NCBI GenBank assembly: GCA_034401135.1
Contig: JAWZSP010000008.1
Coordinates: 2,666,001-2,730,000, forward strand
DNA length: 64,000 nucleotides
From: Volutella citrinella
Taxonomy: Eukaryota; Ascomycota; Sordariomycetes; Hypocreales; Nectriaceae
Reading direction: 5' to 3'
Positions 1 through 64,000 of the stretch are shown here, in pieces. The first letter of the stretch is position 1. Each line of letters opens with the position of its first letter. The notes under the pieces were generated by a model. That model made no database searches. It was given only the letters and a program-made list of their open reading frames with translations, and was not told the DNA's origin. The position numbers and the translations under genes were made by a program.

Positions 1-676
1 AGGCCCGGTCTAGTTTAGTAGACGTCACCTCCAAGAGGGCCTCGGAAAATGTCGCGTGAGCAGCATGCAGGGTCTTCCCTGACGTACGTGGAGAAGTAAT
101 CCACAATGTTTGACGCCTCCTCATCTGATCATTGTTCATGCTGCATCTACAGAGGTTCTAGAAGTGCCAACCTCACTCCGCTCGGATCTGGCCTAGACCT
201 TTCTGTTGTCCCATATTGCTCTTTGCTGCTGTGCGTAGTTTACATAGAGCATCGTTTGGGATCAGCGTTACGAACGTTATGCCTTCCATACGCGGTCACC
301 GTCGTCCAGTGACAGCCAGCGTCAGAATTCTATACTGCCGACACACTGGGCAAGAACCAGGCTTCCCGGTTTCTCTGTCATCAAGTCTCCGCTCAAACTC
401 CGTAGAGGGTCGGGTAAGCAGGAGCATCCCGTCATGAACACTGGTGCGAGTGCGTACTGTTGTGATGTGGTACTGTAGAGTTATGTTCAGGCGGAGAGCT
501 TTATGCTGCGGATATCACTAAACCAGGCCAAGGTTCATCATGGCCACAGGATCATGGTATTTTCACTTGGAATCTAAAGCACTCAAGGTCAAGATCAGGA
601 TACGTCAGTCATTGATATTCATGGCCGTGTGCCCCGTAACTCTGCTCATAAGCAAAAAGCCCCCGTCCACGTCTCA
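1..676. other. intergenic, no gene seen
   Basis: I see no convincing reading frame with codon bias, splice sites or a recognisable domain here. The GH106-like gene ends at the right edge on the minus strand, so the right part is its 3' flank. The few short frames are about 70-90 codons and look random. Confidence 0.6.
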
Positions 677-3600
677 TTAATTGGACGCAAGCTTGTGACA
701 AGGCTTAATCGTAACAGGATACAACAGTCCATAGTCTTGCTCCTTGGGTACAGGTGTCACCGAGGATACCAGCCGGAAGTTCATGATAAGCTGATCCCAG
801 ACAGCTCTGCCTGCCCCACCCAAAGTGGTCGTTACCACAATGTTGATGGAATTCTGCCCAGAGACGAGGTAGGAGCTGATCTCGGCCGTTGGCGCGGTAG
901 GATCTAGGGGCGGGAGTTGCTGGCCGTTAATCCACACACGAGCAGTTTCAAAGACGATGCCCAGATCGAGGATCGCGCCTTGCGACTCCTCCCCAGAGGT
1001 TGACCATTCAAACGTAGTGTTGTAGAAACCTCGGCCGGAAACATTTCGCAGGCTGTCGGAGATCTCGTGCCACGGTTGCAGCTCCTCAGTGTGGAAGGTT
1101 TCGTTGGTCTTGTCAGAGATGAAGGTATTGTTCAGGTCCGCGGGCATGGTCCAGGACTCGACAGTCAAGTCCCAGTCACGCAGAGAAAGCGTCTGGGCCT
1201 TCTCGGTAGAGGCAGACTGAGGAAGGCTGAAAGGAGTGATCTGGTGTCCCTCGCAGACCATCACCTCGGTGCGGTTGCCGCGCTTGGACGAACCATGAGA
1301 CCTGTGCATCGCTGACAAGTCAAACTGCGGATCGCACTCCTCAAGCTGGTGGAAGGCGATGACGGCAGATTGGTTTCCGTTGAGACTGATAGGGATGGTG
1401 ATGCCGCTTGCATCCTGTTCGTAGATTGGCACCGGCATCTTATCTCCAATCCAAGCATCGTAGATGTAGGGCTTGCCCAAGACCTCGAACTTGACCGTGC
1501 CGTTCGAGTTTCCAGTACCAGGCTCCATGCCAACGGCGTCGTTGTACACAATCACGTAAGTGATGGATGAGGAAATGTCCTCCCGCCAGTATGTGTACCA
1601 TGGTCTCGTCGAATCCACGACGGTTCGCGGGCTAATCTCAACGATTGACAGCAAGGACTCGGCGAGATGCTCGTAGGGTACCTCGTAGACGTTGGGGTAT
1701 TTGCGCATGGCCTCGAGCATGGACTTGATGGAATCGACATCATCCTGCTCTGATTCACCCGACACTCTGGACGGAATGCCACCCGAGAAGACAATCGGCA
1801 GACCTCGCCTACCCCATTGCTGGAGCTTCTGGACACCGGACAGGGACAGCGTGTCATTTTCCCTGATAATGAGGGCCCTGAATTCTTGGTTCAGCGGAGC
1901 AAGAGTTGAGTTGGCAACGTATACAAGTTCGCTGTCGAAGTTGCTCGGGCTGATGTAGTTGTAAGAGAAACCTGCCACCAAAATTAGATTCATACGTCGG
2001 CTAACGATTGCGTCCTCCAGACAGACAGCACGACTTACCAGCTTCTTGGAGATCGTCCACATGATACTTCCCTGTGACGTCGTAGGACACATCGTCGTGG
2101 AACCAGAAGGCAAGGTCGATCTTGGGGACGCCGGCCTGGGCCACGTATTGCATCCTGGCCGTCCAGTTCATGTAGTCAGCATAGTACTCCCATGAAGGCT
2201 GGCGAGGACCGTGCATGCCAGCGAACCAGTAATCAAATGTCGCGTATCCGGGCCATGAGAAGCTCGGGTAGTAGCCGGAGAAGGGGAATCCGTGGAGCAC
2301 CATCTGGTTGACACCGCCAACCAAGGCACGCTTGATATCCCAGATCAGATCCGGGAGGGTCTGAGAGTAGATCTCCAGTGCAGAGGCGCCAACCTCGATG
2401 CTGATGATTTGCTTGCTGGCGAGGTTCGCAGGGCCCGAGAACTGTCGGTACGCGTCGATGCTGTGGAAGAAGCCGAGTGACTCGCATTCGGGAACGTCGA
2501 CCGAGGGGATGACGGCGGCCATCTCCATGGGCAGGTTGTAGCCGGGCTGCGCGCTGAACTCGGCGTCAACCGATGTCTTGAGCCAGCGGCTCAGGGTGTG
2601 CAGGTACTCCCGGTTGAGGATCGTGAGCTATACCATCTTGTCAGTGCTGTGCTGCTAGAGTCATACCACGTCACCTAGAGCTTACCAGTTGCCAGTAGTC
2701 GTTCAGGTAAGAGTCGCCGCCGTCTTTGGTGTCAAGGAAGAACAGGTCGGGGGACGCCAGTGGGCCCGGGTGGGAAGAGAGACGCGCGAAGAGAAGAGGG
2801 AGATACTTGTTGAACTCATATCCCATCTGCTCGGAGAACCTCTGCAAGAGGCCTCTGGTCCACCAAACGGCCACACCGATGCCAATCTCCATGCTGTCCT
2901 CCCAGCCATAGTTGCCGACTTCCTGGAACAGCGCTCGGGTGTCGTCGTCGTTCAGCAGGTGCTTCTCCCAGAAATCGATGACGACCTGTGCTCCGCGGGG
3001 CGAGAAGTGGTCATGAACCCACGAGCCATTCTGGATGAATGACTCGACTCGTGACTGCCTGGCACTGGTGATGTCTTTAGGGGCAATCTGCGCACGGAAC
3101 TCGGAGAAGATTTCGTAGAAGGCAAAGAGGCGGAACTCGAGGCCACCGGCACCGGATGGCATCTCCAGTGACAAGTGGCCGTCCGAGCCAACTTTATCAG
3201 TGACATCTTGGAGCGACGAGGCATCTAGAGTGTGATTGGTACCGTTGTAGAGAAGTTCGCCGGCGAAGGCGGGCGTCGCCTTGAGCTCAACCGGGTCGCT
3301 GTTGATGACCAGGGCGTAGGACGATGAGATGAACTTGCCAGTGCCCCAACCAGGCAGCTTGCCGTCAAAGTTCTCGCCGATGGGGACCGAGACGTTGAAG
3401 GGAACGAGGTCCATCTGGAGGCCGTCAGCCTCAGGCTTGGAGGGGACGCCCTGGCCCTGGTTCGGGCCCAGAGGGAAATCCAGGACCATATCGTTCTCCC
3501 TGCATTTCTGCAGAGCAAAGCGCATCAACTTCTTCCATGGCTCAGTGCCCCAGCCGTACGTGGCCCAGTCGTTGGGGACCATGTCGGCAGAGATGGGCTT

Positions 3601-3867
3601 GGTGGCGCCATAGTCGTAGAAACCAAGGAACTCCAATCCGCCCAGCCCAGCATCCTTTGCGCCGTCAATGTCCGTGGCAATGTCTTCCAGGGACACAGAC
3701 GCGTCAGGGACCCAGTACCGCGCTTTGGGACGCACCACCTTGGAGGGGGATTGGAAAGACCCTCGGTAGGTGTCCGCCGCACCTGTCTGTGTCTGGCCCT
3801 CAGAAGAGGCGGCTGCTCCAGCTAGAGCACCGAGATGTGCAGCGGCCAACAGGCTTCGGAAGCGCAT
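677..3867 (-). CDS. secreted GH106-like glycoside hydrolase (alpha-L-rhamnosidase type)
   Basis: Three exons (3867-2686, 2627-2039, 1971-677) join in frame across two introns with GTAAG donors and TAG/CAG acceptors, giving about 1021 residues, a usual length for fungal GH106-like proteins. The N-terminus MRFRSLLAAAHLGALAGAAA is a clear signal peptide, so I start at the ATG at 3867; an in-frame ATG at 3900 adds 11 residues before the signal and is less likely. The N-terminal part has the family's pattern of a tryptophan-rich opening (KARYWVPD, then GLGGLEFLGFYDYG). The C-terminal 150 residues look like a galactose-binding jelly roll (ARVWINGQQLPPLDP). Family knowledge: such enzymes remove rhamnose from plant glycosides or rhamnogalacturonan. 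The substrate here is inferred. It is divergent from a secreted beta-glucosidase, so the pair may strip sugars from glycosides outside the cell. Confidence 0.75.
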
Positions 3868-4548
3868 GTTGAACAATGGGAGATGACCTGGGAAGACCAT
3901 GCAACAGGATAAGAGGATGGGAGGGTGATGTTGGAATCTCTCTTCATGGTAAGGAACGGGACTGCTTTCTTATGTGGATATTTTTCTCTCCTCCCTCCTC
4001 TTACTTCCTTGAATTCAATCTCTGCTCTTCCTCACACCCCCAGGCTAACGATGTATTACCCCATGCGGGGTAGATGGTGGCACTGAACCGGGGGGGCCGA
4101 TCGAGGCTACAGGCATCGGCCTTATTCATGTTCCCACAATTCCCCCGAAGTCGATCGAGGATGAAGCGACGACACATACATGACCTGCTCGGCGCGCTCG
4201 CCTTTTCGGGCCAATCTGGCCCGGGAGGGGGGCCCATGAGTGGGCATCTCTGCTCCGCGTCTACCTCTGCCTCTGCCTCTGCCTGGTTCTGCCTCCGCCT
4301 GACTCTGAGTATACAAGACATATTTCTGTTCGTCACCGGGGCTTGCCTAGTCGGATCCCTGGTCGTCTAGAGATGCGAGAAAAGTATAAGTTAGAAACCT
4401 CCTTGCGTTTCTCCAGCTTCCCTTCTACAGACTCAGCTCACACTTCTCTCTGGGTGACGAACAGAGCGGCTCCGAGACGCAGTTTCTACTTGTCTGGTAT
4501 ACGCCCTCCTCCTCCTCCTCCTCCTCCTCCTCCTTCACAGCCGTCAAG
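3868..4548. promoter_or_regulatory. shared bidirectional promoter, GH106-like / GH3
   Basis: This 681-bp gap lies between the divergent start codons of two secreted glycosidases. It holds two copies of GATCGAGG (about 4092 and 4153), a CTCTGC hexamer run near 4260-4285, a TATA-like AAAGTATAAG near 4380, and a CTC microsatellite (about 4505-4534) ending 15 bases before the beta-glucosidase ATG. Co-regulation is inferred from the arrangement only. Confidence 0.5.
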
Positions 4549-7458
4549 ATGGTGGCCTCCAAGCTCTTGTTGGCAACGCTCGCATTGCTGCCAAGCACGC
4601 TGGCTGCCAGCGTTGCTTCATTCCATCACAACAATGGCTCTGTCAGCCATGGCGAGAAATCCCCGCCCAAGTATCCTTCTCCGTGGGCTGAGGGGCTTGG
4701 TGACTGGGCCGATGCCTACGCTCAGGCCCGTGACTTCGTCTCACAGCTTACACTGGTCGAGAAGGTCAACCTGACCACCGGTGTCGGCTGGCAAGGCGAG
4801 CTCTGCGTCGGCAACACTGGCGCCATCCCCAGACTGGGCTTCAAGGCTCTGTGTCTGCAGGATTCGCCTCTGGGCATCCGCTTCGCCGACTTCGCTTCTG
4901 CTTACCCCGCCGGCATCACCGTTGGTGCCTCCTGGGACCGTAAACTCTTTTACGAGCGTGCCTATGCCATGGGCCGGGAGCACCGCGACAAGGGAATCGA
5001 CGTCCAGCTCGGTCCGTCCATTGGGCCGCTGGGAAGGTCTCCCGCTGCGGGTCGTAACTGGGAAGGTTTCTCCGTGGACCCCGTCTTGACCGGAGTCGGT
5101 GCCTATGAGACTGTCAAGGGTATTCAGGATGCCGGTGTCATTGCCTGCACCAAGCACTACATCGCCAACGAGCAGGAGCACTTCCGTGGTGGTGCTCCTC
5201 CGGAGTATCTCAAGGCTCCCATCTCGGCCAACGTGGACGATGTGGCTCTGGTAAGATCCTGAAAGCCCCCCCTCAACATGTCCAAGTTCCTCCATGCTGA
5301 CCCCTTTTGCAGCATGAGCTGTATGCCTGGCCTTTTGCCGATGCCGTCCGCGCCGGAACTGGCTCCATCATGTGCGGCTACAATCAAATCAACAACAGCT
5401 ACGCCTGCCAGAACTCGTACCTGCAGAACTACATTCTCAAGCAGGAGCTGGGCTTCCAGGGCTTCGTCATGAGCGACTGGGCTGCGCAGCACTCTGGTGT
5501 TGCCGCTGCCCTCGCTGGTTTGGACATGACCATGCCTGGCGATGTCAGCTTCAACAGCAACACTTCGTACTGGGTAAGTCTACTTCCCCCTTCCCTTGAT
5601 CTGCGCTAGATGGCATCTGGTGTCTAACCTGTGGCTCATCATCTCATGTAGGGCGCTAACCTCACGGTTGCTGTTCTGAACGGCACTGTCCCCAACTGGC
5701 GCATCGACGACATGGCGGTCCGCATCGCCGCGAGCTGGTACTACGTCGACCGTCAGGCCAACCAGCTTGAGGGAGGCCCAAGCTTCTCCTCCTGGTCCAA
5801 GGATACCTACAGCTACCAGCACGCCTACGCCAAGGAGGGTCTCAATCAGGTCAACCAGCACACGACGTTCGTCGCGACCACGCCGACGTGATCCGCCGCG
5901 TCGCCGCCGCTGGCACCGTGCTGCTCAAGAACGAGGGTGCCCTTCCTCTCAACGGCAAGGAGAAGCTCACCGCTGTCTTCGGCACTGATTCCAGCGAGAA
6001 CATGTGGGGACCCAACGGATGCCCCGACCGCGGTTGTGACAACGGAACGCTTGCGATGGGCTGGGGTAGTGGCACTGGTAAGTGGTTATTCGTCGGCCGC
6101 TGATGGTATTGAAGAATGAAGAGGCAGGCCGCTAACAAATGAATGACTGTACAGCCGACTTCCCGTACCTGGTGACCCCTCTGGAGGCTATCAAGGCCGA
6201 AGTCCTCGTCAACAAGGGTACCATTGAGAGCGTCATTGACGACTACGCCTACGCTCAGCAGGCTGCCCTCGCGCACCGCGCTTCCGATCTCCGTGGTGTC
6301 TGCCTCGCCTTTGTCAACTCCGACTCGGGCGAGGGTTACCTCACCGTCGAGGGCAACATGGGTGACCGCAACAACCTGACCCTCTGGCACGACGGTGATG
6401 AGCTGATCGCCAACGTCGCTGCCGAGTGCAACAACACCGTCGTCGTCATTCACTCCACCGGCCCCGTCCTGGTCGGCCCGTGGTACGAGAACCCCAACGT
6501 CACCGCTATCATCTGGGCCGGTCTACCTGGTCAAGAGTCTGGCAATAGCATCACGGACATTCTCTACGGCAAGGTCAACCCCGGTGGCAAGACTCCCTTC
6601 ACCTGGGGCAAGACCCGCGATGACTACGGCGCCGACGTCTTCTACAAGCCCAACAACGGCGTCAATGCCCCCCAGGACACCTTCTCCGAGGGCATCTTCA
6701 TTGACTACCGTCACTTCGACAAGTACAACAAGACTCCCATCTACGAGTTCGGCTTCGGCTTGTCGTACACTTCCTTCTCGTACGCCAACCTCGAGATCAC
6801 CGCTCACGATGTTCCCGAGTACGTCCCCGCTACCGGCGAGACCCCTGAGGCGCCCGTGCTCTCCGAGAGTATGGACCCGGCTGAGAGCCTCTGCCCGCCC
6901 GACCTTCACCAGGTCCCCGGATACGTCTACTCTTGCCTCAACTCTACCGAGCTCGAGACCGCGGCCAAGGACCCGCAGTACGACATTGAGTACACCTACC
7001 CCGAGGGCTCATACGACAGCAGCCCCCAGCCGCGCGTCCCCGCCGGCTCTGCTGCCAGCCCAGGTGGTAACGCCCACCTGTACGATGTCATGTTCACCGT
7101 CACCGCTGATGTGACCAACGACGGTGACATGGTCGGTGACGAGGTCCTCCAGCTCTACGTCAGCCTTGGTGGCCCCAAGGACGCCGTGCGCGTGCTGAGG
7201 AACTTCGACCGCAAGACCATCCAGCCCCACGCCACTGAGAAATACTCCTTCGAGCTGACCAGGAGGGATCTGAGCAACTGGGACACCGCTGCCCAGGACT
7301 GGTACGTCATAGCCCCTTCGCTGATCTACTGAAATTAAGGAAACGGAATGCCAACATTTGCCTTCAGGGTCGTTACCGAATACCCCAAGACTGCTTGGGT
7401 CGGCAGCTCCAGCCGCATGCTCCCCCTGACTGCCGAGCTCCATATCGCCAGCAAATAA
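4549..7458 (+). CDS. secreted GH3 beta-glucosidase with a one-base frameshift in exon 3
   Basis: Hydrolyses terminal beta-D-glucosyl residues of cellobiose or aryl glucosides outside the cell. Exons are 4549-5250, 5313-5573, 5652-6077, 6155-7301 and 7368-7458. The signal peptide is [19 protein letters not shown]; the catalytic nucleophile Asp lies in [13 protein letters not shown]; the N-terminal barrel, the GH3 C domain ([14 protein letters not shown]) and a C-terminal FnIII-like domain all follow in order, as in Aspergillus BGL1-type enzymes. Exon 3 is one base short: the frame running through LNQVNQH meets TGA at 5889, while the conserved continuation ([13 protein letters not shown]) is in another frame. 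The lost base lies near 5857-5863. All sequence after the break is well kept, including the last intron, so this is either a very recent mutation or an assembly error. If real, the product stops before the C domain. Confidence 0.85.
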
Positions 7459-8422
7459 ATAATGCTCGCGAGAGCATGTTCATTTTGTACACACTGGGTT
7501 CCGAGCTGAAGGGCATCCATGCGCAGTCTGGTCTGACGGATTTGATCTGTGCAATGGAATTGGATGCATCTCGGGAACTTAAGTTGAAAGCACAAAATAG
7601 CCACACAAGATAGCCACAATGGGAGACATGATTAGACAATTCTCAACGGACAATTTGTTCTTAAGAATAACAGTTGCAGGCCCTCGTGTGAAAGTCACAT
7701 GTTCTGCAGATTTTGGGTAAGTATTCTTACTATGGGCAAGTATGTGACAATGACATCGCAGTTCTGGCCCTTCGTCTAGATGTACATGCTTGCTGTGTAC
7801 TAGTAGTCTTCTACGCTGTCGAATCTCAGTTGCTAGCTACCCTCGTAGGTAGGTGCTAGACACATCTTGCTGATAAAGCCCTCACCTCATAATCATGAGT
7901 AATACATAAATTCCATTGTTCTTGTCCCTAGACCCCGTCTTATCAGGGTGTCATTCTTAACCACCAGCCATACTAACACTAGGATCGTGTCTACAGCGAG
8001 AACGAAGCCCTCCAGCAGCTCACGCCCACCTACGTAGCATCTTCAAAATCTTCTAATCTGCCTGAAGCAGAACTAGCACACATGATCCACTTGCTCACCT
8101 GCCACAGGGGCAGGCCTGATATCGCGTATCTCTATGCTAAGTGCCGGGTACTTTTGTTGCAGAAATTACCCGGTCATTGATAAGCTATCGTAGTGCGATT
8201 GGCGGGCTATATCGTCAAAAAATGGCCGGTGAAATAGCCGGTTGGTCTGGATCCACCAGAAGTACCCTTTAATATGGCCCTGCCCCGGCCGTATGAGGCT
8301 GGGGCAAATAAGAGACAGATTGCGTGTTACGAGGGTACTTGATATCTTGTGATTCGTTTTCGAGCTAACGAGGGTGCTTGATATCTTTGATCCGTTTTCC
8401 AGCTGATACCGTGCATACAATC
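7459..8422. other. intergenic, no gene seen
   Basis: The beta-glucosidase 3' flank and the amidase promoter fall here. Near 8326-8400 there is a short imperfect direct repeat (GAGGGTACTTGATATCTTGTG and GAGGGTGCTTGATATCTTTGA types), just before the amidase ATG; it could be regulatory. Nothing else is recognisable. Confidence 0.5.
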
Positions 8423-10246
8423 ATGAGCGCTGCAGTCGAGACCGCTCGCCGCGTGCGAGATGAGAGCATCGAGGCCGTCATCCCTGGCTTGACCCTGCCC
8501 AATGACTTGCCTCTCAATGTGCAGTCCATCCCCGCCCAGTATCTCACCAAGGATGAGCTGGAGATTACCGAGCTCGATCCGGATACCCTGGTCAACAAGA
8601 TGAAGGCGAAGGAGCTGTCGTGCGAGACGGTCACTAAAGCCTTTCTGAGGCGTGCGGCATTGGCTCAAAAAACGGTGAGCAAAATTCCCTTTCCTCTCTA
8701 ATTAACATACTAGTCCAAGTAATCTAACCCTTCACAGATCAACTGTATCACGGAGCTGCTACCCTCCCATGCCCTAGCTCGCGCGCGGTACCTTGACTCG
8801 TTGGAGAAGCCCACGGGCGCCTTATTTGGCCTGCCCATCTCCATCAAGGAGCAGTATGGTTTCGAAGGCAGATTCAACAATAACAGTATTGCCGCATTTG
8901 CAGACCGTCTGCAGAAGCCCCCATGCAGTCTCAATGAGGCACTAGAGAAGGACTGCGGCGCCGTCATTTTCGCACGAACCACGCAGCCGCAGTCTGTGAT
9001 GCATTTAGAAACCCGCAGCAATATCTACGGCTCTACTCTGAACCCTTGGAACACCAGCCTCACTTCTGGTGGCAGCAGCGGTGGTGAGGGGGCTCTGGTT
9101 GGCTTCCGAGGCAGCCCGATGGTATGGCACCCAATTCCCCTCCAAGAACGCAAACTAACGTGGGATAAGGGAATCGGCGGCGACATTGGAGGATCTATCC
9201 GAAATCCAGCTGCTAACAATGGAGTTTACGGTTTCAAGCCCAGCCCCTACCGGATTGGTACTACGGGTGGAATGGGTTTGGTCGTCGGCCAGGAAGGGTA
9301 TGTTGCTAAACAGTCAGGAGAGAAGAAGTAGAGGAACTAACCGCGTCAGTGTCATTGTGTGCCTTGGACCACTAGCCCCGACTCTCTCAGGCATTGAGCT
9401 TTTTATGAAGGCTTATTTGGACACGACTCCCTGGATTTCAGATAGTTACCTTCTTCCCATCCCCTGGAGACAGATTCAGCTGCCCAAGAAGCTCAAGATC
9501 GGCATCATGTGGTCCGATGGAATTGTTACTCCTCATCCACCAATCAAGAGGGCTCTCAAACAGGTTTCAGAGGCGCTAAACAAGTCGCCTGAGTTCGAAG
9601 TCGTTGACTGGAAGGCTCTAGACCACGACGAATGCTGGGACATTACAACAGGCCTCTACTTTGAGGACGGAGGGCGCAGGATGAGAAAGACCTTTGCCAA
9701 CGGCGGCGAGGACGCACTCCCGCTGACGGACTGGATTCTAAGCAGGCCAGCTGTTGGCTACAAGACCGTGGAGGATATTTGGGACGTGAGTTACCATCCA
9801 TCATCCCGTCATGAGATCAATGCTAAACTACTCTGTAGCTGAAAGCACGACGTGGTGCCTACCGCCAGCGCTACAACCAGCACTGGCTCGATACCAGAGC
9901 AGACGATGGCCAGGTCGTCGACGCAATCCTGTGTCCCGTGGGCCCGGGATGCGCTCCTCCCCACGGCCAGTCCAAGTACTGGGCTTATACCTCCACGTGG
10001 AATCTGCTCGAGTACCCCGGGCTCAGTTTCCCTGTTACCCAGGTCGACCAGGAGCTGGATGTCCCGGACACGTCCTATGTGCCCATCAACGACGATGATC
10101 GGTTCAACCATGAGCTGTACAAGGGCCCTGAGGTATACCGAGATGCTCCGGTGTCTCTGCAGCTGGTTACCAGGCGGTACGAGGACGAAAAGTGTATCGA
10201 GGTGCTCAAGCGGATTGAGGCTGCCATGGCCAGCGCCAAGGCGTGA
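8423..10246 (+). CDS. amidase signature family protein (fungal acetamidase/general amidase type)
   Basis: Hydrolyses a carboxylic amide to acid and ammonia; the substrate cannot be told from sequence. Exons 8423-8674, 8738-9121, 9170-9297, 9350-9785 and 9839-10246 join in frame to 535 residues, the normal length for fungal acetamidases. The catalytic triad is present: Lys in LPISIKEQYG, the cis-Ser in TSGGSSGGEGAL and the nucleophile Ser in GGDIGGSIRNPA. The ATG at 8423 is chosen because the frame upstream has no other ATG and the protein then starts at the usual distance from the core. It is convergent with a Zn2Cys6 regulator whose stop is 115 bp away, which may or may not control it. Cytosolic, as no signal peptide or membrane segment is seen. 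Confidence 0.88.
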
Positions 10247-10360
10247 GTTGGTTTAACCAGTCGGTAAAAAGATAGAACATCATCATGTATTTATACAAAA
10301 TCCACATGGCTTTTAACAATGGCTTTCAATCTTCTATGGCATTATATATTCGTACAGTGC

Positions 10361-12725
10361 TCAACTAGTCATATCGTCACCAGGACCATCCGCCGAACCA
10401 GCCAGCATCCCATCAATATCCCAGCGGCTCGGATAAGCCAGGTCGCTCATCGATACCGAATCGTTCCCAAAAGAACTGAAATTCAGACCCTCTGGATATA
10501 TCTGCTCTGACGCAACCCACTTGAGAAACTCGTCGTACTGGTTGCTGTTCAGGCCCTCGCCAATGTCCTGCTGCTCGGCGCCCAGAAGGTGCTCGACGGC
10601 CATTTCCAGCATCTCCAGCGCCTTGGTCTGGCTTCTCTTGATGAAGACGCCCGCCAGCATCGTCCTCAGCAGCCCGAGACCACGGGTGCTAATGTCCTTC
10701 CAGTACACCGTCCTGCTGCACAGCTCCTTTGCAACGAGCACGGAGACGGCAACGTGGCACGAGGTAAACTCGATGTAGGATGACCTGCTGAGCCGCGCGC
10801 AGTCCTCGAGCTGCTGGCATATTTCGACAGAGGCGATTGCGCTCTCGATGCAGCTGTTGACGAGCTCTGTTTCCGTGCTCGTCAGGTCGTTGGGTTCCGT
10901 GTCGCTACAGAGGCGCCGCAGGATGAAGGATCTGCCGATGAAGATGTGGATGCTGTGGTAAGTGAGGGCGAGATGGGCATTGTGTCGGAAGAATGGTTTA
11001 TCTGGGGCGAGGTCCTTGCAGACGGTGTCGTCTGGTAGGTTTTGCCAGAATGTGCAGAGCCTGTCTCGAATCTCGACGGCCTTTCGGGCCTGTTCGTTGC
11101 GTCGTTCCCCTTCGGCATTCCACAAAGAAAACCTCAAGCAAGTCAGCATCAAGTTGATACGCGTTGGCAAGGAGCCACTTACATTACATCCCGCGCGTCC
11201 TCGAGCATATTAGTCAAGTTCAGCAAGGCCGCTGTGTTCTCTAGATTATCCCTACGGCCGCACATGGCCATGTCGACATTGCCGAACGGCGCTTCTGTTC
11301 GAAGCTTGGATGGCATGATTGTGGTTGGCTTCCCGTGGAAAACAGATATACGTCTACCAAGGTCAGAGGTCAGAAGGGTATCATCCGATACCGGGAGCAT
11401 CTTACTTGTCGAGCATAAAGGCTGTCCACCAGATCCTTCGCTGAACCTCAACCTCTCTGGGCGGCAATATCGAAGAGCGGTCGAGGTGCATACCATTATG
11501 CGTTGCCGTCTTCAGGGCCATGGAGAAACAAGTGGACGCCAGGCCAGCGTCGTCGAGCGGAAGGACATAAAAGCCCAATAACAAGAGCGCCTGCACACTC
11601 TCTACTGCCGCCAGGATGAGTATGTCTGGGATCAATTTCGCTGCCTGGCGGTAGAAGGACAGGGCGAGGGCCTCATCTGATGAGAGCCGGCCGAGTTGGG
11701 CATCGTTCCGCGGAGACTTGTTCGCGTTGCTCAAGTGCCCAAACTGAGCCCCGAGGGCAAACGTCATCAGTGCACTACACATCCAGGGCGCGTCGTAGAT
11801 GGTCAGCCGCACATTGGGTCCGTAGAAAGCGTTCAAGCGTGCCCTCAAGACAGTTTCATCAGCGAAGAAGTAGTTCAACTGTCCAAACTCGAAAAAGTGG
11901 CCAATCAGGGAGAAGGCAGTGTCCATCGGCGGGAAAGTCGAGGCAATGTTGATGATGACGGAGTTGTGTGAGAGTAGGTGAGACGAGGCCGAGTCCTCGG
12001 TCAATGTGTTGGTCATGTTCTAACAAAGTTAGTCCTAGCTTAATTGCATGATTGATGCAGAAGAGTGGGCGTCTTCATACTGTGTTTGGGCTTTTCTCGA
12101 GCTGCCCGGCTACTTTTTGTTGCAAAGACTCGGAGAAGCGGAGGTGGGAGAGGTTTTCGTAGTCTTGCGCGACTCGCGCGACGTGGTCTTCGCCAAGTTA
12201 GTAAACATGATGCTCACTTGGAGTAAAATTCACGTACCACTCATAGATGGCGAAGCATCTTGTACATTGGCATCGTCCGGCGACTGGAAAACCGCGTCGT
12301 CTGACGGTATGTCGGCACCCGATGCGTCTTGGGTCCCCTCCTCGATTGTTCCGCTTCCCAGGGATGCAGCAACGGCTTTCAGATTTTGCTTGCCAAACTG
12401 ATCGATGCCTGTGAAGAAGTGCACAATGTGCTCCAGGACGCGGATTCTCTCCACGTCAAAGAATGACGTCGGGTCGGCCAGCGGCTCGGAAGTCACAAAC
12501 TTGTTGCCTTCTTTCCGCGGTCGGCCTCTGCGCTTGGCTTCCTGGGTGAAGAGACAGTCACAGCCGTGCTTCGCACACCTATCGCAAGGCATGGACCCAT
12601 TGCATCGCTCCTTGAGCCGTCGGCAGCGGTCGCATCTGGCCAGTCAGCATCACGGGTGTGCTCATTTAGAGAGATGAGTGCTCCACTTACGCTCGGCTGA
12701 CTCTCTTCCCGAACTGCTGGACCAT
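10361..12725 (-). CDS. Zn2Cys6 transcription factor with fungal_trans domain
   Basis: A nuclear regulator of about 698 residues. Six exons (12725-12691, 12635-12238, 12187-12081, 12019-11406, 11353-11183, 11132-10361) sum to exactly 699 codons with stop. The start is fixed by the zinc cluster, which spans intron 1: MVQQFGKRVSRA, then C-DR-C-RRLKER-C-NGSMP-C-DR-C-AKHGCD-C, a perfect C6 spacing. A basic stretch (AKRRGRPRKEG) follows, then the middle homology region (about 180-450) with the hallmark RRIWWTAFMLDKRIS. Target genes are unknown. It sits tail-to-tail with the amidase, and the secreted protein gene lies upstream, so a local target is possible but unproven. Confidence 0.85.
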
Positions 12726-13311
12726 TGCGTCGGATGCTACCTATCCCACAGTCGTGCTCGCGTTGATAGCGGATCTCATTACCCCAGAGAAATGGAATGA
12801 CGGGCGACGGAAATAGGCCACATAAGAACAAGTGCGGGCGGGCCACATCCCATGCAATGCCATGCATGAGACAAACTGTGGGGCGCCGCCGAGTCGAGCT
12901 TGGACATGTTTCTCCGAGCACCGGAGCCTTGGCCGGCTCCCATGCCCGGGCCGGCCGTCGTGGTGCTATCCAGATGCCGTTAGTTCATGATAAGCCGCCA
13001 CTGGGAGGGAGCCCGAAAGTGCAGTTTTGGATGGCTTAAGAGCTTATGTGTTTATTAGGATTCTCTTTGCTCAGGCTTAGATTTATTCAGTGTTTGCCTA
13101 GGCTTAGGCTCGTTCCGTGTTTACATGTACTCAGGCGTAGTCCGTTCAATATCAAGGCTGCTACAGCACGGGATGGAGCATCAGACAGCGCCCAGGAGCG
13201 CGACATGCAGCTAAGCTCAATAACATATTCAACTATGAGCACCAAAGACGTCTATATCTTGCCTACTAAGTCATGGTTTGCGGCATCGTCTCATTCCCCC
13301 CCTTCCACTAC
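12726..13311. other. intergenic with minisatellite copy
   Basis: Promoter of the Zn2Cys6 gene and the 3' flank of the secreted protein gene. The only structure seen is the minisatellite copy at 13048-13157, listed separately. Confidence 0.5.
13048..13157 (-). repeat. minisatellite with CCTAAGCCTGAGC-type units, inverted copy
   Basis: On the minus strand this reads CCTTGATATTGAA, then three to four units of about 30 bp built on CTAAGCCTGAGCAAACACTGAAT, then AAGAGAATCCTAATA. The same start, units and end occur on the plus strand at 36032-36267 with about eight units. The two copies are therefore inverted and differ in copy number, enclosing 22.9 kb. A minisatellite of a dispersed repeat is the simplest reading. 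Confidence 0.75.
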
Positions 13312-15294
13312 CTATGGGTTGCAAGGCCAGTTGGGATTGGCCTTGGCGAGGATCTCGCGATCGCCAGTGTAGCTCCACTGGAATTCGTGCGCATTCTTCT
13401 GGACCTCGTCAAACGTGCAAACGGGAATGTCCACCAGACCAGGCACCGTCTCGAACGAGTGCTCTCCACCGTCTGTAAAGGCGGCAATGTTGCCGGCGTC
13501 GCTCAGGTCGCGGGGCTTCCAGTTGTTCTTCAGTCCAGCGGCCTTCCAGGTGTTGACGGCGCTGCGTTCTTGTTAGCCGAATCCATCTTTACTTCGGGAT
13601 TTCTGGGGTTTCACTTACTTGCGAACCACGTTCTCCATGCTGATGCCGTACTTCTGGTCGTAGAGGTCGCTGGCGCCCAGGATGCGCTCAAAGTACGGGC
13701 CCGTCGTCTTGCAGATGTCCCCGTCGTGGCAGAAGTTGTCGACACGCACCGACATGATGACGTACTGCTCCTGGCCGTCGCAAACTCGCGAGTTGCTGAA
13801 GTCGTTGCGGAGCTGGTACTTCTCAGGGTTCACCAAGCCGAATTGCTTGGCTCCCTTCATCAGGGGCTTGAAGCTCTCCCAGGAAAAGTCCCAGACATCG
13901 CACCCCTCGCCTGCCTTCTGTTTGAAGTCGTTCATGGTGATGATGACGGGCATGGCAATCTCCTGGCCAGCACGCCACATGGGGCCCAGTGACGCTCCGT
14001 AGACGAATCTCTCCATGTTCTTGTACACATCCATCGTCGTCTCGCCCGTGTTGGCGTTCCAGGCCTTGCCGTCCTTGATGAGCTGCCAAATTCGGGTAGG
14101 ATCCGTGAACAGTTGCTCATTCATCTTTTGCATAGCGTCACCCATTTTACCAGTCAAGCCTCCAAACGCTTCGTTGACGTTGGAGTTGAGCTTGTCCAGG
14201 GATTCAACCCCCGTGGACAGGCTGTCCTTGTACTGTCGTCATTTGTGAGCTGGGGCACCTACTTTGATCTGGGAGAAACTTACAAAGTTGACGCCTCCAG
14301 CGACAGCAGCGTTGACATCATCTTTAATAATTGCAAGCGCATTGGCATCACTTGCGGTCCTGAACCAAGGTCCCTTCTTGAAAACTGTGATATATGAGTA
14401 CGCGTACCATGATCGCCAAGATGGGAAGCCGCTTACGGGAGTTAAAGGCATAGGAGCTCATAAAGGCAAAGCCCATCGAGATGCCGTCAGCGATCAGCTT
14501 GGCAGTCTTGGCATCTTTGATGGATTGCATGAGCTGCTTCTTCACAGGAGAGAAGGACTGGGTGGTGTTCAGCTGGCTGTTGAGGGAAGCCTCACTTGGA
14601 AAGTAAACCACTTACAGTAGCGAATGCGCCCGATTGAGACAAGACCCGAGAAAGAGCGTTGTTGATGCCCTCTGCAGACTTGGAAAGGGCCTTGTGCAGA
14701 TAGATGATTTCGTTGATGATGACTGGATATGTATCAGCTTCCCACCCCAGCATGCGGATGAGGTAGCATAGTTTCTTACTGTAGCCTGCTGGTGCACTGA
14801 CAACTGCGTTGGGGCCCTTCTGCCCACAGTTGATGTGAATCTAGGACAATGGTTAGCTGCCGCATTGCTGGCACAACCATGGCAGCTCACATTGCAATTG
14901 TTGTCAAGGACATCAGTACAGCCAGTGGAAGGGCGTGCATGGAAGTAATCAGTAAGGAAATCAGTGAAGGGGACCCTGTTGTTCGGATCCAAAGCCTTCC
15001 AGGCATTGGCAACATCGTCGTAAGCGTCCTGGGCCTTGGAATCCCTCCACAAATCGCGTGGATTGTTGTTGGCAGATGTGAGACTGCCGAAATCGCATGT
15101 GACGTCGCGCCACTTGATGGCAATATCTGTTAGTGAGACGGACGAGACTATGGGGTGAATCTTGGACTTACGCCGCCAGTGTTGGCGCCATTGTCTTGGC
15201 GTGCCGAGAGAACGTGGCTGGGGTTGGATGAGATGGGACCGGCGTGGACAGTGGCCGCTGCTGCAAGGGCAGCGACGGTGGTGGAGAGCTTCAT
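13312..15294 (-). CDS. secreted protein of unknown function, eight exons
   Basis: I do not recognise the family. Exons 15294-15172, 15112-14891, 14840-14780, 14722-14616, 14557-14437, 14384-14284, 14232-13619 and 13561-13312 join in frame to 532 residues. The N-terminus MKLSTTVAALAAAATVHAG is a signal peptide, followed by a possible short propeptide ending at SARQ. The mature part is hydrophilic with a few cysteines in WRDVTCDFG, TGCTDVLDNNCN, INCGQKG, GEGCDVWDF and NFCHDGDICKTTG, fit for disulfides. A central stretch of small residues (ISMGFAFMSSYAF, then DDVNAAVAGGVNF) is amphipathic or mildly hydrophobic. The strongest evidence that this is a real gene is that seven introns all keep the frame. 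Exon 2 could start slightly upstream; I chose the acceptor that restores the frame WRDVTC. Confidence 0.7.
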
Positions 15295-16639
15295 GTCTGG
15301 GTGAAGAATGAAGGATGGTGCTGAATGATGGTTGGTAACGATGAATCCTGGCCTGGGGCTGGTGATGGCTAATTGCGAAGAGAGCTCACAGCTATTTATT
15401 CTTCATGCTGTTGCTCAATGCACTGCTTCGCATTGGGGAAGATACAATCGGTAACCCAATAGGTCATGGCCCCAATGAGGCTATGTTGTGGGATTCAAAT
15501 CCTCTCATCTCGCCTTAGTTCCAATCGCAAGTGTCAGACTAACACACAGCAGACACTATCTTCCGCAGCAGCTGATGATTGCCCGGTTTCGTCCACAGGA
15601 CCCCTGTCCGAAACATTGAGATGACTTGCACCTCGGTCTGTCCAGGGCAGGAAGGTCTCCATACTTGGACAAACCTTGATGAAATGAGACAGGATTCCCT
15701 GCATCAATCTTGGAGGCAAGGGTAATGGCCCAATGGAAACAGCCGAGCTTGAATAATCGGCGGCCATGGCGAGAGTGCTTGATACGGGTAACATCCATTC
15801 AGGATTCAACTGCATGTCGCTCACCCACCTGCCTAGCGAGGATGCAGTATGGCGTGGGTGGCTATATCGAGTGTTGACGCTTAGTCCCAGGGGCGGTGCA
15901 AGAGCTTGTTGCGCTCTGGCGCGGATGATGAATACACAGTTGAAAGCTAGCATCGGTGAAGCGCCTAGTCTGGCCGTGGCCCCGTCTCACCACATTGATG
16001 GATGTGGCATGGGGTTAGATCCTCGTCAGCGCACGTGGGGTTGTGCTGTGGTTCACAGCTACCCAGCAGCCCTACTGGTGGGTCGGTTGGGCTATGCGTT
16101 TAAATCCTTCAGTCTATGTGATGCGCCACCAATGCCCAAGTGGTCTGGTGAAGCAAACTTGCCCCGCGACGACTCAGCCTTGGGGTCCAAGGACAGTAGA
16201 CTAAATGCAGGGGTCAATCCGAGCCATAGTCCGAGCATAGAGTCCGATGCCGTGGTGCGAGACCAAGTCTGGGGTGCCGTGGCGGACTGTTTGCCCCGAG
16301 GATCCCGGGCCTATTTGGGAGCGATGTCCACTTGACAACAAGCGTTTGCGCTACAAATCGATGGAAAGAAAGGTCGTGGGATAGTAGAGAAACGAGCGCA
16401 AATGATATTACTGACTGAAATCAAAGGTAAGTTGGGGAAAATTTCCAGCGAGGCCACTAGGAACCTAACGAGTGACGTGACTGCTGCATTCCAACGCATC
16501 AGTTATTCGCAGCATACACCCATGATACATCATCGTCGATCCTTCGCTGGCCTTGAGGATCCATTTACTAGGTCTTATGGAACTTTCTAGTTTTATGGCT
16601 GCGCCGGTAGGACTCGGTGCAGTTCTGCTTGCACCGCCA
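15295..16639. other. intergenic, no gene seen
   Basis: Promoter of the secreted protein gene at the left. A 189-codon open frame at 15766-16335 has no recognisable domain and unusual composition, and I do not treat it as a gene. Confidence 0.5.
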
Positions 16640-17136
16640 ACTGAACTCTTCGCAGTCAGGCTTGCACATGCACTTGTTGCGACGCCGTTTCGGTCGCAGA
16701 CGGTTACGCACTCACTGATGGCCTACTGTTTTCTTGCCGTCGTCGCACTCGCAGTCGGGCTCGTACTTGGTGCCCAGACCATTCTTGCAGGTGCACATCT
16801 CATTGCGGCCCTGGTCGAGCTTTCCGATGCATTGACATGATGCGTGTTTCGTGACATTAGGAGCAGGGTATTTGCGGGTAGGGTCTCTGTTGATTTTGAG
16901 ATTCAGATCATTACACTTGCACCCAGGACATTAGTCGCCGGTGTATTGTCATTTCTTGTCCTTCGGGACTTGGGCGTGTTGCAGTTGGGCTCCAACGTGA
17001 CGTCCAGATAAGTGTTGAGGCATTCGTAGTCCATGCCAACTTTTATAACGGTCCGTTTGATAGGATTTGGGTACGTGCGCCTAGGGTACTCCCCAAATAG
17101 GAGCTTGTTTGGGCTTTGACAAAGGCTCTCAATCAT
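16640..17136 (-). pseudogene. broken cysteine-rich protein gene, copy 1
   Basis: Reading the minus strand, the frame from ATG 17136 gives GMDYECLNTYLDVTLEPNCN and then runs out near NTPAT; the coding sense continues in another frame with CPGCKCNDLNL, CQCIGKLDQG, MCTCKNGLGTKYEPDCECDDGKK, and then meets a TGA inside GHQ. A third frame piece continues with NKCMCKPDCEEF. So a protein made of short Cys-x-Cys modules is broken by at least one frameshift and one stop. A matching relic lies at 33804-34060 in the same orientation. Family unknown; a small secreted cysteine-rich protein is an inference. Confidence 0.55.
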
Positions 17137-17254
17137 CTTGCTGGAGGCGCGCCACCGGTCCTCTCCTGCCCCAGCCGCACGGAGGATGAAAGAGGCGATA
17201 AACTCAGGCCTTGAGTTATGATAAGCCCAAAATGAAGATGGATGATTAGTTTTC

Positions 17255-17660
17255 TCACTGCTTTAGACGACTGCAATGCATTGTGGAAGGTGATGTCCCC
17301 TTGGCGTAAGGTGCGGCAAGATTCTTCGGCAAGTTCCAGGAAACGGGCGTTCGATGCCTCGTCTGCTCGGAAATGAGATTGTTGGTTTTCGATGAACAGG
17401 GCCTTGATCGCTGTGACATTCCCAGGGATAGCCATTGTATGGTGGAGGATGGCGTTGGACTCGAGAATCCTCCCATGGGGGCACTCGCGAAGGTGGAAGG
17501 AATGCCAACACCGCACCCGACCATCACCATCCTTGGGTACTACTGCAGGAGCAATTAACATTGGAAAGGCTTGTGGCAGATGGGAAGATGCCGTCAATGA
17601 CCAGGGCTTTGAAGTGCGTGGCCGAGTGGGCAATGTGGTATGCTGCATAAGGATCACTAA
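17255..17660 (-). repeat. diverged repeat segment shared with 34.96-35.24 kb
   Basis: On the minus strand a frame reads WHSFHLRECPHGRILESN and continues AILHHTMAIPGNVTAIKAL and FRADEASNARFLELAEES. The motif ECPHGRxLESNxILHH recurs at about 34967-35040, with nucleotide similarity around it. In the other copy about 180 bp separate the TTCCACCTTCG stretch from the motif, whereas here they are joined, so this copy looks deleted. It is probably part of the same duplicated block as the cysteine-rich relics. Whether it ever coded for a complete protein is unclear. Confidence 0.45.
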
Positions 17661-17747
17661 TCTGCCGCGCGGGACGCTACACCCTTAAACCCACCAAGAC
17701 CCCCAAGCCACACATGGGAGTTGACGAGCAGCTGTATACCGCGCAGC

Positions 17748-18072
17748 AGATTCTTCTCAGCGCCCCGAAAATACACCCGCCGGCCGCGGGTGTATTCTTC
17801 GGGTTACGAGACAGGCGCGACTTGGTTTAACGCCGGCTTCCTCGGCATTCGGGTATAGAAATCAAGCATACCCGGTACACCCAACCATGGAATGTGCCAG
17901 CGATAGTCACACTCCATGGGGGTAGTCCCAGGGTAGAAATGCAGCCACTCCGCACGAATTCTACGACTACCAGGAAAGGAAGGCTGAATATCCCATGCCG
18001 TTTCATCCGAGCAAATCAGGTCTGAGTTATTTCTTAATATTGTTTCCCTGGATTCAGGACCTAGGGCCTGAT
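17748..18072 (+). repeat. three-part repeat A-B-C, intact copy
   Basis: A is about 17748-17849, B 17842-17950 and C about 17941-18072. Each part has an inverted partner: A' 29540-29657 (about 85-90 percent with one 16-bp indel), B' 21801-21907 (107 of 107 bases identical) and C' 20990-21114 (only transitions). Here the three are contiguous, so this is the reference copy. Part A contains an 11-bp-arm palindrome (17770-17780 with 17786-17796). Confidence 0.8.
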
Positions 18073-18281
18073 GCCGATGAAGGCAGCCGGGAGCTCCGTG
18101 CCCATCTGCCGGTGCGGGGCGGATAGCCGTCTCTGCCCCGACAGCCCCTGGTGTTCGCCCACGATCCAGATTCTCGTACAAATTAGCCTCCAGAGCCCAG
18201 ACTTAGTTTGACGTGGACTTCTTCTATTGTATATTCTGGTGCTCTATCGGAAGAACCATCAAGATCCTTCATCAATTTACC
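18073..18281. promoter_or_regulatory. promoter region of the aldehyde dehydrogenase
   Basis: Short gap between repeat part C and the ATG at 18282. The start codon is in ACCATGA context. No specific site is recognised. Confidence 0.35.
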
Positions 18282-19775
18282 ATGATTCACCAGAACTACA
18301 CGGTTCCCCTCGTTATTAATGGAGAGGAACGCATAACCGAGTCGACGTTCCACATCACTTCACCAGCCACAGGTGAAACCATCCACCATTGTTCCAGCGC
18401 CTCGCAGGCCGATGTGCGAGATGTCGTCGAAGCGGCGGCTAAAGCGTTCCCGGCATGGCGGAAGGTACCTCCCGCGAAGCGGAGGGACTATTTCCTAAAA
18501 GCGGCAGAGGTAATGGAGAGCCGTAAGGAAGAGCTCGTTGGATACATGGTCAACGAGACCGGCGGTACTCAGCAATGGGCCGACTTCAACCTGTCTACGG
18601 CCGTTGAGATCCTCAAGGACGTTGCAGGGAGGATAGTGATGATTGAGGGCTCAGTGGGCAGTACGGCGGATGAGAACGTTAGTGCCTTAGTATTGAGGGA
18701 ACCTTACGGGGTTGTTCTCGGTATTGCTCCCTGGTACGTTGTCCCTTTTCCTTCTGTGAGAAGTCTTCCCACTCATCATCTTCAAAGGAATGCACCGTAT
18801 ATACTCGGGGTAAGAGCTATAGCATATCCCCTCGCTGCCGGAAATACCGCAATCCTCAAGGGTAGCGAGCTCTCACCGAGAGTTATGTGGGCTATAGTGT
18901 CTTGCTTCCACCAGGCCGGGTTCCCCGTTGGCGTCCTCAACTTGATTATCCACGCGCCTCGCGATGCACCCGCCATCACATCGACGCTCGTCGCTCACCC
19001 TGCCATTAAGAAGATCAACTTCACAGGCAGTACTGGCGTGGGACGCATTATAGCCAAATTGGCCGGAGAGCACCTCAAGCCCGTTCTCCTTGAGCTGGGT
19101 GGCAAGGCCCCCGCTATTGTATGGGAGGACGCTGACCTTACCCAAGCCGCGCTTCAGTGCACTCTCGGCGCCTTCCTGAACTCAGGGCAGATTTGCATGA
19201 GTACAGAACGTATTATCGTGCACAAGGCTGTGCGCTCGCAGTTTGAGAAGGAGATGGTAGTGGCGATGGAGAGCATTTTCCCGGCCAAGGGCGACGCGCC
19301 AGTACTCATCACCGACGCCGCTGTGCGCAAGACGATGAACCTCGTCCGCGATGCGCTCAACAAGGGTGCCTCGGTCGTGGCGGGCGAGACTCCCTCGAGC
19401 AATGCGCCGGAGCCGACTACGAAGATGCGCCCCATCGCTGTGGCGGGCATCTCACCCCAGATGGATCTCTACGCCACCGAGTCGTTCGGGCCGACCGTGG
19501 CTCTTTTCGAGGCTGAGACTGAGGAGGAGGCGCTCCGTCTGGCGAATGACACCGAGTATGGGCTGTCCTCAGCTGTGTTCACGGCCGACCTGCGCAGGGC
19601 CCTGCGCTTCGCGCGAGGGATTGAGACTGGCGCTGTGCATATTAACAGCATGAGCGTGCATGATGAGCCGGGGCTGCCGCATGGGGGGGCGAAAGCCAGC
19701 GGCTACGGGAGGTTCAACGCGTCCGTTGGGCTCGATGAGTGGGTGAGGACCAAGACGGTGACGTTTCTGATCTGA
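18282..19775 (+). CDS. NAD(P)-dependent aldehyde dehydrogenase (vanillin/salicylaldehyde dehydrogenase-like)
   Basis: Oxidises an aldehyde to its acid. Two exons (18282-18733, 18788-19775) encode 479 residues; the 54-bp intron (GTACGT to AAAG) is a multiple of three and its removal restores the conserved GIAPWNAPYILG. Catalytic Glu lies in LLELGGKAP and catalytic Cys in NSGQICMSTERI; the C-terminal TESFGPTV and the closing GLPHGGAKASGYGR are also typical. The motif FxNxGQICMSTER is characteristic of the branch containing vanillin, benzaldehyde and salicylaldehyde dehydrogenases. Start chosen at ATG 18282 because upstream codons have no ATG and no homologous look. It lies between the two arms of the A-B-C inverted repeat. 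In context it would oxidise aldehydes released by the neighbouring cleavage oxygenase; that is inference. Confidence 0.88.
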   Translation: MIHQNYTVPLVINGEERITESTFHITSPATGETIHHCSSASQADVRDVVEAAAKAFPAWRKVPPAKRRDYFLKAAEVMESRKEELVGYMVNETGGTQQWADFNLSTAVEILKDVAGRIVMIEGSVGSTADENVSALVLREPYGVVLGIAPWYVVPFPSVRSLPTHHLQRNAPYILGVRAIAYPLAAGNTAILKGSELSPRVMWAIVSCFHQAGFPVGVLNLIIHAPRDAPAITSTLVAHPAIKKINFTGSTGVGRIIAKLAGEHLKPVLLELGGKAPAIVWEDADLTQAALQCTLGAFLNSGQICMSTERIIVHKAVRSQFEKEMVVAMESIFPAKGDAPVLITDAAVRKTMNLVRDALNKGASVVAGETPSSNAPEPTTKMRPIAVAGISPQMDLYATESFGPTVALFEAETEEEALRLANDTEYGLSSAVFTADLRRALRFARGIETGAVHINSMSVHDEPGLPHGGAKASGYGRFNASVGLDEWVRTKTVTFLI

Positions 19776-20989
19776 GGTCAACATTACTCTATATCTATTC
19801 ACAACCACTGAAGTCAAACTCATCCAACCCAGTTGAACACGTACAATTTCTTGCCCAATGTCTCATCAAACTTCGAGGAACATCAAAGACCATTCTGTTC
19901 ACATTCATTGCTGTTCTCACTGTGGATTATCCTCGCCGTCTCATCACTTAAACCCTTCGGGAGGGACTCTAGGACACCACTTATAATCCCGTTCTCGACG
20001 GCGACCCTCATGAGGCCTATCGCTCACCAATGTCGAGCGTCATGCAGCAATGGAACAGCGATTTAGGCACCATGACCCGTAAACCCATTTTAATCACTAG
20101 TGATTTGACGGCGCAACAGCTAGTAGATCTCCAGTGATGTAGGTAATTTTGACCCCGTCCAAGTCTTCTGTGATAGTGGCGCCTGATGCGAGCGATAGGG
20201 CGTTGATTCGGAATTGTTCTTGCCCCATCCAGCTTTTGTATACATGTACCAAAATGTCGCCTCGCGCATCCGGTCTATGCGCACGACATATCTAGCGATC
20301 CTCCATTGCCGCGGGTTGAAAGCCTAGAAGAAGCTTCGCTGAATCGCGGTTGGAAATGCGGAAGTTCCATATCGCGGTAGTACGTCTCTTCATCGCAATG
20401 GTTTTCCAAGCTACTCCAATGACGCGTGTGGAAGGACCGCGAAGGGTAGGAGATGTGGTAACTACAGGGTTATGAACACTGTCCATCGTGGTGTCAAGGG
20501 ACAGCGCTTTGGTGGTAAGAACAGATGTGGAAGTGAGGAGTAGTATCGAGGTTGACTTTGGAGAACATCGCGGCCGGGGCTACTTTTAGCACGATCTATA
20601 TTCAGCCATTTCTACAGTATCTGAAAGAAATAACTAAAATCTACACTTCATTAGCTCCCGCATTCACGTAGGCAGGCTAGGGAAAACCATCGCGGCAAAA
20701 ACCTAGCCCAGAGCTCGCCCCCAAAGCGCTGGCTGCTGTTATTTTGTTAGAGGCCAAGTTCGGCAACCTTGACATTATCCGAGTCAAAGATCCTCAGGTA
20801 TTTCGCCACATAATTCCCGAGGAGCTTAATTAGTTAGTAATTATAGGCTTATAAGGTTTACTATATAAACTAAGTGATCCTTACTTCTATTAGTTAAGGC
20901 CCTATTCTTTCCCAGAGGGTTGATCTGTTCTACGTAGTATAGCCGTGTAGTCTTATCACGGTGTGTTAGCGTCAGGTTCTGACACTTGC
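19776..20989. other. AT-rich, probably RIP-mutated non-coding stretch
   Basis: No gene seen. From about 20600 rightward the sequence becomes strongly AT-rich with many TA steps (for example around 20820-20880), unlike the GC-rich flanks. Since the adjoining C' repeat shows RIP-type transitions, this stretch probably belongs to the same mutated repeat or transposon remnant. Confidence 0.5.
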
Positions 20990-21114
20990 CCTAGGTCCTA
21001 AATCTAGGGAAATAATATTAAGAAATAACTTAGACTTGATTTACTTAGATAAAACAGTATAGGATATTCAGCCTTCCTTTCCTAGTAGTCGTAGAATTCG
21101 TGCAGAGTGGCTGC
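20990..21114 (-). repeat. repeat part C', inverted and RIP-mutated
   Basis: Aligned with the reverse complement of C, about 16 of 125 positions differ, and all are G to A or C to T transitions toward AT, most in CpA/TpG context (for example ATGGG to ATAGG, AAACAAT to AAATAAT). It ends in GTGGCTGC (21107-21114), which recurs at 21801-21808 where B' begins. Confidence 0.75.
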
Positions 21115-21183
21115 AGGAATCGTCGCCTCTGACGTCGAGAATCCTAACTAGCTAAAACCGAGTAGGAAATCAAGTTAATAAAA

Positions 21184-21714
21184 CTATAGAGCTGCTTTTT
21201 TTATCAAAATCGAATCTTGTGCAAGCTCGACAATATGCCCATCCCCATCCAAGCGATACCATGTCATGAGTTTCACCAAGGGTCCATCACCCTGAAATAC
21301 GGGACCCCAGCCCCCAAAATCATCTAGTTTAAAGCCGTCTTTCCCCGCGAATTGGGCGTGATACTCCACTGCAACCCAACCTCCTTCGACATCGAGTGCG
21401 ATCCTTGTTGGGTTCATTGTCGCTTTCACATTCTGATGGAGGGGAATGATCCATTCGAGATATCCCTTCAAGGTTTTGTCCTGGAGAAGTTCCAAGTTCA
21501 CCTTCGCGACGAAGTTAGAGCTACATAACTACCTGGCATGTATTTTCGTGCGCAGACGGGAGATGGGGCAGATTGTTTCACTTACAGCAATGTCCTTGTG
21601 ATAGTATTGGCAGTAATGGGCAAAGTCGTCTCTATTGAATGCTGATATGTAATCCAAGACATCTTCTTTGCTACGGATGGCTTTGCTGCCGGTTTTGATT
21701 GCATCGAGCGCCAT
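21184..21714 (-). CDS. SnoaL/NTF2-like small protein
   Basis: Two exons (21714-21586, 21501-21184) give 148 residues; the intron has a GTAAGT donor, a CTCTAAC branch and a GAAG acceptor. The fold signature is the helical start (SKEDVLDYISAFNRDDFAHY) followed by a curved sheet with YLEWIIPLHQNV, WVAVEYHAQFAG and VKLMTWYRLDGDGHIVELAQD, typical of SnoaL-like or NTF2-like proteins (polyketide cyclases, hydratases, isomerases). I cannot name the reaction. The gene sits in a 686-bp segment bounded by direct copies of GTGGCTGC, between repeat parts C' and B', so it looks like a separate insertion into the repeat. In the cluster it may process a ring-cleaved or hydroxylated intermediate; that is speculation. 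Confidence 0.7.
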
Positions 21715-21800
21715 GTGTGGAGAGGAAACCGTAAAGGAGAGCGGTTGATGCTAGATCGGACCACTTCAATGACGGTATGGCTGCTACCTATATAACGTGC

Positions 21801-21907
21801 GTGGCTGCATTTCTACCCTGGGACTACCCCCATGGAGTGTGACTATCGCTGGCACATTCCATGGTTGGGTGTACCGGGTATGCTTGATTTCTATACCCGA
21901 ATGCCGA
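21801..21907 (-). repeat. repeat part B', inverted, identical to B
   Basis: All 107 bases match the reverse complement of 17842-17948. The left end GTGGCTGC duplicates the end of C'; the right end AATGCCGA (21900-21907) duplicates the start of A' (29540-29547). No RIP-type change is present, in contrast to C'. Confidence 0.85.
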
Positions 21908-22201
21908 AGAGTGGGTGTTCCGTGTGAAGTTCCGTCGGATGCGGATACGCCCGCAAACTCCGACCGCCCGCCGTGGCAACGCTTGGCCTCGGGGGTCAGT
22001 GGCATAGGCCCGGACTCGAAGACGAACCGCACTGCCATCCATGCTGTAGTGGGCGTTCACTACTCGAAGAAACGAGCAAGCATATAGAATCGGTCTTTTT
22101 AGCTTGAGCCCAACGGAAGATTTTCATGCTCCCCATAAGTCCTCCTATTCTCACTTTTCTAACCTGTCAACCTCTCATACCCCCCGATCAGCTCATTCAT
22201 C

Positions 22202-23941
22202 ATGGAAGGGCATCACAGTCTACCTCCAGTTTCCCGATCTTTTCAAGATCGAGATGTTTCCAATTTCATGAGGCCTGTTCGTTTCGAAGGTGAAATCAAC
22301 AATTTGGAAGTCATTGGAGAGATTCCGAAGGAGATTGATGGGACGTTCTACCGCGTCATGCCGGAGCCACAATTCCCGGCTTTCATTCCCAACGATCCTG
22401 TATGCGAGCGTTCCAGATGATGAAGCTGCAAGGTCTGCATATACTAACCGTTGGTACAGTGGTTCAATGGCGATGGCAACGTCAGCGCCTTCAGGATTAA
22501 AGATGGATACGTCGATCTCAAGCAGCGATATGTGAGGACCGAGAAGTTTGTTCGGGAAGCCAAGGCACGACGAGCCTTGATCGGTGAATCATGCTTGTAA
22601 TCTTTGCAGTTGTGGGCGCACCTAACATGGGTCTGGCAGGCAAATACCGGAACAGGTATACGGACGCCGTCGCATTCATGGTTCGCTCCACGGCAAACAC
22701 AAACGTTGTTTACTGGCATGGAAAACTCCTCGCGCTGAAGGAAGACTCGCCTCCGTATGCGCTCGATCCGGAGACTTTGGAGACGCTGGGACTCTACGAC
22801 TTTAACGGACAGCTCCCCAGTCTCACATTCACGGCTCACCCCAAGTTTGACCCGGAGACGCGAGAGTTGATCTGCTTCGGATATGAGGCAAAGGGAGAAG
22901 GAACGCTGGATGTTTGTTACTATTCGTTTGACGCTGAAGAGAAGCTCACCGAGCTGACTTGGATGCTCGCTCCTGCATGCGGCATGATTCACGACTTTGG
23001 TGTCACGAATAACTATGTGAGTGTTTCTGTCTGTCCAGTCTGGGCCAGCAGAGTTCAGCGTCGTTGACAGAAATTTGGTCAGGTGCTTTTCCCAATGATT
23101 CCTCAGGTCTGCGACCTAGAAAGGATGAAGGCCGGGGGGGAACACTGGGAGTGGGACAGCACAATGCCCATGTACATTGGTGTCCTGCCCAGAAGAGGCG
23201 CGAAGGGCAGCGATGTGAAGGTTCGGATCGGCGTCCAACGCAGCAGATATGCATACTGATGACTTTTTGCAGTGGCTCGAGGCACCCCATGGTTTCGCAG
23301 GGCACGTCGCCAATGCGTACGAAAATGAGGCGGGGCATATCGTCCTAGAGATGGCGTATTCCAAGGACAACGTATTCTTCTGGTGGCCAGACAAGGACGG
23401 CAAGAGCCCACAGCCCGGCCAGGCTCAATGCGAGCTGGTGAGGTGGGTGATTGACTACGACAGCAGCGAGATTCGCCTGCCTGAGCCTCAAGTACTTGCC
23501 CCGAAGGATATGGAGTTCCCGCGCATCGACGACCGGTTTGCGTCTGAGAAACACCGACACACTTTTTTCTGCTACATGGATAGCCAGGCGGGCACAGACA
23601 TGGCGTTCATCGGGCCAATCTTGGGAGGTGGACATCCGTTGTACAACGGACTCGCTCACTACGATGCGAAGACCAAGAAGATGGCCCATTTCTTTGCAGG
23701 ACCGCGGAAGCTGACGCAGGAGCCTGTGTTTGTCCCGCGCAGTGCGACGGCGGAGGAGGGTGACGGTTACGTTATCTGTTTGCTGAACAACTATGACGAG
23801 ATGTGCAGCGAGTTGGTGGTACTGGACTCGCGCAACTTTTCGGAGCCGGTGGCACTCGTCAAGCTGCCCATCCGCCTCAGGCAAGGCTTGCACGGTAATT
23901 GGGTGGATGCAGCCGACGTTGACGGACATCCATCCAAATAG
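22202..23941 (+). CDS. carotenoid/stilbene cleavage oxygenase family protein
   Basis: Non-haem Fe(II) dioxygenase that splits a C=C bond into two aldehydes. Exons 22202-22399, 22460-22583, 22640-23016, 23083-23220 and 23273-23941 join to 501 residues, a normal family length. The four iron-binding histidines are visible at about 174 (TAHPKFDP), 225 (GMIHDFG), 290 ([10 protein letters not shown]) and 486 (GLHGNW). [15 protein letters not shown] and the NRYTD stretch are typical of the fungal/bacterial branch with lignostilbene, isoeugenol and resveratrol cleavage enzymes such as Neurospora CAO-1, rather than carotenoid-ring enzymes. No membrane segment or signal peptide, so cytosolic. The fourth intron has a weak GTTCGG donor, but the frame and conserved VKWLEAP junction support it. 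Substrate is inferred from neighbours: an aldehyde dehydrogenase, a decarboxylase-type amidohydrolase and a P450. Confidence 0.85.
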
Positions 23942-24266
23942 TGAGGAGTAGACGCAGGTAGCACCTCGTGATGCGGAGTTTCCCTTTATACTGGCTGAGA
24001 TGCGCCGAGGTCTCCACACCCACAGCTCAATTACGTGATGAGACTCCACAGCCAACAGCAACTCTGGGGCCGTAAAAAACTGCCGAAATCGCGCACTCCA
24101 CACGAACCGCTGGGGTTTAATCTCTGGGGCCGTGGGGAATAAGTGGGGCCAAGCACGAGACACCACCCAGGAAAATCAATGGACCGAAATAAATATTCAA
24201 CCCAAATCCGCTTCGTATCTGTGATGTCGGGGCAAGCGGGGTAATTGTTGTCGACGACACAGCAGC

Positions 24267-26924
24267 ATGTCCCAACGACGCCCCCCTCCAGACGAACCCG
24301 AAAGCGATGGACAGACGAACTTGCGGAAGCGAAAGCGTATAGCCGTGGCGTGTAAGAACTGCAGCGCAAGGAAGTCAAGAGTAACCCCTCCCCCCAAATG
24401 CCCAGGCAACGCCCGCAGATCAATGCCCCCTGACACATTCAGTGTGACGGACAAGAGCCCAAGTGCTCAACCTGCATCGCGATAAACGCCGATTGCGTCT
24501 ATCTGCGCCCTCCAATAGCTCATCAACCACGCCCAGCAGAGTATGAGGCTATGAGCCCTGGAAATCACGAAGATGGCTCGCAGCTGACTGGAGATTTTAG
24601 GTCCGACATTGAGCTACATTCCCGGCTGGAGACCATAGAAAAAAGCCTAAAGCAAGTACAAGCGATGATACCAAGCTTGGACACCATGGCCAGGCCATTT
24701 GAAGCAACACGCTCCGCAACTTCACACATGACCAGCAACAGTCATGACACCAGCGCGGCAAGCAGCTATACGCAGACGACCCTCGAAGTAGACGTTGTCG
24801 ATGGTATGGGTACCATGCTTGCGCATGACCATCTCAATGAAGATGAGGATGAAGATCTCGAATATTTTGGTAGGTCTTCTTGAGCCTTCTCACTGACATT
24901 TCACTCACACCGCAAACCCCAGGCATTTCGTCCAACATTGCACTCCTCAGGAAAGTGAACCAAACATCATTCTACGCGCGCCTCCTAAATTCTACGGACC
25001 CAGCATCGTCTACGAATATCTGTTTGAGTGATCGTCAAAGGAAGGCGCGGACGGCCTCATTGCCAGCTTCAGCCCAGGATACCGAGTCCAGACCTCAACG
25101 CTCGTTGAATGTCCACGGCCTTCCAACACTTGACAAAGGCACCGAACTTCTCCGACAGTTCTTCAGCACTGCAGGGCTGATGTTACCCTGCTTTCATGAA
25201 CCGCAATGCATGGAAATATTTCGGAAGGCTTCGCTGAACGGACCGACCAGCATAAGCAGGACCATGCTGGCCACTCTCAACGTCATCTTTGCCTTCAGTA
25301 ACGTTGTGGCGACAACCTCTTCCCCACCGCGCGATTCCTTTGTCTCAAATGAGTCGGATATTTACTACAGCCGGGCTATAGCCTTGACGGAGAATTTTTT
25401 TGATCCGTCCAGTCTTGAGACAGGTAGGTTTCGATTCAAGCGCGCAGGTCCTTGGCTTATAACATTTAGTTCGACTGTCACTCATCTTATCCACATATTT
25501 GATGGGCACCCAGCAGTCTGTGAAGTCTTGGAACTTCCATTCACTCGCCGTGGCCGGCGCCATCAAGCTCGGGCTCAACTCCCACAATGCTGGAAAGTCG
25601 CTCTCCCTGCTTTCGCGAGAAATGCGGAAGCGGGTTTGGTTTTGGTGTGTTACGAATGACCGGCATGTCTTCTTGTGGCTCCAGTATTTCCTTGTTGCTG
25701 ACTGAATGGAAGATTTCTCAGCATGCTTTTTGGCCGCCCTCCGTTAATCCACCAATCCCTCGTCAACATGTCACTGCCAATCGATATCAGCGCAGAATAC
25801 CCTTGCAACTTATCACGCTCTCTAATGGGATCGATTGTCGATCATTACAGTGCTCTCATGTAAGTAGAGAAATGCGTTGGTCCCGCCTCGTGTGAACGCA
25901 AAGCTCAACTCAGATAGAGAGCTCTCTGCATTGATGGGGGAAGCTGTCGAAAAGCTATACAACCAAAATCTAGGATGGGGCCTTTCCATTACCACTGAAA
26001 AGCTACTCGCGTCCAGGCTGGATTTAATCTGGCGACTGGGAGACTGGCGAAACGCCCTACCTCCTATACTGAAACCTGTCGCTTCCCACGAGGTGTACGA
26101 AATCGGCTCGCAACACACACTCGAGAATTTACGCCTCCGTACCTTCCTCACTTTGCGCTACAAATGCGTCCAGGTCTTGATCAATCGAGCCGTTCTGTTC
26201 AAATACATGGACTACCAGCCTGAATCCGACATCGAAAGCCGAGAACTTCAGCTACTGCAGAGCTCAGGACGGTGCAGCTTACATGCTTGCCGAGAAGAAT
26301 GCCGAGACATGGTCAGTTTTGTGGCCGCCCTCCTCAACCCTGTCGAAGACTTCGAAAACATCACTCTGTTTGGCGCCTGGTATTTCAGCTGTTATTATGG
26401 TGAGTTTCTGGCGGGCCTCAGTACAAAACTACAGTTAAATTGACTCTTGCAACAGTCTTCAACGCTGCCTTGACAATCCTGGGAATACTGCTGGTAGGCA
26501 GGTTATCCCACTTCCAAGGGTTATTCGACTCCCGCGACGCCGTACAAATGCGGAAGTGCTTGCATGAAGCGTATGAGGTCCTAAGTATGCTTCACAATGG
26601 GAATCCCATGATTTTGCGATGCGCCGAATGCCTGTCTAAATTAATTCAGATATATGAGTCTAGAGGTAAGAGGGTAGTCTTGAACGTTGGATAGCCTCTA
26701 GTGATCTTGGCTAATGGGGATTAGATGGCGTCAACGATCATGCTCTGACAGATTCACTCCGACGGAACATGCAAAGCCAAACCAACGCCAGGGCTCTTGA
26801 AACACATGTTGATTTGGAGAACCCTAGCTTGAACACTGGCTTTGGTACGAGCTCTGGAGGAGGACTAGGCATGAGTTTTGACTTTGACTTCATAGACGAT
26901 TTCTATCAAACGATAACTCAATAG
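24267..26924 (+). CDS. Zn2Cys6 transcription factor, likely cluster regulator
   Basis: Eight exons (24267-24380, 24443-24869, 24923-25423, 25470-25662, 25722-25859, 25918-26399, 26456-26665, 26725-26924) sum to exactly 755 codons, giving 754 residues. The zinc cluster spans intron 1: C-KN-C-SARKSR-C-DGQEPK-C-ST-C-IAINAD-C. The fungal_trans region follows (about 230-480) with SLILSTYLMGTQQSVKSW and MRKRVWFWCVTNDRMLFGRP. The intron at 25663 uses a GC donor (GCATGT) with a normal CAG acceptor. The acceptor before exon 6 is the least certain junction; I took the one that keeps the frame. It lies in the middle of the cluster inside the 7.6-kb inserted segment, so a role as pathway regulator is likely. 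Confidence 0.82.
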
Positions 26925-28100
26925 CGGTGAAATATAGGCTGCAGCAATATACTCGCGCTGTTATCTTTGAAAACGTCCCTCGTCGATGCTGCTCTTCTCC
27001 AAGGACTCTTCAGCTGGTGATGAGAACGGACACCCGGGCCCCTTGCTATTCGTTCCTATTTAATGTTCTTTACAATAAAACGAACTCTCTGGCCATAATC
27101 ACACTATTGCAGAGAAAAATGAGTGAATAGAAATATATCTCTTGAAAACCCCAGGTGTTTCGTAATGCTTTTTTCTTAACGTGAGGCGGCGGATGGGTGC
27201 CTTTTTCGAAAGTGGCCCGGAGGCGGGGTGAAGGAAATCTCTGATGGTTTCGGGGAACCTCTCCCTCGGCATACCGGTCCTCGGGCACCCTTCAACGACC
27301 CGCACACCCTTAGGATATGGAGGCTTAATGCCGCGTGAATACTGAATGATGCGTGCTTGGTGGGAAATCACCACCAGTGTGGGTACTACCAGGCGGGTGT
27401 GGGTTCAACCCCTGCATCAGCCCCTGCAGCCCCATCCGGAGATCCCGCCAGCTTCATCGCCCAAAAGAATAGATCCAAGATGCCAAATTTCAAACAAAAA
27501 GAGGAACATACGACACCAGGTATTCGCTGGTTGTTACACTGGCTTGACGCGATGGAAAGCAGACAGGATCCCGTATTTTTCCAGTGGGTGTGGTCGTATG
27601 TGTTGTATCGAGGTCGAGGTACGAGCTATCTCGTGTGCGGCCGTGTTCATTTTCGAATATACAGCCTGCTGCGGCCTGACCCTTTCGGCTGGCCGGCGAC
27701 GAGCTTCTCGAGAATTCTTGCTAGTCATGTCAATTTTCGTTATAGAGTTTACATCCAAGCTTCGAGATTGCGTCATGTTAGTAACGCATCAAAGCCCTTC
27801 CGATTACTGCCTTGCAGGATATTGAATTAAGAGCTTTGGTCAGGCATGGCCTTTTAGAACTAACCCTGATAGATAACCAGAGGCAGCACCGCAGGGTCAG
27901 TGACACTGATGGCACTGATCATGTCGATCAAGGTAATTCAAGCCAGATCCTATGTGCCTTTCCTACATATTCCAAGATATACCAGCCCTTGGTTCAACGA
28001 AACCTCAATATCATAACTTGACATTTCGCAGCAGAGCTATACTGGATTCATCACAGTTCACAACAGGCTCGTGAACCGCTACCCTGGACATTTCATCCAA
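26925..28100. other. intergenic, no gene seen
   Basis: Three prime flank of the regulator and of the amidohydrolase (convergent). Two overlapping open frames at 27346-27830 have no domain and no splice support. A B-box-like GGGTTCAACCCC near 27400 is not part of a tRNA cloverleaf. Confidence 0.5.
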
Positions 28101-29279
28101 TTACTCTTGTAGCGCGAGGAGCTTTTCTTTGATCCTTGGGAAGATCCTGAAAGCATTTTCGTACCTGATAGCATTCAATTCCGGCTCGGTATACCCAAAA
28201 TCGACTAAATCATGCTGAGTCTTTTCCAACATTGCCTCGGGAAAGTATGGAACTAACGAAAGGTCTAGTTGTTAGCCGGTACTTTGTAAATATATTCGAG
28301 AGCATGCAGAATGAGATCTCTGAATCCCCCTCAGTGGGAATTACTTACAATCTGAGCCGACAAGTAGCTGGCTTGTAGACGTGAAGTTTCTCAATGCAGC
28401 CAATTGAGAAGGACTTGTCGCAGTCGCAAGGTCGAAATAAAACGTCTTCGTGGCCTGGGCGAAGTCTGAAGGATGTAGTCCCGCCATGAATGGCAGACTC
28501 GATATTCCCGCGATACGGTCGCCCAGGAAGGGGATCGTGCCGCCGCCGTGGGACCAAACCAGTCTTACCTTTGGATATTTCTTGCTAGCTTGTTGTAAAA
28601 TGTAGTTTGTGATGGCGCGGGTGGTGTCAAAAGGGTATTCCAGAGCCGGCGAGCCGGTGTGGGGGATCTTGACTTCTAGGGCTGGGGCGACAGGGTGCAC
28701 GATCACGGTTGCGTTTCTCCTGTTCAACTCTTGAAAGAGAAGGTCGAAATGCTCATGTCCAAGGTACAGACCGTCGTAATTGGTCATTAGGCCGACAGCT
28801 TCGAATTTCAGCTCATCCAAGCAATACTGTTGAGATTTGTTTTTGTTAGGTGCTTTGTTATACCTCCTGTTAGGTGAATTGTCACGTACCCTGACCTCTT
28901 CGATTCCTCGCTGGATATCTTGCAGGGGCACACAAGCCGCAGCGCCGATGCGCGAAGGATTTTTGACCGAGAGTCTATGCATCTCATCGTTGCATTTCCT
29001 CGCAAGCTTGGCGGCTTCCGTTGCATTCTTGACATGCTGCACGCCTGGGGCTGTGATGCTGAGGATCGAGAAGTCGTATCCGAAGTTGGATCGGTTTTCT
29101 ATGTAAGCTGCCTCATCGACAAGAGGAGTCGGAAAACCATCAACGAATACAGTTTCCCCTTTTGGCGTGTTCTTCAGTGGGCATCCACTCTCGAGGAGGC
29201 TCTGCACCCAGAAATCGAATGGCGCGGGGTGGGTGTGCACATCGACCTGATAGCCTGGGCGGAGTTTCAGTGTTACCAT
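28101..29279 (-). CDS. amidohydrolase_2 family metal enzyme (aromatic decarboxylase type)
   Basis: Exons 29279-28890, 28826-28349 and 28252-28101 join to 339 residues, the usual size for the ACMSD, gamma-resorcylate, 2,3-dihydroxybenzoate and 5-carboxyvanillate decarboxylase family, which removes CO2 without oxidation. Metal-site motifs are present: HxH in [10 protein letters not shown], His in TVIVHPVAP, His in [18 protein letters not shown] and Asp in LVGSDFPYFPE, the last spanning intron 2. The ATG at 29279 is preferred because the metal site then starts at about residue 13; an in-frame ATG at 29348 would add 23 basic residues. The first intron (63 bp) is a multiple of three and lies between GIEEVR and YCLDELKF. 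It lies tail-to-tail with the regulator. In the pathway it could decarboxylate the acid made by the aldehyde dehydrogenase. Confidence 0.82.
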
Positions 29280-29539
29280 GGCGAGGCTCGCAATTTGACG
29301 TTGTTTGTAGGAGTAAATACGGCGACGGAGTTTGTTCAATTGGGTCATGGGGATTGTTGTCAGATAAACACAACAACCTCCACTTCCCGTTGCGGGTATC
29401 GGGCCGGGAAGCCGGGGCTCCCGGGTTTCGGGGGTACGAAATATCAAGCTGGAAAAATCGACCCCCGCCCCCCCACCTCCTTTCCAAGCAACGAGGGGGC
29501 GCGGGTATGTGATCTCGGGTAAGCAGCGGAGACCTCACA
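29280..29539. other. promoter region of the amidohydrolase
   Basis: The gap holds the amidohydrolase promoter and a C-run near 29460. The right end (CACA then AATGCCGA) marks the end of the 7.6-kb inserted segment. No TIR-like match to the segment's left end is seen. Confidence 0.4.
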
Positions 29540-29657
29540 AATGCCGAGGAAGCCGGCGTTAAACCAAGTCGCGCCTGTCTCGGGGCTTACTCAGTGTGAT
29601 ACCCGAAGAATTACACCCCCGGCCGGCGGGTGTATCTCGGGGCACCGAGAAGAATCC
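29540..29657 (-). repeat. repeat part A', inverted
   Basis: Reverse complement matches 17748-17849, with one extra stretch of about 16 bases near 29585-29600. Includes the palindrome arms TACACCC (29612-29618) and GGGTGTA (29628-29634). Starts with AATGCCGA, the same 8 bases that end B' at 21900-21907. The match stops near GAGAAGAATC at 29657. Confidence 0.75.
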
Positions 29658-29945
29658 GTGGTGTTGTGATTGGATGCTAGACATTGTCGTAAACTCGCCC
29701 CGTCTCTAGTGATGGGATCTCTCCCTTTCCATTTCTGGGCAGCGTAGACCCGCAGATACCCCGTCTTCTGCTAGTCATCCGCTTGGTTGCGGGGCCCCTC
29801 ATGACACTCCACACTGAACCCTTCGTCCCCAGACAATATACGTCACGTGAATTGGCTGGCACCCTTATAAAGGCGATCGGAAGACCCTAAGTAGCACCAT
29901 CGGGACACAGTTGTTTCCAAGCCTCTCTATTGTTTAAATCCAGTC

Positions 29946-31672
29946 ATGTCTCACCTGTCTCTTTATGTGGTGGTATTGGGGACTTTTTGTGTAGGCTGGG
30001 TGTTTGCGACAGTCTACAAGGTGTTCTTTTCCCCCCTTGCGTCTGTGCCAGGGCCCTTTATGGCCCGGGTGTCCGACCTCTGGTACACTCGTCAGATTTT
30101 ACGAGGGTCCTTTGAACAAGAAAATTTGAATCTTCACAAGAAACATGGTTGGCCCAGTCCCTTCTGCTCCTGGCAACCTGCATCATGCATCATGCCCTCG
30201 TCGCTAACAGACACTTCCTCCTAGGCCCAGTTGTTCGATACGGCCCGAACCGATACAGTGTCTGCGATCCATTGGCCACGCAGATAATCTACGGTATTTC
30301 AAGCAAATTTCTTAAATCCAGCTGGTACTCTAGTTGGAACAGCCCAAACCCAGCTGAGTGGAATCTGTTCGGGCTACGCGACGCCAACCAGCACAGCCAT
30401 TATCGTCGTCAATATCAAACGACGTATAGCTTGTCATCCTTGGTCAACTACGAGTCGTATGTTGACGAGTGCTCGGACCTCTTCCATCAGCGGCTATCTG
30501 AGATGAGCGAAGAAACCGGCAACGGAGCTATTGACCTAGGTCATTGGTCCCAGTGCTATGCTTTCGACGTCATCAGCCTCGTAACATATTCGGAAAGATT
30601 GGGCTTTTTGGACTTCGGTCTAGACGTCGAGAACTTGATGAGTAACCTTGACAAGTTCCTTCTGTCCTCAAGCGTCGGCGGGGTATACCCGACTGTCTAT
30701 ATGACACTTGTGAGAATGATAAATTGGCTCATAGGACCCAACGGGAATCCCTTGGTTTCCATCTTCAAGTTTACTGAGAATTGTGTTGTCGATCACCAAG
30801 CCAAGCAGAAAGCAGAAACGAAACATGACGACAATGAGACTATTGACTTTCTCAGCAAGTTCGTCAACAAACATAGAGACGATCCTTCGACTTTCACAAC
30901 CTACCACATCTTGACAGGCTGCCTGAACAACATGCTTGCGGGTTCTGACACCACGGCCATCAGTCTTTCAGCAGTTTTCTACTACCTGATGCGAAACCCA
31001 GAGACATACGCAAAGCTTCGTGAAGAAGTAGACTCTCTCTGCACCACTTTCAACAAAGAACCGGGACACATTAGCTTTCAGCAGAGCCAGCAGATGCCCT
31101 ATCTGCAGGCAGTCATCAAGGAGTCACTTAGGATGCATCCAGCCACGGGCCTCCCTTTGGAAAGAGTTGTGCCTCCAGGAGGCGCCAGTCTTTGTGGAGT
31201 TACTTTTCCTGCAGGTGTAAGTTGTGATCTCCTGGTCGGCGGCCTGCAAGCGTTAACCAACAATCCACCTAGGCCATTGTGGGAGTAAACGCTTGGGTGG
31301 AACATCGGAATAAATCCATTTTTGGCGAGGATGCCGAAATATTCAACCCGGATCGATGGATCAACGCTGACAAGGATCGACTGAGCGCCATGAATCGGCA
31401 CTGGATGCCTGTAAGTCTTGATTTCACTCATAATATCCGTATGCTACAGCCTGGTTAACCATCTCTAGTTTGGCCTTGGCTCCCGCACTTGCATCGGTCG
31501 CCATATTTCAATGCTCGAGATGTCAAAACTAGTCCCTCGCGTTATAAGAGACTTCGACATGAGGCTCTCTACTAACACTCCATGGGAAACAACAAATCAT
31601 TGGTTTGTCAAGCCTAGGAGCTTTAGGGTCTTGATTCAGCGTCGGAGAGATGGGGATACCTCGGTTCAGTAA
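29946..31672 (+). CDS. cytochrome P450 (pisatin demethylase/CYP57-like)
   Basis: Monooxygenase of 511 residues from exons 29946-30147, 30225-31216, 31273-31410 and 31469-31672. An N-terminal membrane anchor (LYVVVLGTFCVGWVFATVY) is followed by the proline hinge SPLASVPGPF. The I-helix oxygen site is AGSDTTA, the ExxR is ESLRMHP, and the haem-binding loop is FGLGSRTCIGRH with Cys452. The stretch SKFLKSSWYSSWNSPNPAEWNLFG and RRQYQTTYSLSSLVNYE are typical of the branch containing pisatin demethylase, which act on plant phenolics, although many members have other substrates. The first intron has a weak GTTGGC donor. It begins 289 bp right of A', so it lies just outside the repeat-bounded segment but in the same functional group. 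Confidence 0.85.
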
Positions 31673-32069
31673 CAGGTGCTGTTGGCCAAAACACAGTTGC
31701 GATTTAATCACGATTTCTGTCTACGGTATGTTTAAGAAACCACGCAAGTGAAACTTGCACAAGGTGGTGTCTAAACCTGTTACATCCTCCCGGCGCCACT
31801 CTATTTAAGTCGTTGCGGTTAGGTCATAAGCCAGCTGCATTAGCGTGATCGACGGCAGTGGGTTTTCAGCAAAGCGAGTCAGTCTCCAATTGATTACTTT
31901 GATGCCTTGCATTCCAGATAGATATCTTACCACGCACGACGTCGTCTCACCATGCTGTCATACTATCCATCTCCCGGATCGCAGCATCCATTTCTAATGA
32001 CAGTCTCTCCCGTCTAGCTAAATAATAGATCCAAACAACCCCGCCAACATTTTCTGTGAAGTCAACCGC
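31673..32069. other. intergenic, no gene seen
   Basis: P450 3' flank. An in-frame stop at 32019 and the lack of any ATG before the bZIP relic show that the first exon of that gene is missing or unrecognisable here. Confidence 0.5.
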
Positions 32070-33237
32070 GTGCGCCCGCTGCCAGAACTCCGGACCCAAG
32101 CCGACGACTGGACAGGTGTCACCACCAAGGAGGAGAGAAGGCGACGTCAAAACAGGCTCAACCAGAGAGCGTGGCGTGAGTGTGACAGCAGATCCGAGGA
32201 CTTCTGTAACTGGCTGACCATGCATGCCCTGCCGCCCCGCAGGAAAGCGACAAGCCGGTGGAAATACGAAAGCAAGTGGAAGTGGGAGTGCCAGTACAAG
32301 TGCCAACACCAACCCACGTATAGTGCCGACACACCCACCCGCAGACGCCGGCCAAGCCGTCCTCGGGGGCCATAACCTAGCACATATTAATAGACTGGCC
32401 GGGGGCGACGGTCCCCTCCTCCTGCCCGATCCTCGCATGGCAGAAAAGGTCCGGAACATGATACGGCAAGCCCTCCAGGACCACTCACTTAAGATCGTCC
32501 GACCCTCCTATCTGCACATCATTAGGCTCAACATTCTCAACGCCGTTGTAGACAATGCCACTATCGTGGGCTTCCCGAAGGAGGGCTTCTGCCGCGACGA
32601 GAACATATCCCCCTACTTCCAAACCGACCCGGTCCCAGAAGGAGTGCCGACCTGGCCACTGCCAAACTGCCCTCCGAGCCTACACCCCACGGCCCTCTAG
32701 CGTACCATGCCGCACCACCCTTGGATCGACCTTTTCGCCTTCCCGCCCTTCCGTGACAACATCCTACAGGGCACGGAGGCCGGGCTCTTCGACGAGGACG
32801 AACTGTACTTTGATCTCATAGGCGTCGACTTCAGCAGCCCCGGTGAGCAGCCTTCCTTCCTCGTATGGACGGAGGCCTGGGACCCAAGGGGCTGGGAGGT
32901 CAACGCTCTGTTCGTGGCAATGTGGGGGATGCTGCTCGCCGGCTGTCCAGAGATCCTGCGCTCGACGAACTACTGGCGTGCGAAAAGGGGTCAGGCACCG
33001 TTGTCTATCGAGGGTGTTGTCACAGAGGTGGATGCTGGCGAACGCCTTTCGTCGGTCGGGAGTGTCGAAATCGGGGAGAGTTTTGAAAGTGTCGAAGCTG
33101 TCGCGACCATCGAAACAATAGAGACAGTGGAGACAGTGGAAAGGGGGACTGATGATCGTCAATCGCGGGTCGGCGGGCAGCGACTATCTCCCGTTCGATT
33201 CCATCAAAGCGAATCGACCAGCCACAGGCATGTCTAA
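32070..33237 (+). pseudogene. bZIP/DUF3425 transcription factor pseudogene
   Basis: The basic region is visible: DDWTGVTTKEERRRRQNR then LNQRAWR, split by a canonical intron (32176-32242) before KRQAGG. The DUF3425 half follows, ending WPLPNCPPSLHPTAL, then TAG at 32698-32700, then RTMPHHPWIDLFAFPPFRDN and WEVNALFVAMW, STNYWRAKRGQAPL in the same frame. Family members read LQRTVPHHPWIDLFPFP at this point, so the TAG stands where a CAG (Gln) is expected: a single C to T change. No start codon is found upstream. Both defects make it a pseudogene. The C to T change fits RIP but could be an ordinary mutation. Confidence 0.7.
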
Positions 33238-33339
33238 AGGATATGTCGTTGAAAGCCAAGGCCGGCCCCAGGAGCCCGACAAGCCCGAGAGCCCGGGGCC
33301 TGCACGGCTTTTGTCACTGGAGGAAACTGTCGCCCTCTA

Positions 33340-33660
33340 GGAAAGGTGCGGTTCGACTCGCCACCGGAGACAGGAAATCTCTTCTTGGAAATGCAGTGCC
33401 GAATGCATCAGGCAAGTTCTCGTCCGACGGTTCAATTATCATCTGCGAGCAGCTGGCCGTCATGTCGGTCGTGTCGCACAATGAGATCACAATCATGCTC
33501 GTCGTCATCGGTCTCGCCGCCTCGGTCGGCAGGGCCATTTCCGGTGGCATCTAGACCAGCTTCCAGGCCTACTGCTCGATTAACGTCCCTCATATACATC
33601 CTGGCTGTAGGGCCCAATCAGTGGCCAGGCCCACAATTGGGCAGAGGATGCGCATCCCTC
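33340..33660 (+). pseudogene. MFS transporter relic (siderophore transporter type)
   Basis: A short stretch reads CEQLAVMSVVSHNEITIMLV then VIGLAASVGRAISGGI, followed directly by TAG where the family has Trp (SGGIW). This resembles one membrane-segment pair of MirB-type siderophore-iron transporters. The preceding part VRFDSPPETGNLFLEMQ is in another frame. Only about 100 residues are recognisable, so it is a fragment, with a TGG to TAG change. Confidence 0.4.
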
Positions 33661-33803
33661 TAGGAGAACGGGTGAATGCGGACCCCGCAGCTCGAATAAC
33701 ACGAATGAGCCTCGTTCTCAGTAAGAGCATATTGTGTAAATGACTAGCTTATATAATGACGCATGACCCCTGCAAGAAGCGGGGTGGGCACGCACACAAT
33801 ACA

Positions 33804-34060
33804 TCATCTCATTGGATCCGACATCAGTGCATCTCTGCTCAACTTACACCGCCCATTCAACACGTCAAAGTCAGACTTTCGCACGCACTTGTTGCAACGG
33901 CAGACGGCCACACACCGATCGCCTACGTTTTTCTTGCCGTTGTCGCGCTCACACTCGTGCTCATATTTGATGTCGAGATTCTTGTAGATGCACAACTTTT
34001 TATGGCAATAGTCGAACTTTCCGGTGCACTGACATGATGCGTCATAGACACATTTAGGTG
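33804..34060 (-). pseudogene. broken cysteine-rich protein gene, copy 2
   Basis: On the minus strand the sequence reads CVYDASCQCTGKFDYCHKK, LCIYKNLDIKYEHECERD, NGKKNVGDRCVAVCRCNKC. It aligns with copy 1 at 16640-17136 (shared ASCQCxGK, KYExxCExDxGKK, NKCxxK). It has fewer breaks but no start or signal peptide, and several cysteines of copy 1 are replaced (for example CTCKN by CIYKN). A relic is the best reading. Confidence 0.5.
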
Positions 34061-34200
34061 CAGATTAGGCAAGTATAGTATTAGACAGGTAAAGGATTAG
34101 GCAAGTAAAGATTAGACAAGTATAGTACTAGGTTTAGTTAATGAGACTGTTCACGATGGGAATTATTTATTGCCAGTCGTTCGCCTGTCCTTGTATTACA

Positions 34201-34860
34201 TTAAATCTTCCTCTTCTTCGCTACCGGGCCCGAACCAGGGCTCTCTGGCGCCACCAAAACTTCCACAAAGCGCACCTCAGTGCCCGATCTTTCGTCAAAA
34301 TTTGCCATTCATGTTAGCATAGCAAAACACATAGTAATTAATAAAAACTTACTTTGTACACCGGACAGCTCGGCCCCTTTCTGCCGTTCATGTGCTGTCG
34401 AAGACCGCGGATGCGGTCGAAGGTCTTGCCGCAAAAGCGACACTTGTTCTCAGCGTAATCAGCGGCCGAAAACCGCATTGTCTTGTAATCAGCTACCAGT
34501 TCTGGTAGCTTGGCGTAAAGGCCATCTTCGCGGCCTTGCCGATTTCTTGTCGCCACTTCTAACTGTGTGGCCTCAATATGGGCGCACAACTCGTCGAGGG
34601 TGGCTGCATCGACGTCTACTAAATTAACTGGGTATTCAATCAAGGTGGACATAATTAAAACACATACCGAGAAGGGTTTGTTGGTTGGCCACCGGCATGG
34701 GAGCCGGGGCAATGCGGGCGCAAGCCGCGTCTTCTTGTTCAAAAAAGGTCTCAAGAGAGACCAGGTCTTCTTCCGCTGCCGGAAGCGGGAACACGACGAC
34801 CTCCTGGAGAGAGCCATCTGGTGCGGTAATACTTAAAATTGGTTGGGCGTTGGTGTCCAT
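34201..34860 (-). CDS. small CCHC zinc-finger protein with C-terminal nuclear signal
   Basis: Exons 34860-34668, 34618-34353 and 34275-34201 join in frame to 177 residues. The start MDTNAQPILSITAPDGSLQE is followed by an acidic stretch (EEDLVSLETFFEQED), a helical part (DAATLDELCAHIEATQLEVA), a finger CRFCGKTFDRIRGLRQHMNG (C-x2-C-x12-H-x8-C), and after intron 2 an end PVAKKRKI that looks like a nuclear localisation signal. Three exons in frame plus a sensible C-terminus argue for a real gene. I do not recognise the family; a DNA-binding protein is inferred. The 5' end is tandemly duplicated: the upstream ATG at 34942 opens a frame that soon runs out of frame, and an in-frame ATG at 34899 would add 13 residues. 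Confidence 0.5.
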
Positions 34861-34942
34861 GATGAAGCGGAAGAACGATGACCTCCTGGAGGGAGCCATC
34901 TGGTGCGGTAATCGTCAGAATGGGTTGGGCGTTGGTATCCAT
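34779..34942 (-). repeat. 82-bp tandem duplication over the zinc-finger gene start
   Basis: Units 34942-34861 and 34860-34779 both begin with ATGGAnACCAACGCC and are about 88 percent alike. Because 82 is not a multiple of three, only the inner copy is in frame with the rest of the gene. Confidence 0.75.
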
Positions 34943-34959
34943 GATTCACACAAATGGAC

Positions 34960-35240
34960 TAGATGGCATGGTGGAGGATAGTGTTGGACTCGAGAACCCT
35001 CCCATGGGGACACTCCTCGAACTGGAGATGTGTGAGTTCGTCGTTCAATTGGCTCACAGCGAGCGTGACTTTTCCCCTTGTTCGACAAGCGTGCACAGGG
35101 CGAAGGTTGTAAGGTGAGAAGTCCAAAAGGTGGTACCCCATCAGGAGAGGCAACAGGGTTGCGCCTCAGGCCCAGCGCCCCACGAAAACGGAAGGAGCAC
35201 TTCACGAAGGTGGAAGGAGCACCAACACCGCACCCGAGAG
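34960..35240 (-). repeat. diverged repeat segment, longer copy
   Basis: Minus strand reads LTHLQFEECPHGRVLESNTI (motif at about 34967-35040). The right part near 35204-35235 (GGAAGGAGCACCAACACCGC) matches 17491-17520. Compared with copy 1 about 180 bp are extra between these parts. Confidence 0.5.
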
Positions 35241-36031
35241 CTGAAATTTCGCCGCGTCTTAATGACAGTAAGAGCTCCTTCTTCGGTTAAATGCAACCTA
35301 GGTCCCTGGAATATTCTGGCAGAGATGACATCAGATGGTCAAAATGCCTAATTGCCCATTGTGACATACGCCAGTGCGCCCTCGCCAAGCCAGTCAAGCC
35401 CCAACTCGACACTTGCCACCCACTCCAACGATATCAGGTTAATACTAGAAATCCTCAATGCAGTCCATGGATTGAAGGGCCAGAATCGGTTGAGCTATCT
35501 AGTCTAACAGAGCCTTCGTCTCGGAAACACAGTGACTCCCCAACAGCCACTATTCTCTGGCACGCGTAGAAACGTAGGCGGGAGACGGCCAAACAAGCTC
35601 CTGTTTGGGATGTAATCTGTACCTGGAGACCACGACTATCAACAAGAACCTGCTGGAAACGGCCCAGAAGCAAGACGACCTCGGCAGTACTTGCTTCAAT
35701 CGAGGGGGTCACGTCACGGGAGGGTGCGCGAAGCGCTGTAGAGGAGTGCGGGGAATGTCTCGTGGGGCACGCCGGGAGTTTGCAGCGGATTGTAGTGTGC
35801 TCATCGTTCTCGGGGAGGTCTGCCTGGGGTAGACGTTGGCATACGGCGGCTGGTGTTTCCTTGGGTGGAAGACGGGGCAGAGGCTTGGAAATGTACGCGT
35901 CTCAGCGTACCGCTGGGGTCCCGGAGTGCACTCGGCGGCGGGATGGGAGAAAGTTTGCGGTGTTTCTGATATCGTGCGGAAGAGTCGCCTAGTAGGTCCA
36001 GGCATATCCATCAATGAATCCTCTGAAGTAA
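35241..36031. other. intergenic, no gene seen
   Basis: No frame with codon bias, no domain. The right end runs into the minisatellite. Confidence 0.5.
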
Positions 36032-36267
36032 CCTTGATATTGAATGAACTAAGCCTGAGCAAATAATAAATGAGCCTAAGCATGAGCCGTCCCTTAAGGA
36101 ACCTAAGCTTGAGCAAACACTGAATGAACCTAACCCTGAACAAATACTGAATGAATCTAAGCCTAGGCAAATACTAAGTATATCTAAGCCTAGGCAAACA
36201 CTGAATGGACCTAAGCCTTAGCGAGCACTAAATGAATCTAAGCCTGAGCAAAGAGAATCCCAATAAC
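36032..36267 (+). repeat. minisatellite, CCTAAGCCTGAGC-type units, expanded copy
   Basis: About eight degenerate units of 26-32 bp (CTAAGCCTGAGCAAACACTGAAT type) run from CCTTGATATTGAA to AGAGAATCCCAATA. The inverted short copy is at 13048-13157. Confidence 0.8.
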
Positions 36268-36496
36268 ACACCCGCTCTTCTGCCGACTAGCTTCAAGGTC
36301 CGGGACGGGAATTGTTTGTGTGGGGCATCTCTCTCCCCGAACAGCTCCCGGTCCACCGCCTGGGTAGGCTAAATGATAGCCTAATACTGGACTAATTCTC
36401 CGTCCCCAGCGGCGATGAGGGGCTGGAGCACTTCGCTTCACCATATCTCCGTATCCATCCATCCGTTTCAACACATCCCACCTCGGCGTCGCACTC

Positions 36497-38543
36497 ATGC
36501 GTAAAGTCGCATGCAGCTCCTGCCGGCAAGTCCTGCAATTAACCAGCTACCTCTTCTCAGTAGACTAACCATCAGACCCCCAGAGCCAGCAAAGTCCTGT
36601 GCAAGGTCGCGCAAGATGAGGTGACGTGCACCAGATGCCGGAGACGCAATGTCGCATGCTCGTATGCGACGCTGGCGCAATGCCCTCCGTCCCCGTCACA
36701 AGAATCGCTGCCAAGTCCTGTGCCTCTGCCGCCGCTGCCGCCCGTGGTTGACCATGTCCGCGTCCCGGCTGCTTACCAACTCAGCCAGGAGACGCATCAT
36801 CTCGACTTTGGGCGCGGCCTTCCTGAGGACATCCTGCGAGAGGCCGAGTTTACCCACTCGCTGGTCTTGCTCTACTTTAGCAACTTTGGTGACATTCACT
36901 ACATGTTTGATGAGGAGCTCTTCCTCAGAGACCTTAGCATGGGCGAGGTTCCCAAGATTATCCTGTACTCGGTCATGGCGCTGAGTATCCGGTACACCAT
37001 CCAGGTTAGTGCCGCTTACTGAGCTCTCGTTAATGTCTTTCGATAGATTTTCTCTTGCTCCGTTCACCGAGGGCTTGCCGCAGCGTCACCGAGGAGAACC
37101 GCTCTATCGACATGCGAGAGCACTTCTGAAGGATGCCTTTGACTGGCCATCGATTTCAACAATCCAAGCATACGTTCTCCTTAGCACCTACAAACTATCC
37201 TTTGGCGGAGCAAGACAGGCATACATCTACCTCGGTGCGTGAATAGTCAAACGCGATGGCCAAACGGTGAGGTGGCAATACTGACACGAGCAGGATTCGC
37301 GACAAACATGCTGAGATCTTTGCGTGTTTTGGACTCAAACTTTGACGAAAGGTCCATCCACATGGAATCCAGAAAGCGACTTGTTTACACCATGGCTCTG
37401 ATGGACCGCTTCATCTCGTTTCCTCTGAAGCTACCGTCGCAGTTTTCTCCGCACGACGACGTGCCCGAAATGAGTAGCGAAGAAGAGTTCTGGGCCCTCA
37501 AGCGAGGAGGCAGCAGCAGCAGCGAAATGATGGCCCACCGATCCGGCAGCGTTAGCGTCGAGCAAGAGATTTTCAAGATCTCCAACCTTCTCATCACAGT
37601 ATGCGACATTTATGTCGGCAAGAACCTGCTTTCGACGCTCGAGGAGGTGCAGGACGAGTTTGAGCAGTACTCAAACTCCAGAGACGCCTCACTGCTGTAC
37701 ACGACGGCCAACCTGGAGCGTCACGAAAGCCGCGGCACGCTTCGCAAGTTTGCATACATGCATCTCATACATCATCACGTTGGGCAACTAGTTTCCTTCC
37801 GAGCGCTGAAATCGTCAACTTACGAGACCTTTTCGCCCGGACAGGACCAGAGGAGCCCTTCGCTGCGGTTCCTCACCGAGGAGTGCTACAGACATGCCTC
37901 CTCCATTGCCAACATAACATCGTACTGCTGGGCACGAGGCTTTGATCTGCATAACTTTTCCGTCGGCCAAATCATCACAGTCTCGACTGTTGTGCTCAGT
38001 CACGCATTGTCCATGACAGACTCGGGCGAGGTGATGAACAGGCTGCAAAGCGACCTCACCACGTTGATGGAATGTGTCGAACGGATGAAGAACCACACAA
38101 GAATGTTCCTCTGGGTGGTGAGTCACGTCTATTTTACAGCGTGTCATGCCGTATTAGGATTAGAAATGCTAACACGGATCCAAGCTTCGCCATCTGGAGA
38201 GCCTGGCCCGACTCCGGAACCAGAACAGCTCTTCGTGGGCCCGAATACTCGATCAGGAAGCTCGCATCCTCAGCCAGATGCTCTATCTCGGGAGCAACTA
38301 CGAAACTATCGAAGCCCGCACCGGAAGTATGTTACCCAAGACGCATCTACTCACTGCCCCGTCCATTTCTAACATGCTCCAGACCGGCTCCCAGGTATCG
38401 GATCGCTTCTAGAAAGAACCACGCGGCCAGCAGCACCAGAGGAACAAGGCATCAGCCCCAACACTCTTCAGACGACTGGATTCAACGCGCAAATGGAGCC
38501 AATCTACCCAGAAAACGAGTTTGATTGGATGTTTGGAAACTAA
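36497..38543 (+). CDS. Zn2Cys6 transcription factor near a glucoside-use gene pair
   Basis: Exons 36497-36525, 36584-37004, 37072-37234, 37294-38117, 38185-38326 and 38383-38543 sum to exactly 580 codons, 579 residues. The zinc cluster is rebuilt only if intron 1 uses a GC donor (GCAAGT): then C-SS-C-RASKVL-C-KVAQDEVT-C-TR-C-RRRNVA-C is perfect. With a GT donor the frame fails. A fungal_trans region follows, with YFSNFGDIHYMFDEELF and RRGEP/LLKDAF-type motifs (QRHRGEPLYRHARALLKDAF), and the protein ends in an acidic/aromatic patch NEFDWMFGN, a possible activation segment. The acceptor at 37071 is the least certain junction. The stop is 22 bp from the stop of the convergent GH3 gene, so it may regulate the GH3/transporter pair. 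Confidence 0.8.
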
Positions 38544-38565
38544 TCTATTTGTACTCTATCCGTCT

Positions 38566-41234
38566 CTAAAGGCCCGTCCAGTTGAAGGACTTTTGTACAC
38601 GAAATGAAACCGTCTCGGCAATATCGGCGCTCGACAAGCCCACCAGCACCTTGTACTCGCCCTCCTCGGCATGCCAGCGCTTGTTTGGCGCGTCATATAC
38701 CCCGACGCCGTATTTATCCAAGTGCACCACTACCTCCTGCGTCTGCCCCGAGGCAACCTGCACCTTTGAGAATGCTTGGAGCTCCTTGACGGGTCGTTGT
38801 TGGCCTGCGACCGTCGAAGCGCTGGGCCCGGCCACATAGAACTGTACCACAGCCTTTCCATCGCGGGGCCCGATGTTGCTGACCTGGGCCTTGACCTTGA
38901 CCCTGGCTTCGGTGCTGTTGATTGGGTTGAGGCCCTCAATTTCCACCTTAGAGACGGAGAAGTCTGTGTATGAAAGGCCGAACCCAAAGGGGAATAGGGG
39001 ATCCGGATTGCTTTCTCGGTCATACCATCGGTAGCCAACATCAAGCCCTTCCTCGTATCGGAGCGTTTCATCTGCATTTGCAGGGAAGTTGCCGAAGGAA
39101 GGGTTATCTTCGAGCCTCTTAGGCCAGGAAAGAGGCAGTCTACCGCTGGGGTTCACCAAACCCGTCAGAACCGACGCCAACGAATGGCCCGTCTCCTGGC
39201 CAGGGAACCACGCTTGGACGACGGCAGGGGTCTTTTCGACGAACTGAGTCAGGCTGATCGGAGCACCCGAGAAGTTCACCACCACAGTCTTCGAGTTAGC
39301 CGAGTTGACGGCTTCGATGAGCTTGTACTGGTCGGTCGTCAGGTCCATGGTCTCGCGATCGAATCCCTCGGACTCAATCTCGTTTGTCGTGCCCACACAA
39401 ACGATCGCATAGTCGCTCTGCGCGGCCACGCGCTTAGCGTCATCCAGACACTCGTGGACGTTGATCTGCTCGTGGAAGCGCACAGCGCTGCCCTGGAACA
39501 TCTTCCCAAAAAGGGGCGCCGCGTTGAGGATCTCAGGGTCGCATGCCCAGGACTCCAGCTTGACGGCATACCGACGGCCCTTCTCCAGTTTGTGCGTGAA
39601 TCTTTGCTCGAGCTGCTTCTTGAAGAAGTAGAAGGACTCGGGCCTCAGCTTCGTAGGTTGAAGACGGTCGTGGACGAGAACGCCGTCGATGTAGCACTTG
39701 GCCGGACCGGTGCTGATGACGGAGAAGATGGCGTCGCCCGTCGATGGCGCGACGAGGTCAAAGGTGATGCGCGTGCAGTAGTCCACCTTGTCGAGGTACT
39801 CGGGCCACTTCTCCTTGATCATGTACTCCGCCTGGGGCCGAGTCTCCTTGTGTGCGAGGTTCTCTCCAATGACGGAGCCATTGAACCATTCCAGCTGGAC
39901 GGGCTCGGCCTGGCGATCTTGACTTCCCGGCGCAAAAACAATGGAGGGTTCAGCGTGGGGAACAGCTCCAAAGACAGGCACGCCGGCGGAGACGGAAGTG
40001 GAATAGCCCAGCGACTCAAAGCCTTGGATTGGGGTGATGGCGTGGAGGGCGTCGACTCGAGCGCTTCCGCCGCCGCCGAGGACCACCGAGGTTGCGTGGT
40101 GGCCGATGAGGGCAACACGCGAGCCCTTTGGAATAGGCAGGGTGTTGTTCTCGTTCTTGAGGAGCACGATGCCGTCAGCGGCCGAGTCTGCAATGAGCGC
40201 ATCGCGCACAGGATCCTCGACTTCTCGCTCGGGCGGCTCTCCCGAGTTCTCGAAGCGCCCGAGACGCTCAGCAAGCTCGAGGATGCGCTGGGCGCTCTGG
40301 TTGATGGTCTCTTGCGAGATTTCGCCGTCTTGCACCAGCTTCAGGACGGCGTCCTTTGTCCTCCACTTGGGCGGACCAGGCATCTCGATGTCTACTCCGG
40401 CATTGATTCCGGGAGCCACCGAGTAGGTGCCCATCCAGTCTGAGATGACTGCGCCCTTGAAACCCCATTCTCCCCTCAACACCTCCGTCACCAGGTCGCG
40501 ACTATCAGCAACGTACGTTCCGTTGACACGGTTGTAACTGGCTAATTTGTCAGACAAACACCCCGTGGATGAAGTGCCTCAGTTCACACATACCTCGTCA
40601 TGAAGCACCAAGGATCGGATAACTTTGCAACGAGCTGAAACGGCTTGAGATAGATCTCCCGCAGCGTCTGCTCGTTGACCTCGACGCTCAGCGTCGTCCT
40701 CTGGTTCTCGGCATCGTTGGCAACAAAGTGCTTGGGCGTTGCAGCAATCTTGCCGCTGGACTGGCAACCCCGAACGTAGGCCGCCGCGAGATGTCCCAGG
40801 ACGACGGGATCCTCGCTGTATGTCTCGTAGTTTCTCCCACCCAGCGGTGAGCGGATGACGTTGAGAGTCGGTCCGAGCAAGACGCTCGCCGACTTTGTCT
40901 CTGCCTCTGCCGCCACTGCCGCGCCAATCTTTTCCAGCACCGACGTGTCAAAGGTCGATCCCAGAGATGTGCCGCAGGGGAAGCACGCCGCCTTGATGCC
41001 GGACACGTAGCTTTCGCCGCGGGCACCGTTGGGGCCGTCTGTGAACTGGAGCCATATTCAGCACGGAGAATAAACAGTGTCATCTTGTATTTGGCTCACC
41101 TTTATTTGAGGCACAAAGACACCATCTCTCTGTATGGGCTGCGTCCGCCACCAGTCGACGCCGGCCAGGAGAGACGCCTTCTCATCGAGCGTGAGCTCCG
41201 CGACAAGCGCTGGTATGTCGACCTTGGGGCTCAT
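38566..41234 (-). CDS. GH3 beta-glucosidase with PA14 domain, intracellular
   Basis: Exons 41234-41100, 41045-40594 and 40537-38566 give 852 residues. Order: N-terminal barrel with FTDGPNGARGE and the nucleophile Asp in GAVISDWMGTYS; GH3 C domain from DGIVLLKNENNTLPI; PA14 domain inserted at about 400-550 (SVIGENLAHKETRP to FHEQINVHECLDDAK); C-terminal FnIII-like domain (YVAGPSAS to QKSFNWTGL). This is the architecture of fungal cytosolic beta-glucosidases that act on cellobiose and aryl glucosides. No signal peptide is present. It shares a 678-bp promoter with the divergent MFS sugar transporter, so uptake of a glucoside and its hydrolysis inside the cell is a natural reading. Stilbene or phenolic glucosides are possible but unproven. 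Confidence 0.88.
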
Positions 41235-41912
41235 GGTTCTAGACACACTGAACTGATGATGCGATTGCGGCTGCGTTAGGAATAGACAGTTTGAGGCAAT
41301 GGTAAGCGAGGCCGCATTTATGTAGTTTCTGCTCGGTATTGCATCACTTGGCCCCTGTCCGCTCTACCGGTTTTCGCTCCATAACCTCGTCATCCCCTTG
41401 TAGTTTAGAAATGATTATCTCCACTCTCAGCGACACACGACATGGAGTTGGAGTGGGGTTCGTCGGCCACTGCCGCTTGACATTGGCTCGTCGGCGAAGA
41501 CGTCGGCCCCGTCACGGCGAGCCATGTACATGATTGGCCACTCTATCGGCCCCAAACTCTACTCGCCGAAACTCCATGATTCAAGCCTTGCCTTCAAGCG
41601 CCCTGTGATCATCCGACCTCTGGTCCGGTCTTTGCGGGGTATGCGCTAGCGTTTCTCGGGGGTTGGATCTGGGGTCGTCTTCCCCACGACAGCCTCTGGC
41701 AACAGCCAAAGACGCAATCCTTGCAACCCATTGGGCAATTCAGCCGTTAAGAAAGGTGAAATTACACAATAGTAATGGCTGCGTTGCTTGCTTGGGGTCG
41801 CTCTTTTCTATAAAAGCCCTGTCATCCTCCCTGATCTGCAACAACCTGCATCCCCAACCCCCAGGCAACATCACAAACCGTTCCAGGGCCTTCAGCTGCC
41901 AAAGTTACAACA
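41235..41912. promoter_or_regulatory. shared bidirectional promoter, GH3 / sugar transporter
   Basis: Gap of 678 bp between divergent starts. A TATA-like TTCTATAAAAGC lies at about 41807-41818, roughly 95 bp before the transporter ATG. No operator can be named with confidence. Confidence 0.45.
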
Positions 41913-43760
41913 ATGCCTTCTTCTGACAGAAGTGAAAAGGTGGTGTCTGCCGTGGAGCAGTCAGAGAAGTCGTTTGGCGAGGACCTCACCATTGAGGAGC
42001 TTGACCAGCGCATCCAGGAACACGCCAAGAATGCGCCGCCGTTCTACAAGAACCGCAATCTTCTTCGCTTATATCTGTGCATGATTCCGGGTTGTCTCGT
42101 TCCTGCCGTAACGCTTGGGGTAAGTTGATCCGAGTCCATCCACATCATATACTGCGGTTTGCGTCACAACGCCGCTGGCGAGTTTTCACGACTCCATTCA
42201 AATGCTGCGGTTTGCATCACAACATGGCTGACGAGAATACAAACCAGTTCGACGGCTCAATGATGAATGGGCTCCAAGCAGTGCCTGCGTGGGATAATTG
42301 TAAGTGATGATGGTGTTGTGCTGGTGTGGATCATGGTGGTGGTGTTGATTTTCACGCAAACTGACCAGGACGGACAGATTTCGGCAAGCCTCGCGGCAGT
42401 ATTCTCGGGCTCCTGACAGCCGTTATTGGGCTCGGTAGCATTACTGCTACGCCCTTTATCAGCATGGTAGGAGACCGCTGGGGCCGCCGCATGGGAATTT
42501 TCGTGGGTGCGGTCATCATGATCATCGGCGGCGTCATCCAAGGAGCCTCGGTGCATAGTACGTTCAACCCCTTCCGCTCGCCCTCTGGATCGTGCCTTCC
42601 TAACTTGACTGCTTCCAGTTGCCATGTTTATCCTCTCTCGCTTTATTCTCGGCTTTGGCCTCGTCTTTGCCAACACATACGCGCCCATGCTCATCGGCGA
42701 GCTCGCCCATCCCAAGGACCGACATGTTGCAACGTCCCTGTATCAGACATCCTGGTACCTCGGCGCAGTAGCTGCGGCTTGGACAACATTCGGAACCTTC
42801 GCAATCCCCAGCGACTGGTCGTGGCGCATCCCTTCCTATCTGCAGGCGGCCCCAGCCCTGGTTCAGATTCTTGGCGTCTGGTCGCTCCCCGAGTCTCCTC
42901 GATTCCTCATCGCAAAGTCACGCCCTGAGGAGGCCAAGGCCATCTTGGTCAAATATCACGCCGAGGGCGATGAATCTTCAGAGTTCGTCGCGGCCGAGTT
43001 CCGCCAAATGCGCGCCGTCATTGAGGAAGAGATTTCCAACAACACGGGCTGGAAGTCGCTCTTCAAGACACCTGGTAACCGCCGCCGAGTCTTGGTCATT
43101 GTCCTGCTGGGTCTCTTCTCACAGTGGTCTGGTAACGGACTCGTGTCGTACTATGTTGCTCGCGTCCTCGAAACCGTTGGCATCACCGACGCTCGTGAGA
43201 AGAATATTATCAACGGCTGTCTCATGATCTTCAACTGGCTGACGGCCGTGGCATCAGCCATCATCTCAGGCCGTCTCAAGCGCCGCACCCACTTCATCGT
43301 GTCGACAGTCGGTATGCTCGGCGTCTTCAGCGCCCAGACGCTCTGCGCTGGGTTGTTCAACGTGCAGAAAAACAAGGCAGCCGGATACGGTGTCATTGCC
43401 CTTCTCTTCTGCTTCTACATCTTCTTCAACTTTGCCTTCAACGCGCTCCTCTACTCATACCCGGTCGAGATTCTGCCGTACCCGATCCGTGCCAAGGGCT
43501 TCTCTATCCTCATGTTCTTTGGCAAGGGTGCCGCGTTTGTCAACGCCTTTGTGAACCCCATCGGATTGCAGGCGCTGGGCTGGAAGTACTATGCAGTGTA
43601 TGTTGGTTGGCTGTGCGTCGAGGTGGCTTGTGTTTTGAAGTTTTTCCCTGAAACATCGGGACGAAGCTTGGAAGCCATTGCAACGGTCTTCGATGGCCCG
43701 AAGCAGCCAGACTCTGAGAAGGCCACTGCAGGAAAGACTGAGAAGGAGCTTGATAACTGA
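41913..43760 (+). CDS. MFS sugar transporter (lactose permease/hexose type)
   Basis: Plasma-membrane sugar porter with about twelve membrane segments. Exons 41913-42119, 42248-42299, 42378-42557 and 42619-43760 give 526 residues. Sugar porter signatures are present: GDRWGRRMGIFVGA between segments 2 and 3, PESPRFLIAKSRPEEA before the central loop, the second-half loop GRLKRRTHFI, and PETSGRSLEAI at the end. The N-terminal extension NAPPFYKNRNLLRLY and FDGSMMNGLQAV are typical of the Lac12/lactose-permease branch that carries disaccharides or glucosides. It is divergent from the cytosolic GH3 enzyme. Confidence 0.9.
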
Positions 43761-44112
43761 CAGGGCATAAAAGGGATATCTATTGGGTAGGCCAGTCGAT
43801 ATATCCCGTTCTGAATAACAAAGAATCATCCTTCGCAAAATTGGAGGGATCAATCATGACCGCGATTGTACAATGGAGCCAATAGTGACATGATGAGTGA
43901 CTGTCGTCCAGCGGAGACTGTGAACTTGGATGTTGGCGTTGTTCCACACGGATAGCATACAAAGTAGCACGTATCAAGGCATCGCGGTGGACGAGCTCTG
44001 GCAGCTAGTGCAGAGAAACAAGAGGCCATCAAATAATAGTAAATGATGTATTGGCCGTTCAAAGAAAGACCAAAAAGAAACCAAAAGAGGCTCAAACGGG
44101 CAAAAAGAAGAA
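43761..44112. other. intergenic, no gene seen
   Basis: Three prime flank of the sugar transporter and downstream flank of the first tRNA-Glu. A T-rich terminator-like run (TTCTTCTTTTTG on the minus strand) follows the tRNA at about 44094-44111. Confidence 0.5.
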
Positions 44113-44184
44113 CTCCGATACGGGGAATCGAACCCCGATTCGCGCGGTGAAAACGCACAGTGCTAACCGTTACACCATATCGGA
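44113..44184 (-). tRNA. tRNA-Glu (UUC), copy 1
   Basis: Cloverleaf on the minus strand: acceptor TCCGATA pairs with TATCGGA; D arm GGTGTAACGGTTAGCAC; anticodon stem GTGCG/CGCGC with loop TTTTCAC, anticodon TTC; T arm GGGGTTCGATTCCCC. No intron. Identical to copy 2 at 44739-44810. Confidence 0.95.
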
Positions 44185-44738
44185 TGAATGCTGACAACGT
44201 CTTTTAGTATTTGCTATTATGTTTTCACCGCGTCTGCGAGTGGGTAAAATTTTCTCCACAAGGCGGGACAAGCATCGTTGACGGTGAACAGCGTCTATAA
44301 GGCAGTCCTTCTCGGTAAAATTGACGATTCCCTCGAACTCTAATCCTTGTCTTAACATCTAACCCTGACTAACGCTAACTTGAATCACTTACACACCTAC
44401 TAACCCTGACCCTCGCTGGGCAGCTTGTTGGAGATACCCCAGGATCCGACGAGAAAAGCGGGGCGACCCGAGGCGCGCGCTCAAACAAATCACTGAGTTT
44501 GCCAGCCTCTACCCGAACATGGTGTCACCACCGCCAGCTGCACGACATCGCAGCCTTCCAAGATCACCTGTCTGCACCAACGTCAATCTCACCAACGAGT
44601 GGGATCCCCTGCGTTTGCCCGCTTGAACTTCCCCCTCATTGCCCAAGGATGAGCGCCTATCAAAAGATGAAAGCCGGCCAAAGAGAGGAGATATTCCTTC
44701 GGCTAGAACAGAAAGGAGCACGAGCAAAAAGAAAACAA
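44185..44738. other. spacer between the two tRNA-Glu genes
   Basis: No gene seen. The short sequence beside each tRNA 3' end is also alike (CAAAAAGAA just before the gene on the plus strand), suggesting duplication of the tRNA with a little flank. Confidence 0.5.
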
Positions 44739-44810
44739 CTCCGATACGGGGAATCGAACCCCGATTCGCGCGGTGAAAACGCACAGTGCTAACCGTTACA
44801 CCATATCGGA
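44739..44810 (-). tRNA. tRNA-Glu (UUC), copy 2
   Basis: Same 72-base sequence and structure as 44113-44184, about 626 bp apart and in the same orientation. Confidence 0.95.
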
Positions 44811-46605
44811 TATGCTGATTGCTTATTCATCTTGGAAGTTAGCTAGTATATATTCTGTCCTCCAGCAATTTGTCCTTGGCCGCGCATTGCCCAGGTGTTG
44901 AATGCGGGTGAGAAAGATGAGACAGGCTCTATGGGTCGTTTTTGACCAACTGGAAGCCTTCTGACACGTTATTTTGAATGTTGAGCCTACTTTTTAAGAG
45001 GTTTCGTTTTACTGTATTTTTCCAGCTCACGATATGGCAGATAGGTAGCAACGCACAGTCCAACACCTGATTACGTCCTCATCAAGCTGCACAACGTAGA
45101 GCGTCTCATCTCTTGAATCGGCTTGCAATTTGAACTCTGCTGTGCAATGTCACACGTATACTCCACGGGTTATTGATCAAGCGTAACCTCACCCGCGAGT
45201 TCAGCTGCCTACCCTACACTTTCAAATCCCGAGCTCGGCTGGTGCCGGTTGCTGGACCTTGGCCGCCAAGCAGGCGTCGGGTTCCCCCCGAGTGGGGTGC
45301 CCTGGGCGACATCTCTGGCGCCGTGCAGTGTCACAGCCGAACCTGCATCCCGAGACGACGTGCCAAGGCTGACCCGACCCGGCCACCAAGGTCCGCCCTC
45401 CTCGTCCCGGATTCTTTCGCTCATCGCCGTCGCATGGCTTGACGGTCGGCCTCGACCGCCTCACCGGGATAATCAAGGCCTGATCTGGATGCTTTATTCC
45501 GGGTAGGATGGACGCTAGACGCGCCTGGATGACACGACCTGGATATGCGCGTCCTGAATGTCGTGTATTTCCTGGACGGCATCTGGCGACGGGAAGATGA
45601 AGCTGGGGTGCCACCGTGCCAGCTGGGCCAGATTTGCGCCGGGCGGCGTTGCCGATACCGTGTGCCGGGAGACGCAGCGTCACATGGGTGGGGCAGATTC
45701 GCTGCAGGCCGGCCCGCATTTTACGTTTTGGCGCATGACGGCATCAGTGAGGGTCGCCAAAGATGAGGCATGGCCGTCATGGAATACGGCTAGAAAATTA
45801 CAGAAAAATAGTGGATGATAGATGTTGACTGTATGAATGCTGACACGCTTTGAAATGGGTATTTCTCAGTGCAAAGGCAGTGCAAAGCTGGTGAAGCGAT
45901 CCAGTCTCGATCTCCCATGGTCGGTTCTTGGCCACTCTAGCGCCTAGTTCTCATGACGGCGGGACCCTCCCCTGGCGTCCCCAGTGCGTGGCGGCAGTTG
46001 ATGTCGGCTCTGTGCGTGGCGGCCGCAGAGCCGGAGACGCCATGGTGACCCCCCGCGATTGCAAATGCGGCGGCGTGATTGGGCGCGAGGCGTAGTGCTC
46101 TTCTCACAGAGGCATCCATTGGGTGCCATGATTCCCATCGGGGTTAGCAGAGGCCCTGGGGGTTGGCAATTTTCCCCCGCATCGCGCTGATTCAGGGCGG
46201 GGGAAATATTCTTACCCGAGCCGCAGGCGCAATGGCTCATCGTTTCTCCCATGCGCGCCCGGCTGGCGACTGGTAGGTTCATGCCGCCTGCGAGTGCCGA
46301 AGCCTGCAGTCGCATTCCACCGGTCTCGTACGATTGGCGTCTGTCCGGCGACTTTTTTTGTGTGCCCCTCCATGATGCCTTGGCTTGTGTTCCCCAGTCT
46401 GGGGCAGCGACTGAGTGCCACCGGGCGCCGCGGAGTGGTATATAGCTGCGCTGGTCCCCGCCTTGCACCTCGTCAAGCTCCATTCTTCTCCTCACTCATC
46501 CAAACCACAGCATTTGCTCGTGTCTGCTCTGCTCCTCCTCTTCCTGATAGCCCCGAGCATCGACCACACGTCTCCCCCACACACATCTCCCCTTCCCCCA
46601 TCACA
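44811..46605. other. intergenic, promoter of the ring-cleavage dioxygenase at right
   Basis: No gene seen. Several open frames in the GC-rich part (45200-45800 and 45900-46500) have no domain or splice support. The last 130 bases before the ATG are pyrimidine-rich (CTCCTC, CATCTCCCC), as common in fungal 5' leaders. Confidence 0.5.
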
Positions 46606-47637
46606 ATGGCCACCAACGGAAACGCCAACGGTGCCAACGGCACCACCAACGGCGCCGCCAACGGCAGCAGCAAGTTCGACCCCAACTTCACTGCGCACGT
46701 CATCGGCCTCATGGCCGAGACCACCAAGCCCCGCCACCGCGAGATCCTGACGTCGCTCATCAAGCACATGCACGACTTCTGCCGCGACGTCGAGCTGACC
46801 CAGGAGGAGTGGGTGCTGGGCGTCAACTACATCAACGCCCTGGGCCAGGCCTACCAGAAGAACCGCAACGAGACGTGGCGCGTCATGGACATTCTGGGCA
46901 TTGAGTCGTGAGTACCCAGAAAAACTTGGACGATGGTAGAGCTGGTAGCTGACTGACCTCCCAGCCTCGTCGACGAAATCAACCACACCGTCCGCACCGA
47001 CGACGGCAAGGCGCCCACCTCGTCGGCCATCCTCGGCCCCTTCTGGTCGCCCGAGACGCCCTTCCGCGAGCTCGGCGGCAGCGTCATCCAGAACATGCCC
47101 CCCAACGGCGAGAAGACGTACTTCCACGGCGTCGTCAAGGACGTCGACACGGGCAAGGGCATCCCCAACGCCGTCTTCGACATGTGGCAGGCCAGCACCA
47201 ACGGCAAGTACGACGTCTTCGACCCCGAGAACCAGACGCGCCACAACCTCCGCGGCAAGTTCCGCACCGACGAGAACGGCCGCTTCCACTTCTACTGCCT
47301 CAAGCCCACCGAGTACGCCATCGACACCACCGGCCCCTCGGCCGAGCTGCTGCGCATCATGGGCCGCCACCCCTACCGCCCCGCCCACATCCACATCATG
47401 GTCACCCACGACGACTACGTCGGCCTGACCGCCCAGCTCTACCCCAGCGACGACCCCTACCTGACCAACGACTGCGTCAGCGCCGTCAAGGACGACCTGG
47501 TCCTCAACTTCAAGCCCGTCCAGAACGAGCCCAATGGCGCCGTCCTCGACGTCGAGTACGACGTCCACCTCATCAACAAGAAGTACAAGCCTGAGAACAC
47601 CATGCTCATGGAGAACGCCAACCAGGACAAGTTTTGA
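46606..47637 (+). CDS. intradiol ring-cleavage dioxygenase (catechol/hydroxyquinol 1,2-dioxygenase)
   Basis: Fe(III) enzyme that opens catechol or 1,2,4-trihydroxybenzene between the two hydroxyls. Exons 46606-46907 and 46965-47637 give 324 residues. The iron ligands are visible: Tyr in STNGKYDVFD, Tyr in KPTEYAIDT, and the His pair in RPAHIHIMV. The N-terminal helical dimerisation part (KPRHREILTSLIKHMHDFCRD) is typical of the cytosolic catechol/hydroxyquinol branch, not of the secreted protocatechuate type. The substrate pocket reads DTTGPSAELLR instead of the common PTDGPVG, so the substrate may differ. The first 22 residues are a low-complexity NGAN/NGTT run encoded by a repeated AACGGC pattern. 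It could finish the breakdown of the aromatic products of the 18-32 kb cluster. Confidence 0.88.
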
Positions 47638-47904
47638 CAATCAAAGCTGTAGAGGCGGCCCCAGCCACACCGCTGTTGTACATGTCTGATTGATGATGCG
47701 GAAGAAGCGCGCGCCTAGATTATTGGTGTAGAGTGCACATGTATATATGTATCGCATGAGTTTGAGCCCGCTCAAGGGCTATGCGACCACGTTGAAAGCG
47801 TTGAATGAATACATAAAATTCTCATGTTATAACAAATCTTTGCTGTCGTGTCGCGTGTGATCTGGCGACGTGGGTCTAATTGATCTAATTCTATAAATGG
47901 TTCA

Positions 47905-49152
47905 TCAGACGGCGGGGATTGTAGTAGCCGTGTCTCCGGGGTCATGACGTCGACCAGGTGTAGCTCCCTCGGCAACAGTCTCCGCATCCCCACGACTGTT
48001 GGTGCCTCGTGTGGCCAGCGTTGTAGCGGTAGAGTATGTGGTGGCCTCGGTGCCCAGCGACTTTGGCTTCGTCAATAGAGTGCTCACCCCAGCTGAGAAT
48101 AGTGTCAGATTCCAGCCATGGGCTCGGAAAAATTGCTTCCTCATCGATTCCGGCGAGTCATCAACCGGCGCTGCTGTGGGCGAGGGCGCGGGTTGGCTCG
48201 AGGCGAACAGCCGTCGGAAGAGCGGACGCAGGGCGATGAGAGATGCGGCGATGAGAGCGAGCCCAATCTCGACAATCGACCATAGCGCAATGGTCCCGAG
48301 CCCATCTAGTCTTCAGAGTTAACGCGTGTGTTATACTACCAATCGCCAAGAGGGGCGCAGGGACGTACAGAGATAATTTGAGGCGCTCACATAGTTGACC
48401 AGGTACTTCAACCGGATCAACGTGGCGACGCTGGCGAATACGCCGAGACTCAAGACGCAGATGACAATCAGCTTGTGCTTCCATTGCATGTTGATCTTCC
48501 AAAGCAGGAAGATGGGCAGAAAGGCAGCGGTGAAGTCGACTGCGATGTTGAATGCCGAGTAGGCGATGCTGATGTTGTAAGTGACGGTGGTTTCGTAGCA
48601 CGGCGTCTTCACTCTTGTCGGATCCCAAAGCGCCTGTATCGGCGTGCAAATGCTGAGGACATATATAGCTGTGGCTGTTGACAAGGTCGTGATCAAGAAG
48701 ATGAGCACATAGAGCGTGCGAGTTACCCAGACGTAGTTCTGGGAGACGCGGAGAATGCTGAAGCAGACTGACGTCTTTACCGGAATGTTGCCCCAGACGT
48801 ACAGCTGCTGCCAGATGATGAAGAGCTTCCGGGCCTCAATCATCTGCGGGGCAGTCAAGTATTTGTCGTATGTGCCGAGTCCGTACCAGCAAGAGGCTGC
48901 GGCGAGACCCGTCGAGCCAAGGAAGAAGAGCTGCGATTCCAACGTGAGCGAGCGCCACGCAGGCAGAGCAACGAACGGGGGCAGACTCACCTGGCCAACA
49001 AGGCAGAGGTAGTCATCGGTCGACTGTTTTCCCAGGCTGAAGCGGACATGGAAGCGCATGCCAACGAGGAGGCTGCTGAAGACGGCGAGGAAGAGGCACA
49101 CGGCGAAGATGGTCCCGCCCTGGTCGTAGAGCCGGCTCAGTGCGGGTTCCAT
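47905..49152 (-). CDS. rhodopsin-like/PTH11-type seven-helix membrane protein
   Basis: Exons 49152-48991, 48930-48369 and 48305-47905 join to 374 residues. Seven hydrophobic segments are seen, the first being GTIFAVCLFLAVFSSLLVGM and the last near IALWSIVEIGLALIAASLIAL. Motifs typical of the fungal rhodopsin-like family are DDYLCLVGQ after helix 1, the WGNIPVKTSVCFSILRV loop, CTPIQALWDP before helix 5 and WKINMQWKHKLIV between helices 5 and 6. The C-terminal 110 residues are a Ser/Thr-rich cytoplasmic tail. No CFEM domain is present at the N-terminus. Ligand and role unknown; such proteins may act as receptors. It is convergent with the dioxygenase. Confidence 0.8.
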
Positions 49153-49944
49153 GGCAGGCGGCGAACTCGTAGGAGCCAAACCATGCGCGATACGATGATG
49201 AAAGAGAGCCGACGAGATGGGCGCATGCCCTTAAACGGGGGAAAAGCGAACGAGTAATGACACCGGGGGTATCGCGGGGAGACGTCGGGTACAGGATGCG
49301 GGAGGCGCGCGGGGTGTCTCCAGATTAGACTTTTAACGGCAACGGGCATCCGAACAAACGTAAGACCCCGGCGTCATCCTGCTCTCCAATGCTGCTCTCA
49401 ATGCTCTGCTTGGGTTTTGGTGCGGTGTGCGCGCCTCGGCAACTGAGACATTGAGAGCACACAGCCGGCCGAGGGCTATTATTGCCATGGACATAGCGAA
49501 ATTGCCTGCCGTACACCACCGCCGACGACGAAAGAAGCAAAAACCGGATGGCTCCCCTGGCCTTGTGGTTGGCCAAATACGGAGTACACCCCGGATCTTG
49601 AGCAGGGAGGAATTTGGAGCCTTGGCTAGGGATCCAAGGGAGAGCTAATCACGATCCCTGCTAGGATGCTCGATAACCTATATAGCCCTGCGCAGCACTA
49701 GCTCGCATCGGCAAGTGACAGTGACGCATCTCGCCTTGTTTCTTTTTGGTGAAGAGACGGCGCCTCTTGGGAGTCTCACATTGGCCCGCGGGCCTTAAGC
49801 GGCACATTCTCACTTGTCATATTACGAGGCGGTCTGCGGACGATGCCGAGGCTAGGGCACAGTGGCAAGACAGGATGAACGTATGGTATCTCATCAAACT
49901 AAGGTATTTATTTACATTAAATTCTTGGGGCACGATTGGCTCAT
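49153..49944. other. intergenic, no gene seen
   Basis: Promoter of the rhodopsin-like gene and 3' flank of the POT transporter. No other signal recognised. Confidence 0.5.
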
Positions 49945-51874
49945 CTAAGCCTTTTCGATATCGCGGGGCGCCTCGCGGTCGTCCTCCTCCTGGACCTTGT
50001 TCTCGACAGCGTTGGGCTGGTACGAGCCCTTGAACTCGGACCTCTGCAGCATGTTCCACTTGTCCTCCTCGGCGTCGAGGTGGCGGAAGCAGAACCAGAA
50101 GGCGACGCCGCCGACAAAGGCAATGACGGTGATGACGGTGTAGTTCCAGACCAGCAGGGGGTCGCCCGACAGCGGGGTGAAAGCCTGGCCGAGGGCGGCG
50201 GAGATGGCGCTCATGAAGAGGTTGACGCTCATGACGAGCGACTTCATGTTCTCGGGGGCCTTGGAGAAGGCGTACTCGTACGAGGTGACGTTTGTGAAGA
50301 TCTCGGCCAGGCCGATGAGCACGTAGGGCAGCGACTGGGCCCAGACGTTGATGTCGGCGGGGGCGCACTTCTCGCCCGTCTTGGGGTCCTCGTTGGCGTA
50401 CTCGCCGCAGGGGCTCTTGACGTAGATGAAGTGCTGCATGACGGCCGAGGCGACCATGGACAGGGCGGCGAACATGAAGCCAGTCGTCATGCGCTTGATG
50501 GGGCTGAAGTTGACGCCGAGCTTGCGCAGGCCGGGGTACAGGACGTGGTCGATAATGGGCACCATGATGACGATGGAGATGGGGTTGAGGTTCTGGATGA
50601 CGTCGTTGGGCGTGCCGTTGGTGACCATGGTGGACGCCTGCGTCGTCAGGTTGCCCGTCATCTGGTTGTAGGCGAGGAAGAAGATGGGCAGGAAGAGGAA
50701 GACCTTGCAGGCCATGAGACCGCGCTTGACCTCGTCGACCCAGGCATCATCGTAAGTCATCCACGAGGGACGGGCCGAGACGGCCACGTTGGAGGGCTTG
50801 GCCAGCTCCCAGTCGAGCTTGAAGGGCTTGCACTGCTTCTGGACGTAGACGAACATGTGCAGGAACTTGGACAGGACAGAACCGGTGGGCGGGCTGAGCT
50901 TGTACGTCTTCTTGCAGACGGCGAGCACGATGGGGGCGATGAGGAACAGCAGCGTGGGGATGAGGAAGGCGGCCCAGAAGCCGACGTACTTCTCAACGTA
51001 GACCATGCCGATCTGGCCAGCCATGGAGCCGATGTTGATGCAGAAGTAGAAGTAGAGGAAGACGCGCGTGTTGGTCACGGCCGGGTCGACGATGACGCGC
51101 TGGCCCTTGCGGACCTCGACGCGCATGCGGGTGTCCTCGTTCTGCTCGGCCAGCAGCGGCGACACGTTGGCCTTGAAGAAGCCAGAGCCGACGCATAGTA
51201 GTAGCAGGCCGATGATGAAGGCGGCGAAGGAGGCGTCGGGCTTGACGATGACGGTGGGGGCGGAGGCGGCCACGAGGACGACGTGGGCGATGGTGCAGAC
51301 GCCAATGGCGATGTGGATGGTCCAGAAACGGCCGAGTTTTGCATCAGCAATCCAGGCACTGGGTTCGTTAGTATTCGATCTTCTGTTTTGGAGAGAGATA
51401 TATTTATAGAGAGAGTACTCACCCGAAGAGGGGCATCAGGTAGGCAAAGAACTGGTTAAAGAGCGAGATGCCCTGGGCGGCTTTGGAGCCCATACCGAGG
51501 GCGCCGGCCTGGCCATCATGCTCGAGGGGAGCACCGGTGGTGGACCCGGGGGGCAGCTGCTGGCCGACAAAGTTGGTGTAGAGGACGGCGGAGCCATAGT
51601 AGGAGAAGCGTTCGCACAGCTCGACAAAGGCGATGGTGTACATGCTCCACTTGATGACTCCCGAGACGCGGGGAAGCGTGGCCAGCTCCTCCGCGGTGGG
51701 TGTGTCGTCGACATTGTCGAAGCTCACGGAGCGGGGATCAGTGCTACCGACGGTGTCCTTGGTGGTGATATCCATGGAGCCCTTGGCGGGGATCTGGGGA
51801 ATGCCATGGGTCTCCGGGTCGACGAGCCCGGCGCGGGCGATGGCGTCGTTGTCGAGGTTGATGGTGGTCGTCAT
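49945..51874 (-). CDS. POT/PTR2 family proton-coupled peptide transporter
   Basis: Exons 51874-51423 and 51358-49945 give 621 residues, with about twelve membrane segments in the plasma membrane. Family signatures: the ExxER motif in VELCERFSYYG, the PTR2 signature around GSGFFKANVSPLLAEQ with FLYFYFCINIGSMAGQ, and the second-half motif FTNVTSYEYAFSKAPENMKSLVM. Takes up di- and tripeptides with protons. The long hydrophilic N-terminus (about 80 residues, with TPTAEELATLPRV) is typical of fungal PTR2. Codon use is strongly biased to C at third positions, which also creates long antisense open frames that are not genes. Confidence 0.92.
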
Positions 51875-54800
51875 GGCTGCGAGGACTAAACTCTGGCCGA
51901 GATGGACTCGAACCCTGGGAATGAAGACAAAGGGCTATTGATATGGACCCTTGGTGGGGGGAGGTGAGGTGTCTGGAGGGGAGGCTCTACAGATCGATCT
52001 GTTTGCGACCAAGGTGGGAGGGCTGAGACATCTTATACTCGGACGTGGGAGCTCATGAGGAGCTGCCCGGACGCGGGGAAAGCTTCGAGATGGGTCAGGG
52101 TACCCCGTTGCCACCACACCTGCATCCCCGGAGGCGGCTCCGAGGCTTGGATGGGTGTAGATGGAGGCATCGTGTTATCGCAGGGGGGGGGCGGCGCGTG
52201 GGATCTGAGCTAAACCACCACGACAGAATCCACCGGGAGCACGACACCATCTCCCCTCGGCTTCGCACACGCCCCCATGAGAAGAGCCTTATCGGGCAGG
52301 GCAAGCCACAAGATTCGCTGGATGGGGAAGGGGGTCGCCGACAAAAGTGCCCCAGACAAGACTCTATCGTCCCAGAGTAATGCCATAGAACGGAGCTCCC
52401 ACTCGTACTACGACCGATGCCAAGAGTGCAACGTATGGGAAGGTCCCCTAGCGCACCTGGGACGAACAAGCCAAAGCGGCCACGGGCGGCCGTTGTGTGT
52501 GTCGTTGCAAGAGCGGAACTCCACCGGCGCCGACGCCCACGACGGGATCCTTGCTCGGTTCGTCCACCCGGCCGGGACACTTCAGGCCAGTGGGTGTTTG
52601 ACTGCGCAGGACAGGCAACTGGCCCGGCCGAGCGGCCGCGGTGGGAGGGCGCCACCGGCCGGACTGGCCGCAGGGGACACACGCTTGTGCTACTTGTGCT
52701 ACATGGCATCGTTGTGTCCTGTCCTGGTTTCGGGCCTTCTCCGTCGGACGCCAGTCGGCCATGGCGTTATGCCCGATGGAGCAGGTGGGCGGCGAGATGG
52801 GCAAAGAAAAAAAAAAAAGGGAGGCAGCCGCGGCTGGCACTTGGACGGCAATTATTGTTACTGTGTGTGAGGAGGTGGCGGATTGATTGAGCGTCTGCGG
52901 GAGCGGTCGTGATTGGTTGTGGATGTGCTCGTGATGTTGGTGAGGCATTGCCATGGCGGCTGGTGTTTGCAAACGGCTATTGCGCCACCGCGTCAGGGGC
53001 GTTGTTGCGCTGGCAAAAGTTGGCAGGCGGCGGCTATCTGAGGATACGAATTGCAATTGAGCCGAGGTTGAGCATTTCGAAGCATGTTCGGTGGTGATAA
53101 GCCCGTATTCGAGATTACAGGGCGTGCGCTGGGGCTGCAAGCACTTTGCGCGTCCATGTTTATGCTTGTCTACTAAGCGAGAGGAAACGGGGATCTCATG
53201 GGACTCCTGGTGGAGTTCTTCTCGTACCTGTAAAAGAGCCTTCTAAGTTCTGAGATCCTGTCCCCCTTGGTGGCAAGCCTTGCACATCTGCTGTATGTCG
53301 CCATCGTCGAACGCGGAACCGGGAATCCATCGCGGAACTCTACCCTGAGATTTGCGACACCGAAAAAGCTTGACAAGCACGCGAGCAGCCGCCGCCCCCA
53401 GTGGCCATGGGTGCCCATCCTCTTCGTCCCCGGCCGAGGCACAGTTGGAGGCCGGATCCGACGACCATGAACACCACTTCGCTGGCTTCCCGCTGCAAAG
53501 ATTGTCATGATTGCCATTTTGCATGCATGATAGGGCTAGTCACCCGCCGCCACACGACAAATGATGCTAACAGGGACGGAGTCGACTCTGGGGTCGGCAT
53601 TTTCGGCACATCCGTGGCGAACTGGTGTGGTGCTGGGGGTGCCACAACGCCAGGGACAAGGACGACGGGGCGTACTAGAAGGCCTGTGGAAGCCTCCTCC
53701 CCGGGATGCAACCAGGTGGCGACTTATCAGGGGATGGCGAAGAGGCCTGCAATCCCATTGTTCGCATCTAATTAGCTGTTAGCAGCCAAGCTACTCGCCT
53801 CTGGCTGCAAATAATCCTGTTTTTTCGCAAAGCTTGCTGTTCCTCCCACCGGCGTCTGTCCTCGCAGTCGCCGTTTCCGACCCTCCCCTAATTAGGCCAA
53901 GAATAGAATTGGATCGTTACATGGTGTGCGCAAGATCCCGCCTTGGCCATCGCCGCATTCCTTGGCAGCCGCCGCCAGGGCTCTATATCCGGCCTGTTGC
54001 CGGGGTCTCACTGGACAGCGCGTACCTTTAGGGGGCAGAGCCCCGTCGAGCACGGAAATACAGGGCTTGTCTCAGAAGTGAGCAGGCGAAAAGCTGGCCG
54101 AGGCACGCTACAAGGGACGTCCAGCGACTCCAGCCGCCGTCTTCCTCGGTCTGGACTGAGGTCGTCTGGCTTCTATTTCGTCCGTGGTCCGCCCTGAGGC
54201 CCGCATCCCAGGGACTTTGTCAAATACCGGGCGGCTCTTGCGGGTCATGCTTAATTAGCCCACCGTAGAAACTCGCGAACTTTTGCGTAGTCATGGTCTA
54301 TTATGTGGGTAGCCAGAGCTGGGGAGATACGATGGAGGCCCCCTCCTGTCAGGTCTTCTCGGCCTCACACGACAAAGATGCGCAATGGGATCACATCTTG
54401 GCCGCTTGAGCACCAACATCACCTCGTACTGGCCAGAAAGTAATTGTTCAGCCACGCTGCTTTCGCCAAGGAAGCAGTCGGCTTGTGTCGGCTTGGCAAG
54501 GCTGATGGCGCACGCCATTGTCGGGCTGTGTTGGGACCATGGCGTTGGTCAGCCGGCTGACTACTACCACTATTACTACTATACGACAGTCAGAAAAAGC
54601 TCATCAAAGTAGCAAAAGGGCCGTCGGAACTTTTGATGCTGGATGGATCTGCGGTTTGATGTTGCAACGATCGGCCATGCAACCGTCCTGGTGCTGTCCA
54701 AGCGCTCACGCTAACGCCCGCCCACTTGCTGTCCTTGGCAACAAGACCGCCAGGCCCTTTTGTTAGCGCCCATGGCACGCCCCAGGGGGGCCAGGATTCT

Positions 54801-56626
54801 GGAATAGGGTGAGGTGTTGTTGCAGATGATTCCCGGGGGCTTGCGGGGCCGAGACGGGACAAGAGACGGGACGAGACCGTCAACGCGCTTGGCATGCAAA
54901 GACCCTTGGCTGGAATCCTGATGCAAAGAAACTCCGTTGGGCTGTCGTCGGCTGAGCTCGGTGGATAGGCGTTACCCGAGATCAGTTCGTCTTTTGCCAT
55001 ACTAGATATTGTACACGAGGTGGTGTCACTGTGATAATCCGGCTTCATCATTACCAGATACGGCTTGTCTGTCTCGCACAGCACCATCCATATTTACAGC
55101 GCTGCGCTCTTATCAGCTGGCAACTACCTTAACTCCGTAGCTCGCGCTGCCGAGATCAATCCGCCACTGAGCGCAATGTGCAAAAATAGGGAGAACCCAG
55201 CGTTGTGGTCCAGGCTCCCAGCTCCACCAAAGCATGCAGCAATGCAGCAGCATCCGCCCTACCCGCCAGAGCCTTCAAGGAGGCGACAACTCCGCAGCTG
55301 CAAAACGCGAAATGCCCTTGCCCCGGACCCAGGCGCAATTGAGTTCCCATTGACTAAAACCTTAGATTAATGCATATCTGCGTCCATGTCCAAAAGTACG
55401 TAAAGCGATGGCGAGAGGCGTCTGGGGGAGTGGACCTCTGATGTGTAATGGAAACAGGCCTGGGTCATGATTGCAATTTACACCACCCACCACCGCCGCT
55501 GTCAAAGATTCCTCTGCTGCGGTGACCCCCCTCTCTCTGCTCACTCTTACGTACTCGCCTCCTGGATATGGAAAAGGCCCTTGCGGGAGAGCTTGGGTCG
55601 CCACCGCCTCCCCCGCAAACACTGTGTCAGCCACTGCACGCGACGGGCGAGCCCACTCACCATGATGAGATGGCACATGCAGGCGCTTCACCTAGAATGG
55701 CAGCTGGTAGTTATTTCTATCATGATTCCCGTCTGATCATGTCCTTTTGTGATTTTTGGTGGCCTGGTCCGCGGCGGATAACGTTGCCGAAATAACTTGT
55801 GCGTGCTGGTGATGGCGAGTTGACGATACTATTGCCAACAAGTCAAGGTTTGATATGCAACACGTAATTGAAATTCAGAAAACCCGTTAACTCTCTCGGA
55901 ATACGGGTTCAACAATTTTCGTCAATGATGCGCTGAAGGGTAAACTCGACTAGTGGCTCACGATGCATGTGAGAAACGGGCAGCTACTTTCAATGTAGCT
56001 CTGCGGCGAGTAGACAGCTTAGCTCACACGGAACTCGCCGAAGCAGAGAGATCCCAGAAGGTCAATTCAAATTATGTTGGAACCTGCCCAAAGTACAGAC
56101 AATTACTGGATCTGGGCTATTGTCTGCGGCACAGCGCCGGCCCGCAGATTTGTCAGGGATGCTCCGCCATGTTTTCTTCAAATGGCCATATGAGCAATTC
56201 TGGGGCTTCAACACCCCAAACCTCCTGGAGAAGATTTGTTTTCATGCCATCAGCTTCGCATCTTAACTGACTGATCGGCAGTCTCGGCTGCATTGGGCAT
56301 TTCGGGTTTGAGACCAAACCTGAGCAGCAGCCTACAGTAGCATACGGGTACGGCCAGATGCGGAACGAATTGTAAGTCTTACGCCATAGAACTTGCTGGT
56401 CTGACAATATCACTCCCAGGTTTGAAAGTCTTTAGCTATGTTTCGATACAGTCACAACGCCCTTTTATCAACGAGCAAGAAGGACGAGAAAAGTAGGGCG
56501 ATTCGGACCTATCACGTCAATTTACTTGTCCTATGCTGCTGGTAGTTTCCCAAAGACCCGAGAAAGAATGAACAGGGCCCATTCGCTGCCCATCTGTTTC
56601 AGAATTCAGCATGCCATGTGGGAGCT
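51875..56626. other. 4.75-kb gene-free stretch
   Basis: I find no protein domain and no set of exons that keep frame on either strand. Several frames of 80-230 codons occur because the DNA is GC-rich. A poly-A run lies at about 52805-52817. The left end is the POT promoter. Composition is mixed without strong AT bias, so there is no clear RIP signature. Confidence 0.5.
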
Positions 56627-57212
56627 TTACTTCTTCATGGCGACCTTAGCAAGGTCGGCCAGCGCCTCACGACGCTTGAACTTGGCATCCTCGATGACAC
56701 CTGCGAAGTATTGAATCAGCACTGCATGTCAAGAAGGCAAGGGAAAAGGTCATACCGGCGTCAGCGTCGCTGGAGAAGTTGCCGGTCCAGGTGACAAAGG
56801 TCTGGCCCTCGTGCTGGCCCGAGGTGATGGGGTAGGCGCGGACGGTGCTCACGACCGAGGTGTAGCTGAGAGCGGGCTGCGAGGTGATGACGCTGTAGGT
56901 GATATAGTGGTTGATGGTCTGCCGAAATCAGCAGCATTAGCCCTGCCTTGCTGCCAGCTCTCCAGCATGTGCCACGATCCGGGCCCATCTACTCACCGAG
57001 TGCTCCTCCTGCTTGACCTCGAGGACGGTGCCGTCCTTGAAGGTCCACCGGACAATGTCGGTGTCAGGCGACACGCCGCGCACCCACTCGCTCTTCTCGA
57101 GGGCCGAGTAGAACTTGGCAAAGTCCTGGAGCTTGATGAGGTGCCAGACGTCGCTGAAGGGCGCGTCGATGACGGCCGACTCGGAGACGGAGGTCGAGGT
57201 AGGGATAGGCAT
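56627..57212 (-). CDS. SRPBCC (Bet v 1-like/polyketide cyclase) family protein
   Basis: Exons 57212-56997, 56918-56756 and 56700-56627 give 150 residues, the normal length for a single START-like domain. The N-terminal strand and helix (SVSESAVIDAPFSDVWHLIKL) are characteristic of the SRPBCC fold, followed by RWTFKDGTVLEVKQEEHS, the paired strands ending TFVTWTGNFSSDADAG and a long C-terminal helix (EDAKFKRREALADLAKVAMKK) that covers the cavity. Binds a small hydrophobic ligand; no reaction can be named. The GVIEDAKF junction supports the last intron. It is followed on the same strand by the cupin gene upstream, 522 bp away. Confidence 0.78.
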
Positions 57213-57734
57213 GGTGAGATTGGATTGGTTCCGTTTAGTTTGATCGTGCTCGAGGAAGTGAGAGTATAGAATTTTTTTTTTCCGATTTCGTATCCACAAA
57301 ATTGTGTCGCCAAAGGGTTCGAATTGTCGACGCTTGCGTTGTGTTGCGGGGGTGAGGGGCAGAGGAATGTGGATAAAGCTTGAAACTATCCCGGAACAGT
57401 GTCGTCATACATCCATCACTTTCCTACCCTGGACTTCCTAATTTAGCCGGATGTGGTCACTGGCGTTGTTGCATCAGCCTTGTGCGCCCTAGTGCAGGTT
57501 AGCAATACTGTGTGATGATGGCTTAATTGGTGCTATGTAAATTATAGCAGCAACAGTTCAAGAAGAACGTCCAATCGTCGAATACACCATCCTTGTACCC
57601 CTGTTTTTTATGTCCTAATAATTCCTTGTATCTCAATGCTGTAAGATGTTTGCCTATTCGCCATGAATATCTTGACCTCTGTGACTTGACATGAAGCTCA
57701 CCTAGCAGCAGAACCGACGCGAGCTTGCCCTGCT
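57213..57734. other. intergenic, no gene seen
   Basis: Promoter of the SRPBCC gene and 3' flank of the cupin gene. A T-run lies in the SRPBCC leader near 57272-57282. Confidence 0.5.
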
Positions 57735-58395
57735 TCAACCTGTCCTTCGCAGCTCCTCAAGCGGCCTCTTCGCAGGAAGCACGAGCTTGGCAATGGACCC
57801 AAAAATGGCAAGAAACTAGTCACCGAGTCAGCCAGCCTCCAATGCCACATTCACCATCTAAACTAACCACACGGTCGACCAGCTGGATACCCAAGCTGGG
57901 GTAGCAGTCCCCGTCGTAAAAGGCGCGCATCGTGTGCAGGAACGCAAGCTGAGAGCCGTTCTCAAATACATCTCGGAAGAACCACTCCTTGAACTCTCCC
58001 GTCGGTTCCGTTCCTTCTCGAAAGGTCGACCTGATGCCCTTGACGCACGTGAAGCTGTGCACATGTCCCCTAGGAATGCGCAGCGGCTCGTCTCCTTTTC
58101 GCAGCCGCTTCGTCACGCCATCGATGGTGAAGTCCATCTCTCCCTCGAGGACCGTCATGGTCTCGTCGTGGTCCCGGTGCCAGTGAGGAGGGATGCTCAG
58201 CACATCGGAACCTGACTCGCCGTCGTAGGTGACCTCGGTCCAGTACCGCCCAGAGTCCCCGTCTTTCTTGCTGTTGTCTCTAAAGCAGCGCATGATACAC
58301 CCCTGAGCACCTTTAGAGCCGGGTCATTGTGGCCGTGATGGGGCAGTACATACCACGCCGACGTCGATGGTCTTTAATTCTTCGATAGCGGTCAT
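57735..58395 (-). CDS. cupin-domain protein with hydrophobic C-terminus
   Basis: Exons 58395-58354, 58302-57868 and 57815-57735 give 185 residues. The cupin core has the first metal motif as HWHRDHDETMTVLEGEMDF and the second as PLRIPRGHVHSFTCVKG, so metal-binding His and Glu are kept. The last exon encodes FLAIFGSIAKLVLPAKRPLE, a short hydrophobic tail; reading through the intron instead gives a shorter, less typical end (VVSLDGECGIGGWLTR). Similar small fungal cupins occur beside oxidoreductases and in secondary-metabolite clusters, but function is unknown. Start fixed by ATG 58395, the only one before the GCIMRCFRD junction. Confidence 0.72.
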
Positions 58396-58995
58396 GGTGG
58401 GTCGCCCCGTATCAGTGATGAATTGAGGCCGATGGGTGAGCCTTGTTGATTAATCCACACGCAGACGATTCCGTGCAGCGAGCAGGATGAAGAGGGGATC
58501 GACTGAGACAAGACAAGATGTAAGGGTCATGCGGCGGTTTTATTCCAGCTCCTCAATTGCATGGAAATGCTAGTGCCACCATGATTCGAACCCTGTCTAC
58601 CATGTGGGTGTCAGCTGGGGCCCGACAGGGGGTTATTTAAAAACCCGTCTAACAGACCAAATCGGGTAATGCTGCTGACGGCTGATGGACCTCAGAGAAC
58701 TGGAAGCCATCGGCCGAACCAGGTCCCACGTCTGCCCGGGGTCTAGAGCACTGACAGAAGTCATTGGCCTCTGGACGACCAATAGCGGTGTTCCTGCTTG
58801 TGTCACTACTCACCACGTAGTACAAGGCGGACCCAAGTCGGTCCTTGGCATGAGTAAAACAACCTGGACGAGTGGATTGTGCCTAGGGCTCTCGCATGGC
58901 ACTCAGGACTGTACAAGCCACTGAAATTAACCACCATCATTGCTCGAACCCCTCATACACACTGCACTGGCTGCCAACAGTAGCTCGAACGCTGG
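58396..58995. other. intergenic, no gene seen
   Basis: Promoter of the cupin gene and 3' flank of the MATE-like gene. A tRNA B-box-like GGGTTCGAATC (minus strand, about 58583-58593) is present without a matching cloverleaf. Confidence 0.5.
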
Positions 58996-60570
58996 CTACG
59001 TGCTCCCCCGAAACCTCTCGAGTCTCGCCCTTCCGGTGACCAACGACCAGGCCCAAAGAAGATCAACAATCACGACTGCGATGAAGCTAAACACCAAGCT
59101 GCCCCCAAAGACAAGGCTGTGATAGGTCCACGAATTGTTCTCGTCTAAATTGCTCACCTGACACACAATGGCCCATGGCAAAACGTAGAGAAAGTTGCTG
59201 GCGAGGCTCTGGAACAGGTACCACTTGGGCCGAGTCGCCAGCAGAAGCGAGGCGAGCTGCGTCGAGGCTGCGAAGAAGACGTAGCACCAGTCGATGGTCC
59301 GCCACATGTAGGCCGTCACTCTGGCCACTTCGTCCGAGCCGCTGAGGTAGCGCGCGAACGATCTCGCGCCCCAGAGCGAGAGAAAGATGGTGAGGGGCAC
59401 TTGGACTGCCAGAGCGAGGCCCACCGAGACGAGGGCTGGTTTGGCGATGCCCAGGATTGTTTTTGGAGGGACCCTGCCGGGCCTTCGCGTTTCTGTGCCT
59501 ACCTCGTTTCTCCAAGCTCCCCAGCGATGGCCGACAAAAGCGAGGCTAGTTGCCTCGAGAGACAGCACCGGGACCATGACGAGCCCCCAGCGGATGGTAT
59601 TGAAGACGCCCCAGGCTGTCGCATACGTCGAGCCCAGAGCCACGATGGTGCTGACGAGCCAGAGATATAACGCATTGCGGATGGCTGACTCGGCGAATGT
59701 GAGGAGGCCTGGTCTTAGTAGGACGGCTAACGCACCGAGGCTGGGACGGGTATCTGCCTGTCTGTGGCTGTCTGCTGCCCTGACACTGCCGCCACTCTCC
59801 TGGGCAGGGACGTTGGACAGCCTCTGCGGGCGCGTCATCCAGAAAAAGTAAGGCAAACCAGCGAAGGCGGCCGTCATGTTGCAGGCGAGCTGGATCCCGG
59901 CCTGCATATTGACAGTCGGCTTGTGGTTGCCGACATGGAATCTCGAGATGAGGAGCAGGTCGAGCAGGATGTTGGCGGCAAACTTGGACGAGCTGATGAC
60001 GAGCGGGACGTCAGGCTTGTCGAGGGCCCTCGTCGCCGCCGCAACAGCCACCTCAATGGCCGAGCTGAGGGCCGAGAAGGCGCTGATGCGCACGTATGTG
60101 AGGCTCGCGGCCCGGATCTCAACAGGCACGAAGCCCCGCGCAAAGGATTCTGCGCCGGCGGCAAAGGCGATGCTCATGATGAGCCCGAGAACGCCCTGGA
60201 CTAGGAGAAGCGTGTGCGTCAGGCCGAGGCGCTGCGGCAGCGTCCGGGAAGCCTTGTCGCCGATGATGACCCAGGCGGCGCGCGGGAGGCCCTCGTTGAG
60301 CACCTCGGCCACGACACCAATGTACGTGTAGACGTCCGTGGTGGCGACCAGGGACGCGTCGATGTTGGCCACCCACAGCTTTGACAGCGTGCCGTAGAGC
60401 GCAGGGAGGGTAAAGGTTGGGATGTTGAAGAGGAGCGCACCTAGGTACTGGTCGCGACGCCAGCTCCAGAGGCGTCGCGGCTTGGGACTGTCATAGCGTG
60501 CTGGTGTGTCGTCTTGAGGGAGCATTGTGTATTGGAACTGGCGGCGGATGGCAGCCCATGCTGGAGACAT
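58996..60570 (-). CDS. MATE-like multidrug/flippase family membrane protein
   Basis: A single open frame without introns. From ATG 60570 it gives 524 residues; an in-frame ATG at 60693 would add 41 Ser/Pro-rich residues. About twelve membrane segments in two halves are seen, with [27 protein letters not shown] at the start of half one and an [37 protein letters not shown] stretch in half two, typical of MATE-like exporters. The PR-rich central loop (about 240-270) separates the halves. Exports small organic compounds with H+ or Na+ exchange in the family at large; substrate unknown. Confidence 0.7.
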
Positions 60571-61407
60571 GGTTTCTGATGAAATGATGGGGGGAGCAGC
60601 CTTTGAAGGTGTAAAGATGCTGCGACTGTGTCGGCTACTGTCACATGTGCGACAGGAAGGGAAACCAGGGTGTGGCTGGTGGGCCTCCCGCATAACACTA
60701 TTGGCATCATGAACGCCTGCAATTGGGGAGCTGAAGGAGGGATTGTGTGCTGCTGAAGCAAGAAGCTTAGGTGCGTATTTGAATCAGCCGTGTAGAAGAA
60801 GGGGGCAAAAGGTGCCACAGGTGCTCGAAAACTGAGGTGTTGGAGACTGTAGGTCTATCACGTGCACAACTGCAGCTCTGTGGCTGCGGTTTCAGCGTCC
60901 AAGGCCTATTCCCGCAGCCTGACCTGTTGCTTAAGTCGCTACTGCTGGGTAAACAGTTTCGGAGATGATGGGTGTCATGGTCCATCTTGCCGCTGCCCTT
61001 CCATTGTGCTTCTGCATCCTTTCGAGTTGCTTGTATGTCGCTCCTGATCAACAGCATATCATTGATACTAGACACAACGGTACAAATTCCCAGTGTCATG
61101 GTTTTAGATTATTCATCGTATCAAAAGAGTATTCAAATTTTAATGTAAACCGTTCATTTCCTGGAGAGATTTGGCACTGCTACATCCATCATGTATACCA
61201 TACCTCTCCCCCGTACGCGATTGTCAAAGTGGCTCCTCTGAAGCAACCTCAGCCTGGGCGAACTCCTGTGAATCGTCAAGGACATGTGTGATTATGCAGA
61301 CACTGATAAATGATATCTGGAAAGAGGTAGTAATGATGAACGACATCTTTGGGGACTGCCATTGAGCCACCCATGCTGATAAGTTCTCCAGCACATCATT
61401 TTGATAG
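60571..61407. other. intergenic, no gene seen
   Basis: Promoter of the MATE-like gene and left flank of the tRNA-Gln. Nothing else recognised. Confidence 0.5.
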
Positions 61408-61479
61408 GCTTGCATGGTCTAACGGTTATGACTGCGGATTCTGATTCCGCCAGCGGCGGTTCGACTCCGCCTGTGAGCT
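61408..61479 (+). tRNA. tRNA-Gln (CUG)
   Basis: Acceptor GCTTGCA pairs with TGTGAGC with two wobble pairs; D arm TGGTCTAACGGTTATGA; anticodon stem GCGGA/TCCGC with loop TTCTGAT, anticodon CTG; T arm GGCGGTTCGACTCCGCC. Followed after 6 bases by a run of eight T's (61485-61492), a Pol III terminator. Confidence 0.92.
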
Positions 61480-63314
61480 GTATCCTTTTTTTTGGCCCCT
61501 TGAAGATTTTTTTCTCGTAATGCGTTTGTTGGTGGGTGTTGTAGTTCCCCACCCATCTTCTTCTGCCTGGGGTGCTGCTCCACCCAGTTACGGCCTGAAC
61601 AATGATGCAGCCAGACTGAGTCAGGATGGTCCTGTTCGGAGATTGACAAGTCGTCGCTCAAGTTGTCGGCAAAAAGGTTCACTAGCCCGGCAGGGACCTA
61701 CCTCACTGAAGCCAAGTCTTTTGCTCGCTGCCGGCAGCTGACAGTTGTCCAGGTGGTGTCCCTGGGGGGGCAGAAGTCTGGACGAAGAGGAAGTTGAAGA
61801 CGACTGATTTCAGTAGACGGAAAGCGAATAGTCCGAGATGAGTGCTTGTCAATAGAGACGAGCACTTTTCATATCAAGACGATTTGTCTCCCAATCTGGC
61901 CGCTGTCTGCTTCTCATAAGCAACAGAAGCTGCAACCTTCACTTGTCAATGTGAATTGGATGTTATCAATCCATGCTTCCTGAGAGCAACTACGCAGAAC
62001 CAGCACATCTTCCGAAGCTTGTTAAGCGAAGGCTTGCCACTAAAAGAAAAAGGCTCGTCATGGACAGTTCCCTTCTTGGCCGTGACGGTGCGTCAGATGG
62101 CCATGGAATCAGATCAACTCACGGAAGAGACGGCATCAATTATCTTGGCCCTACTTCTACAGCATCGTTTCTCGTATCTGGCTTTGATGGAGATGGGCGA
62201 TAAACGCCTCCCCGTCACATCGCTTCTGCTGGCCTGTCGACGGATCCCTGTCCATGAGGCAGCTGGCGTCGTCCCCTGAGGTCTGAGGCCGGCCCAGGCA
62301 CCAACATTCTCCCCCGGAGACATTCTCCACTGGTGACATTCAACCCCTGGCTAGGCTTGATGACGGCCACGCACCCCCCCCCTTTAATCCATCTGTCAGA
62401 TCTTTTGTAGCGCGCATCAGGCATCAGAATTACCCGACGCGCTTCGGTGAATTCTCGCCCCATCGGCAGGCAGCCGAATTCTCAGCCTTGTTTGTGGTGC
62501 GTGTGTATCCAGTCAAGGCATCAGAGTCTCGCTGATATCGCTAGTGCTTCCCAATCGGGCAGTCCTGTCAGACAACAACACGTCAACAGCACGCGTGCAA
62601 AGGCACAGCCCGTTGGCTTATCTGTTTGCGCGTCTTGCAAGTCGCATTGCACGCTCCCGTGGATGTGGTCGGGTATTAAAATTGAAGCGCTATGGGCAGC
62701 TCTCGTGTGTGGAGCTGGATGGACTGCTCTCAATGGCCACCGCTTGATTGGCGTGTCGTCGATTCAGCACAAGTCCAGGCAATGGACCGAGCAAGTAGCA
62801 ATTAAGAGTAAACAATACGATAAGCGCCTGTGCAGGGATGCAGAAAATACAAGCATAATACTAGGCGACGCACGTTGACTAGAGCAGTTAGGCACCAGCA
62901 ATCTATTCGACTCTAAATGCAGCTCGACGCGCGGCCATGTTCTGGAGTGCCGAGGGGTTCTGTACCTGGGTGCCTTTGTTACTCTGTAGCCTTTGTGGCC
63001 TTTGCGGAATTCTCAGTGCCTGTGGACAGCTTCTTTGGTACTGTCAAGCTGAGCCTGAACTGCCTGAATTTCGGCCAGTGTCCATATTGAACAGTTTTCA
63101 CCATCGCAAACACCACAGTCGCAAAGGCAGAGGTGGAGGCTACAAATTTCGAGCCCCTCAGCACTCCAGACGATTGCGTCCTCATACCCCCCCCCACTTC
63201 CTCAACACCAGCCCAGTTCCTCGTATTCCGAGCCCCTGCACCACCAACCAAGTCATTCGGCTACTATTCCACCTTGCCAAAACGCCACACCCGACCGTCC
63301 ATCGAATCACAGCC
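61480..63314. other. intergenic, no gene seen
   Basis: Pol III terminator at the left, a poly-C run at about 62377-62386, and the kinesin 5' leader at the right with a C-run near 63190. No gene or domain found. Confidence 0.5.
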
Positions 63315-64000
63315 ATGGCGCCGTGTTCGTCGTCGTCATCAGTGTCCGACGAAGATGTCGCCCTGTCGCAGGATGGCCCCGTCCTGACCAGTACCGAGCG
63401 GTTCATCCTCGACAACCGCGACCACTACCTGAAGCTTGTCGACGAATTCGACCCCAGCAAGCCCAAGCACCAACCGCCGGACCTGTCCCAGAATGGGGAC
63501 ATGGTAGTTGCCGCCCGGCTGAGGCCGCTACTGGCTGACGAGGAGTCCGAGGGGTGGCCGCAGGGCATCCACCGCCGGCTTGACGCCCCCGGCGCACTCG
63601 ACGCGCACGTCCTCCGACGAAAGGCCATTGGCCCGGCGCAGCTTGATGTAAGTGACAGACAATCATAGCCTCAATTCCTCACATGCGCCATGTCATGATA
63701 GCTCGGAGATGGACCGTGTTGACCCGAAGCGCACATCAACTGATTAATATATAGTCCTTCCACTACCAGGTCGACCGCGCGTTTGGCGCAGAGCACACGA
63801 CCCAAGACATCTACCACGAGCTGGTCCAGCCCCTCGTGACATCAGCTTGGAATGGCGGGCTCAGCACCATGTTTGCATATGGCCAGACGGGCGCAGGCAA
63901 GACGCACACGGTTGGAGAGATGCAGCGCCTCGTCGCCCAAGACCTGTTCGGCGGCCAGCTCGACGGCGAGCGCACCGTCCGCATGTCCTACATTGAACTC
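63315..64000 (+). CDS. kinesin motor protein, N-terminal part (cut by window edge)
   Basis: Exon 1 63315-63647 and exon 2 from 63755 to beyond the window. The motor domain begins with MVVAARLRPLLADEE, and the P-loop is MFAYGQTGAGKTHT at about residues 150-163, preceded by FHYQVDRAFGAEHTTQDIYHELV. A roughly 60-residue N-terminal extension (SSSSSVSDEDVALSQDG) precedes the motor. ATP-driven microtubule motor or depolymerase; the pattern is nearest to the internal-motor (kinesin-13) or orphan fungal types but the class cannot be fixed from this part. Confidence 0.88.

Follow-up and report, generated by a model that had tools for sequence, protein, structure and literature searches.

Catabolic genes in two segments that split an inverted repeat copy of Volutella citrinella, with short duplications at both joins

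hAT transposons possess short terminal inverted repeats and generate a target-site duplication of 8 bp, and Mutator-like elements possess terminal inverted repeats and generate a target-site duplication of 9 bp. Capture of DNA at staggered double-strand breaks, as in filler or templated insertions, yields duplications by fill-in of the broken ends and leaves the ends of the inserted DNA undefined. The locus described here is part of a stretch of 64,000 nucleotides from V. citrinella (“the window”), in which two segments with catabolic genes, insert 1 and insert 2, separate the pieces of an inverted repeat copy (Table 1).

Compared to hAT transposons, the likeness is the 8-bp duplication (here 9 or 8 bp at the first join and 8 bp at the second), but the inserts were found without terminal inverted repeats, without a transposase among the 8 open reading frames (ORFs) scanned, and without other copies. 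Mutator-like elements and Pack-MULEs resemble the locus by their gene cargo and because 9 bp is a possible length of its first duplication; unlike them, the locus has no terminal repeats that could be found, a second duplication of 8 bp, and an insert of 7.6 kb with whole genes. Capture at staggered breaks agrees with respect to undefined ends, direct fill-in duplication, single-copy inserts, and clustered breaks, but here the inserts are large with whole genes, and the duplications are nearly equal in length. As expected for staggered-break capture, target bases are duplicated at the locus and no conserved insert ends were found. Microhomology-mediated template switching, finally, is similar in its microhomology at the joined donor junction and in the interleaving of pieces from two sources, and the locus differs from it in the near-constant step back of 8 to 9 bases.

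The whole repeat and its copy in three pieces

The whole repeat A-B-C is unsplit and located 3 to 12 kb from the split copy. It contains the 3' part of an ORF for 125 aa (positions 17804 to 18181, minus strand), followed by the palindrome, and this ORF is open across both split positions. No Pfam family was assigned to its product, the best match in PDB was only at an E value of 0.21, and comparison with the genome gave, besides the ORF itself and the pieces, only weak matches with E values of 0.09 and 0.23. With the complete A-B-C sequence, nothing but the repeat, its palindrome, and the three pieces of the copy was matched in the genome at an E value of 0.001 or below.

An inverted copy of A-B-C in three pieces and in the right order, C', B', and A', had been read by the first-pass annotation from the letters of the window, and alignment confirmed this arrangement. 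The tail of A' aligns with 58 further bp of the whole copy and differs there by 4 mismatches, 2 gaps of one base, and 16 bases present in A' only, and the identity of A' to the whole copy is 81% across 118 alignment columns with the gaps counted. Piece B' can be aligned 5 bases (CGTGC) further into the whole copy if a 3-base gap is allowed. The two split sites are 99 bp apart.

Table 1 Features of the split repeat, the inserts, and the neighboring genes (positions of the window)
Feature	Position	Strand	Remarks
Whole repeat A-B-C	17749-18067	minus	319 bp; alignment
Palindrome in A	17764-17803	none	core TACACCC..GGGTGTA
Aldehyde dehydrogenase (ALDH)	18282-19775	plus	outside inserts; one intron, open frame
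RIP-degraded end of dispersed repeat	20825-20984	plus	relatives on contigs C6 and C11
Piece C'	20988-21115	plus	114/128 identical to 18067-17940
First duplication GTGGCTGCA, left copy (C' end)	21107-21115	plus	8 or 9 bp
Insert 1	21115-21800	none	686 bp, for a duplication of 8 bp
SnoaL-like gene	21184-21714	minus	insert 1; one intron, 148 aa
First duplication GTGGCTGCA, right copy (B' start)	21801-21809	plus	
Piece B'	21801-21907	plus	107/107 identical to whole copy
Second duplication AATGCCGA, left copy (B' end)	21900-21907	plus	8 bp
Insert 2	21908-29539	none	7632 bp
RPE65-family cleavage oxygenase	22202-23941	plus	insert 2; five exons, 501 aa, open frame
Zn2Cys6 regulator	24267-26924	plus	insert 2; N-terminal domain match; extent by eye
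Amidohydrolase (Amidohydro_2)	28341-29279	minus	insert 2; model covers first two exons
Second duplication AATGCCGA, right copy (A' start)	29540-29547	plus	
Piece A'	29540-29656	plus	first 43/43 identical, then diverged palindromic tail
Cytochrome P450	29946-31500	plus	outside inserts; match from ORF 30149-31285, gene extends beyond

The end of C' and the start of B' have the 9 bases of GTGGCTGCA in common, so that the first duplication is 8 or 9 bp long. Exactly 8 bases, AATGCCGA, are common to the end of B' and the start of A', and the bases differ on either side of them. Duplications of 8 bp had been postulated for both joins; this was correct for the second one, and for the first one it has to be widened to 8 or 9 bp. 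Each 8-mer was, as expected from the earlier reading, counted only once in the whole copy. In simulated junctions free of a duplication, an overlap of 8 bases or more appeared in 25 of 200,000 cases per junction, and both duplications were taken as real because of this rarity. Chance overlap as their source was ruled out by the same simulations. A possible third split repeat, indicated by a BLAST overlap in X' (between 35015 and 35194), exhibited no exact duplication when tested. The alignments support an inverted copy that was once contiguous and was opened at two positions, each with a short duplication. An assembly error would be a further possibility, but the position of the window inside a contig of 3.5 Mb, in a genome of 45.1 Mb and 26 contigs, makes it less likely. 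The rRNA spacer of this genome appears to be of fungal type, with an ITS like that of Hypocreales.

Sequence changes and timing

RIP leads to one-directional C-to-T or G-to-A changes, mainly at CpA. All 14 differences between C' and C are of this type, with 9 in CpA, 4 in CpG, and 1 in CpT. A RIP-like composition extends from about 20800 to 21195 and spans the junction of C' and insert 1, which indicates that insert 1 was probably already in place when RIP acted. No change was seen in the 150 bases made up by B' and the start of A', so that copying and splitting look recent. Since B' and the start of A' are unchanged and C' contains only RIP-type changes, repeats at the ends of the inserts should have decayed little.

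The diverged palindromic tail of A' is at odds with one recent copying event. With up to 3 mismatches allowed, the palindrome was present at two genome sites only, in A and in its copy in A', and it was therefore probably copied along with the rest of the repeat. The palindromic tail has changed faster than the rest of the copy. The RIP-degraded end of a dispersed repeat upstream of C' resembles an LTR end.

Inserts, genes, and a possible mover

The assignment of the SnoaL-like gene to insert 1 and of the cleavage oxygenase, the regulator, and the amidohydrolase to insert 2 was borne out by gene models and domain matches, with a score of 24.8 bits for Pfam SnoaL_2 that is under the curated cut-off of 27. 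Judged by their families, the catabolic genes may form a single pathway for the breakdown of aromatic compounds. The genes of the window need introns, and none is broken as far as modeled: RPE65, ALDH, and SnoaL-like are whole, and two exons of the amidohydrolase are covered. The GC content at the third codon position was 0.51 for the SnoaL-like gene, 0.66 for RPE65, and 0.68 for ALDH. When B' is removed, a divergent spacer of 380 bp remains between the SnoaL-like and the RPE65 genes, and removal of A' leaves one of 549 bp between the amidohydrolase and the P450 genes. Both are of the length of ordinary promoter spacers. Piece C' is situated between convergent gene ends.

No second SnoaL-like gene was present in the genome at an E value of 0.01 or below. 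RPE65 genes occur at 3 other loci, and a tblastn comparison with six proteins of the window, covering two stretches of 9.9 kb and one locus on the 3-kb scale, gave no SnoaL-like, amidohydrolase, or ALDH neighbor there; P450s at 26 to 31%, near two of these loci, were the only neighbor matches. Other DNA matches were stretches of the dehydrogenase gene, the repeat end at 20825 to 20984, and a 5S-like relic. This relic in insert 2 (27522 to 27613) aligns with true 5S genes, and an Rfam scan of positions 27200 to 27800 gave no match.

The absence of terminal inverted repeats, which had been noticed before, was upheld at the insert ends tested in 13 registers and over the terminal 300 bp. In these registers, the end pairs matched at no more than 7 of 20 positions for insert 1 and 8 of 20 for insert 2; all four insert ends compared in one register had at most 6 of 16 positions in common; and BLAST of the terminal 300 bp found inverted matches of only 7 to 9 bases. 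A comparison of the insert ends with 8 hAT or MULE loci of the genome yielded matches of only 11 to 12 bases at E values of 0.14 to 0.55, and no ends or duplications were recognized for the hAT and MULE elements of the genome themselves. The inserts contain 19 ORFs of at least 100 aa, and the 8 of them included in the Pfam scan encoded no transposase, in agreement with the first-pass annotation. Elsewhere in the genome, the hAT dimerization domain was matched at no fewer than three loci, one of them with stops, and the MULE domain also at no fewer than three, of which one is within a 976-codon open frame and two are interrupted by stops. A search for KDZ transposases gave no match, but its control was silent as well, so that this result says little about such elements. 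Retroposition was ruled out by the intron of the SnoaL-like gene together with the absence of poly-A from the 60 bases examined at each insert end.

The search of the 45.1-Mb genome found no second copy of either insert at an E value of 0.001 or below. As the event looks recent, end repeats would be expected after a standard cut-and-paste insertion, and their lack speaks against it. A mover of the hAT type, as suggested earlier, is disfavored by this lack despite the apparent recency, by the missing further copies, and by a first duplication that is maybe 9 bp. A standard insertion of a hAT or a Mutator element is poorly supported by these sequence features, although domains of both transposase types are matched in the genome.

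Explanations for the two splits

When insert 1 is followed directly by insert 2, right end to left end, the sequence across their contact is CGTGCAGAGTGG, which is identical to C' at the first split in 12 of 12 positions, a value reached by none of 3,000 random pairs of window flanks, and to the whole copy in 11 of 12 positions (3 of 3,000 random pairs). Over 15 bases, the joined ends agree with C' at 14 positions (2 of 3,000 under the null model) and with the whole copy at 13 (3 of 3,000). The motif TGCnGAG recurs at the two split positions and where the donor ends are joined. It is weak evidence, as an equally good match was reached by 5 of 300 random triples (6 of 300 with an 8-base window). 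The tests of the 12-base match and of TGCnGAG were devised post hoc, after the match had been seen. Of the original proposal of two insertions with duplications, the splitting was retained, but a model in which they were independent is weakened by the 99-bp spacing, by the 12-base match, and by the ordinary-looking divergent promoter that results without B'.

The explanation preferred, tentatively and with a probability of roughly 0.38, is that gene-bearing DNA was joined into a contiguous inverted copy at breaks staggered by about 8 bases, in one episode and with the inserts formerly contiguous. Two breaks at a distance of 99 bp would have cut a contiguous C'B'A' copy, and fill-in of its ends, staggered by about 8 bases, would have yielded the direct duplications. 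During the repair, a block of donor DNA with the SnoaL-like, RPE65, regulator, and amidohydrolase genes may have been captured, after a break of its own within the spacer of the divergent SnoaL-like and RPE65 genes. The freed 107-bp B' would then have been joined into the donor break, resulting in C'-D1-B'-D2-A', with D1 and D2 as the parts of the donor. We infer the single episode, end joining after fill-in, and the former contiguity of the inserts. This capture is supported by the exact overlaps, by the missing end repeats and further copies of inserts that look recent, by the 12-base match, by the 380-bp spacer that results without B', and by the position of both split sites within a piece of 107 bp. 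Against it are the equal 8-base staggers, which are unexpected of random breaks and would fit better to one enzyme; the third-position GC of the SnoaL-like gene versus RPE65 and ALDH, which is unlike the simplest expectation for a common source, albeit for a small SnoaL-like gene; the absence of a SnoaL-like neighbor from the stretches covered at the other RPE65 genes of the genome; and the diverged tail of A'.

It is a possible but doubtful alternative that two transpositions occurred, with duplications of 8 bp or of 9 and 8 bp, driven by a hAT, Mutator-like, or other transposase that acted in trans on unrecognizable ends. The two duplications, equal in length within one bp, would be readily explained, and candidate enzymes may be encoded at the hAT-domain loci (at least 3) and MULE-domain loci (at least 3) of the genome; however, recent inserts should not be devoid of inverted repeats at their ends, other insert copies were not found, and two hits within 107 bp as well as the 12-base match of the joined ends would both have to be coincidence.

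Replicative template switching is unlikely. Here, a polymerase would have alternated between the repeat and the catabolic block and re-entered the repeat 8 to 9 bases back. This would account for the 12 bases of microhomology that the joined donor ends have with the first split site and for the occurrence of TGCnGAG at the three positions named above, and a break could plausibly have been favored by the palindrome next to the repeat. On the other side, the model gives no reason for 8 to 9 bases at both re-entries, TGCnGAG is weak evidence in view of the random triples (5 of 300), and no template locus for the inserts was found in the genome.

A contiguous catabolic cluster into which fragments of the repeat copy were later dropped is very unlikely: it would agree with B' and A' in divergent spacers (380 and 549 bp when removed), C' between convergent gene ends, and the unbroken state of the modeled genes, but three colinear pieces on the same strand that overlap by 9 and 8 bp require staggered cutting and ordered re-insertion. 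Least probable of all is a mover or nuclease of an undescribed kind whose cuts are staggered by 8 bases and which inserts DNA with genes but no terminal repeats, so that a catabolic cluster would grow stepwise at one site.

The assembly of metabolic gene clusters in fungi is usually inferred by comparison between species. In V. citrinella, an unsplit copy of the target is located nearby, so that a single genome is enough to define the joins with single-base precision. Confirmation in relatives would mean that several genes of a likely pathway arrived at one spot by recent capture, with no recognizable transposon.

Ends of the inverted-copy pieces

At most 3 bases from C', a piece of the inverted copy of the repeat A-B-C, lies the end of a dispersed repeat degraded by RIP (one-directional C-to-T or G-to-A changes, mainly at CpA). 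Its terminus TTCTGACA is also present in the copy on contig C11 of the same genome, and the copy on contig C6 has TTCTAA where these two have TTCTGACA. The palindromic tail of the piece A' has diverged from the corresponding part of the whole repeat by 4 mismatches, 2 single-base gaps and 16 extra bases in A', whereas no change is seen across the 150 bases of A' and B' next to it.

Features of the window
Feature	Position
Inverted repeat, arm 1	13038-13122
X	16628-17520
Counterpart of A' tail in whole repeat	17749-17806
Dispersed-repeat end	20825-20984
Degenerate 5S rRNA-like stretch	27522-27613
A' tail	29583-29656
X'	33843-35237
Dispersed repeat in X'	~34043-34142
Inverted repeat, arm 2	36196-36279
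tRNA-Glu repeats	44096-44194, 44720-44818

Other repeats and RNA-like sequences

Insert 2, between B' and A', contains a degenerate 5S rRNA-like stretch, which resembles in sequence the 5S genes on contigs C3 and C1; an Rfam scan of 27200-27800 gave no match for it. X and X' form a local direct duplication, one on either side of the whole cluster of likely catabolic genes, with a longest block of 218 bp at 72% identity. X' has 19 matches in the genome, and 15 of these correspond to short fragments of the dispersed repeat that it contains. An inverted repeat (82%) has both arms outside X and X', with additional copies at 36.0-36.3 kb. Two tRNA-Glu (TTC) genes are situated within direct repeats of about 94% identity to each other.

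Related loci elsewhere in the genome

On C11 (0.61 Mb), one hAT-like and one long-ORF MULE-like transposase gene (L034, L041) are found at 110-124 kb, about 5 kb apart or less. Two other RPE65-family genes of the genome (L053, L054) likewise lie no more than a few kilobases from a P450 gene, and these P450s share 26-31% identity with that of the window.
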